This document shows positions 1 to 41,673 of a DNA stretch of 41,673 nucleotides, one piece after another (positions within the stretch are counted from its first letter, which is position 1; the number at the start of each line of letters is the position of its first letter). The DNA is from Methylococcaceae bacterium (lineage in GTDB: Bacteria > Pseudomonadota > Gammaproteobacteria > Methylococcales > Methylococcaceae), in contig JAQTSI010000005.1 of the NCBI GenBank assembly GCA_028711365.1, positions 1 through 41,673 of the forward strand. The letters run 5' to 3'. Made by a program: the position numbers and the translations under genes. Below the pieces are notes generated by a model, which saw only the letters and a list, made by a program, of their open reading frames with translations, made no database searches and was not told where the DNA came from.

Positions 1-826
1 CGGCCCCCACCCGCGCCGAGGCTTCCGCCGCCATCCGCGCCGCGCCGCCATAGCCCAGATCGCCGCCGACCACCAGCACATGGCCGAAATGCCCCTTGTG
101 GGCGCCGCGCGATCGGCGTGGCAAGCCTGCTTGCCAGGCGGGCAACAGCCAAGCGGAGGGCGTTTCGCGGCGGCGCACCGAAAGCGGGGTATCCAGATCG
201 TCATAGATCACCTCGCCGCAATGTTCGGGGCCCTCCCCGGTGAACAGGCCCTGCTTCAGGCCGATGAAGCTGATGGTCAGCGCGGCCTTGACCGCCGTTC
301 CCAGCACAAGGCCGGTGTCCGCATGCAGACCGGAGGGGATGTCCAGGGCCAGCACGGCGCCGCGGAAGCGGTTGATGCCGGCGATCACCTCCGCGTAAAC
401 TCCGCTCACTTGCCGATCCAGGCCGGTGCCGAGCAATCCATCCACCAGCACTTCTGCGCCCTCGAAATCGGCGGGCACGAAATCCAGCACCGGCCCACCG
501 GCTTGCCTATAGTCCCGGCAGGCGATCAGGGCGTCGCCTTGCAGTTTTTCCGGATCGGCCAGAGGATAGACGCGCACGTCCAGACCCGAACGCAGCGCCA
601 GATTGGCGAGCACATAGCCATCGCCCCCGTTGTTGCCCGAACCGCAAACCACGGACAGGGTGCGGGTCTGGGGCCAGCGCCGCCGCAGGGCGGAGAAAGC
701 CGCCGCCCCCGCCCGGCGCATCAATTCGATGCCGGGGATGCCCAAACTATCGATGGCGTAACGGTCCATGGCCCTCACCTGCTCGGCGCGAAAAAGGCTG
801 GAAGGCAATTTGTCGATCGGATTCAT
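1..826 (-). CDS. nnr: NAD(P)H-hydrate epimerase / dehydratase (partial, C-terminus outside window)
   Basis: Repairs hydrated NAD(P)H: the N-terminal YjeF domain epimerises R- and S-NADHX, and the C-terminal ribokinase-like domain dehydrates the S form using ADP. Reading leftwards from the ATG at 826, the frame stays open to base 1. The YjeF_N domain covers about residues 10-210 and contains the signature GSGNNGGDGYV (about residues 62-72) and DIPSGLHADTG. The start of the second domain is visible near the window edge as GHFGHVLVVGGDLGYGGA. The bifunctional form is therefore supported, although most of the dehydratase domain lies outside. It diverges from queG, a pairing common in gammaproteobacteria, where nnr is often followed by tsaE and amiB. 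The start was chosen because the conserved domain begins about 15 residues later and no better start is visible upstream. Confidence 0.93.
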   Translation of the reverse strand, partial: MNPIDKLPSSLFRAEQVRAMDRYAIDSLGIPGIELMRRAGAAAFSALRRRWPQTRTLSVVCGSGNNGGDGYVLANLALRSGLDVRVYPLADPEKLQGDALIACRDYRQAGGPVLDFVPADFEGAEVLVDGLLGTGLDRQVSGVYAEVIAGINRFRGAVLALDIPSGLHADTGLVLGTAVKAALTISFIGLKQGLFTGEGPEHCGEVIYDDLDTPLSVRRRETPSAWLLPAWQAGLPRRSRGAHKGHFGHVLVVGGDLGYGGAARMAAEASARVGA

Positions 827-869
827 AAAGGTTAAGCTGAATGTCAAACTTAAGGCGCAGATGGGGTGA

Positions 870-1019
870 GATTCAAAGTGATGCAACCGTGGAGAGGGCG
901 GGGAGTCAGGAGACCGTCGATGGAAGGGACGCCATCGTCGAGCCTACAGGGACGTATTCACGGCGCGTCTCATAAGCTCCTCGCCCTCTCACAGGATTCG
1001 ACAGGCATCACTTTGAATC
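870..1019. repeat. MITE-like element with terminal inverted repeats
   Basis: The 15 bp sequence GATTCAAAGTGATGC at 870-884 is repeated exactly as its reverse complement at 1005-1019. A second inner block, GAGAGGGCG at 892-900, pairs with CGCCCTCTC at 982-990. The whole 150 bp could fold into one long interrupted hairpin or be a non-autonomous mobile element. No coding frame is convincing inside. It fills most of the gap between divergent nnr and queG, so any promoters for these genes lie in or beside it. No obvious target-site duplication was found. Confidence 0.6.
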
Positions 1020-1040
1020 GCATCCGAAGATTATAGTCAT

Positions 1041-2141
1041 ATGTCCTCACCCAAGCCCCCCATCGATGCCATCGAACTGGCGGAAAACATCAAACGTTGG
1101 GGAAAACAGTTGGGATTTCAGCAAATCGGCGTGGCCGGCATCGACTTGGCCGAGGCCGAGGCTCATCTGCTCGACTGGCTGGCGGCGGGCTTTCACGGCG
1201 AGATGGACTACATGGAGCGGCACGGCACTAAGCGTTCTCGCCCGCCCGAACTGGTTGCCGGAACCGGCTCGGTCATCAGCGCCCGCCTGGATTATCTTCC
1301 CGAAGACCGGCAAGCCATGGCCCGGCACCTGGATGAGCCGCAGGAAGCCTATATTTCACGCTATGCCCTGGGCAGGGATTACCACAAGCTGATGCGCAAC
1401 CGATTGCAGAAACTGGCCGACCGCATAGCAGCGCAAACCGCTCCTTTCGGCTATCGCGTCTTCAGCGACAGCGCGCCGGTGCTGGAGAAAGCCCTGGCCG
1501 CCAAGGCCGGCCTGGGCTGGATCGGCAAACATTCCAACCTCATCAGCCGGGAGGCCGGCTCCTGGTTTTTCCTCGGCGAGATCTACACCGACCTGGCTCT
1601 GCCGCCGGATGAGCCGGTGCCAGAAAATTGCGGCACCTGCACCGCCTGCCTGGAGGTCTGTCCGACCCGAGCCATCGTCGCCCCCTACCGGGTCGATGCC
1701 CGTCGTTGCATTTCCTATCTCACCATCGAACTGCACGGCTCCATCCCGGAGGAATTCCGCTCCGCTTTGGGTAACCGCATCTATGGCTGTGACGATTGCC
1801 AAATCGTCTGCCCCTGGAATCGCTTCGCCCGGCTGACTGGCGAGGCGGATTTCCTGCCCCGCCAGGGTCTGGATGCGGCGGGTTTGATCGAATTGTTCGC
1901 CTGGAACGAGGCAACCTTCCGGTACCGGACCGAAGGCTCGGCCATCCGGCGTATCGGCCACGAACGCTGGTTGCGCAACATCGCGCTCGCCTTGGGCAAC
2001 GCCCCGGCCGATCCTTCGGTCCTGGCGGCCTTGCACTCCCGGGAAAACCACCCATCGGATCTGGTCAGGGAGCATGTCGCCTGGGCTTTGGCCAGGCAGC
2101 TAAGCCGACCCGGGAAAGGGCTCTCACTCGATCCGCGCTGA
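1041..2141 (+). CDS. queG: Epoxyqueuosine reductase QueG
   Basis: Cobalamin- and iron-sulfur-dependent enzyme that performs the last step of queuosine synthesis, reducing epoxyqueuosine at tRNA position 34. The 366-aa length fits the family. Two 4Fe-4S binding motifs are visible: CGTCTACLEVCP (about residues 197-208) and CDDCQIVCPW (about 250-259). The family stretch AGLGWIGKHSNL is near residue 157, and a HEAT-like C-terminal tail follows. The ATG at 1041 places the protein start just after the inverted-repeat element. The 3' end overlaps the convergent PP2C phosphatase gene by 18 bp. Confidence 0.96.
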   Translation: MSSPKPPIDAIELAENIKRWGKQLGFQQIGVAGIDLAEAEAHLLDWLAAGFHGEMDYMERHGTKRSRPPELVAGTGSVISARLDYLPEDRQAMARHLDEPQEAYISRYALGRDYHKLMRNRLQKLADRIAAQTAPFGYRVFSDSAPVLEKALAAKAGLGWIGKHSNLISREAGSWFFLGEIYTDLALPPDEPVPENCGTCTACLEVCPTRAIVAPYRVDARRCISYLTIELHGSIPEEFRSALGNRIYGCDDCQIVCPWNRFARLTGEADFLPRQGLDAAGLIELFAWNEATFRYRTEGSAIRRIGHERWLRNIALALGNAPADPSVLAALHSRENHPSDLVREHVAWALARQLSRPGKGLSLDPR

Positions 2142-2843
2142 AAGCACGATGACCGTGATATTGTCCTTGCCGCCGGCCGCCAAAGCCGCCTCGATCAGTC
2201 GATCGACCCGTTCCTGGCTGTTTTCGGTACTACCCATGATTTCGTCGATGCGCGCGTCTCGAACCCCACCGCATAAACCGTCGGTGCAAAGCAAAATGGA
2301 ATCGCCCGGGTTGAGCTTGCCCGTCACCGTGTCCACCTTGACCAATCCGCCCTCCGCACCACCCACGCCCAGCCCTTGGGAAATCACGTTGCGGGAAGGA
2401 TGATCGAACAGTTCGCTTTCCATGATCAAACCCATCTCCAACAAGAGTTGGACATAGGAATGATCCTTGGTGAGTTGGTGCAATTCCAGGCCATCCCACA
2501 GATAAGCACGGCTGTCGCCCACCCAGGCGATTTGATAGCTCGATCCATCCAGTTTCAGCGCGACCACGGTGGAGCCCATGTGTTTGGCGCCCTGGCCCTC
2601 ATCGGTTGCGATCTGGATCATGCTGTGGACCATTTCGATGGCGTCGCTCAAGCTATCGCCTCGCGTGATGCAGCGGGGTAGATCGCGAATCACGATGCCA
2701 CTGGCGACCTCACCCGCCATATGCCCTCCCATGCCGTCGGCCACGACCCACAAGCCGAGTTGGGGATCGGCAAAAAAAGCATCCTCGTTGATTTCGCGCA
2801 CCAAGCCGACATGGGTGCCGCAGGCATAATCGATTTCTGTCAT
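2124..2843 (-). CDS. PP2C-family protein serine/threonine phosphatase
   Basis: Cytosolic metal-dependent phosphatase of the Stp1/PrpC type (239 aa, usual length). The PP2C metal-binding motifs are all present: NEDAFF near residue 19, VVADGMGGHMAGE near 33, CTDGLCGGV near 189 and KDNITVIVL near the C-terminus. The ATG at 2843 is preceded by AGGAAA at a normal distance. It is the last gene of a six-gene leftward operon that also encodes a Ser/Thr kinase and an FHA-domain exporter, so it most likely reverses phosphorylation by that kinase. This pairing is inferred from context. Confidence 0.93.
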   Translation of the reverse strand: MTEIDYACGTHVGLVREINEDAFFADPQLGLWVVADGMGGHMAGEVASGIVIRDLPRCITRGDSLSDAIEMVHSMIQIATDEGQGAKHMGSTVVALKLDGSSYQIAWVGDSRAYLWDGLELHQLTKDHSYVQLLLEMGLIMESELFDHPSRNVISQGLGVGGAEGGLVKVDTVTGKLNPGDSILLCTDGLCGGVRDARIDEIMGSTENSQERVDRLIEAALAAGGKDNITVIVLSARIE

Positions 2844-2885
2844 GGTTAATTTTCCTTAAGCCCCCTGCGCCTTGTCATAGCGGCT

Positions 2886-3674
2886 TTAGCGTTGATGCGT
2901 TTCGCCCATGATGACGCGCCTGACTTCCTTGAAGGTCAAAGAATCGGGAAGACCGCCGGCAGGGGGATAGCCGGCGAGGAGACGTTCCAGGGAATGAATG
3001 CGTCGGGGGTCATGCAGATGCACCTCCCCGCCCGCGGGTAAGCGGCGCGCCACCTGCAACATGGCATGCGGATCATAACCCGCCGCCTGTAGCAGGGAAA
3101 CGGCGATCCGATCGGCCTGCTGCTCCTTGGCCGGGTCGATGGATTGCCGAATCGATCCCACCCCCACCTCGTAATGTTCCGAAGGCGGCATGAAAATATC
3201 GCCCTCGCCGCGAGAATAGGAATCTGCGCAGAAATGCCCCGCCAATTCATGCCCCAATTCATGGGCGATGATCGCCGCCAATTCCGACTCGCTTTGTGCG
3301 AACGTGATCGCTCCCTCGGTGACGAAGACATTACCCGCGCCGATGGAGAAAGCATTGGGCGCCAGGTTGCGCACCAGCGAGAAGCGCCAGGGAATCCCTT
3401 CATCGCCGTACTGCGCCAGAAAAACGCCGAGTTGCTGGATGAATCGGCTGGCTGGGTCGGAACTGGAGCGCAAGGGCCATTCCCGAAGGATGCGCTGCTG
3501 CATCCGGCCGGCGTTTTCCATCTCTCCGGGACACAGGCCATAGGCGCCGGCAGATCCCGCGCCCAACAGCCCCAGCATCAGGCCGGCGACGATCAAACCT
3601 CGGCGACTGACGGCACGGGAACACACCGGTTTGCGACTATTTCGAGACGACGAAAGTCGATTCGTCGGTATCAT
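2886..3674 (-). CDS. M48-family zinc metalloprotease, exported
   Basis: Predicted zinc endopeptidase. The HExxH motif is in AHELGHELAGHF, and the third zinc ligand is the glutamate of EQQADRIAVSLL, as in YggG/LoiP and BepA-type M48 proteases. The N-terminus carries a hydrophobic segment GLIVAGLMLGLLGAGSAGA preceded by SRR, so it is probably exported. With the ATG at 3674 the gene overlaps the upstream lipoprotein gene by 38 bp. A GTG at 3626 would give a shorter, cleaner signal peptide and is a real alternative start. No C-terminal TPR region like that of BepA is present. Its place in the kinase/FHA/VWA operon suggests envelope quality control, which is inference. Confidence 0.85.
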   Translation of the reverse strand: MIPTNRLSSSRNSRKPVCSRAVSRRGLIVAGLMLGLLGAGSAGAYGLCPGEMENAGRMQQRILREWPLRSSSDPASRFIQQLGVFLAQYGDEGIPWRFSLVRNLAPNAFSIGAGNVFVTEGAITFAQSESELAAIIAHELGHELAGHFCADSYSRGEGDIFMPPSEHYEVGVGSIRQSIDPAKEQQADRIAVSLLQAAGYDPHAMLQVARRLPAGGEVHLHDPRRIHSLERLLAGYPPAGGLPDSLTFKEVRRVIMGETHQR

Positions 3675-4287
3675 AACTGCTGCCTGCCTGGACCTTGTGT
3701 TCGACCACATAAGTGCCGGGTTTGGCGTCTTTCGGGATCGGCACCATGGCGTCGGCATTCCAGCCACCGGAACTGCGCTGGCTGCTCTTTTGAGGCAACT
3801 CGGCCAAAACCTTGCCGTCCTTCTTCAAGGTCCAGGTTTCCGCCACCTCGGTCGCGTTCATGTTCGCCGGCAGCATGACGGAATAGTCGGTGAACAATTT
3901 GACCGATTCCCCCGCCCTGACCGTGTTCGGACTGGTGGTCCCCTTGTGGATCTTGACCTGGGTGCTGTCGACCGATTTGGTCAAACCATACATTTGCTGA
4001 TCATCGTAGGCCGAACGGACCTGAGAGGCCTGATATTGGCTGATCTTGACCGCGCTCCATCCGACCACTGCACCCACGACGGCGCCGACTACCGCGCCCC
4101 TGGCGCAACCGCCGGCATGGCCGCTGGCCAGGAATCCGGTCAGGCAGCCTAACGCCGCGCCACCGGCAGCACCGCCTCCCGCGCCCATCAATTGATCATT
4201 GCCTTGTTGGGTCGCGCAGCCACCCGCTATCAATGCCGGACACAGCGCCAACACGACCAGATTTTTACGATTGAAGATCTTGTTCAT
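3637..4287 (-). CDS. Glycine-zipper lipoprotein with Ig-like C-terminal region
   Basis: 216 aa with a lipobox ending AGGC (Cys24). A glycine/alanine-rich segment at about residues 35-80 (GGGAAGGAALG and GAVVGAVVGAVVGW) resembles a glycine zipper able to insert in a membrane. The C-terminal half has the look of a beta-sandwich: spaced valines, AGESVKLFTDYSVMLP and KPGTYVVEHKVQ. No enzyme motif is visible. It sits 23 bp downstream of the VWA gene and overlaps the M48 protease gene, so it is part of the same operon. It may anchor or couple the exported parts of this system in the outer membrane. I do not recognise a named family for the full protein. Confidence 0.85.
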   Translation of the reverse strand: MNKIFNRKNLVVLALCPALIAGGCATQQGNDQLMGAGGGAAGGAALGCLTGFLASGHAGGCARGAVVGAVVGAVVGWSAVKISQYQASQVRSAYDDQQMYGLTKSVDSTQVKIHKGTTSPNTVRAGESVKLFTDYSVMLPANMNATEVAETWTLKKDGKVLAELPQKSSQRSSGGWNADAMVPIPKDAKPGTYVVEHKVQAGSSYDTDESTFVVSK

Positions 4288-4310
4288 AGTAAAGCTCTCC
4301 GCTTGTCATC

Positions 4311-5534
4311 TTATTTGGGGGCGCCCACATTAGGCGCCGGGAAAGGGGACTGGGTAGCCGGCATGGCAGGCATAACCGGTATGGCAGGCGCCTGGGTCTT
4401 GTCGAAATATGGCGACACCGCGCCCGCCGGTAATGGCGCGATGGCCTGATTCAATTGCTGGATCAATTGCTGAAGCTGCGGAGCGGGAGGCGGTTCGATG
4501 GCCTCGAACTTCCCGTTTTCATAAGCGAACTTGGCGCTGCCCGAAGGGTACTCCACGCCCAGTTTGAAGCTGTGCTCCTCGCCATCGACCGGCAGATAAG
4601 AACGGAAAGTCACCACGTAATCGCTTTGCACGATATTTTGAATCTGTTCGACCACCTGTTGCATCCTGGACATGGTTTCGCCGATCAGGTAATAAACCCC
4701 GAACGAGTTTTTGGAGAGCGATTCCAGATTCTTGAAGTATTTCTGGCTGACCCTCGAATAAGCCAGGGAATACACGGGGACCGGAATCCCCAGGTTGGTG
4801 ATGCGGCCGTTCAACTCTTCCCGCGACAGGGCGCTGCCTTCATCCATGCCGTCCGAAAATACCACGATGGAGCAGGAAATCACATAGTTTTCAGGGCTGG
4901 GCGCCACCGCGCCCTGGGAACTCATGCCGCACATCTGCATGGCCGCGCCGATGCTATCGTAAAGCCGGGTCTTGTTGCCATCGGCGCGCACATCCAGCAG
5001 CCGGCGGCCCAAAGCCTTGGGATCCCGCTCGAATTGGGACACGATGTCGTAGCCTTCCTTGGTATCGCGGATCGACAGCACCGCCACCTCGTCCTGGGGA
5101 CGCTTGCTGTCGATATAACGGGCGGCGGCGCCTAAGGAAGCCTCGAACGGAAACCCTGCCATGGACCGGCTGGCATCCAGCACCAGCACCGTGCGCGTCG
5201 CCTCCGGCCGTTGCCGGATGGGCTGAATCACATATTGCCGTTTCGCCGGATCGTAGCCTTGTCCCTTCACCATCAAGCCGATGTTCATCTCGTTGAGATT
5301 GACCAAAGGCTGCTGGTTTTGGTCGAAGGTGCGGAAATAGACCTGTACATAAGGGTACAAGGCATAATTGACCCTGTAGATTTTCAGTCCATAGCCGCCG
5401 GGCATGCCGATGCTTCCCAGATCCGCCAAGGCGCTCGCCGAACCGGCCAGCAAACCGGCGGCCAACAACGCGCGCTGCAGAAACTGGAATCTGGGGCTTT
5501 GTTGCAACTTTCGCCGTCTGTGGGAATCTCGCAT
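4311..5534 (-). CDS. VWA-domain protein, exported
   Basis: 407 aa with an N-terminal hydrophobic segment (about residues 20-38, LLAAGLLAGSASALA) that fits a signal peptide. A von Willebrand A domain spans about residues 113-310. Its MIDAS motif DASRS (Asp120, Ser122, Ser124) is intact, and further metal-site elements are likely at NKTRLYDS and FSDGMDEGS. The C-terminus is proline- and alanine-rich. VWA domains bind protein partners through a metal ion, so an adaptor or scaffold role outside the cytoplasm is likely. It lies 39 bp downstream of the kinase gene. The substrate or partner is unknown. Confidence 0.9.
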   Translation of the reverse strand: MRDSHRRRKLQQSPRFQFLQRALLAAGLLAGSASALADLGSIGMPGGYGLKIYRVNYALYPYVQVYFRTFDQNQQPLVNLNEMNIGLMVKGQGYDPAKRQYVIQPIRQRPEATRTVLVLDASRSMAGFPFEASLGAAARYIDSKRPQDEVAVLSIRDTKEGYDIVSQFERDPKALGRRLLDVRADGNKTRLYDSIGAAMQMCGMSSQGAVAPSPENYVISCSIVVFSDGMDEGSALSREELNGRITNLGIPVPVYSLAYSRVSQKYFKNLESLSKNSFGVYYLIGETMSRMQQVVEQIQNIVQSDYVVTFRSYLPVDGEEHSFKLGVEYPSGSAKFAYENGKFEAIEPPPAPQLQQLIQQLNQAIAPLPAGAVSPYFDKTQAPAIPVMPAMPATQSPFPAPNVGAPK

Positions 5535-5573
5535 GACTTACCTCTTTTTTTGGGTTTATGGGATGGTACGAGT

Positions 5574-7232
5574 TTAGTCGGTTTTATGCGCGCCGCCGGG
5601 AATGATGGTCCATGACGGTTCGGCAGCGCGGGCCGGTGGCGGACTGCTCCGTTCCGCCGGTGCATGCACCACCGCCTTGGGTCTGGGTTTGGGCTTGGGT
5701 TTCGGGGGCGGCGAAGCCGATACCACGGGTGCCGGCGGTTCGGGTTCCACCGCGCGGCCCTTCAGCATTTCCTGGGCCGAACCGCCCCCCCCCTCGGTCG
5801 CCGCCTTCGGGGGCGTCACGGCAGGCGTGGCGGGAACGGCCGGCTGAACGGGCGGTGAGGCCGGCGGGGGAATATTCGCCACCGGTGGTGAGGGCGGCGG
5901 CGTTTCGGCCGGGATAGGCGGAGGCGTCGGCACGACCGGCGGCGGGATGGCCGGTTGTGAAACCTGGATGGGGGTCTGTGACCGGGAAAAATAGAGGTAT
6001 AGCCCGGTGGCGATGGCGGCCAGGACCACGGCGATGCCCAGCAGAGGCAATAGCTTGTTGCCTTGCGGGATCGGCTCGGGAGTTGGCATGGCAGTCTGCC
6101 TGCCCGCTGTCTGACGCGCGGTGGGAAGCTTGAGCCCGGTGGGTTTGCTGTAGGCGCCTTCGGTCGCCCGGCTGGCCACTACGGTGCGTTCCCCCTGCGC
6201 CTCGGTTCGGATCGGATGGGACGCCGTTCCCATTTCCTCGCCTTCCAAAGCCAGGGCGAATTCCTGCACGGTCTGCTGACGATGATGCACATTGAGGCTG
6301 AGCGACTGCAGGATCGCATCTTCCAGCTCGGGCGAGACATCGGGGACGATGTGGGAAGGCGGAACCAGTTCCGCTCCGGCAACCCGTTCGTGCGCCGCCG
6401 GCGGGTTCTGTCCGGTCAGCAAGGCATAAAACGTCGCGCCCAGGGCGTAGATATCGGAGCGCTCGTCGGTGCCGGTGCCCATCACCTGCTCGGGAGGACT
6501 GAAACCATGGGTCGCGGCCCTGCCCAGGGTGCGGGTCATGGCTTGTGGAACGGCTTCCTTGGCGATGCCGAAGTCGATGAGCATGATGCGATCATCCTCG
6601 TTGAGCAGGATATTATCCGGCTTGAGATCGCGATGGATGATGGGCGGATTTTGGCCGTGCAGATAACTCAGCACCTCGCACAACTGGCGCATCCAGGGAA
6701 ACAGCTTATCCTGGGGGATGCGCTTGTCGGGATATTGTTTGCGTTCGCTGCCCAAAGTGCGGTTGCCGCCGAATTTGAGCACCAGATAGACCATGTGGTT
6801 CACGGCCTTGCGTTCGATGATATCCGGAATGGCCGGATGGTCGAGCCGGCTCAACAGCGTGGTCTCGTACTCGTCGAACAGCATCTCCGGCACTTCCTTC
6901 AGGGCGCGGCGCTTGCCGCTCAACTGCAGGTCGTCCACCAGGTAGGCCGCGCCGAACCCCCCCTTGCCCAGCACCGACTTGATCTGATAACGGTCGAGGA
7001 CCACATCGCCCGCCGGAAGCAGCCAACCGAAGACTCCGCGGACCGTCCCATTGACGGCATAGTCCAGATGGGCCAACTCCAGCTTGCACCGACTGCAACG
7101 GTATTCGCGCCGCGGCAATTCCACCAGGGCATTGGCGGCCCCACAGGCCGGGCACAGATGCGTCGGTTCGGATTGGGGAAGGACCGTCTTGCCCTCCATC
7201 ACCTGGGTTTTATCCTCTGGATTCGTAGTCAT
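5574..7232 (-). CDS. Membrane Ser/Thr protein kinase with N-terminal zinc ribbon and proline-rich tail
   Basis: 552-aa Hanks-type kinase. Residues 27-49 hold a zinc ribbon (Cys27, Cys30, Cys46, Cys49). The kinase domain (about 80-330) has the glycine loop LGKGGFG, Lys112, catalytic HRDLKPDN (Asp202) and DFG (220-222), so it should be active. One membrane helix lies at 394-415, followed by a proline-rich tail (about 425-545) containing KPKPKPRPK, reminiscent of TonB-like spacers. The start at 7232 overlaps the exporter stop as ATGA, showing translational coupling. A TQ motif at residues 9-10 is a candidate autophosphorylation site for FHA binding. Likely partners are the FHA-ABC protein upstream and the PP2C phosphatase downstream; this is inferred from the operon. 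Confidence 0.93.
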   Translation of the reverse strand: MTTNPEDKTQVMEGKTVLPQSEPTHLCPACGAANALVELPRREYRCSRCKLELAHLDYAVNGTVRGVFGWLLPAGDVVLDRYQIKSVLGKGGFGAAYLVDDLQLSGKRRALKEVPEMLFDEYETTLLSRLDHPAIPDIIERKAVNHMVYLVLKFGGNRTLGSERKQYPDKRIPQDKLFPWMRQLCEVLSYLHGQNPPIIHRDLKPDNILLNEDDRIMLIDFGIAKEAVPQAMTRTLGRAATHGFSPPEQVMGTGTDERSDIYALGATFYALLTGQNPPAAHERVAGAELVPPSHIVPDVSPELEDAILQSLSLNVHHRQQTVQEFALALEGEEMGTASHPIRTEAQGERTVVASRATEGAYSKPTGLKLPTARQTAGRQTAMPTPEPIPQGNKLLPLLGIAVVLAAIATGLYLYFSRSQTPIQVSQPAIPPPVVPTPPPIPAETPPPSPPVANIPPPASPPVQPAVPATPAVTPPKAATEGGGGSAQEMLKGRAVEPEPPAPVVSASPPPKPKPKPRPKAVVHAPAERSSPPPARAAEPSWTIIPGGAHKTD

Positions 7233-9529
7233 TTTCGGCGATCTTTCAATTTCAGACCCAATACGGCCAAGCCCAGGAACAGGATGCCGAGCACGGAAAC
7301 CATCGCCAGATCCTGGCCGAAGACGCCCGAAACCGGCACGATCAGTTGGCCGCTCATGTCGCGGACCGTTCGACTGTCCACGCTGAGGGTGGATTTCATG
7401 GCGTCCAGCGCCCAGTATGAAACCATGCTGCACTTCGCCACCCAAAGGCCCGCCTCGCCCAGGCGCACCACGGCATTGGACAGCACCATCTGCGGGATGA
7501 GCAGGATCGGCGCCATGGCCACCGCCTTGTCGTTGCTGTCGACGAAGGCGCTGACGGCCAGGCCCATGCAACTCGCCGCCAGGCCGGCACAGAACAGGGT
7601 GGCGAGGCGTTCGGCGAAACTACCCGGCATGGCGAGCATGATGCTCACCAGGCCCAGCAGCAGGGTACATTGAATCAGGCACAAGGCGGCCAAAGGCAGC
7701 AACTTGCTGATCAGATAGGGGGTCAGCCCCAGATTCACCGAGCGCTCGCGCAGATAGATGGGCAATTCCTTTACCAATTCGCGGGCCGAATTCAAAGTGC
7801 CGAACCAGATGGCGGAAAGCACGAGAATGAAGGCGATCTGACTCTCCGCCGCCGCCCGCACCGCAAGATGGCCTTCGGTGTTGAACACCAATCCGATGAC
7901 GACGGCGATCAATGGCGCCTGGAGCAGCAAAATCAGCAGATTTTTCCGGTCCGACAGGATCAGATCCAGATAGCGCCGCATCAGCGTGCCCGCCTGCCGC
8001 CAGTCGAACCAGGAAGCGTGCGGCTTGAGCATCTGCAGGGTCGCGGCGGAATGGGGGCTTGCTTGGCGGGTGGAGTCGACGCGCATGCGTTCCTCCACAT
8101 AGCGGCGGTAAAATTCCGAAGCCCGATACTGTTGCGCCCAGCGTTCGGCCGGGCTGCCTTCCAGCAAGTCGTAGACATCGGAAAGCCGCTTCACCCCGAA
8201 ATACTCGGCGGCCTCACCGGGAGGACCGAAATAGACCAGTTTGCCTTGGTGCAGCAGTATCACCAGATGGCAGACATCGATATTTTCCAGGGTATGGGTC
8301 ACGCAGACCACGGTCTTCTTGTCCAAGGCCAGATCGGCGAACAGCTTCATCATGCGTTTGTCGGTGCCGGCATCCAGGCCGCTGGTCACCTCGTCCAGGA
8401 ACAGGATATGGGGATTGGCCACCAGTTCCACCGCCAGGCTGACGCGCTTGAGCTGCCCGCCGCTCAAAGGGGCCGGGGTATCGATGGGCGAGTAGGATTT
8501 TTCAGCCAAGCCCACCTGGTCCAGCACCCGGTCGATATATTCGCCCACTTCCCGCTTCGAAGTGTCGGGCGGGAGGCGCAAACTGGCGGTATATTGCAGG
8601 GCATTGCGGACCGTGATCTTGCGGTGGACGATGTCCTGCTGCGGCACATAACCGATGGAAGCGCGAAAGGAGTCGAAGCAGGCGTACAAATCCGCGCCGT
8701 TATAGAAAACGTTCCCGCCCGTGGCGGGGCGGCGTCCGTTCAAGGCATCCAGCAAGGTGGACTTGCCCGATCCACTGGTGCCGAAGATGACCACGAACTC
8801 GCCGGGCTCGATGACCAGGTTCAAATCGTCCAACAGGCGCTTGGGAGTTTTGCTGGCGCGATCGATGACATCCTTGTACAGGCCGCAAACCTCCACCCTC
8901 ACCTGCCCGGATAGATCGATGGGCTCCAGCGCCTCGCCGGTGAACAGGAAGAAGAAGGAGGCGATGGCGATGCGGTCGTCCTGGTTCAGGCGCATCCGCC
9001 CGATCAAACGCTGGCCGTTGACGAAGGTGCCATTGGTGCTACCCAGGTCTTCGATTTCCACCCCGGAAGGTTCGCAATACAATCGGGCGTGCTCGCGGGA
9101 CACCAACGGAGAGGGAATGGCCAGATCGCACTCCGGCAAGCGGCCTATGGTCAATACTCCGGGCTGGGGCCTGGCTCTGCGGGTAGCGGCGGTTCTGCGG
9201 GTGATCGGGGGCTGATAACCGAGCGGCGACTGACCGGGCAGGCTCACCTGGAACAGGGTGGTGCCCAGGGAGATCCAATCGCCGTCGGCCAGAGGATGGG
9301 CCTCGCCCACCACCTGGCCGTTGACCGAAACCGGATTTTCCCCGGCAGGGCTCACCGTCCAGCCTTCCGCGCCCAGATTCACGCGGATATGTTCGCGGCG
9401 CACATCCGGCCCATCGAGGACGATGTCGCCCTCGGTTCCGACGGTCCGACTCTCCCCCATCGCCAGCTCCCGCGCCGTTTTTTCACGGGTGAACGAACTG
9501 CGGAACTCTATGGTTTGCCGATCGAGCAC
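7229..9529 (-). CDS. ABC-2 type exporter fused to two N-terminal FHA domains
   Basis: 766 aa. A first, degenerate FHA domain lies at about residues 27-95 and a canonical one at 125-197 (IGR, SREH 144-147, STNGT 164-168). The ABC ATPase follows: Walker A GTSGSGKST (250-258), signature LSGGQ (355-359) and Walker B ILFLDE (375-380). A membrane domain of about six helices closes the protein. This half-transporter order resembles ABCG proteins, so it probably works as a dimer. FHA domains bind phosphothreonine, which suggests gating by the kinase encoded next. The GTG start at 9529 is supported by GAGGAAAA just upstream. The transported substrate cannot be read from the sequence. Confidence 0.93.
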   Translation of the reverse strand: MLDRQTIEFRSSFTREKTARELAMGESRTVGTEGDIVLDGPDVRREHIRVNLGAEGWTVSPAGENPVSVNGQVVGEAHPLADGDWISLGTTLFQVSLPGQSPLGYQPPITRRTAATRRARPQPGVLTIGRLPECDLAIPSPLVSREHARLYCEPSGVEIEDLGSTNGTFVNGQRLIGRMRLNQDDRIAIASFFFLFTGEALEPIDLSGQVRVEVCGLYKDVIDRASKTPKRLLDDLNLVIEPGEFVVIFGTSGSGKSTLLDALNGRRPATGGNVFYNGADLYACFDSFRASIGYVPQQDIVHRKITVRNALQYTASLRLPPDTSKREVGEYIDRVLDQVGLAEKSYSPIDTPAPLSGGQLKRVSLAVELVANPHILFLDEVTSGLDAGTDKRMMKLFADLALDKKTVVCVTHTLENIDVCHLVILLHQGKLVYFGPPGEAAEYFGVKRLSDVYDLLEGSPAERWAQQYRASEFYRRYVEERMRVDSTRQASPHSAATLQMLKPHASWFDWRQAGTLMRRYLDLILSDRKNLLILLLQAPLIAVVIGLVFNTEGHLAVRAAAESQIAFILVLSAIWFGTLNSARELVKELPIYLRERSVNLGLTPYLISKLLPLAALCLIQCTLLLGLVSIMLAMPGSFAERLATLFCAGLAASCMGLAVSAFVDSNDKAVAMAPILLIPQMVLSNAVVRLGEAGLWVAKCSMVSYWALDAMKSTLSVDSRTVRDMSGQLIVPVSGVFGQDLAMVSVLGILFLGLAVLGLKLKDRRK

Positions 9530-9755
9530 ATGCTTTTCCTCTATCCCGTCTCATCCCCGACTGTTGCGGTTCGCCGCCCGCGATAACTTCGCGAGTATAG
9601 TCAATCCTCCGTTCATTTCACAACGCGGTTTTCCGTTTCGCGCTCCAATTTTCCCATATTTCGAGCGATAGCATTTCTTTCCTGGACCTCAGATGGCGTA
9701 AAATCCGCCTTAATTCAAGCCTCAGGCAACCGATCCCCTGCTAAGGAACCCCCGA
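9530..9755. promoter_or_regulatory. Divergent intergenic region between the two operons
   Basis: 226 bp separate the GTG of the FHA-ABC gene from the ATG of the lipoprotein gene, so promoters for both operons are expected here. A possible rightward -10 box, TAAAAT, lies at 9699-9704, with only a weak TTCTTT-like -35 about 17 bp upstream. The rightward ribosome site is AAGGA shortly before the ATG at 9756. No clear operator palindrome was found. Confidence 0.35.
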
Positions 9756-10232
9756 ATGAAGTTTCGCCCCATTATATTCCTGAGTTTTCTGACTTTGGCC
9801 GGCTGCCAGTCAACCCCCGTTCAGGAGCGCACCCAGACCGAATCCGACGGCGAATGGCACAGATCCACCCTGTCCGAACAAACCATCGCCAAGGTCAACG
9901 CCGGCGTGGCGGACTACCGCCAATGCCTGACCGATGCCATCGTCGCCCAGGCCAAGGATAGACGCGATCCCCGCGACATCGCCAACACCATATTGAAAAC
10001 CTGCGAGCCTCAATTACCGGCGATCAAGACCGCTTTCGATGCCGAGAACGTCCCTGCGAACTTGAGCGAACGTTACCTGCGCAAGACCCGAAGCCAGGGT
10101 GCGCAGAGCGTGCTGCGCTCGGTCCAGGCGGTGCATGCCCTGCGCGCCGCCGAGGAAGAAGACGCCAAGGAAGCCGTCAATCATAAGAAGAAGCCATCAG
10201 CCCCACCAGCCGGAGAGAGAGACCACCCATGA
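9756..10232 (+). CDS. Small lipoprotein of unknown function
   Basis: 158 aa with a signal peptide and lipobox ending LAGC (Cys17). The mature part is hydrophilic and helical, with two further cysteines at CLTDAI and CEPQLP that could form a disulfide in the periplasm. The C-terminal tail is lysine- and proline-rich (KKKPSAPP). The stop overlaps the DUF2760 start as ATGA, so it is the first gene of the rightward operon. I do not recognise a named family. Its position opposite the leftward operon suggests it is an envelope partner of the same system. Confidence 0.85.
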   Translation: MKFRPIIFLSFLTLAGCQSTPVQERTQTESDGEWHRSTLSEQTIAKVNAGVADYRQCLTDAIVAQAKDRRDPRDIANTILKTCEPQLPAIKTAFDAENVPANLSERYLRKTRSQGAQSVLRSVQAVHALRAAEEEDAKEAVNHKKKPSAPPAGERDHP

Positions 10233-10912
10233 ATATCGACCTATCCCTGATCCCCGACACGTTCGACGCCGTGCACGCCGGATTGGCCGCCACCGTGATC
10301 GGTTTACTGTTTTTGCAAATTCTGTTTTTAACCGTCGCTTTCATCGCGGTTTACCGCAAACCGTCCCCCGGAAAAACCCTCCCGGAAGAAATTCCGGCAT
10401 CCGAATCCATCGCGGCGAAACCACTCCCGTCCGCCGCTCAAGCGGCGCGTATCGAAGCGCCGCAACCCGCTTTGGAGCAAGCGCCGGAAAAGTCAGCCCC
10501 GGTGCAGATCAAGACCGTGGTGGTGAAGGAAGCCACGCCGGATGCAGCCCTACAACTGCTGGGTTTGTTGCAGAAGGAAGCCCGCTTCATCGACTTCATC
10601 CAGGAAAACGTCAGCCAATATTCCGACACCGACATCGGCGCGGCGGCCCGCGTGGTGCATGAAGGCTGCCGCAAAGTGCTGCGCCAGCATTTCGAACTGG
10701 CGCCGGTGCGCACCGAGAGCGAAGGCAGCCGCATCACCCTATCCAAAGGCTTCGACGCTTCCCGCATTCGTCTGACCGGCAACATCGTCGGCGAAGCCCC
10801 CTTCACCGGCAACCTGGTGCATCGCGGCTGGAAAGCGACCCAGATCAAGCTCCCCAAGATCACCGAGGGCCATGACGTCAGCATCATCGCTACTGCGGAG
10901 GTGGAATTATGA
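10229..10912 (+). CDS. DUF2760-domain membrane protein
   Basis: 227 aa. One strong membrane helix lies at about residues 18-42. A proline/alanine-rich linker follows, then a conserved C-terminal domain (about 100-227) with LGLLQKEARFIDFIQENV, VHEGCRKVL and GKA-like basic surface before KLPKITEGHDV. This matches the DUF2760 family as I know it; its biochemical role is not known. It is coupled by ATGA overlaps to the lipoprotein upstream and to the Hsp70 downstream. DUF2760 genes commonly sit beside such Hsp70 genes, which suggests a membrane-bound partner or anchor for the chaperone (inference). Confidence 0.88.
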   Translation: MNIDLSLIPDTFDAVHAGLAATVIGLLFLQILFLTVAFIAVYRKPSPGKTLPEEIPASESIAAKPLPSAAQAARIEAPQPALEQAPEKSAPVQIKTVVVKEATPDAALQLLGLLQKEARFIDFIQENVSQYSDTDIGAAARVVHEGCRKVLRQHFELAPVRTESEGSRITLSKGFDASRIRLTGNIVGEAPFTGNLVHRGWKATQIKLPKITEGHDVSIIATAEVEL

Positions 10913-12936
10913 GCGAGTCTCCCCGCTTTTCCGTCGGCATCGACCTGGGCACCACCAACAGCGTCGTCGCCTATCTGGAACTGGAAAAATGCGACGGCGA
11001 ATATGCCCCGCTGGAGGTCCTGGACCTTCCCCAACTCACCGGCCCCGGTTCGGTGGGCGAGAAGAAGCAATTACCCTCCTTCATCTACCAGGCCCATGAG
11101 GCCGAACTGACCCCAGGCGACCTCGCCCTGCCCTGGGACGATCACCCCGAGGCCATCGTCGGTGAGATCGCCCGCCAGCTCGGGGGCAAGACTCCCATCC
11201 GTCTGGTGGCCAGCGCCAAGAGCTGGCTATGCCATAGCGGAGTGGACTGCCGTGCCGCCATCCTGCCGGTGCAATCGCCGGAAGAAGTCGAGCGCATCTC
11301 CCCCTTGCAGGCCTCGATACATTACCTGCGCCACATGCGCGACGCCTGGAACAGCCGTTTCCCCGACGATCCCTTGAGCGAACAGGAACTGGTCATCACC
11401 GTGCCCGCTTCCTTCGACCCGGCGGCCCGCGAACTGACCGTGGAAGCCGCTCATGCCATCGGCTTGCGCCAGGCCATCCTGCTGGAGGAACCGCAGTCCG
11501 CCCTGTATAGCTGGATTCAGACCAGTGCCGGCCAGTGGCGCAACGACGCCAAACCCGGCGACATCATCCTGGTCGTCGACGTGGGCGGCGGCACCGCCGA
11601 CTTATCCCTCATCGCCGTCACCGAGGACGAGGGCAACCTGGTCCTGAACCGCGTCGCCATCGGCGATCACATCCTGCTGGGCGGCGATAACATGGATCTG
11701 GCCCTGGCCTATGTGCTGAAGATGAAACTGGAAAAGGAAAGCAAACGCCTGGAGCCCTGGCAAATCCAGGCCCTCACTCACGGCTGCCGTGACGCCAAGG
11801 AAACCCTGCTGGCCGATCCCGATTCGACCGAGATTCCCGTGGTGGTGCCCAGCCGGGGCTCCTCCCTCATCGGCGGCACCTTGCGCACCGCGCTGACCCG
11901 CGAGGAAGTCGACCGCACCCTGGTGGAAGGCTTCTTCCCGAAAGTCAACATCACCGACCGGCCCGCCACCCAGGCGCGTAGCGGTCTGACCACATTGGGC
12001 CTGCCCTATGCCAAGGACGCACGCATCACCTGCCATCTGGCCGCTTTTCTCGCCAAACAGGTCAACGCCACCTCCGAGTTGCAAGGGTTTGCCTCAAGTC
12101 CCGCCGCGCGCTTCATCCATCCCACCGCCCTGCTCCTCAACGGCGGCGTGTTCAAATCCGAAGCCCTCGCCCATCGTCTGCTGCAAGTGCTCAATCAATG
12201 GCTTTCCGGTGATGGCGCCCCCACCGCTCGCTTGCTGTCCGGCGCCGATCTGGATCTGGCCGTGGCGCGCGGCGCGGCCTATTACGGCTATGTGCGCAAG
12301 GGCAAGGGCGTGCGCATCCGCGGCGGCACGGCGGCTTCCTATTATGTCGGCGTGGAAAGCGCCATGCCGGCGGTGCCGGGCTTCCCGCCCCCGCTGGAAG
12401 CCCTCTGCATCGCCCCCTTCGGCATGGAGGAAGGCACCAGCGCCGAACTGCCCCATGCCGAATTCGGTCTGGTGGTCGGCGAACCGGTCCGCTTCCGCTT
12501 CTTCGGCTCCACCGTCCGCCGCGACGATCCGGTCGGCACCCGGCTGGATTACTGGACCGAGGACGAGTTGGAGGAGCTGGATGAAATCGAGGTCGACCTG
12601 TCGGCGCAAAACCGCCAACCCGGCGAAGTCGTCCCCGTCCATCTCGCCTCCCAGGTCACCGAAGTGGGAGTCCTGCGGCTGGAAGCGGTCGCCACCGACG
12701 ATGGCGAACGCTGGAAAGTGGAATTCGACGTGCGCGCCGGTGAAACCCCAAAATCGGAAGAGCCGGCCAGTTTCGAGGAAATTCCGGAGAATCCGGTGGA
12801 GTTTTTGGAAACGCAAGCCGAAACTGAGGCGGAAGAAATAGAAATGGAAAATCATCAGGAAACAGCGGAATCGAATCAGGAAGATCAAGGCGGCAAAAAG
12901 TCGTTCTGGCCGTTTAGTAAGTCGCCTGGAGCGTAA
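10909..12936 (+). CDS. Hsp70-family chaperone-like ATPase
   Basis: 675 aa. The actin-like nucleotide-binding domain is intact: phosphate-1 motif GIDLGTTNS near residue 10, phosphate-2 motif VVDVGGGTADLS near residue 222, and an adenosine-region LLNGGVF near 408. The C-terminal part differs from DnaK. It lacks a classical lid and EEVD-like tail and ends in an acidic stretch followed by a KSFWPFSKS tail. It starts inside the DUF2760 stop (ATGA). It is not housekeeping DnaK: there is no dnaJ or grpE nearby. It resembles the first member of the paired Hsp70 proteins found with DUF2760 and DUF3731. Confidence 0.93.
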   Translation: MSESPRFSVGIDLGTTNSVVAYLELEKCDGEYAPLEVLDLPQLTGPGSVGEKKQLPSFIYQAHEAELTPGDLALPWDDHPEAIVGEIARQLGGKTPIRLVASAKSWLCHSGVDCRAAILPVQSPEEVERISPLQASIHYLRHMRDAWNSRFPDDPLSEQELVITVPASFDPAARELTVEAAHAIGLRQAILLEEPQSALYSWIQTSAGQWRNDAKPGDIILVVDVGGGTADLSLIAVTEDEGNLVLNRVAIGDHILLGGDNMDLALAYVLKMKLEKESKRLEPWQIQALTHGCRDAKETLLADPDSTEIPVVVPSRGSSLIGGTLRTALTREEVDRTLVEGFFPKVNITDRPATQARSGLTTLGLPYAKDARITCHLAAFLAKQVNATSELQGFASSPAARFIHPTALLLNGGVFKSEALAHRLLQVLNQWLSGDGAPTARLLSGADLDLAVARGAAYYGYVRKGKGVRIRGGTAASYYVGVESAMPAVPGFPPPLEALCIAPFGMEEGTSAELPHAEFGLVVGEPVRFRFFGSTVRRDDPVGTRLDYWTEDELEELDEIEVDLSAQNRQPGEVVPVHLASQVTEVGVLRLEAVATDDGERWKVEFDVRAGETPKSEEPASFEEIPENPVEFLETQAETEAEEIEMENHQETAESNQEDQGGKKSFWPFSKSPGA

Positions 12937-13016
12937 GCAAGCCTTGCACTCCAGGGAAATATCGGGTGGGCAATTTTGCGTCCATCGCATTGACTAGCGA
13001 TTGACACAGGCGCCTG

Positions 13017-13205
13017 GTGAACAGCAACGAATTCAAACGTTGGCTTGCCCAACAAGGCTGCACCTTCGAGACGAAGAAAGCAGGTTCAGGGCATATCATA
13101 GTGCGCTTGGGCGATAGGAAATCCGAAATTCCCATGCACGGCGCAAACAAGGAACTCAAGAAAGGATTGGTGGAAGCCGTGAAAAAACAACTTGGCTTGA
13201 AGTGA
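13017..13205 (+). CDS. hicA: HicA-family mRNA interferase toxin
   Basis: 62 aa, typical HicA size, with the double-stranded RNA-binding-like fold. The family pattern runs FKRWLAQQGC, then SGHIIVRLG with the catalytic histidine in GSGH, then IPMHGANKELKKG. It starts with GTG at 13017 in a poor ribosome-binding context. It is followed after 10 bp by hicB, the standard toxin-antitoxin order. The pair lies between two Hsp70 genes in the same direction, so it may share their transcript or have been inserted later. Confidence 0.92.
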   Translation: MNSNEFKRWLAQQGCTFETKKAGSGHIIVRLGDRKSEIPMHGANKELKKGLVEAVKKQLGLK

Positions 13206-13215
13206 GGCAATAACC

Positions 13216-13641
13216 ATGTGGATTTATCCTGTGTTTTTCGAGCCTGCCGAAGAAGGCGGATTCGTAGTGACATTTCCCGACGTGCCCGAGGCCATCACCG
13301 AAGGCGACGACGAAACCACGGCCTTACTGATGGCCGAGGACGCCCTGATTACCATGCTCGATGCGTACATGGGAGACGGACAGCCGATTCCCGAACCTTC
13401 ACCGCTCAATGGCCACCTCGGCGTCGCCCTCCCCATCCTTGCAGCGGGTAAAGCCGCCTTGCACAACGCCTTACTGGCATCCGGCATGACCAAAGCCGAG
13501 TTGGCTCGCCGCCTAAACCTATCGCTCACCCAAGCCGAGCGATTGTTCTCCCTCCACCATAAAAGCCGTATCGAGCAGATCGAAACCGCTCTGGCGTTGT
13601 TCGGCAAGAGATTGGTGGCCGACGTGAAAGAGGCGGCTTGA
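13216..13641 (+). CDS. hicB: HicB-family antitoxin
   Basis: 141 aa. The N-terminal HicB partial RNase-H-like fold begins MWIYPVFFEP and contains GGFVVTFPDVPEAITEGDD. A C-terminal helix-turn-helix region (about residues 88-125, MTKAELARRLNLSLTQAERL) should bind the operator, giving autorepression typical of the family. It is 10 bp downstream of hicA and should neutralise it. Confidence 0.93.
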   Translation: MWIYPVFFEPAEEGGFVVTFPDVPEAITEGDDETTALLMAEDALITMLDAYMGDGQPIPEPSPLNGHLGVALPILAAGKAALHNALLASGMTKAELARRLNLSLTQAERLFSLHHKSRIEQIETALALFGKRLVADVKEAA

Positions 13642-13739
13642 AGACATGAGGAGATAAGGATACGGTCAAAAATACTATATTGATAACTACCTAATAAATG
13701 CCGTCAAGTCCGGCTTCAAAGCTATGTTTGGAAGTGAGC

Positions 13740-13979
13740 ATGAGAAACTGCATGACTGAATATCAAGTCGAAGCCTTTTGGGATCATGGGGCGCAGGTAT
13801 GGGTGGCAAGCAGCGAAGATGTGCCTGGGCTTGCCACCGAAGCCGAAACCGTGGAAGCCTTGGTGGACAAGTTGCGAACCGTCATACCTGAATTGCTTGA
13901 GTTATCCGGCGTTACGCCCGGCGCAGACATTCCTTTCCGGATGCACGGGAGCGAATCAATAAAATTCATGCAAACCTAA
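13740..13979 (+). CDS. DUF1902-domain small protein (HicB-like fold)
   Basis: 79 aa from the ATG at 13740, which has GGAAGTGAG just upstream; an ATG at 13752 is an alternative. The pattern WVASSEDVPGLATEAETVE followed by LVDKLRTVIPELLELSG is typical of DUF1902, related to the N-terminal HicB fold but without a DNA-binding domain. The preceding 100 bp are markedly more AT-rich than the flanks. No separate toxin gene accompanies it beyond hicA. It could be an orphan antitoxin-like protein or an accessory of the HicAB module; function unknown. Confidence 0.82.
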   Translation: MRNCMTEYQVEAFWDHGAQVWVASSEDVPGLATEAETVEALVDKLRTVIPELLELSGVTPGADIPFRMHGSESIKFMQT

Positions 13980-13991
13980 CCACTCCAACTC

Positions 13992-16769
13992 ATGCCCCAT
14001 TCGCATCCGTCCCGTTACCTCGTCGGCATCGACCTGGGCACCACGCATACCGTGGTCGCCTATGCCGATACGGCCGGGGGCGCAAACCTGAAAATCGAGG
14101 TTTTCCCCATCGAGCAGTTGATCGCTCCCGGCGAGATCGCCGCCCGTCCCCTGCTGCCTTCGGTGCGTTATCATCCGGCGCCGGGAGAGATGGTGGAGTT
14201 GGACAGCCGTCTGCCTTGGAGCGAGACCCAGGACGATACCCGCCCCATCATCGGCGAACTGGCCAGGCTGCTGGGTTCCAAGAGCCATGGGCGAGCCATC
14301 GTCAGCGCCAAGAGTTGGCTGTCCCACGGGGGCGTGGACCGCACCGCGCCGACCCTGCCCTGGGGAGGGGCCGAAGGCGTAGGTAAAATCTCCCCCCTGG
14401 AAGCCAGCGCCTCTTATCTCGAGCATGTGCGTCGCGCCTGGAATCGGCATTTCCCTGAGCACCCTTTGGAAAACCAGGAAATCGTCGTCACCGTGCCGGC
14501 CTCCTTCGACGAGGCCGCCCGCTCGCTGACCTTGGAGGCGGCAAGGCAGGCCGGCTTATGCGACATACGCCTGGTCGAAGAACCCCAGGCGGCCTGTTAC
14601 GACTGGGTATGGCGTCACCGCAAGACCCTGGCCAAGCAACTGGCCGGAGTGCGCCTGTTGCTGGTGGTGGACGTGGGCGGAGGCACCACCGACCTGACCC
14701 TCATCCAGGTCGAAACCGGCGAGGAAGAACCCAAGCTGACTCGGATCGGGGTGGGCGATCATCTGATGCTGGGCGGAGACAACCTGGATTTGACCCTGGC
14801 CCATATCGTCGAACACCGCCTGGTGCGCGACCGCCGGCTGAGCGCGGCCGAGCTTTCCCAGGTGGTGGAGCAATGCCGCATCGCCAAGGAAAGCCTGCTG
14901 GGTGAGGATGCGCCCGCCGCCGCCTCCATCACCCTGCTGGGGTCCGGCTCGAAACTGATAGGCGGAACCCGCTTCACCGAACTGAGCCAGGAGAAGGTCC
15001 GCCAGGTGGTGCTGGACGGGTTCTTTCCGTTGACCGGGCTGGATGAATTGCCGGTACGCAAACGCGGCAGCGCCGTGGTGGAATATGGCCTGCCCTATGC
15101 CCAAGACCCCGCCATCGGCAAACAGGTAGCGGCCTTCCTCGCCCAGCATCGGCAGATCATGCAGGAAACCCTGGGTGAGGGGATGCAGCCCATGCCCGAC
15201 GCCGTGCTGCTCAATGGGGGATTGTTCAGCAGTCCCATCATCGTGCGCCGACTACTGGAACTGCTGAATTCCTGGCGCAGCGGCCCCCCTCTCAAGCATT
15301 TGCGCAATGATCGGCCCGACCAGGCCGTGGCCCATGGCGCGGTGGCTTATGGCCTGGCCCGGCGCGGCTTGTCGGTTCGGAAAATCGGTGGCGGTTCGGC
15401 CCGCGCCTATTTCCTGGTGGTGGACACGGATCATGAAGAAACTCAACACGGCGTCTGCCTGCTGCCGCGCGGCACCGACGAAGGCCACGAGGTTTTCCTG
15501 GCCGAGCGCAGTTTCGCCCTGCGTTTTGGTCAGCCGGTACGCTTCCATCTGGTTTCTTCCGTCGCCGACACCCGCTGGCAACCCGGGGATCTGACCGAAA
15601 TCGACCCGGAGCATTTCGTCCAGTTGCCCCCCCTGGCGGTGGCATTCGACCGCGACCAAGGCCGCAACGAGGTGGTCGTGAGATTGGCCGCCACCCTCAC
15701 CGAAGTGGGCACTTTGAAAATCCAGTGCGTGGATGCCGAAAACCCCGAACGGCGCTGGAACGTGGAATTCCAACTCCGCCAGACACGCACCGCACCATTG
15801 CAAACCCCGACTAGCGGGCTGCATCCCAGGGCCGGCGAGGCGGTGGAGCTGATCCGGATGGTCTTCGGCAAAAAGACCCGCATCGTCGACCCCAAGCGCA
15901 TCAAGGGTTTGCGAGCCGAATTAGAGAAACTGCTGGGCAAGCGCGAAGACTGGGACACGGCCTTGCTGCGCGAATTATTCGGCGCGCTGCTGGAAGGACT
16001 ACCCCATCGCCGCCGCTCCGATGCCCACGAACGTTCCTGGCTCAGTCTCACCGGCTACTGTCTGCGTCCCGGCTTCGGCTATCCACTGGATGATTGGCGG
16101 GTGGAACAAATCTGGGCGCTCTATGATCAGGGCATCCAGTATCACATGGAGACCCAGAACTGGGCGGAATGGTGGACGCTATGGCGGCGCATCGCTGGCG
16201 GATTGAACGCGCAGGCCCAAGCCAAGATCTTCGCCGTACTGGCCGACTTCATCCATCCCGAAAAGGCCAAGCGCGGCAATCTGCCCGCCCAGTCCAAGAA
16301 ACGCAGTTACGAGGACATGCTGCGCCTGGCCGCCGTGCTGGAACGCCTGCCGCTGGCCGACAAGACGGCGCTGGGCGACTGGCTGCTGCAGCGGTTGGGC
16401 AAACCCGGGGAGCCGGCGCAAACCGGGTGGGCTTTGGGCCGGATCGGCGCCCGCATCCCTTTCCACGGCGGCATCGAGGGCGTGGTGCCTCCCGAAACCG
16501 CCGAAACCTGGCTGTCCGTCCTGCTCGAATTCGACTGGAAAAAGGCTCCCTTCGCAGGCTTCGCCGCCACCCTGATCAGCCGCATGACCGGCGACCGCGC
16601 CCGCGACATCAATCCCGGCCTGCGTGAGCAAGTCGTAGAAAAGCTGCGCACCGCCAAATCCCCGGAAACCTGGTTGCTTATGGTGACGGAAATCAAGGAA
16701 TTGGATGAAGCGGACGAGCAGAGGATATTCGGCGAGGCCCTGCCGCCGGGCTTGAAGCTGATCGGCTGA
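13992..16769 (+). CDS. Hsp70-family protein with DUF3731-like C-terminal extension
   Basis: 925 aa, far longer than DnaK. The nucleotide-binding half keeps GIDLGTTHT near residue 11, VTVPASFDEAARSLTLEAAR near 168 and VVDVGGGTTDLT near 222. From about residue 594 a long helical region rich in tryptophan follows (DWRVEQIWALYDQG, WAEWWTLWRRIAGG), matching the DUF3731 extension known from such Hsp70s. It shares its N-terminal layout with the 675-aa Hsp70 upstream, suggesting the two arose by duplication and act together. It starts 12 bp after the DUF1902 gene. Client proteins are unknown. Confidence 0.93.
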   Translation: MPHSHPSRYLVGIDLGTTHTVVAYADTAGGANLKIEVFPIEQLIAPGEIAARPLLPSVRYHPAPGEMVELDSRLPWSETQDDTRPIIGELARLLGSKSHGRAIVSAKSWLSHGGVDRTAPTLPWGGAEGVGKISPLEASASYLEHVRRAWNRHFPEHPLENQEIVVTVPASFDEAARSLTLEAARQAGLCDIRLVEEPQAACYDWVWRHRKTLAKQLAGVRLLLVVDVGGGTTDLTLIQVETGEEEPKLTRIGVGDHLMLGGDNLDLTLAHIVEHRLVRDRRLSAAELSQVVEQCRIAKESLLGEDAPAAASITLLGSGSKLIGGTRFTELSQEKVRQVVLDGFFPLTGLDELPVRKRGSAVVEYGLPYAQDPAIGKQVAAFLAQHRQIMQETLGEGMQPMPDAVLLNGGLFSSPIIVRRLLELLNSWRSGPPLKHLRNDRPDQAVAHGAVAYGLARRGLSVRKIGGGSARAYFLVVDTDHEETQHGVCLLPRGTDEGHEVFLAERSFALRFGQPVRFHLVSSVADTRWQPGDLTEIDPEHFVQLPPLAVAFDRDQGRNEVVVRLAATLTEVGTLKIQCVDAENPERRWNVEFQLRQTRTAPLQTPTSGLHPRAGEAVELIRMVFGKKTRIVDPKRIKGLRAELEKLLGKREDWDTALLRELFGALLEGLPHRRRSDAHERSWLSLTGYCLRPGFGYPLDDWRVEQIWALYDQGIQYHMETQNWAEWWTLWRRIAGGLNAQAQAKIFAVLADFIHPEKAKRGNLPAQSKKRSYEDMLRLAAVLERLPLADKTALGDWLLQRLGKPGEPAQTGWALGRIGARIPFHGGIEGVVPPETAETWLSVLLEFDWKKAPFAGFAATLISRMTGDRARDINPGLREQVVEKLRTAKSPETWLLMVTEIKELDEADEQRIFGEALPPGLKLIG

Positions 16770-16855
16770 AACGGCTTTGGCAAGCTTGGGATTCAAGGCG
16801 ACAACGCCAATTCCCGATAGTCCATAACCCCTTCCATGCGACGGAGACCATTATC

Positions 16856-17245
16856 ATGCCCAAACATGTTTGCAACGGAGCGACCTTGATGTGCAGCTTC
16901 GGCATGGCGCCGAGCTCGTTGGTGGTGTTGCCGCTCAACCGGATGATGACCGGCAACATGCCGGCAGCGAACATCATGGACCATATACCGATGGTGAATA
17001 TCCTGCCGTTCGGCATGTGCACCACACCCAGCAATCCCACCGTGGCGGCGGCCACCGCGGCGGCGATGGGCGTCCTCACCCCGATGCCTTGCATTCCCAT
17101 GACCGCGGCGCCCTGGATTCCCGGCGCGCCGACGGTGTTGCTGGGCAACCAGCCCGCGCTGGACGACACCTGCCAACTCATCTGTACCTGGGGAGGAACC
17201 ATCCAGGTGACGGTTCCTGGACAAATGACCGAGCAGATTCCATAA
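16856..17245 (+). CDS. DUF4280 / PAAR-like protein
   Basis: 129 aa, rich in methionine, proline and cysteine. It begins MPKHVCNGATLMCSFG and has paired Cys motifs (CNGATLMC, CIPM, CQLIC) in the style of the DUF4280 family, which is related to the PAAR repeat proteins that cap type VI secretion spikes or contractile devices. It starts 86 bp after the second Hsp70 gene in the same direction. No VgrG, Hcp or tube/sheath gene is in the window, so which machine it would tip is open. Confidence 0.85.
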   Translation: MPKHVCNGATLMCSFGMAPSSLVVLPLNRMMTGNMPAANIMDHIPMVNILPFGMCTTPSNPTVAAATAAAMGVLTPMPCIPMTAAPWIPGAPTVLLGNQPALDDTCQLICTWGGTIQVTVPGQMTEQIP

Positions 17246-17312
17246 TCGGAAACTACTTTCCCGTTCCCCGGTCATATCTTTCGCCTTATAAAACCAAAGG
17301 AGATTCCAATCC

Positions 17313-17981
17313 ATGAGCCGATACCAAACCATTACCCGCACCCAACCGGGTATCCTGGAAACCAACAAAGTCCTGCGCAATACCTACGCCCTGCTGTCCA
17401 TGACGCTGCTATTCAGCGCCGCCATGGCCGGGCTCGCCATGACGCTGAATCTGCCTCACATGGGCCCCATCGTCACCTTGGTGGGCTATTTCGGTCTGCT
17501 GTTCCTCACCCACCGACTCAGCAACAGCGCCTGGGGCATTCTGGCCGTGTTCGCCCTGACCGGTTTCATGGGCCTGACCTTGGGGCCGATTCTCAACGCT
17601 TACATCCACGGCCTGCATAACGGCGACCAACTGGTGATGACCGCCCTGGGCGGCACCGGGGTGATCTTCCTCGGTCTTTCGGCCTATGCGTTGACCAGCC
17701 GCAAGGACTTCAGTTTCATGGGCGGCATGCTGATGGCCGGCATCCTGGTGGCCTTCCTGGCCGGTTTGGTCGGCCTGTTCGTGCCCATGCCGGGCCTGCA
17801 AATCGCGGTATCGGCGATGTTCATCCTGCTGATGTCGGGCATGATCCTGTTCGAAACCAGCAATATCATCCATGGCGGCGAAACCAACTACATCCTCGCC
17901 ACCGTCAGCCTGTATGTGTCGATCTACAATCTGTTCCTCAGCCTGCTGCAAATCCTCGGCATCTTCAACAGCGACGATTGA
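17313..17981 (+). CDS. Bax inhibitor-1 / YccA-family membrane protein
   Basis: 222 aa with seven predicted membrane helices, typical of BI-1/YccA. The C-terminal pattern LFETSNIIHGGETNYILA followed by VSLYVSIYNLFLSLL is diagnostic. Family members are pH-sensitive calcium-leak channels or modulators of the FtsH protease. The ATG at 17313 has AAAGGAGA upstream. It is the last gene in the rightward run and may simply be a neighbour of the Hsp70 genes. Confidence 0.94.
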   Translation: MSRYQTITRTQPGILETNKVLRNTYALLSMTLLFSAAMAGLAMTLNLPHMGPIVTLVGYFGLLFLTHRLSNSAWGILAVFALTGFMGLTLGPILNAYIHGLHNGDQLVMTALGGTGVIFLGLSAYALTSRKDFSFMGGMLMAGILVAFLAGLVGLFVPMPGLQIAVSAMFILLMSGMILFETSNIIHGGETNYILATVSLYVSIYNLFLSLLQILGIFNSDD

Positions 17982-17985
17982 ACCT

Positions 17986-18017
17986 AAAAAAAACCCTTCC
18001 CCCTAGCAGGGGGAAGG
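17986..18017 (-). terminator. Rho-independent terminator for leftward transcription
   Basis: A perfect 10 bp stem (17995-18004 with 18008-18017) and a 3-base loop is followed, reading leftwards, by eight T's (the A-tract at 17986-17993). It would stop transcripts from the leftward toxin-antitoxin operon. It is built from the same hairpin as the dispersed repeat at 21709 and 29360. Confidence 0.7.
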
Positions 18018-18398
18018 TTGGGATGGGGGTCGAACGCCGAGTTCCGAGACCAGTCCCATTCGTGCGCAGAATTCCATTCAACGCAAACCCTATTTTCTGG
18101 TTCCCACGGGCTCCGTGGGAACCAGACCCGGCCCGCGTCGCGGGTATCATGCGGCGTAACGCCGGAACCTCATTTCACGCAGCGCGTGGAAACGAGAAAG
18201 TCCCCCCTATGACGGCCGTCAATCACCCGGACAGGCGTTCAACATCAACGTCGTCGAAATGAGGCACAGCGCATACCCGGTTTTTTTGAATACTCAAACC
18301 TAACACGGGAGCATCGCACTTGTCAGGCCAGAGACCTATTCTCAGCCCAACTCGGACATCTCTGCTACCCCAAGGGCGGTTAACTTTGGCGTTATGGC
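17994..18398. repeat. Intergenic region with dispersed hairpin repeats
   Basis: No convincing gene. At 17994-18045 lies a partial copy of the composite repeat found at 21709 and 29237 (hairpin, then a GGGATGGGGGT track, then GAACGCCGA). At 18099-18123 there is a second, unrelated hairpin with an 11 bp perfect stem and 3-base loop (GGTTCCCACGG / CCGTGGGAACC). A short stem TTCACGC / GCGTGGAA follows near 18174-18191. From about 18240 to 18398 I see nothing definable. Confidence 0.6.
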
Positions 18399-18695
18399 TC
18401 AAGAACGATCGTGAAACCTTGAAAGGGCAATATCGTAGATTTCATTTCGATCGCGTTTGCCAACGGCAATCACCGTCACTGTAATGGTCTTGTCTTGAAC
18501 GGAGTAGACCAGGCGATAGCCGAGCTGGCGCAGTTTGATTTTGTATAGGTTGGGTGTCCCAGAAAGAGCAGCGGATGGTATATGGGGATTTTCCAATCTT
18601 TCTTTCAATTTTTTCTTGAATTGATTTTTGAGGGTGTGCCCAAGTTTTTCCCATTCTTTCAGAGCGGATTTTTTGAATTCCAGTTTATAGGTCAT
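18399..18695 (-). CDS. RelE/ParE-family toxin
   Basis: 98 aa from the ATG at 18695. The fold pattern is that of RelE: MTYKLEFKKSALKEWEKL, then helices with LKNQFKKKLKERLENP, then YKIKLRQLGYRLVYSVQD and VTVIAVGKRDRNEIY near the end. RelE proteins cleave mRNA on the ribosome. Its start overlaps the antitoxin stop by 11 bp, the standard antitoxin-toxin order. Conserved basic residues and the C-terminal region (GKRDRNEIY) look intact, so it is probably functional. Confidence 0.92.
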   Translation of the reverse strand: MTYKLEFKKSALKEWEKLGHTLKNQFKKKLKERLENPHIPSAALSGTPNLYKIKLRQLGYRLVYSVQDKTITVTVIAVGKRDRNEIYDIALSRFHDRS

Positions 18696-18933
18696 CGATT
18701 GAAATCCCGATCGACTCCTCATCCTGGCGTTCTTTTACGAGTTTGAGTAATTCGATATCGTCCAGCAACTCCATCATCGCCTCATAGGTAGCGGCTGGCA
18801 CGCAATAAAAGGCAGGTTCATTTCTGTTCAAAACGGCAATGGGCATTCCGTTTCCGCTGGACACGACTTTCATGGGGTTGGCTTTCAACTCGGAAATGCT
18901 GGCGGCAATTTCAGTAAGCACTTGATGTGTCAT
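18685..18933 (-). CDS. Phd/YefM-type antitoxin
   Basis: 82 aa from the ATG at 18933; a TTG at 18945 could extend it by four residues. The N-terminal part (ISELKANPMKVVSSGNGMPIAVLNR, split here as a DNA-binding Phd/YefM domain) is followed by FYCVPAATYEAMMELLDD and an acidic C-terminus that should wrap the toxin. It precedes and overlaps the RelE-type toxin gene and probably autoregulates the pair. Confidence 0.9.
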   Translation of the reverse strand: MTHQVLTEIAASISELKANPMKVVSSGNGMPIAVLNRNEPAFYCVPAATYEAMMELLDDIELLKLVKERQDEESIGISIDDL

Positions 18934-18945
18934 GGTTTTACTCAA

Positions 18946-19259
18946 ATAAGAACAAATGAGACCAAATTATAGGTCTTCAAACAGGTCTCGTAAAGGGCAT
19001 AAAATGGCGCTCAAGCAGGACGGTCGCTATCGCGTCCGCCCCTTAGCGCCACATCGGGGACACCCACCATTGCGGCGTACTATCCCCATCCCAACGTTCA
19101 GGCTGGACTATCCCTGTCCAGCCCCCTCCGGGCGGCTGCGCCGTGCAAAATGGCTGTCCTGCCATTTTGTCCCCCTGCGAGAGGGAAGGGGGTTGATTTC
19201 CTTCGTCTTTCCGACTTGTGTAGATTCTTATGCTTCTAGGGTGGGAATTGTAATTCCGG
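18946..19259. repeat. Intergenic region with hairpins and a repeat fragment
   Basis: No gene seen. It contains an 8 bp stem GGCTGGAC/GTCCAGCC (19101-19108 with 19116-19123), a 9 bp stem CAAAATGGC/GCCATTTTG (19146-19154 with 19161-19169), and a tract at 19183-19226 ending ACTTGTGTAGAT that recurs at 29431-29472 in the same orientation. A small palindrome GGAATT-GT-AATTCC (19244-19257) lies just past the mshP stop but lacks a T-tract. The promoter of the toxin-antitoxin pair should be near 18940-19000. Confidence 0.55.
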
Positions 19260-19700
19260 TCAATGGGTAGCGATGACCTGGCGCATGCGCTCGACATAGG
19301 TGGGTGAAGTGGCCATGGTATCGTCCGGGCAAGCGCCGGACGAATTGCAGGCCACAGCAAAGAGGGTGTAGACACGAATTTTTTTCGCTGTACCCGGCGT
19401 CGACTCGCCTTCGTCATATTCCGTCGAATTGCAGTTCACCGTCACCTGGAAACCGGTGTCCGCGCTCAGGTCCAAGGTTTGCGTCGCGTTATTGCAACTG
19501 GTCCAGGTTCCCTTGAAAGCCTGATAAAGCCCCCATTCGCAACCCGTCTTCGCCGCTTGCCACGCCTTGGCAGACTGGATGTCCTGGGCCGATCCCAGTT
19601 GCTGGACCATGCCGAAGCGGATGATGGCCACCGCCAAGCTGGCGAGAATCACCAGGATGATGATCGCCATGATGGCGCCAAATCCGCTTTGCCGGTTCAT
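19260..19700 (-). CDS. mshP: MSHA pilus minor component MshP
   Basis: 146 aa. The N-terminus has a short basic leader NRQSG followed by a hydrophobic stretch (FGAIMAIIILVILASLAVAII), the pattern of PilX/MshP-like minor pilins that lack the usual Glu at position +5. Two or more cysteine pairs lie in the C-terminal half. The start overlaps the mshO stop by 4 bp. It is the last gene of the leftward MSHA cluster. Confidence 0.85.
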   Translation of the reverse strand: MNRQSGFGAIMAIIILVILASLAVAIIRFGMVQQLGSAQDIQSAKAWQAAKTGCEWGLYQAFKGTWTSCNNATQTLDLSADTGFQVTVNCNSTEYDEGESTPGTAKKIRVYTLFAVACNSSGACPDDTMATSPTYVERMRQVIATH

Positions 19701-20611
19701 GGCACGTTATCCACATGCTCACCGAAAACCAGCGAAACGCTCTCGTTGGCTTGGGTCAACACCAATTGCATCCAGACGAAGCCGTTTTGTTGGGTGGCCC
19801 CCTGGCTTGGGCTATAGACGAAGTTGCACGCCTGCACGTGGCTCGCCAAAACCGTGGCGGGAGAAGAAGGGCAAGCAGTCGGGTAGGCGGCGTTAAAACC
19901 GTAATGGGAGAGACGATAGAGCGTTCCCGTGCCGTTGCCATTGGCGTCGATGCCGACTCCGGAGCAGAAATAAAACACCGCCTGTTGACTATCCGCAACC
20001 GCGACGAAGCGGCCACCCTGGTAGGCACTGGGGAACTGGAATCCATCAGGATAGGCCGTTCCATCGAGACTTATCCTCGATGTACCGAGACTGGCATCCG
20101 GCGGCGAGCCGACCGTGCCGATCCTTGCCCGATTGCCGATCCAGTAATCCTTGCCACCCACGGTCTGCTTGATCGCAGCGGCATAAACGTCGTTGGCATT
20201 CTGGTTATCGATCACCAGCCAATCTCCGGTGGAGGGCATCGCCGACATCGGCGACAGCACGTCCAGACTTTTCACCGGCTGGGTTCCATCCATAGGCGCG
20301 CTCGGACTGCCGGGATGAGCCGAGTCCCATACGGTGTCGGGGGCCATGCGGTAACGTCCGCCGGTGCTGGTCGGAATCAATTCAAAACATTGGCTGTTGG
20401 GCGTGCGGATCGAATTCGGCACCGCCATCCGTATGTCGCGGCCCATGCGACGCAGGGCGGTATCGGCCAGGTCGGTCAGCCCCGCACGGCGCCAGGTGTC
20501 GAAATAACCGTCAATCGCCGGCTTGAGAAACAGACCGACCATGCCGGCCAAAATACCCGTGATGACGATCACGATGACCAGTTCGATCAGGGTGAAACCG
20601 CTTGTTCTCAT
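19697..20611 (-). CDS. mshO: MSHA pilus minor pilin MshO
   Basis: 304 aa with a prepilin-type leader RTSG and mature start FTLIELVIVIVITGILAG, Glu+5 present. The length and the segment DLADTALRRMGRDIRMAVPNS fit MshO, a PilW-like large minor pilin. It overlaps mshD upstream and mshP downstream by 4 bp each, showing tight coupling in the order C-D-O-P. Confidence 0.92.
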   Translation of the reverse strand: MRTSGFTLIELVIVIVITGILAGMVGLFLKPAIDGYFDTWRRAGLTDLADTALRRMGRDIRMAVPNSIRTPNSQCFELIPTSTGGRYRMAPDTVWDSAHPGSPSAPMDGTQPVKSLDVLSPMSAMPSTGDWLVIDNQNANDVYAAAIKQTVGGKDYWIGNRARIGTVGSPPDASLGTSRISLDGTAYPDGFQFPSAYQGGRFVAVADSQQAVFYFCSGVGIDANGNGTGTLYRLSHYGFNAAYPTACPSSPATVLASHVQACNFVYSPSQGATQQNGFVWMQLVLTQANESVSLVFGEHVDNVP

Positions 20612-21054
20612 GAGGCATATCCGGTTCGCCAGCCGATCAACTGCAGGTTTTCCGCACCATGGCTCACCGAGACGGTGATTTTCTTCGCCGAGCTTACCCC
20701 AGCCAGCGTTCCCGGCACCACCGACACCGCCACGGAATAGCCGCCCAAGACCACGGTCCCATCGATGTCACAGATGGAACTCGAACTGTAACCGTTGTAG
20801 TCGTCGATGTCGTTGTAGGTATTGCGGGCACAGCCGCTCGCCGGCGCGGACGCGATGGGCGTGTAGGATTTCAGGGTGATTTCCTCCATCATCTCCTCGG
20901 CAATCGCCAGCATCTGTTTGTGGATCAGCGGATCGCTGCTACTCTTCACCGCCGTCGTAAAAGCCATCAGCACACCCGCCAAGCCGACACCGATGATGAC
21001 GATGGCCATCACCAGTTCGATCAGCGTCATGCCGGCTTGATGCTCACTCGACAT
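20608..21054 (-). CDS. mshD: MSHA pilus minor pilin MshD
   Basis: 148 aa. The class III signal EHQAG precedes MTLIELVMAIVIIGVGLAG; Glu+5 is present and +1 is methionine instead of phenylalanine, which prepilin peptidases accept. The following LAIAEEMMEEI helix is typical of PilV/MshD. It overlaps mshC by 11 bp and mshO by 4 bp. Confidence 0.92.
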   Translation of the reverse strand: MSSEHQAGMTLIELVMAIVIIGVGLAGVLMAFTTAVKSSSDPLIHKQMLAIAEEMMEEITLKSYTPIASAPASGCARNTYNDIDDYNGYSSSSICDIDGTVVLGGYSVAVSVVPGTLAGVSSAKKITVSVSHGAENLQLIGWRTGYAS

Positions 21055-21505
21055 AGCCGGTCTCCCCGCCCACTAGGATCGCCGGCTGCCCCGTCACCGT
21101 CAAAGAGAAGTTGCCAATGCTGTTGCCGGCGCCATCGGATGTCGCCATGCCGATGGGCTGGAAATAAATGACGCCGGTCGGAGACAGGGTAATATTCGCC
21201 GAATCGGGGTTCTGGGCGAAATCGCTGCTGCCATCCGGGCCGTTGAGCGGCGAGGTGCAGGCTGTGGCCGGATTGCCGGCGGCTATGCTCAGGCTCACGC
21301 TGTCTGTGGCGATAGTCGCACAAACCAGCCTGCGGTGGCTAACGGCGCTCTTTTGGGCAAAACGCAGCGCAGCCACCACCTCGTCATGGAAAGCCAGAGA
21401 GCGAAACGCACCGCTATCGTTGAAACGCGGTAGGGCGACCACCGCGAGTATCCCCAGAATCACGATCACCGACACCAATTCGATCACGGTGAAACCGGAC
21501 TGCAT
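21044..21505 (-). CDS. mshC: MSHA pilus minor pilin MshC
   Basis: 153 aa from the ATG at 21505, chosen because the prepilin leader MQSG and mature FTVIELVSVIVILGILAV begin here; the longer open frame upstream only reads through repeats. The body (FHDEVVAALRFAQKSAVSHR) is that of GspH/FimT-like pilins. A pair of cysteines is present. It has AAGG shortly upstream of the ATG. It follows a repeat-filled gap that separates it from mshQ. Confidence 0.92.
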   Translation of the reverse strand: MQSGFTVIELVSVIVILGILAVVALPRFNDSGAFRSLAFHDEVVAALRFAQKSAVSHRRLVCATIATDSVSLSIAAGNPATACTSPLNGPDGSSDFAQNPDSANITLSPTGVIYFQPIGMATSDGAGNSIGNFSLTVTGQPAILVGGETGYVE

Positions 21506-21542
21506 TTGCCTTTTTGAAGTCTCCTTCTTCAGAAAAAGCACC

Positions 21543-21657
21543 GTCGTTCCGGCCCTTCGTCCCTGCTCAGGACGGGCAGGGATCGCCGGAACCCAGCTTG
21601 CTGGGACGTGACTTTGTAATTCATCCCGAACGTCGTCTGGGTTCCGGCTTCCTTGCT
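21543..21657. repeat. Dispersed intergenic repeat with inverted ends
   Basis: GCCGGAACCCAG at 21585-21596 is repeated inverted as CTGGGTTCCGGC at 21637-21648, and the flanks carry the tract CCTGCTCAGGACGGGCAGG and later TGTCCTGAGCATT. The same TGTCCTGAGCATT word occurs in the repeat inside mshN near 33766. There is no coding evidence. Confidence 0.55.
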
Positions 21658-21708
21658 TGTCCTGAGCATTAGTACCTACACAAGTTTGAAAGTACGGAAA
21701 ACAAACCC

Positions 21709-21839
21709 CTTCCCCCTTGCAGGGGGAAGGCTGGGATGGGGGTAGAAGCGTGCAGAACCCCAGAAGCGGCGCCGCATGATCGGCGTTCAACCCCCACCCT
21801 AACCCTCCCCCTGCCAGGGGGAGGGGACTTGTGTAGATC
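21709..21839 (+). repeat. 131 bp two-hairpin composite repeat, copy 1
   Basis: It starts with a 10 bp stem hairpin (21709-21718 with 21722-21731), passes through a palindromic middle containing GCGGCGCCGC and GATCGGCGTT, then a second 10 bp stem (21804-21813 with 21817-21826), and ends ACTTGTGTAGAT (21828-21839). Its reverse complement recurs at 29237-29367 with the same length and, by hand alignment, about eight differences. It lies between mshQ and mshC. Confidence 0.8.
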
Positions 21840-21888
21840 CCCCTGTTGTCCTGAGCCAAGTCGAAGGGCCGGAATGACGGCCTGGCGT

Positions 21889-24561
21889 TCATTGAAATAA
21901 CTCGCGTACATGAATCTGCTTGGCCGTCTCGGGCGCATAGACGCCGAAGCTCGCCCTGGCCGAAGGATCACGGTCATAGGTGCTGGCGCAGGAGCCGTTT
22001 TGCGCACGCAGCCAAGCTTGATTGGAAGCCGTTCCGCCATGAGATGCCAGGCAGGACTGATCGGAACCGCTGGTTCCGAGGTTGGCCGCCACATCCACGC
22101 TGCCCGTGCTGCCGGCTGGCGAAGGCGCGGCAAAGACGATGTTCCCTTGGCCTGCGGACAGGGTCAGCCCGGTTGGGCTGGTACTCCAGCCGCTGCCCGA
22201 ATAACTGAGCGCCAGGGAAGAAGCGGGAATCTGGGTACAGTTGTCGTCGGCGTTGATCACCCAAGACTTTTCGCTCCAGTACTGCGCCTGCACCGGCACG
22301 GAAAGGCTGGATTTTTCCGAACCGAAGGCATTGAACAGCCGTAGGCGACCGCGGCGGACCATCGTCCAGGCACTGGTTTCGTGCTCGCTCGAAGTCACGC
22401 CTCCATTGACCGAATCTGCCGCATGCAATTGGATCTTCGTCGGCAAAGTCGGCGGGCCGCTGTCATGGGTGGCGAACAGGTAGGACACCGGGCTGGCCGC
22501 AATCGCCATAACCGCGCCGATACCAGCCGCGAAAACACTGGCGGGAATGGTTGGATTGACCAGACTGCCGACGCCGCCGGCCAAAATTTCGCTCAAGTTC
22601 ACATCATGGGCCTGATTCGGGGAAGTATCGGCCGAACCGTCGTAATTCAGCGTCGTTCCCCCCCCGTAGCGGTTGGCCGTGGCCTGCACCAGAAAAGGCT
22701 GGCCTGAATAAGCGAAAGATCCGCAAGTCGGCGTCATCACCAGGTCGAAATAAGCCGGAACGAAGGGGCCGATGCCCGTCAGAGAGCCGCTCGCCGTGAA
22801 CCCGGAGCCCAGGTAACTTCCGCTGCTTAAAGCTACGCTTAGATCGATCGTGCCGACCTCGCTCCAAGTGGGGTTGTTCACCGGCGCGGTGCCGCTGGCA
22901 AAGGAACCTACCGTGCCGGTAAAGACCCCATCGTTTGCCCCCGAACCCGTAGGCTGGTTTTTGGCGAAGCTTAAAGCGGCCCCTTCGCTTGGGGATTCCA
23001 GGCCAAAATTGGGTGTGGCTACACCGGCGCTATTTTTCGCGGTGATGCTGGCGTTGTAATCCTGCCCCGCCACATAAGGTCCGCCGGTGGTAATGCCGAA
23101 ACTGGCCGGCGCCGCGACAAATGAATCGCTGCCTGTCATCACCAAGCCGGCTTCGCTGCCCGAGCTAGGCGCATAGCGGGCATTGAGCAGCATCGATCCC
23201 GCATCGGCGTATTGCACCGAGGTGCTGGCTTCCCCGCTGGCGTTGAAATTGAGGCTGACGGCATTGCCGGATGCATCGCACGCGCCGCCCAGGTTGTTGC
23301 CCGCGTTGAGCGCCGTGCCCCCGACTCGCACCGGCAGGGTTCCTGATGCGGGGTTCTGGTAGCCGCAGGTGAAGGTGACCGTCTTGCTCACATTGGCGAA
23401 GGCCGGTGTGCAAGCCAGACCCGCGCTCACCGTGACCGTTTGGGCCACTTCGGAGACATGGCTGGGCACATCGAACACAAAGCCCGCATCGGTCGCCGTA
23501 AAGCTGCAACTGCTCGAGCCGCCGAAATCGCAGGTGGCGGCATAGCCAGGGCTCGGAGTCGCCGAGGCGATACCGAAAGTCACCGGAGAATTGGCCGTGG
23601 TCACTTGCACTGTTTTGGCCACTGAACTGCTCAGCGCGGGGATAGTAAAAGCCGGGCTGCCTCCCTCCCAGTTGACGGTCGCAGTGCCGGCAGCGCTCAG
23701 ATTGCCGCTGACGCCGCCCAAATAGGGCACAGCGCAGGCGGTATCCTGGCAGGCGGTGATGGTCAGTGTCGTCGGCGCGCAGGTCACTCCGGTGGAACTG
23801 GCGGCCGAGATGTGGAGATGGTGAAGAAAAGGGATCTGCGGCCTCAGGGCCAATAACTGGCCGACGTTGTGCGCTGACGAAGCGCCGGTTGCCACCTTAT
23901 CGCCAGAAGCACCGATGGTCGGCTTGATGACATAGGCCATCGAAACAGACACCCCACTATTCCCCCCACCGCTATTCACATCGTAGGATTCGCTCATGCC
24001 GTTCGGCGGGGTGAAGAAGGAACTTGCCGCGTCTGCCGAGCCAAAAAAGCCCACCAGCATGTCGTTTTCCGTTGCCGTCGTGACGGACGGTGCCGTGACC
24101 AACTTGGAGGGGAAAAGGAGACTGGTTGCATGCCCCGAATGATCCTCGATAGGCGATGAAGTATCCACCCCTCTATAAATGGAAATACCGCCGGCAGCAT
24201 AATTTATTCCTAATCCCAGAAAAGGACCCCAGGTTTGGTCACTTCCTATATCGCCTGACGCGGCCACTTTCGCATATACCGCCTGCACTATGGCGAGGCC
24301 AAGAAGGCTCGGCTGACACTCAATTAAACTCCAGCCAGAAGGAATGGGATAGGTAAGAGCGCTACAAAGAAGGCTCAGGCCTCCAAAAGTCACCTGCGCC
24401 ACCATCAAATCGCCGACGTGGGTAGAAGAATCGACATGCAGTTGAAGGTAACTCCATGCGCCACCCGTCGTGTTGGCGGCGATGAAGCTAATATCTGCGG
24501 TCGCCAGTGTCGGCAGCAGCATCAACCCGCAGAAAAACTTGGCCAGTTTCCGAATTTGCAA
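21889..24561 (-). CDS. mshQ: MSHA biogenesis protein MshQ (DUF6701-like)
   Basis: Large exported beta-rich protein, 890 aa from the TTG at 24561. That start gives a good signal peptide (KLAKFFCGLMLLPTLATA) and has AGGA a few bases upstream. An ATG at 24675 would extend the frame by 38 residues, but these are encoded by a dispersed inverted repeat and carry no signal. The body shows Cys-pair repeats, a pentraxin/LamG-like N-terminal part and the C-terminal region RRGRLRLFNAFGSEKSSLSV typical of DUF6701/MshQ proteins. It is probably a surface or tip component of the MSHA pilus. Here it precedes mshC instead of closing the operon. Confidence 0.85.
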   Translation of the reverse strand: MQIRKLAKFFCGLMLLPTLATADISFIAANTTGGAWSYLQLHVDSSTHVGDLMVAQVTFGGLSLLCSALTYPIPSGWSLIECQPSLLGLAIVQAVYAKVAASGDIGSDQTWGPFLGLGINYAAGGISIYRGVDTSSPIEDHSGHATSLLFPSKLVTAPSVTTATENDMLVGFFGSADAASSFFTPPNGMSESYDVNSGGGNSGVSVSMAYVIKPTIGASGDKVATGASSAHNVGQLLALRPQIPFLHHLHISAASSTGVTCAPTTLTITACQDTACAVPYLGGVSGNLSAAGTATVNWEGGSPAFTIPALSSSVAKTVQVTTANSPVTFGIASATPSPGYAATCDFGGSSSCSFTATDAGFVFDVPSHVSEVAQTVTVSAGLACTPAFANVSKTVTFTCGYQNPASGTLPVRVGGTALNAGNNLGGACDASGNAVSLNFNASGEASTSVQYADAGSMLLNARYAPSSGSEAGLVMTGSDSFVAAPASFGITTGGPYVAGQDYNASITAKNSAGVATPNFGLESPSEGAALSFAKNQPTGSGANDGVFTGTVGSFASGTAPVNNPTWSEVGTIDLSVALSSGSYLGSGFTASGSLTGIGPFVPAYFDLVMTPTCGSFAYSGQPFLVQATANRYGGGTTLNYDGSADTSPNQAHDVNLSEILAGGVGSLVNPTIPASVFAAGIGAVMAIAASPVSYLFATHDSGPPTLPTKIQLHAADSVNGGVTSSEHETSAWTMVRRGRLRLFNAFGSEKSSLSVPVQAQYWSEKSWVINADDNCTQIPASSLALSYSGSGWSTSPTGLTLSAGQGNIVFAAPSPAGSTGSVDVAANLGTSGSDQSCLASHGGTASNQAWLRAQNGSCASTYDRDPSARASFGVYAPETAKQIHVRELFQ

Positions 24562-24587
24562 GTATTCCTGCGAAACTTCTTTGAGTT

Positions 24588-24641
24588 CCGTTCGGGCTGA
24601 GCCTGTCGAAGCCCGCCCTTCGACAGGCTCAGGGCGAACGG
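24588..24641. repeat. Long inverted repeat at the 5' end of mshQ
   Basis: CCGTTCGGGCTGAGCCTGTC begins an arm at 24588-24611 that pairs with 24618-24641 over 24 bp with two mismatches and a 6-base loop. The core CCTGAGCCTGTCGAAG is a very widespread bacterial intergenic repeat. It sits between the glycosyltransferase stop and the likely mshQ start, so it could act on mRNA stability or attenuation. Confidence 0.75.
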
Positions 24642-24687
24642 TGGTTAAAATTGGTTTCCATGATTTACTTATCATTGCCTTGGCCTG

Positions 24688-26895
24688 TTATTCCGTCAGT
24701 TTTTCTCCGCGTTGCCAAGCCAGCCACATCTTGCGGTACAGGCTTTCCAGGTCGCGGGTAAACTGCTCGGGCCGTCGAAGCGGGCTGTTGTCCATGCGTG
24801 GCCGCAATTCCTTACGCAAGTTGCCGAGCCGGCGGCCATCGCCCGCCAACTCGACAGCCCCCCGAATATAAGACGCGACATCTGGAAAAACCAGATCGGT
24901 CAGTCCCATGTTTTCCAGGGCGGAAAGCGTCTGCCTGGAAACCACGCCGCCGCCTGCCACCGTGACGACTGGAACCCCCATCCAAAGCGCTTCAAGAGTC
25001 GTCATGCCGCCGTTGAACGGAAAAGGGTCTAGGGCGATGTCGACCTCGCCATATTCTTGCAACATCTCCCTGTGGGGAGAGGGGCCGCGCAATTCCAGGC
25101 GCGTTTCATCCAATCCGCAGGCAACAAAGCGGCGGCGCAAGTCGTCACATACGCCCTGATTCTTAAGCGGCCCCGATTTCAGCAATAACCGACTGTTTGG
25201 AACCGCCTGAATAATTTCCGTCCACGCGGCGATGACGGGGTCGACCAGTTTTTCGATGCGATTGAACGATCCAAAAGTGATCCGCCCTTGGGTTGCTATA
25301 GGCGGCGGCGCAACCTCGGGCGCGTAATCCGGGGGCGAATAGCAAAATCGAGAATGCGGCAGGCGCACGGGTATTTCGGAAAACAACTGGCCGCAGCCCA
25401 AGGGCGTGGTGTAAGGGTCGGTGATGAAATAATCGATGCTTTTCAGCCCGGTCGAATGAAAATAACCGATCCATGTGGCTTGCACCGGCACCGGCCTGCG
25501 CACAAACACCGGCAAGCGGTTGTAGGCCGTATGGCCCGAGAGATCGACCAGGATATCGATGCGATCACGATAAATTTGTTCCGCCAGCTCCTCGTCACAC
25601 ATAAACAATGCGTCGGTCCACATATCGGCGCTTTCGCGAATGGCATTGGTAATGTCGTCACTTGAGCGCATCATCGAATAGCAATGGATGTAGTACTGTC
25701 GATGGTCGTGGCAGCGCACGATGTCTTTCAATAAGAAACCGACCGGATGAGTGCCGAAGTCTCCCGATACATAGCCTATCCTTAAAGGTTCATCGGTTTG
25801 CCGGCGTGGGTCATGAGAGAAAGCCTGTTGTCCATCCACTGTTTCAAAATGATCGGCCCATTCTTGGTGATAGCCGAACAGCGCCTCGGAGGAAAGTTCC
25901 GGCAGATAGGTGGCGTCGAAAGCAATGCTCGAGCGGATGCCCGGCATTTGCGGGTTCTCCGCCAAGGCTCTTTGATGGAGGCGTATCGCTCCTCGATGGT
26001 CGGCGCGGGTGCTCAAACAACTCGCCAAGGTAATGAGGGCGGAGACATTGTTGGCTTGCATCTCCAAGACTTTATCGCAAGTCGCCTCGGCAGCATGCCA
26101 GTCGCATTGAGCCCGCTGCGCCAGCGCGAGCGATGCGAGGCGCTGGGCATTTTCGCCTTTGACGGCGATCTCATCTTGAAAGAACGCCAGGGCTTCAGCG
26201 AGGCGATGGGATTCGCCCAGCAAGGTGGCCAAGCCGATCTGGGCGCCGGGGCAAGTGGGATCACACTCTAGGGATTTGCGAAAGGACTCGACGGCGAGGC
26301 GGGACTTGCCGGTATGTAGCAGCACATTGCCCAAATTGACATGCAGCGCGGCCTGGTTCGGATACAGTTCTATCGCCTTCCGCGCCGCCGTTTCGGCATC
26401 GTCAAACCGCGCCAACTCGTAGAGCGCGGCGACAGAGTTGTTCAAGGCTTCGAGTAAATGCGGATCGAGCCTGAGCGCTTGCTCGAACTGGGCCAGCGCG
26501 GTCGAATAATCACCCTTGACCAGCCACCATTCTCCCAGGTTGCTCCACGCCTGCGCGTAATCCGGCGCTAGCGAGACAGCCTTTTCATAGGCGTCTTTCG
26601 CGGCCTCCATCTGGGCGAGCCGCCGCCTAGCCGCGCCCAACGCGCACCAGGCTTTCGCGTGTTTTGGATCGCGGATAATTGCTTGCTCGCAGGCTTTTAC
26701 CGCTTCGAGGTTTTGATTTTTGGCGAGTAGCTGCTGGCTAAGCAGGAAGCTGGCTTCCGCGGCTGTCTTCCCGTCTCCGGCCGCGCCGTTCCGGTAACAG
26801 GTTTCAGCCAAAGACGCCATCCCCTTGTTTGCCAGCCAACGCCCCTGGGCAATCCAAAACGAACCGACAAGCCAATCAACGGGTTTAATCTTCAT
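24688..26895 (-). CDS. TPR-containing GT41 (O-GlcNAc transferase-like) glycosyltransferase
   Basis: 735 aa from the ATG at 26895; a GTG at 26910 is an alternative. About seven TPR repeats cover residues 30-330 (for example AWCALGAARRRLAQMEAAKD and AWSNLGEWWLVKGDYSTALA). The catalytic part begins RIGYVSGDFGTHPVGF and includes DILVDLSGHTAYNRLPVF, ITFGSFNRIEKL and the sugar-nucleotide region DPFPFNGGMTTLEALWMGVP. This is the SPINDLY/OGT architecture of GT41, which moves a sugar from UDP-GlcNAc or a related donor to Ser/Thr of proteins. Its place inside the pilus cluster suggests pilin or MshQ glycosylation; that is inference. Confidence 0.92.
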   Translation of the reverse strand: MKIKPVDWLVGSFWIAQGRWLANKGMASLAETCYRNGAAGDGKTAAEASFLLSQQLLAKNQNLEAVKACEQAIIRDPKHAKAWCALGAARRRLAQMEAAKDAYEKAVSLAPDYAQAWSNLGEWWLVKGDYSTALAQFEQALRLDPHLLEALNNSVAALYELARFDDAETAARKAIELYPNQAALHVNLGNVLLHTGKSRLAVESFRKSLECDPTCPGAQIGLATLLGESHRLAEALAFFQDEIAVKGENAQRLASLALAQRAQCDWHAAEATCDKVLEMQANNVSALITLASCLSTRADHRGAIRLHQRALAENPQMPGIRSSIAFDATYLPELSSEALFGYHQEWADHFETVDGQQAFSHDPRRQTDEPLRIGYVSGDFGTHPVGFLLKDIVRCHDHRQYYIHCYSMMRSSDDITNAIRESADMWTDALFMCDEELAEQIYRDRIDILVDLSGHTAYNRLPVFVRRPVPVQATWIGYFHSTGLKSIDYFITDPYTTPLGCGQLFSEIPVRLPHSRFCYSPPDYAPEVAPPPIATQGRITFGSFNRIEKLVDPVIAAWTEIIQAVPNSRLLLKSGPLKNQGVCDDLRRRFVACGLDETRLELRGPSPHREMLQEYGEVDIALDPFPFNGGMTTLEALWMGVPVVTVAGGGVVSRQTLSALENMGLTDLVFPDVASYIRGAVELAGDGRRLGNLRKELRPRMDNSPLRRPEQFTRDLESLYRKMWLAWQRGEKLTE

Positions 26896-26902
26896 CAAGG
26901 CA

Positions 26903-27031
26903 CTTGCCACCTATCAATTTGCCGGAGCGGGCCATGCCCGCGACGAATCCGGCTGCGGATGAGGGATCGGTCGCGCCCATGGGGCGCTCCTACATACTTT
27001 TCGCCAATATTCAAATGTGACAGGTGGCAAG
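26903..27031. repeat. Inverted REP-like doublet between glycosyltransferase and methyltransferase genes
   Basis: Two small GC hairpins face each other: GCGGGC/GCCCGC (26927-26932 with 26936-26941) and GCGCCC/GGGCGC (26973-26978 with 26982-26987), within GGAGCGGGCCATGCCCGCGA and the matching GGTCGCGCCCATGGGGCGCT. They are enclosed by imperfect 19-20 bp inverted repeats, CTTGCCACCTATCAATTTG (26903-26921) and its counterpart at 27012-27031. This is the layout of REP/BIME elements. Confidence 0.7.
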
Positions 27032-27032
27032 A

Positions 27033-27746
27033 TCAAGGCAAATGGATATCCGCAAGCGCCTGCATTTCCTGCTCGCTTCTATGCGTTTTGGACGCGACTA
27101 TCCACAGATCGAAGCTGGTTTCCCGCCGTTTTCCGGCGACGGATGGAAATCCAGCCGCGCGGACGGCATCAACCAAGGTGCGTAGCGTGAATCCGGTGTG
27201 GTGCGCCATAAACAGGTTTCCTTGAGCCAATTGCGGCCTATGTCCATAGAGAATATCCAAAGGCGCAATGGGGCCTGCGGGCGAGATATAGAGGGCTTGG
27301 TCCAACCGGCCTTCAGCAATAAAATGGCCTAGGGATTGCAAGTCGGGGCAGGCCAAGACCAATAAACCCTCAGGCTTAAGCACCCGCAAAAATTCCGCCA
27401 AGGCCACCGGCACTTCGTGTGGATAAAGATGTTCGATGTTATGGCTGGAATAGACTCCATCGACCGAAGCCGGCGGCACAGACCGCATATCCAGCATATT
27501 CGAGACGATATCCGGCAATACCGCAGGATCGATGTCTAGCCGCAGTTCGCGCCATTCGTCAGAGAGGAAACCCGGCCCTACATTCGGCTTGCGCGCCGGG
27601 CCACAACCCACATGCAGGAATTTCTGTCCGGGGCCGGTAAATAATTCGGCGGCAGCGGTGTTGTTCCCTGGCTTGGCAATGCTCAGTCCATGCCTAGCCA
27701 TCCACGAAGACAAGGTGCGCCATAGGGCAGTTGTCAATGGTTTCAT
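27033..27746 (-). CDS. Class I SAM-dependent methyltransferase
   Basis: 237 aa. The SAM-binding motif I is FLHVGCGPARKPNVG; it is followed by RLDIDPAVLPDIVSNMLD and by SSHNIEHLYPHEVPVALAEF and LKPEGLLVLACPDLQSLG, the usual order of a Rossmann methyltransferase. The closest type I recognise is the one that modifies sugars or glycan precursors, but the substrate is not readable. It is directly upstream, in transcription order, of the GT41 glycosyltransferase, so it may methylate the glycan or a pilus protein. Confidence 0.88.
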   Translation of the reverse strand: MKPLTTALWRTLSSWMARHGLSIAKPGNNTAAAELFTGPGQKFLHVGCGPARKPNVGPGFLSDEWRELRLDIDPAVLPDIVSNMLDMRSVPPASVDGVYSSHNIEHLYPHEVPVALAEFLRVLKPEGLLVLACPDLQSLGHFIAEGRLDQALYISPAGPIAPLDILYGHRPQLAQGNLFMAHHTGFTLRTLVDAVRAAGFPSVAGKRRETSFDLWIVASKTHRSEQEMQALADIHLP

Positions 27747-27766
27747 GGTTGGGCACAGTGGATGGA

Positions 27767-28087
27767 TTAACGCGGATCGCCTACAAAAGCCGACATTAGC
27801 AGTGCGAAAAGGACTTGCTTGACGAGTTGGGACGGGTAGCCTGCCGCCAACAGGCGTTGCTGCAAGCCGAAAGCCACCCGCGCCCGCCCAATGACGCCAA
27901 GTCTATGGCGTTGCCTCTCGATGCGCGCCGTTTCGTAGAATTTCTGCAACGCGGCTTCGCTGGCCGATTGAATATCCTGGCCGGAAATGTTTTTTCCGTG
28001 TTTGGATGGCTGTAGCGGAAGGACTCGCTTGAACTCTACGCAAAGCCGTTCGCTGACATCGTTGATTCGCGCAGGCGCTTTTTCCAT
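27767..28087 (-). CDS. Small protein of unknown function in the pilus cluster
   Basis: 106 aa, basic, with cysteine only at position 17. The C-terminal half (RIERQRHRLGVIGRARVAFG and LAAGYPSQLVKQVLFALLMS) looks like amphipathic helices and contains no known catalytic motif. There is no signal peptide and no clear ribosome site. It lies between the mshA-like pilin and the methyltransferase genes, in the same direction with short gaps, which supports it being real. I do not recognise the family. Confidence 0.7.
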   Translation of the reverse strand: MEKAPARINDVSERLCVEFKRVLPLQPSKHGKNISGQDIQSASEAALQKFYETARIERQRHRLGVIGRARVAFGLQQRLLAAGYPSQLVKQVLFALLMSAFVGDPR

Positions 28088-28152
28088 TGTTTTATCTGTT
28101 CAAAGGCGAGACGCATCGGAGTCAAGTCCGATACGCCTCGTATGGAGGAAGG

Positions 28153-28542
28153 TTAACCTGTGCAAATCAGCGTGGCACTGGCGGTGGCGGCCGTGCTATA
28201 TACCGAGATAGCGGAAGCATCACCGGCGGCTGAACACGTTACACCTCCGCTAGCACTATAACCGGAAGGTAGGGCTCCTCCTGCCATAATACTGCCGACA
28301 ACCACGCTGACAGTTACCGTGCCAGAAACGGCAACGCCCTTGGTGGGATTCGCCATACGAGCCCCATAATTGGTCACAAAAGCCGAACTGACAGCACCTG
28401 CAACTCCATAGGCAGCCGCAAGCTCTGCGTCAGACTTCAGATCTATATATCTTGGCACCGCTACTGCGGCCAAGATGCCTAGGATGACGATGACGATGAC
28501 CAATTCGATCAGGGTAAAACCCATTTGTTGTTTAGCGTTCAT
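28153..28542 (-). CDS. mshA: MSHA-type major pilin candidate
   Basis: 129-aa type IVa prepilin. The leader MNAKQQMG is cut before FTLIELVIVIVILGILAAVA, with Glu+5 present. Two cysteines in the mature protein (CSAAGDASAISVYSTAATAS... to LIC) bracket a short C-terminal disulfide region. The mature chain is rich in Ser, Thr and Ala, which could offer O-glycosylation sites. Its position after the mshB-like gene fits mshA in the usual F-B-A order; which of the two pilins is the major subunit cannot be settled from sequence alone. Confidence 0.88.
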   Translation of the reverse strand: MNAKQQMGFTLIELVIVIVILGILAAVAVPRYIDLKSDAELAAAYGVAGAVSSAFVTNYGARMANPTKGVAVSGTVTVSVVVGSIMAGGALPSGYSASGGVTCSAAGDASAISVYSTAATASATLICTG

Positions 28543-28591
28543 GACAGTGCTCCTTATCGTTAAGAAGGTCTAGGCAACGTTGATTGAGCGC

Positions 28592-29071
28592 TTATTGGCA
28601 GGTGCTCAACGTGGCGTTGATGGCATAAATCGGTTGTTGATTTGCCTGCGCTTCAGTATAGACGATGGTGCAGGCGGGGTTGCCTCCTGCGCCATCATGG
28701 TTGGCGTCCGGCGCGAAAATCTGTATTCCGCCAAATGGGCTAGGAACGGTATAGTCGGGGGGCGCGATTCCGGCAAGTTCAGCAATCTGGGCGGCGGTGG
28801 GATAACCATTGACGAAGCCCACGGTCGTGCCTTCGACCACGATGGTGCTGGAGCCTACGGGAAGAGTCTGGCTGGGGCTGAAACCACGGGCGATCAATTG
28901 GGCATGCGCCATGACAGCGGCGGCCTTGACCGAGGCGAGCGCGCCGTTCATCTTGGCCAGGCGGGCATCCCCTTGCAGGGAGAAGAATTTGGGCAAGGCC
29001 ACGGCGGCCAGAATCCCTAGAATGGTGATCACGATCACCAACTCGATCAGAGTAAAGCCCTTTCGATTCAT
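28592..29071 (-). CDS. mshB: MSHA-type pilin, MshB/MshA-like
   Basis: 159 aa from the ATG at 29071, chosen because the prepilin leader MNRKG and mature FTLIELVIVITILGILAAVA begin there. The body LQGDARLAKMNGALASVKAA and the two C-terminal cysteines (PACTIV, LSTC) fit MSHA pilins. It is longer than the downstream pilin and overlaps the mshB position next to mshF. It might equally be the true major subunit MshA. Confidence 0.88.
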   Translation of the reverse strand: MNRKGFTLIELVIVITILGILAAVALPKFFSLQGDARLAKMNGALASVKAAAVMAHAQLIARGFSPSQTLPVGSSTIVVEGTTVGFVNGYPTAAQIAELAGIAPPDYTVPSPFGGIQIFAPDANHDGAGGNPACTIVYTEAQANQQPIYAINATLSTCQ

Positions 29072-29194
29072 AAGACTGCTCCATTTCCAAATCACTATGA
29101 GCCTGTGGAGATAGGCATGGATCTCTAAACAAGTCCTCACCCTCTGAAACGCCACAACCTTGCGCAAAGACTCTGCGTTGAATGGTCGTTGAAG

Positions 29195-29474
29195 GGTTCT
29201 ACCCCCATCCCATCCTTCCCCCTGCAAGGCATAGGTATCTACACAAATCCCCTCCCCCTGGCAGGGGGAGGGTTAGGGTGGGGGTTGAACGCCGATCATG
29301 CGGCGCCGCTTCTGGGTTTCGGCAAGCTTCTACCACAATCCCACCCTTCCCCCTGCAATGGGGAAGGAGTTGATTTCCTTACACTTCATGCCTTGACAGG
29401 AAGTTTTTAGCCCCTTACAGAAGACCATTAGGGAAGGAGTTGATTTTTCTGTCTTATCAGACTTGTGTAGATAC
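29195..29474 (-). repeat. Composite repeat copy 2 with flanking fragments (mshF-mshB gap)
   Basis: The 430 bp gap between mshF and mshB holds no gene but several repeat pieces: a truncated hairpin fragment at 29195-29230, a full 131 bp copy at 29237-29367 inverted relative to that at 21709-21839, and a short piece at 29431-29472 ending ACTTGTGTAGAT that matches 19183-19226. The full copy carries stems at 29250-29259 with 29263-29272, and at 29345-29352 with 29360-29367. A promoter for the pilin genes may lie in 29072-29190. Confidence 0.75.
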
Positions 29475-29501
29475 CTCTGGAGTATAGGACAATGGAATGA
29501 T

Positions 29502-30008
29502 TCAAAACCATCGATAGGGCCGGACCCATTCCAGCACCACCGTTTCGGCCGGGTTCCGACTATCGATCTTTTCCCCTGAACCCGCATAAACCGCGCGCAG
29601 CCTCAACCTGATCATGTGGTCATCATCTCCCTGATCGAAATACCGCCCCAACTTGACGCGGTAGGCGATTTGCCGCTGTTTCCGGTCATAAACCCAGTAA
29701 CCCGGCTCGATTTCGCAGGCTCCATCGCATTCCCCGGCATAATTACCCGGTTTTTTGTCCAGCCAGTCAAACGGGTTCTCGTCGGCGAGGTCGGCCCAGC
29801 GATGGGCTTTCGATTCCACCATCATCTGCCCCATCCGTATTCTCAAAGCCCCTTGCAACACCCGGATCATGGCCTCCACCCGGGTCTTCTCGACCTGTTC
29901 TTCATAATATAGCAGCCGATTCAGCAACAAGTCCGCCAACACGGCTACCAACAGGGTGGCGATGGCGAACTCCAGCGCGCTGAAACCCCGGGTTCTGAGC
30001 CCGACCAT
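29502..30008 (-). CDS. mshF: MSHA pilus protein MshF (pilin-like)
   Basis: 168 aa with a short leader VGLRTRG and a pilin-like start FSALEFAIATLLVAVLADLL, keeping Glu+5 although the rest is divergent from FTLIE. The C-terminal half is hydrophilic with a Cys pair (CDGACEIE). It directly follows mshG, with the ATG overlapping the mshG stop by one base (TGATG), which is the place of mshF in known clusters. Confidence 0.85.
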   Translation of the reverse strand: MVGLRTRGFSALEFAIATLLVAVLADLLLNRLLYYEEQVEKTRVEAMIRVLQGALRIRMGQMMVESKAHRWADLADENPFDWLDKKPGNYAGECDGACEIEPGYWVYDRKQRQIAYRVKLGRYFDQGDDDHMIRLRLRAVYAGSGEKIDSRNPAETVVLEWVRPYRWF

Positions 30009-31240
30009 CAGCGCCTCATGGCTGCCCTGCCCAAATCCCAGATGGGCAGGAACACCCCCAAAGCGAGTATCAACACCATACCCCCGACGACCAGCAAAAG
30101 TATCGGCTCGATGGCGGTACTGAGGTTTTTCAAATCGAAATCCACTTCGCGGTCATAGTAATCCGCCACGGCATCCAACATCTCATCCAAACGACCGCTT
30201 TCCTCGCCCACCGCGATCATCTGCAACATCAAGGGAGGAAAAATCTCCAATTCGGCGGCGGTATGGCTGATGGAGTCTCCCCGCTCGATGGAACGGCGCA
30301 AGTCGATGATCAAACCCGCCACATAGGCATTGTCCAATGCCTCGGCCAGGATCGTCAGACTCTGGATGATCGGCACCCCCGATTTCATCATCATGGCGAA
30401 GGAACGGGCAAAACGCCCCAGGGTGCTATTGATGATGATAGGGCCAATCACCGGCAAACTCAGCTTGCGGCGATCCCACCACAAACGTCCTGCTTGGGTG
30501 CGAATGAAGCGCTGCCAAAGCCAAACCGAAAACGCCAAGCCCAACAGTACCCAAGGCCAATGATGCACGGCAAAATTGGAGGTAGCCAGCAGAATCTGGG
30601 TCGCCCAGGGTAATTCGGTGTTGAAGCCGGCAAAAACCTTGGCGAAGGCCGGAATCACGAACAGATTGATTACTCCCAAGGCGAGTGTAATCGCGACCAG
30701 CACCATAACCGGATATCGAATCGCGGTCTTGACCCGGTTGCGGGTATCGCTTTCCCGCTCCAGATAGCCCGAAAGGCGCAGGAAGGCTTCACCAATCCTG
30801 CCGCTGCTCTCCCCCACCTGGAGGATGCCGATGATCATAGGGGGGAAGATTTCGCCATGATGGCCGAAAGTTTGGCTGAGCCCGTAACCGGCTTCCAACT
30901 CACGGATGATCAAGCCCAGGGTTTTGGCCAACACCGAACTACGGGTGGTTTCCACTAACCCCGCCATTCCCTGGATCAAGGGAACGCCAGAGTGCACCAG
31001 GGTGTGCATTTGCCGGCAGAAAAAAATCAGATCATCCAGGTCCGGTTTTCCATGGCTTCTCCGTATCCTGCCGCCCAACACGCTGCCAGACTTGACCACG
31101 GATTTGGCCTGTTCGATGGAGATGGGAGTGATGCCTCGGCCCATGAGAATGCGCGCGCAGCCCGCCGGGGAATTCGAATCCAAAAGACCGGAAACCAATT
31201 CCCCGTGCGGGTCCCTGCCCTTGTAGGAATATTGGGTCAT
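30008..31240 (-). CDS. mshG: MSHA inner-membrane platform protein MshG (PilC/GspF family)
   Basis: 410 aa. Two repeated GspF cytoplasmic domains (about residues 65-190 and 270-390, with FCRQMHTLVHSGVPLIQGM and FARSFAMMMKSGVPIIQSL) alternate with three membrane helices, the usual layout of type IV pilus platform proteins. It would work with the ATPase MshE encoded just upstream (10 bp gap). Length is normal for the family. Confidence 0.94.
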   Translation of the reverse strand: MTQYSYKGRDPHGELVSGLLDSNSPAGCARILMGRGITPISIEQAKSVVKSGSVLGGRIRRSHGKPDLDDLIFFCRQMHTLVHSGVPLIQGMAGLVETTRSSVLAKTLGLIIRELEAGYGLSQTFGHHGEIFPPMIIGILQVGESSGRIGEAFLRLSGYLERESDTRNRVKTAIRYPVMVLVAITLALGVINLFVIPAFAKVFAGFNTELPWATQILLATSNFAVHHWPWVLLGLAFSVWLWQRFIRTQAGRLWWDRRKLSLPVIGPIIINSTLGRFARSFAMMMKSGVPIIQSLTILAEALDNAYVAGLIIDLRRSIERGDSISHTAAELEIFPPLMLQMIAVGEESGRLDEMLDAVADYYDREVDFDLKNLSTAIEPILLLVVGGMVLILALGVFLPIWDLGRAAMRR

Positions 31241-31249
31241 GCGGCCACC

Positions 31250-32950
31250 CTAAATGATTTCCCCGGCGATACGGATCACCTCGCTAGGGGTGGTAATGCC
31301 TTGTCTGGCATAATCCAACGCGCATAGGGTCAAGGAACGGAAACCCTCCTGACGAACGGCGGCCTCGGCGAAAGCCGCGGTGTCGCTATGGCGCACCGCA
31401 TCCAGCATTTCGCGGTTGGTTTCCAGCAATTCATAAACACCGATGCGGCCTCGATAGCCGGTGTTATTGCAATGCTGGCAACCTTCGCCACGGCGAAAAG
31501 TCATGCCTTCCACGCTGACATCCAAGGCCGACTCCAGCGCGGCCCGTTCGCGACCCTCTGGCTCATAAACGATGGAACAGCTCTCACAAATTCGTCGCAC
31601 CAGTCGTTGGGCGATGATGGCGCGCAGCGCCGCCGCCAACAGGAATCCTTCGGCGCCCATGTCGAGCAGGCGGCTGACGGTGGCGATCGCGCCATTGGTG
31701 TGCAGGGTGGACAACACCAAATGGCCGGTGAGAGCCGCGCGCAAGGCGATCTCGGCGGTTTCCTGGTCGCGCATCTCGCCCACCAGAATGATGTCGGGAT
31801 CCTGCCGCAAAGCCGCCCTCAGGATGGCGGCAAAAGTCAAACCGATGGCCGGATGGACCTGAACCTGGTTGATGCGCGGCAAGGAGTATTCCACCGGATC
31901 TTCCGCGGTGATGATTTTCTTCTCCGGCGAATTCAACTCGCTGAGGGCGGCGTACAGGGTAGTGGTCTTGCCGCTTCCGGTCGGCCCCGTCACCAGCACC
32001 ATGCCATGAGGCAGTTGGATGTTTTTCCGAAACCGTGCCAGCATTTCGTCGGGCATTCCCAACTGGCCCAGATCGAGCGCCCCCTCGGAACAATCCAAAA
32101 GACGCATCACCACGGACTCCCCATGTTGTACCGGCAGAGTGGAAAGACGCACATCGATATGTTTCTCGCGCACGCGAATGGAGAAACGCCCATCCTGGGG
32201 AACGCGGCGTTCGGAGATATTGAGGCCGGACATCAGTTTCAGCCGCGAAACCAGGGCGCCAATCGCCCGCTTCTCGGGGATGACATGCTCCAGCAGTAAG
32301 CCATCGACGCGCTGGCGGATACGCAGCACGCTCTCGTCGGGCTCGATGTGGATGTCGGATGCCCGCATTTGCACTGCGTCCTCGAACAGAGATTGAAGCA
32401 GCTTCACCACCGGCGCATCGGCGATGTCGGCGCCCCCCACCAAGGCCGACAAGTCGAAATCATCCTTCCCCTGTTCTTCGCCGATTTGCTCGGCCAGATC
32501 GGTGATTTGCTCCGTGCGTCGATAGAACTGATCCATCATCCGCAGCAACTCGCTTTCTTTCACCAGCGCCGGCTGCAACGGGAACTTCAAGATCCGGCCG
32601 ATCTCGTCAAAAGCCATCAAATCGGTGGGATCAGCCATGCCCACGACGATCTCCCGATCGGACTTGCTCAAGGCCATCGCCCTGAAACGACGCGCCATGA
32701 CTTCCGGAAGCAGCCGCACCACTTCGGGATCGATCTTGTATTGCCTGAGGTTGAGCAATGGAAGCTGAAGTTGGCGCGAGAGAAATTCGAACAGATTGAT
32801 TTCCGAAATCAGGCCGAGCTCGATCAGCGTAAGGCCAAGCTTACGGCCGGATATTTTCTGCACGGCAAGAGCCTGTTCCAGATGAGCCTGGGTGATGATG
32901 CCGTTTTGCACCAGGATCTCGCCCAAGCGGCTATTTTTCAACACCGTCAT
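31250..32950 (-). CDS. mshE: MSHA pilus extension ATPase MshE with c-di-GMP-binding N-terminus
   Basis: 566 aa from the ATG at 32950, which has GGAGG upstream. The N-terminal MshEN domain has two 24-residue motifs, residues 8-31 (starting RLGEILVQNGII) and 37-60 (starting KLGLTLIELGLI), separated by exactly five residues, as in the c-di-GMP-binding MshEN consensus. The GspE ATPase core has Walker A GPTGSGKTTT, an Asp box (DIILVGEMRDQETAE) and the tetracysteine pair CESC and CQHC. It powers pilus extension under c-di-GMP control; the latter is known for the family. Confidence 0.95.
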   Translation of the reverse strand: MTVLKNSRLGEILVQNGIITQAHLEQALAVQKISGRKLGLTLIELGLISEINLFEFLSRQLQLPLLNLRQYKIDPEVVRLLPEVMARRFRAMALSKSDREIVVGMADPTDLMAFDEIGRILKFPLQPALVKESELLRMMDQFYRRTEQITDLAEQIGEEQGKDDFDLSALVGGADIADAPVVKLLQSLFEDAVQMRASDIHIEPDESVLRIRQRVDGLLLEHVIPEKRAIGALVSRLKLMSGLNISERRVPQDGRFSIRVREKHIDVRLSTLPVQHGESVVMRLLDCSEGALDLGQLGMPDEMLARFRKNIQLPHGMVLVTGPTGSGKTTTLYAALSELNSPEKKIITAEDPVEYSLPRINQVQVHPAIGLTFAAILRAALRQDPDIILVGEMRDQETAEIALRAALTGHLVLSTLHTNGAIATVSRLLDMGAEGFLLAAALRAIIAQRLVRRICESCSIVYEPEGRERAALESALDVSVEGMTFRRGEGCQHCNNTGYRGRIGVYELLETNREMLDAVRHSDTAAFAEAAVRQEGFRSLTLCALDYARQGITTPSEVIRIAGEII

Positions 32951-32964
32951 GCGGACCCCCTCCT

Positions 32965-34170
32965 CTATTGACCGTCGCGCAAGGCGCGAATCCGCACCTC
33001 GATATAGTCTTGAACCTGGGGGGATGGCGCGCCGGCGGTGAGGGCGCGCCGATAACCATCCAGCGCCTCCTCGAAATGCTCCTGGGCTTCCAGGGAAATC
33101 GCCAATCCCAGCCACCATTTCGACTGATTCGGTTCGTCCCGTGCCAACTGACCATAGGTCTCGGCCGCCTCCTGATATCGCCCCTGGCGCTGGCGCAGGG
33201 CTCCCAGCAAGCCGCGCAACTCACGGTCATTGCCCACCGACGAATCTTCCAGCGCTTTCTGCGCTTGCTCGATGGCGCCCTGTTTCAGCAGCAGATGGAC
33301 GCGCAACCGGGTCATCTCGATGTCGGACCCGGTGCTGGGAACCTCATCCAGCAATTCCTGAGCGCGCTCCCAATTCCCTGAAGCCGCATGACTCTTAGCC
33401 AGCAGTAAACGCGCCCGATGGTCGGACGGACCGAGAGCCAGGCTCCTTTCCAGCGTGTCCACCGCGCGGGCGGTCTGCCCGCTGGCATAAAACCTCGCAC
33501 CCTGGAGGTAGAGTTGCTCGGCGGTCTCATCCGAAGCGGCCTCGGGTGTTGCCAACATCTTGCGCACCGTAGGCTTTTCCACCTTTGTACTGGAATCTGC
33601 CGGAAGCGGTTTGGGCCGGATGGACCGGGCTTTCACCTTCCTGGCTGCCGGGGAGGGCTGCTCGGCAGGAACAGGCGCCCGAATTTCGACCGGTGGCACG
33701 GCAGGCCTATCCCCCAATATGGTTGAATCAGGCTTCATCGTTCCGATAGGGATTGCCGGAACCCTGTCCTGAGCATTGTCGAAGGACCAGATTCCAGGGA
33801 TGGGATTCGACGTCACATCCCTGTCGACTGGATACCGGCGTTCCATGCCGGTATGAGGGCTTGATTCAACCGAATTGGGCATCTCCCCCTGCGCGGTCGG
33901 AGCCTGTTCGTTAGCAGGCGGGGCAATGTTCTGAGTTTTCGCATTCACGGTTTGAACGGCTGGCTGCGGGGCGCTGTTCCTGACGGCTTGATGTGGGAAG
34001 AAGATCCATCCGCTCACCGCCAACGCGGCGATGAGCGCCCCCCGGAAGAGCATCCGTTGAGGTTTCGCATCTTCTTCGGCCAACCGGAGACTGCTGGGTA
34101 ATACCGTCCGGATCGTCTCATCGCGCCGGCGTTTCTCCAAATCCTTCAACATTTGGTTGATCAGGCTCAC
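32965..34170 (-). CDS. mshN: MSHA biogenesis TPR protein MshN
   Basis: 401 aa from the GTG at 34170, which overlaps the mshM stop (GTGA) and has AGGA upstream. It begins SLINQMLKDLEKRR, the typical MshN start, followed by one membrane helix (about residues 40-56), a long Pro/Ala-rich linker, and TPR repeats in the C-terminal 190 residues (EQLYLQGARFYASGQTARAV and following). The linker contains a dispersed DNA repeat read in frame (33739-33858). The TPR domain probably contacts MshL or other periplasmic components. Confidence 0.9.
   Translation of the reverse strand: MSLINQMLKDLEKRRRDETIRTVLPSSLRLAEEDAKPQRMLFRGALIAALAVSGWIFFPHQAVRNSAPQPAVQTVNAKTQNIAPPANEQAPTAQGEMPNSVESSPHTGMERRYPVDRDVTSNPIPGIWSFDNAQDRVPAIPIGTMKPDSTILGDRPAVPPVEIRAPVPAEQPSPAARKVKARSIRPKPLPADSSTKVEKPTVRKMLATPEAASDETAEQLYLQGARFYASGQTARAVDTLERSLALGPSDHRARLLLAKSHAASGNWERAQELLDEVPSTGSDIEMTRLRVHLLLKQGAIEQAQKALEDSSVGNDRELRGLLGALRQRQGRYQEAAETYGQLARDEPNQSKWWLGLAISLEAQEHFEEALDGYRRALTAGAPSPQVQDYIEVRIRALRDGQ
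33739..33858. repeat. Dispersed repeat inside the mshN coding region
   Basis: About 120 bp with the words GATTGCCGGAACCCTGTCCT, GAGCATTGTCGAAGGA and a hairpin ACCGGCGTTCCATGCCGGT. On the coding strand it is translated in frame as a stretch including SFDNAQDRVPAIPIG, typical of such repeats when read through. It lies in the flexible linker between the membrane helix and the TPR region. Confidence 0.65.
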
Positions 34171-35072
34171 GATCCTGCATCTCCTCGCCATTGAATCACC
34201 GCCCAAGCGGTGGCTGCGGCCAAGCCGGCCCACCAAAACCACGACCCCGATAAGGCCCATCGCCCCGTCCCTTTGCCATCCGCCGCCGCGGCCCGAACAT
34301 GGCTGGCTCGCACTCGATGTCTTCCTTGCCCGTAAGCGGCCATCATCGCTTTGTGAGCGAGGATATTGATCAGACGCGGCGTGCCCTGGCTGTAGACGTG
34401 GATGAGCCAGTACGCGGGACGGGTGAAAAGATCGGGTTCGGTATAACCCGCCACCCGCAGCCGGTTGAACAGATAACGTCGGGTTTGCCCGCGGTCGAGC
34501 ACCTCCAGCCGCTGGGAAAAGGTGATGCGTTGGCGGAGTTGGCGTAAATCGGGGCGGGCGAGCGAATCATCCAGTTCCGGCTGTCCGAACAGCACGATCT
34601 GCAGCAATTTGCTGCTTTCCGTCTCCAGGTTGGTCAGCAGCCGCAATAACTCCAGGCTGTCATGCGGCATCGCCTGGGCTTCATCCAGTACCAGCACCAC
34701 CCGCTTTCCCTCGGCCGCCACGTCCAGCAAATGACGATAAATCTGTTTCAAAAGCAGGCCTGGCCTCAAGATTCCTTCGACGGCGATGCCCAATTCTTCG
34801 ACCACCGCCAACAGCAACTCGGATTGGGTCAAAGCCGGATTCGGAATATAGGCGGCGACGAAGGTCGTATCGAGTTCGTTGAGCAGCTTGCGGCACAACA
34901 GGGTCTTGCCGGTTCCCACTTCACCGGTGATCTTGATGAATCCCTCACCGCTGTTCAGCGCCACCAGCAGCACATTCAGGGCATCCTGGTGCGATGGCAG
35001 CGCGCAAAAAAATCGCGTATTGGGTGTGAGGCCGAAGGGATATTCCGTCAAGCCGAAATGTTCGAGGTACAT
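34167..35072 (-). CDS. mshM: MSHA biogenesis AAA ATPase MshM (ExeA family)
   Basis: 301 aa beginning MYLEHFGLTEYPFGLTPNTR, the typical ExeA/MshM start. Walker A is GEVGTGKTLL (about residues 50-59) and Walker B RVVLVLDEAQAMP (about 124-136). A single hydrophobic segment near the C-terminus (FWWAGLAAATAWAVI) may anchor it. It lacks the peptidoglycan-binding extension of longer ExeA proteins. It lies between mshL and mshN as in known clusters. Confidence 0.93.
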   Translation of the reverse strand: MYLEHFGLTEYPFGLTPNTRFFCALPSHQDALNVLLVALNSGEGFIKITGEVGTGKTLLCRKLLNELDTTFVAAYIPNPALTQSELLLAVVEELGIAVEGILRPGLLLKQIYRHLLDVAAEGKRVVLVLDEAQAMPHDSLELLRLLTNLETESSKLLQIVLFGQPELDDSLARPDLRQLRQRITFSQRLEVLDRGQTRRYLFNRLRVAGYTEPDLFTRPAYWLIHVYSQGTPRLINILAHKAMMAAYGQGRHRVRASHVRAAAADGKGTGRWALSGSWFWWAGLAAATAWAVIQWRGDAGS

Positions 35073-35084
35073 ATCATCCCGTCC

Positions 35085-36911
35085 TCAGGGCAATGGATCC
35101 TGCCGCGACTCGCCCTCCAGGCGTTTATACCGATCCCTCGGCTCGCGGCCCGAGCTTTTCCAATCCTCCTCATCGTAGAGGATCATGGGTTTGAGCAGGA
35201 TCACCAACTCACTCTTGCGGAAATCGCCCTTGCCGCGCCGAAATAAACTGCCCAACAAGGGAATACGGCTCAGCCAGGAAACGCCTTCACGGCTGGTTTC
35301 CTCCTGATTCTGCATCAATCCGCCGATCACCACGATTTGGCCATTTTCGGCATGGACGATGCTGTCGGACTCCCGCACCGTGTTGAAAGCCAAAGGCAGA
35401 CTCTGGTTCTGCCCGTCGAGATTGAAATTCTTCTCCCTATCCTCCACTTGAGTCACGGAAGGATGGACGTGCAAGGTCACACTGCCGGAATCGTCGATTT
35501 GCGGCGTGACATCCAGCGCGATGCCGGAAAAAAATGTCGCGAAGATGGGAGTGGAAGAGTAAGTGACCGACCCGATGATGGTTCCGGTGCTGCCCGGGTT
35601 GATGCCGGCGATATGGATCTCATCCGAACCGACTTTGATGATGGCTTTCTGGTTATTCAGCGTGGCGATGCGCGGGCTGGACAGGGTATGCACCTCGCCC
35701 TGGGTTTCCAAAAGCTCGATATAGGCGGTGAAATCTCCCTTGCCGACACCGATGGTGAAAACGTCGCCTATCGCCGTTGCCCCCGAAAGACTGGTCAGCA
35801 TCGACTTCTGCCCAGCCCGGATCACACTCGACCAGTTGATGCCGGACTGATAAGCATCGCTGAGCACCACTTCCAGGATTTTGGCTTCCATCACGACCTG
35901 CCGCCGCGATTCCTTGCGTATGGCTTCGAGAAATTGCTCCACTTCGCGCAATTGTTTGGCCATCGCCCGCACGACCAGCACCCCGCTTTGCTGGTTGACC
36001 GCGAAGTTTGCGGACAGCCCTGCCGGTTTCCCTTCCGGGGCTTTCGAAGCTTCCCCATTACAAACGATCATGCTCAGCGCCTGCTTCATTTCTTTCCAGA
36101 AATTCGAACCCGAGGTGGTGGCGATCACGGTGCCGGGAATGGCTGACACGGAAGGAGAAGGTACGCCGGCTTGCTGGCTGCCGGCTGACTTCTGTAGATT
36201 GCGGCAATCGATCAACTCATCCCCTCCCCCGCTTGCTCCGCCGGAAGCGGCGGTGGTTCCGGGCTGGCCATACTGGCCGATCTGCCCGCCATATCCACCC
36301 TGCCCATAGCCGCCGATTCCGCCGCCATAGGGACTGGAGAAGTTGGTTTGCAAGCCACCGCCCTGCTGGGCCGCACTCACCCGGGTTTCCGAACGGCCGT
36401 TGCGGATGACATTGAGGTAATCGATGTGATAGATCCGTGACATCAATTCGGCGGGATAGATGATGTAGCCGGCTGCGGTTTTTTTATAATCGTAGCCATA
36501 AACTTCCCGCACGGCTTCCAGCACTTCCGCCAAGGTGACATTCCTCAGGCTGACGCTGATCGTCCCGCTCACCCCCGGGTCCACGATCACGTTGTAATCG
36601 CTATCCGCCACCAGGCCCATGAAAAATTCGCGGGCGTCGACTTGCATGACCGAAATATCGAAGCGCGATTCGCGGACGCTCTGGCGCTTGGTCGAGTCGA
36701 GATTGGGCAGCAGGGCATCGCTCACCACCGGAGGCGGCGGCTGGAAACGATTGGGCGCATGGGCAGGCGGAAGCCCGGTCGGTTTCAATGCGCGGCGGAA
36801 TTCCCCCGGAGCACTGCGATCCGGCCGCAAATCCAGGAATTCGCACCCGGCGGCGGATAGGCCCAGCAGGCAGGCCATGACCGCCTTCAGTCTACGTTTG
36901 CGAATCGTCAT
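35085..36911 (-). CDS. mshL: MSHA outer-membrane secretin MshL
   Basis: 608 aa from the ATG at 36911 with GAGG upstream. Lipobox LSAAGC (Cys23) predicts a lipid-anchored secretin. An STN/N0-like domain lies at about residues 85-150 (DISVMQVDAREFFMGLVADS), followed by a Gly/Tyr/Gln-rich low-complexity stretch (184-230), then the secretin beta-barrel (about 330-590) with VEDREKNF and IPLLGSLFRRGKG near the C-terminus. It forms the outer-membrane pore through which the MSHA pilus emerges. Confidence 0.94.
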   Translation of the reverse strand: MTIRKRRLKAVMACLLGLSAAGCEFLDLRPDRSAPGEFRRALKPTGLPPAHAPNRFQPPPPVVSDALLPNLDSTKRQSVRESRFDISVMQVDAREFFMGLVADSDYNVIVDPGVSGTISVSLRNVTLAEVLEAVREVYGYDYKKTAAGYIIYPAELMSRIYHIDYLNVIRNGRSETRVSAAQQGGGLQTNFSSPYGGGIGGYGQGGYGGQIGQYGQPGTTAASGGASGGGDELIDCRNLQKSAGSQQAGVPSPSVSAIPGTVIATTSGSNFWKEMKQALSMIVCNGEASKAPEGKPAGLSANFAVNQQSGVLVVRAMAKQLREVEQFLEAIRKESRRQVVMEAKILEVVLSDAYQSGINWSSVIRAGQKSMLTSLSGATAIGDVFTIGVGKGDFTAYIELLETQGEVHTLSSPRIATLNNQKAIIKVGSDEIHIAGINPGSTGTIIGSVTYSSTPIFATFFSGIALDVTPQIDDSGSVTLHVHPSVTQVEDREKNFNLDGQNQSLPLAFNTVRESDSIVHAENGQIVVIGGLMQNQEETSREGVSWLSRIPLLGSLFRRGKGDFRKSELVILLKPMILYDEEDWKSSGREPRDRYKRLEGESRQDPLP

Positions 36912-36917
36912 CAAACC

Positions 36918-37244
36918 TCATTTTCCAGTCTTTTTCAGGCGAGGCAGTAGTTGCACATCACTGTCCACTCCGGCTCGCCGTAATCTCACTCCACCATGAT
37001 CGATCGCAACCACCTCGAAACCGTTCACGGCGTCGCCAATTTTGACCTCAACCCCATTGATGACGGCGTGGCGTCCCTTAGGCCCGATCACGATCATGGA
37101 AATCCGCAACGGCGCCTCCACGACAGTTTCTTGCCGGGCGCTCGAACCGACGGGTGGGCGGGTGGGATCGACCAGAGGCATATCCGCCGCCTCGATCCGC
37201 TCCACCAGCAACAATAGGGCTATCCTGCAAAGCGTTCTAAACAC
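36918..37244 (-). CDS. mshK: MSHA biogenesis protein MshK (PilP-like)
   Basis: 108 aa starting at the GTG at 37244, five bases past the mshJ stop. A short N-terminal hydrophobic stretch (LCRIALLLLVERIEA) may be a signal. The motif PLVDPTRPP and the beta-rich tail (RHAVINGVEVKIGDAVNGFE) are those of MshK/PilP-like proteins that bridge the inner-membrane complex to the secretin. It lies directly before mshL. Confidence 0.88.
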   Translation of the reverse strand: MFRTLCRIALLLLVERIEAADMPLVDPTRPPVGSSARQETVVEAPLRISMIVIGPKGRHAVINGVEVKIGDAVNGFEVVAIDHGGVRLRRAGVDSDVQLLPRLKKTGK

Positions 37245-37249
37245 CCAGT

Positions 37250-37891
37250 CTACTCGCGTTCGAAAGTAAGGCTATAAACCTTCAGGCGAATACTCGCAAG
37301 CGGGTAAGCTTTGACGCGGTAATCGACAGCCTCCCAAAACAAAGGTTGCCGCTCCAGCGCACGAAGATATTCCAGCAATTCGAAATAAGCGCCTTCCAAC
37401 TCGATCACCCAGTCATGCCGATATAGCACCGGCGTTTCGGTGTCCTTGATATCGCGCTTGAATAAGGGCCGTGGGGTTTGGGTTTCCAGGGAAATCAGCC
37501 TCAAGCCACCGCTTTTGAGTAGGCCTCGCAATAACTCCACCATTCGTTCGGGAAGAATGAACGAGCGGGACAGCTCATCCTTGCGCGCTTCCAGCGTCTG
37601 CACCGTGGCTTTCAATCCGTCCAGCCGTTTGCGCAAATCCGCATTGGGGTCGATCTTTCCTCGCGTCAAAATCTCCGCCATCGTCTGCTGCAATTGCGCC
37701 TGCCTCAGCTCATCGTCCGCCAAGGTTTTCGCCAAGGTCAAGCGATCCTTCCGGTCAGTGCTGTTCACGAATAGTTCCCAGGTTGCATAGATGATACCGA
37801 GCATACCCAGGAACAAGAGCGCCCGCTCCCTGAGGCTCAATGCGTCGATCTTGGCCAGGAGCATCTGCCATTGCATTTTAATGTCTATCAA
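37250..37891 (-). CDS. mshJ: MSHA biogenesis protein MshJ (PilO-like)
   Basis: 213 aa with a cytoplasmic start, one membrane helix (about residues 25-42, ALLFLGMLGIIYATWELF), a coiled-coil region (about 50-105) and a ferredoxin-like periplasmic domain. This is the PilO/GspM layout. The start overlaps the PilN-like gene by 14 bp; an internal ATG at 37876 would remove the overlap. Confidence 0.9.
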   Translation of the reverse strand: MIDIKMQWQMLLAKIDALSLRERALLFLGMLGIIYATWELFVNSTDRKDRLTLAKTLADDELRQAQLQQTMAEILTRGKIDPNADLRKRLDGLKATVQTLEARKDELSRSFILPERMVELLRGLLKSGGLRLISLETQTPRPLFKRDIKDTETPVLYRHDWVIELEGAYFELLEYLRALERQPLFWEAVDYRVKAYPLASIRLKVYSLTFERE

Positions 37892-38498
37892 TCTTCTCCG
37901 GTTCCAGCCCGTGCGTGCTCAACACGAATTCGAGTTGACAGGATTCCAGGACAGGTGGTTTGATGCGAAAATGAGAAAACGGCTTCGATTTGAAAGCGTT
38001 TTCCAGTTTCAGGTTTTGCACCAATTCGGAAATACCGGCCCCCTTGTTCAGGGCGCAGCCATCCAGTTTGATTCCCCCCCCGCCCCCATCGAGGCGAATG
38101 CCGGTCAGCCAGACATCCGGCGGGATCCGACGGGCCAAGCCCTCGAAATAAACCGCGAAACCTTCACGGCGAATCTGCTCTTCGCCGTAGACCGCCTGCA
38201 ACAGCCGGTTTAAGCCGTCGATTCGCCCTTGCACTTTATTGATCTCGGCGAGCAAGGATTGATCCGGCTTATCCGGGTGCGAAAGCTGCATTTGCCGCAC
38301 GCGCTCGGCGAGCAGTGATATTTGCTTCTGGGAAACCGAGATGCGGGATATCGTGCGCTGGTTTATCGCCAATTGCACTATGCTGACGAGGATGAAAACC
38401 AGCAACGCCAGCAATAGCCACCCAGCCATGCGCTCCGCGCTCAATGCGGACTTGACCGGGCACACATCGCCGCGATAAAAATTGATTTCCTGCCTCAT
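37878..38498 (-). CDS. PilN-like MSHA assembly protein
   Basis: 206 aa from the ATG at 38498, which overlaps the mshI stop as ATGA. The start MRQEINFYRGD and a membrane helix (about residues 22-46, MAGWLLLALLVFILVSIVQL) followed by a coiled coil and a ferredoxin-like domain (LARRIPPDVWLTGIRLDGGG) identify a PilN/GspL-like protein, sometimes called MshI2. It should form the inner-membrane assembly complex with MshI and MshJ. Confidence 0.9.
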   Translation of the reverse strand: MRQEINFYRGDVCPVKSALSAERMAGWLLLALLVFILVSIVQLAINQRTISRISVSQKQISLLAERVRQMQLSHPDKPDQSLLAEINKVQGRIDGLNRLLQAVYGEEQIRREGFAVYFEGLARRIPPDVWLTGIRLDGGGGGIKLDGCALNKGAGISELVQNLKLENAFKSKPFSHFRIKPPVLESCQLEFVLSTHGLEPEKIDRH

Positions 38499-39460
38499 GC
38501 CTTTGCTTCCTGGCGCAACGCCGCGCCTATCGCCGTCAAGCAACGTTGCTGACTGACGTCATCGAGCCGCTCGCTTGAGGGTATGAGGGCGGCGGTATCC
38601 AAGACCCGGGTCGTCAGTCTAAGCCCCAAAGCCTGACGCAGGCGACTCACCAACACCGGAGTACCAACGGCGATGGGCGCCACCACCAGGGTGGAGGCGG
38701 GCGGCACGTCGAAGTAACTTTCGTAGTAATCGAGCGAGCGCTGTATCTCCAGCGTCAGACGTCCGAACACTCCATCGGTTTCATTTTTTTCGTCACTGAT
38801 CAAAACGGCCGCCAGTTCACGCGAGCCGAATTCCACCATCCGGGTCACATAGACCATGTCTCCTTTCTGCAACTGGACTCTGCCTCGGTTCTCGTCCAGA
38901 TAGAGCAAGGCCACCCCATTTTCACTTTCGGGAAACTGGCTGGCAATATTGCGCAAAGCCAGCTCAGGAATATCGATCACCTCAAGCGCCAGCTTGGCTT
39001 TCTTGCCCAGCTCGCAATAGGCCTGGATCACGGACCTGCGGCAAGCCACGGCGGTCACCATGACACCTCCTTCCGGTAGTTGAGAGGAGGGCATTGGAAA
39101 GTATTCGATCTCGGCTTCCTCGGCAGGAAAGTCGATCAGTTCCTGCACACGCCAGCGCAAAGCCTCGCGCATTTCCTCGGCCGACACTTCCGGGGCGTTG
39201 ATTTGCAGCAAACGGTAATCGCCAGAGTCGAGTACAAATCGACAGGCGCATCCAGCCAGTCCTTGACTCTCCACCACCTGAGCCAACTTCTGTTCTCTTC
39301 GTTCATCGGCACAGGGATAAAAACCGCATTGCAAAAGCTTCGGTCCGCCCGTCTGGACATGCGCGATGCAGATGCCGCCATGAACCAAGGACACGGCTAC
39401 GATCTCGCCCTGGCGAGGCTTGCTTCTGCGGAAGAAACGCATCCAGTTGTCTTTATCCAT
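38495..39460 (-). CDS. mshI: MSHA biogenesis protein MshI (PilM-like)
   Basis: 321 aa actin-like cytoplasmic protein related to PilM/GspL-N. The start MDKDNWMRFFRRSKPRQGEI, the strand-rich N-terminal part and the segment EALRWRVQELIDFPAEEAEI are typical of MshI. It is the first gene of the leftward MSHA cluster, so the cluster promoter should lie in 39461-39567; I could not find a convincing -35/-10 pair there. Confidence 0.9.
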   Translation of the reverse strand: MDKDNWMRFFRRSKPRQGEIVAVSLVHGGICIAHVQTGGPKLLQCGFYPCADERREQKLAQVVESQGLAGCACRFVLDSGDYRLLQINAPEVSAEEMREALRWRVQELIDFPAEEAEIEYFPMPSSQLPEGGVMVTAVACRRSVIQAYCELGKKAKLALEVIDIPELALRNIASQFPESENGVALLYLDENRGRVQLQKGDMVYVTRMVEFGSRELAAVLISDEKNETDGVFGRLTLEIQRSLDYYESYFDVPPASTLVVAPIAVGTPVLVSRLRQALGLRLTTRVLDTAALIPSSERLDDVSQQRCLTAIGAALRQEAKA

Positions 39461-39567
39461 TTCCAGAAACTACAGCATTTTGGTTCCGCCTTCAACTTGA
39501 AAGCTAGGCCCTTGGAGAAATGGCTGGATCCAGTCAGACTGGCAAAAGACGCTGAAAATTCAAGGAG

Positions 39568-39894
39568 CTATATCAAGCCGAAATGCGGGAAGGAAAACGG
39601 GACGATCCTGGCGAACAAACCGGCCAAAGCATCATCGAGCATGATGCCCAAGCCGCCATGGACATACCGGTCGAACCAGGCGATTGGCCAGGACTTGACC
39701 ACATCGAACAGGCGGAACAGGAGAAACCCGGCGATGATGGAGATTGGTATGACCGGCACGGCGGTCAGGGCGATGAACAGGCCGACGAATCCGTCGAAGA
39801 GGATGCCGATTTCGAGAACAGGATTTCGCCCCACCGCTCGTCGAAGCGAAGCAAGCAATTCAGAAAACCCTGATGTTTGCCCTTCAAGCAGCAC
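39568..39894 (-). pseudogene. pgpA: Truncated phosphatidylglycerophosphatase A remnant
   Basis: About 108 residues match the C-terminal two-thirds of PgpA, including AGFLLFRLFDVVKSWPIAWF and HGGLGIMLDDALAGLFA. The N-terminal part (roughly 60 residues) that normally carries GxGxxPxAPGT-type sequence is missing, and the usual VWDE-type acidic pair reads LFDG, so a conserved glutamate is replaced. The only start is a GTG at 39894 next to AAGGA. It is most likely a decayed gene fragment. A short expressed protein cannot be excluded. Confidence 0.7.
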
Positions 39895-39934
39895 TCCTTG
39901 TCACCTATCGCTTATATTCCATCCCTCGGTTTAT

Positions 39935-40002
39935 GGACAGGATTCACAATATTAATCAAAGGTATAACCAGGATTTCATCCTGCAATCCCTGTTCACCCT
40001 GT
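39935..40002. repeat. Dispersed CAGGAT/ATCCTG repeat
   Basis: The stretch has GGACAGGATTCAC, a small stem CAGGAT-TTC-ATCCTG (39969-39983) and CCCTGTTCACCCTGT, words that recur in a widespread intergenic repeat of many proteobacteria. It separates the pgpA remnant from the TonB-dependent receptor gene. Confidence 0.5.
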
Positions 40003-40050
40003 AAAAGTGATAGATGATAAGAGCCTCACTCCTTTCCGATTGACAACCCA

Positions 40051-41673
40051 TCAATCGAACTTCAGTCTGATGCCGCCCCAGCCGGAGAGGGGGGCGCCGG
40101 GGCCGACGAAACGTTCGCCCTGACCGGTGAAGAAGTTTCGGTTCATCACGGCGAAAGTCTCGTATTTCGTATCGAAGACATTGCGCGCCATGGCGAAGAC
40201 TTCCACATGCTTGTTGATGGCATAGCGGGTATTCAGATTGACGACGGCATATTCCTTGATCTTGGCATGCTGATTGTGATCGTCGCCGCGCGCATATTGG
40301 TCGGAGGCATATTGCAGGTCGCCGCCGAAGAACCAGCCCGACAAGATCTCGTATTCCGCGCCCAGTTTCAAAGTCTGCTGCGGGATGCCGGGGATGCGGT
40401 CGCCCGGTTGCACGGCCACCGGACCCAGTGCGCTGTTGAGAATGGCGGCGGTGCGATAGGTGGCGTCGACGAAGCTGTAATTGAGGAACCAATTCAGTTG
40501 ATCCCATCGTCCACCCAGCCCCAATTCGCCGCCCTGACGCTGGGTGATGCCCACATTCTGGAAATAGCCGGTTTGATTGGAGCCGGTGCTGTTGATGAAC
40601 AGGATGTCATTGTTCAGCCGTGAATGGTAAAGCGCCAGGTTCCAGTGCAGGGCTTCGCTGAATTTGCCGCGTAACCCGGTCTCGAAGGTTTGCGAAACCA
40701 CCGGCTTGAGCGCCGGATCGGCGACGAAGCTATTGGGCAGGGAACAGGGGGCCGTGGGGTCTGCGCAGGTGAGTTCGATCGGGGAAGGCGCGCGGAAACC
40801 TTCGTTATAGTTGCCGTAGATGGTGAGTTCCTGCAGCGGGGTTTTCAGTTCCAGCGCCTGCAACGGGTTGAGGGTCAACCCGGCGGAAGGATTCCAACGC
40901 TCGAAACCATGATCGCCGTTGAGCGCCGTGCCCAATTTATCCCGTAGACGGACCTCGGCCCGATTCCAGCCGACTGCGCCATTGATATGCATCCAGGGCA
41001 ATAGGGAGAAGGTGTCGGTCAAAAAAGCACTGTAGTAATCATTTTCGCCATTCATATTAGTGCCGATCGTGAAAGGCGTCACACCGACGACGACCCGACG
41101 GGAATCGAAAACGCCTTCCTGGGACGACTGGGTAAAACGGGTGTGCCCCGCGTTATAACCGCCGCCCACTGTGAACTGATTTTCGTGGTCGATGACAGGC
41201 TGGGTCGAAGTGAACTGGAGATTGACGCCGGCGCCATCCTGCACGCTGCGAGCGGCGACATTGGCGGCCGGATTGCCCGAGCATTCCGCCAGCGACTCGC
41301 ATTTTTCATTGGTGTTGCTGTTCAGGCTGTCGACGGTATTGCCGCGATAATAGGCGTTGCCGGCCAGTGTCAGGTGCTCGCCGAGGCGGTGGGCCCCTTT
41401 CAGGTTGAAGAAATACAAGCTGTTCTGGGTGGTGTCCTTGGCGGTGTAAATCGATCGTTGATCGTTGGCGTAGAAACTGTCCGGAGTCGGGCCCACGCCG
41501 TTGAGGTTGTTGTCGGCGAAAGTGAAGCTCAGATCCAGGACGGTATGTTCGTCCTCCCAACCGACTTTGCCGAAAGCCTGACGCACGGCGCTATGGGAGA
41601 AGGGGCGCCAGCCATCGTCTTCGAAGACATTGCCGGCGAAAAACCAGTCGAACCGACCCTTGGAGCCGCCATA
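40051..41673 (-). CDS. TonB-dependent outer-membrane receptor (C-terminal part, start outside window)
   Basis: The frame runs from the stop at 40051 to the right edge without interruption (541 codons including the stop), so the N-terminal plug and TonB box lie outside. What is visible is beta-barrel: alternating aromatic strands such as TIYGNYNEGFRAPSPIELTC, LNWFLNYSFVDATYRTA, GAEYEILSGWFFGGDLQYAS and a final barrel strand GWGGIRLKFD ending with an aromatic residue pattern recognised by the BAM complex. The TonB_dep_Rec fold is clear. A siderophore, cobalamin or metal ligand cannot be chosen from this part. Confidence 0.92.
   Translation of the reverse strand, partial: YGGSKGRFDWFFAGNVFEDDGWRPFSHSAVRQAFGKVGWEDEHTVLDLSFTFADNNLNGVGPTPDSFYANDQRSIYTAKDTTQNSLYFFNLKGAHRLGEHLTLAGNAYYRGNTVDSLNSNTNEKCESLAECSGNPAANVAARSVQDGAGVNLQFTSTQPVIDHENQFTVGGGYNAGHTRFTQSSQEGVFDSRRVVVGVTPFTIGTNMNGENDYYSAFLTDTFSLLPWMHINGAVGWNRAEVRLRDKLGTALNGDHGFERWNPSAGLTLNPLQALELKTPLQELTIYGNYNEGFRAPSPIELTCADPTAPCSLPNSFVADPALKPVVSQTFETGLRGKFSEALHWNLALYHSRLNNDILFINSTGSNQTGYFQNVGITQRQGGELGLGGRWDQLNWFLNYSFVDATYRTAAILNSALGPVAVQPGDRIPGIPQQTLKLGAEYEILSGWFFGGDLQYASDQYARGDDHNQHAKIKEYAVVNLNTRYAINKHVEVFAMARNVFDTKYETFAVMNRNFFTGQGERFVGPGAPLSGWGGIRLKFD

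Follow-up and report, generated by a model that had tools for sequence, protein, structure and literature searches.

A GT41 glycosyltransferase, a methyltransferase and a small helical protein recur beside one lineage of MSHA pilins: a candidate pilin-glycosylation cassette

The window, that is the whole stretch of DNA analysed here, is 41,673 nt long and comes from a Methylococcaceae bacterium (assembly GCA_028711365.1, contig JAQTSI010000005.1). Its minus strand carries a full msh cluster in the order mshI-J/K-L-M-N-E-G-F-pilB-pilA-[insert]-Q-C-D-O-P, which we considered as an MSHA cluster given the joint presence of mshE, mshG, mshL, mshM, mshN, the pilins, mshC, mshD, mshO and mshQ, and which is syntenic with locus L155 of the same family and with other msh clusters. 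In the direction of transcription, mshG and mshF are followed by two prepilin genes, p106, a methyltransferase gene (MT), a glycosyltransferase gene (GT) and mshQ, and then by mshC, mshD, mshO and mshP. The first prepilin gene, pilB (28592..29071; minus strand, as for all the genes below), encodes a second MSHA pilin, which belongs to the host cluster itself; its true start is near 29071, and the N-terminal extension of the longest ORF is spurious. The second, pilA (28153..28542), encodes an MshA-type prepilin with an N_methyl motif and is the candidate acceptor discussed below. The preliminary description of this DNA had put a 106-aa protein, a methyltransferase and a TPR-GT41 enzyme between the pilins and mshQ, and all three ORFs are there: p106 at 27767..28087, MT (237 aa) at 27033..27746 and GT (740 aa, GTG start) at 24688..26910. 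The mshQ gene (DUF6701; PF20419, 292 bits) lies downstream of GT at 21889..24675.

The region from pilB to mshQ is flanked by copies of a dispersed repeat, one at 29230..29376 and a second, inverted one at 21692..21841, between mshQ and mshC (92% over 143 nt, the partner segment being 21699-21841); about 70 pieces of this repeat are found genome-wide. Reading of the translations indicated that the called ORFs of mshQ and mshC begin within repeat sequence and that the likely MshQ signal peptide lies about 50 codons into its ORF, so that the gap between GT and mshQ would be closer to 165 bp than to 12 bp.

GT is the sole GT41 protein found in a search of the window genome. Its catalytic domain matches Pfam Glyco_transf_41 (PF13844) with 171 bits against a cut-off of 25, and it is preceded by an N-terminal TPR array of OGT/SPINDLY type over about residues 50-330 (TPR_1 95 bits, TPR_2 88 bits, and others). 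Among solved structures, GT is closest to plant SPINDLY (7y4i) and Thermobaculum TtOGT (5djs), with human OGT and XcOGT next. The GT41 motifs GDFGxHP, LSGHTAYNRL, FNRxEK and FPFNGGMTT are intact in all four GTs aligned, and a conserved, family-specific N-terminal stretch ends in LAETCYRNG. K554 of GT aligns to position 341 of 5djs, where a Met is found, and the SPINDLY row has Lys at this position. We take 5djs to be the K341M mutant of the active-site lysine of TtOGT, which fits the position of K554 in the alignment. No transmembrane segment was predicted in GT (the highest 19-residue hydropathy was 1.58) and it had no match to the Wzy_C domain, which places it outside the PglL/TfpO O-oligosaccharyltransferases. 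It also falls outside the HMW1C-type N-glycosyltransferases, since TPRs are present and NF049992 gave 27 bits against a cut-off of 1000.

The product of MT matches Methyltransf_11 (35 bits, cut-off 21), a generic SAM-dependent methyltransferase model, and was assigned to no specific family. The p106 protein had no match in either Pfam or NCBIfam; it is predicted to be soluble and cytoplasmic, and its structure model has four to five helices (pLDDT 74). The best Foldseek match of this model had an E value of 0.36, and VIA-align gave Z values of 8.4 for a designed repeat protein and 7.5 for the C-terminal domain of KaiA. We discarded these fold matches because Z values of this size are in the chance range for helical bundles.

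The preliminary description had proposed a survey of other msh clusters for the same insert. We looked for p106 in 369 genomes of the class, where four carriers were found, the window genome among them; 84,980 species genomes were also scanned by alignment, which gave seven close GT relatives. Together the two surveys give nine distinct loci. Besides the window they are those of UBA6920 (L057 = L072), the cultured species Noviherbaspirillum autotrophicum TSA66 (L073) and Propionivibrio dicarboxylicus DSM 5885 (L075), a Nitrosomonadales MAG (L074), an Oxalobacteraceae MAG (L076), the 'Thiotrichales' MAGs L077 and L059 (= L078), and G153 (L058). The module is spread over Oxalobacteraceae, Rhodocyclaceae, Nitrosomonadales, 'Thiotrichales' MAGs and others; within the window's own order, a set of 311 genomes, p106 was found in no other genome.

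The insert was indeed found again, as pilin-p106-GT and usually with MT, and in seven of the nine loci it lies in an msh cluster. All nine loci have p106 and GT, and a pilin of the same type is directly upstream of p106 in eight; in L077, p106-GT adjoins mshF with no pilA between. As for the four class genomes with p106, each of them has an orthologous GT and a pilin adjoining p106, and each has MshQ, which is found in 81 of the 369; this exceeds chance (Fisher p = 0.002, a value affected by shared ancestry). The two loci outside msh clusters lie amid unrelated genes, one as pilA-p106-(220-aa ORF)-MT-GT (L058), the other as an mshF-like gene, four pilins, p106 and GT (L059); both have pilins, p106 and GT, and neither has mshC, mshD, mshO or mshQ nearby. 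The GT orthologues of the eight other loci are 58-71% identical to the window GT. MT is present in seven of the nine loci, on either side of GT, and missing in two; MT-like neighbours in six other loci are 52-61% identical to the window MT. In UBA6920, GT and MT form one 958-aa ORF, followed by a homologue of TylF macrocin-O-methyltransferase (312 bits). The p106 proteins of the module loci are 40-67% identical to the window's, always with GT near, and in the alignment of the nine sequences 14 columns are invariant, among them RAR, LQ and GY. In the window's family, relatives of MT were also found in G017 and G018, but none of the queried msh and pilin genes lies near them. GT41 genes near PilA-type pilins in the same family (G014, G015) were left out of the count because they have 32-35% identity, are convergent and lack p106.

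The pilin next to p106 had been described as Ser/Thr/Ala-rich, and this holds for its head, which has 25% Ser/Thr and 5% charged residues. Across the module pilins Ser/Thr makes up 26% of the head and charged residues 4.6%; the corresponding values for 51 comparator prepilins are 17% and 16.6% (Mann-Whitney p = 7e-6 for Ser/Thr and 3e-7 for charge, both values being affected by kinship among the sequences). Low-charge heads also occur in some module-free pilins (L136, L141). All 12 module pilins group as a single clade in the pilin tree (89/80; recovered in 88% of bootstrap trees). Head identity to the window pilA is 44-57% within this clade and 19-33% for 15 other MSHA pilins, two of which are from the window's own family. 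An AlphaFold model of the pilin reached a pLDDT of 60, too poor for placing the Ser/Thr sites on it.

A cluster without the insert is available in the same family, within a sample of 38 genomes of which four have MshQ. Precisely, the msh cluster of G021 (L155) is syntenic with that of the window (identities: mshE 76%, mshM 69%, pilB 67%, mshG 65%, mshL 57%, mshQ 50%), but its pilA is directly followed by mshC, with no p106, MT or GT, and has a different head. The window pilA is 48% identical to the L155 pilA over 121 residues (80 bits), mainly the N-terminal part being common (head 33%), and it scores 128-137 bits against the distant module clusters L073-L076. For pilB the pattern is the opposite: its identity is 67% to the L155 gene but 33-45% to those of the module clusters. 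The word "inserted" in the preliminary description is supported by this cluster, and pilA and the enzymes look like one exchanged cassette because a syntenic cluster has neither the insert nor the same pilin head. What the comparison shows, at the level of sequence, is that the module genes belong together, that the pilin lineage goes along with them and that the rest of the cluster has a different history. Most simply, pilA, p106, MT and GT would have joined the resident msh cluster together; alternatively, the module may have been of older common presence and then lost in relatives. Repeated hopping of the module alone between clusters was set aside, the MshG tree being compatible with one origin (p-AU 0.46); five of six module clusters group together there, and the window takes no resolved position.

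We also considered what adjoins the pilin in 23 comparator msh clusters having both mshG and mshC. In eight of them (L117, L122, L123, L127, L129, L130, L143, L144) it is the gene of a Wzy_C (O-antigen ligase) protein of 625-696 aa, in some cases with TPRs, and in L145 a membrane-TPR protein is in the same position; none of the module loci has a Wzy_C gene. Glycosylation genes therefore often fill this site, and GT-p106-MT would be an alternative filling.

In our reading, to which we give a probability of about 0.65, pilA-p106-MT-GT (24688-28542, minus strand) is a self-contained pilin-glycosylation cassette inserted or swapped into the MSHA cluster, with the roles of GT, MT and p106 as proposed below. 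The pilin had been suggested as acceptor together with MshQ, and its candidacy is well supported by comparison, given that one pilin lineage accompanies p106 and GT in eight of the nine loci, whether these lie in msh clusters or not, and seems to have been exchanged jointly with them. It is likely, as far as the genes alone can tell, that the pilin and not MshQ is the acceptor and that the unit is a recurrent cassette.

The way in which such a cassette could work is inferred throughout, from catalysis and compartment to the target of MT. The TPR groove of GT would recognise the pilin head either directly or through bound p106, and GT, as a cytoplasmic enzyme, would use a nucleotide sugar to glycosylate Ser/Thr residues of the charge-poor pilA head before or during the crossing of the inner membrane by the prepilin; we place this step before translocation because GT is cytoplasmic by sequence. 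MT would most likely O-methylate the transferred sugar. For p106, the best reading is that of a small helical helper of the cassette, whose most likely task is to hold the prepilin or to present it to GT; its constant position after the pilin and before GT is what leads us to infer that it brings the two together. The modified pilin would then be processed and assembled. A more far-reaching version, to which we give somewhat less than even odds, has GT acting before the head crosses the inner membrane, p106 as a dedicated factor that holds or targets the prepilin, MT capping the glycan with a methyl group, and pilin and enzymes spreading as an exchangeable cassette among MSHA clusters. Pilin heads are normally periplasmic, a tension for a cytoplasmic model, in which GT must act before translocation.

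Type IV pilin glycosylation known so far is the work of periplasmic oligosaccharyltransferases, and pilin-specific transferases are typically encoded beside their own pilin, according to a 2025 review (PMC12645811). The pilin-specific members among TfpO, TfpM, PglS and PglL adjoin their pilin as GT does, but unlike GT these are multi-membrane, periplasmic enzymes with lipid-linked donors. In Vibrio cholerae, pglL is upstream of the msh operon, and the authors speculate on glycosylation of MSHA components (PMC6901666); here too a glycosylation gene is beside msh, but PglL is a general O-oligosaccharyltransferase, of a different enzyme class. A cytoplasmic precedent is FlmG, the flagellin O-glycosyltransferase of Caulobacter (PMC7591256), which by its description resembles GT, as we picture it, in being soluble, with TPRs and a GT-B glycosyltransferase domain, in serving one extracellular filament subunit recognised by its N-terminal domain, and in acting before export; its acceptor is flagellin (type III export) and its donor pseudaminic acid, with no p106 or MT reported. 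HMW1C and ApHMW1C are cytoplasmic GT41 enzymes as well, accessory to a surface adhesin (HMW1 for HMW1C) that is modified before secretion (PMC3012730), but they have no TPR and glycosylate Asn. In the open-licence literature we found no case of a cytoplasmic glycosyltransferase acting on a type IV pilin before translocation, nothing on SPINDLY with pili or on MSHA with an O-oligosaccharyltransferase, and only speculation as to glycosylation of the MSHA pilus.

If the cassette works as proposed, MSHA pilus glycosylation would gain direct support, some prepilins would remain accessible from the cytoplasm for long enough to be modified, and p106, a family without a Pfam or NCBIfam model, would gain a role in prepilin modification. 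A cytoplasmic GT41 enzyme dedicated to a pilin would also depart from the known periplasmic pilin transferases. Pili are adhesins and phage receptors, and a pilin and its sugar travelling as one cassette would be a means to change surface identity.

The preliminary description had also suggested a methylated sugar. This is plausible, and an O-methylated sugar is probably the product of the cassette, judging from the presence of MT in seven of nine loci, although MT might have another target. A variant that keeps GT acting on the pilin, to which we would give about one chance in four, has MT methylating a protein (the pilin, GT or p106); its generic Methyltransf_11 assignment and its absence from two module loci would agree with this, but the fusion with GT and the TylF-type sugar-O-methyltransferase neighbour in UBA6920 fit sugar methylation better.

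It is rather unlikely that GT modifies p106 or a cytoplasmic pilus-biogenesis factor, as a regulatory O-glycosylation of the eukaryotic OGT/SPINDLY kind that would leave the pilus glycan-free. TtOGT, human OGT and plant SPINDLY have TPRs and the same catalytic domain as GT, with the position of the active-site lysine kept; the substrates of OGT and SPINDLY are proteins inside the cell, unlike the acceptor proposed for GT, and p106, soluble and helical by prediction and inseparable from GT, could be such a substrate. This explanation, however, does not tell why the loci share a pilin lineage, why pilin and enzymes appear to have been exchanged jointly, or why the heads are rich in Ser/Thr and uncharged.

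Still less probable is MshQ as the acceptor, a large, Sec-secreted protein that GT would glycosylate in the manner of HMW1C, with the linkage to the pilin being incidental. In the window mshQ is directly downstream of GT, MshQ is present in each of the four class genomes that carry p106, and HMW1C sets a precedent, as a cytoplasmic GT41 enzyme whose target is a secreted adhesin (PMC3012730). However, GT adjoins mshQ in some clusters only: the position of mshQ differs from that in the window in L072, L073, L075, L076 and L155, being away from GT in the first four, and the modules of L058 and L059 sit with pilins and have no mshQ nearby. Moreover, the window mshQ has its best match in the insert-free L155 (50%, 556 bits, against 25-41%), which indicates that mshQ did not travel with GT, and the suggestion of MshQ glycosylation is disfavoured.

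Finally, that unrelated genes landed by chance in the msh cluster, or are a relic there, would agree with the abundance of dispersed repeats in the genome and with the two flanking the region, but is very improbable, being contradicted by the recurrence of the same gene set, with intact conserved motifs, in nine loci from several orders.

The genes pilB (the other MSHA prepilin gene), pilA, p106, MT, GT and mshQ, and with them the proposed pilin-glycosylation cassette (pilA-p106-MT-GT), were bounded in the window by two mutually inverted copies of a dispersed repeat (21692-21841 and 29230-29376; 92% identity over 143 nt), of which about 70 pieces were found across the genome. In principle the segment between these inverted repeats is invertible, and the pair represents a possible route for mshQ rearrangement or segment exchange. 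The longest ORFs of mshC (21044-21892) and mshQ (21889-24675) both open within repeat sequence; their true starts probably lie further inside, because the prepilin motif of mshC begins at about 21514 and mshQ has a stretch resembling a signal peptide from about 24520. The gap between MT and GT (26911-27032) contains a REP-like palindromic sequence, GTAGGAGCGCCCCATGGGCGCGACC ... GTCGCGGGCATGGCCCGCTCC, present as a single copy within the window.

Among the 23 other msh clusters compared, about one third had Wzy_C/TPR proteins of 625-696 aa (Wzy_C being the oligosaccharyltransferase-like O-antigen ligase domain) adjoining an MSHA pilin, encoded either between the pilin and mshC (L117, L123, L127, L129, L130, L143 and L144, the last with two such proteins) or ahead of the pilins (L122).

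Further TPR-GT41 genes, with products 32-35% identical to GT, were found at two loci of genus g8, in the window's family (L070, 9493-11990; L063, 16605-19135). This is possibly a second pilin-GT41 association, separate from that of the window. At both loci the gene is convergent with that of a PilA-type type IV pilin, and more TPR-GT-like genes lie upstream. Giant ORFs of about 1800 aa, at locus L071 (~9955-15183) and in genome G019 (C1:151527-155735), combine two GT41 domains with an MT-like domain.

Adjoining the window's msh cluster, two small minus-strand ORFs (18399-18945) resemble, as judged by eye, a toxin of the RelE/ParE type with the matching antitoxin.
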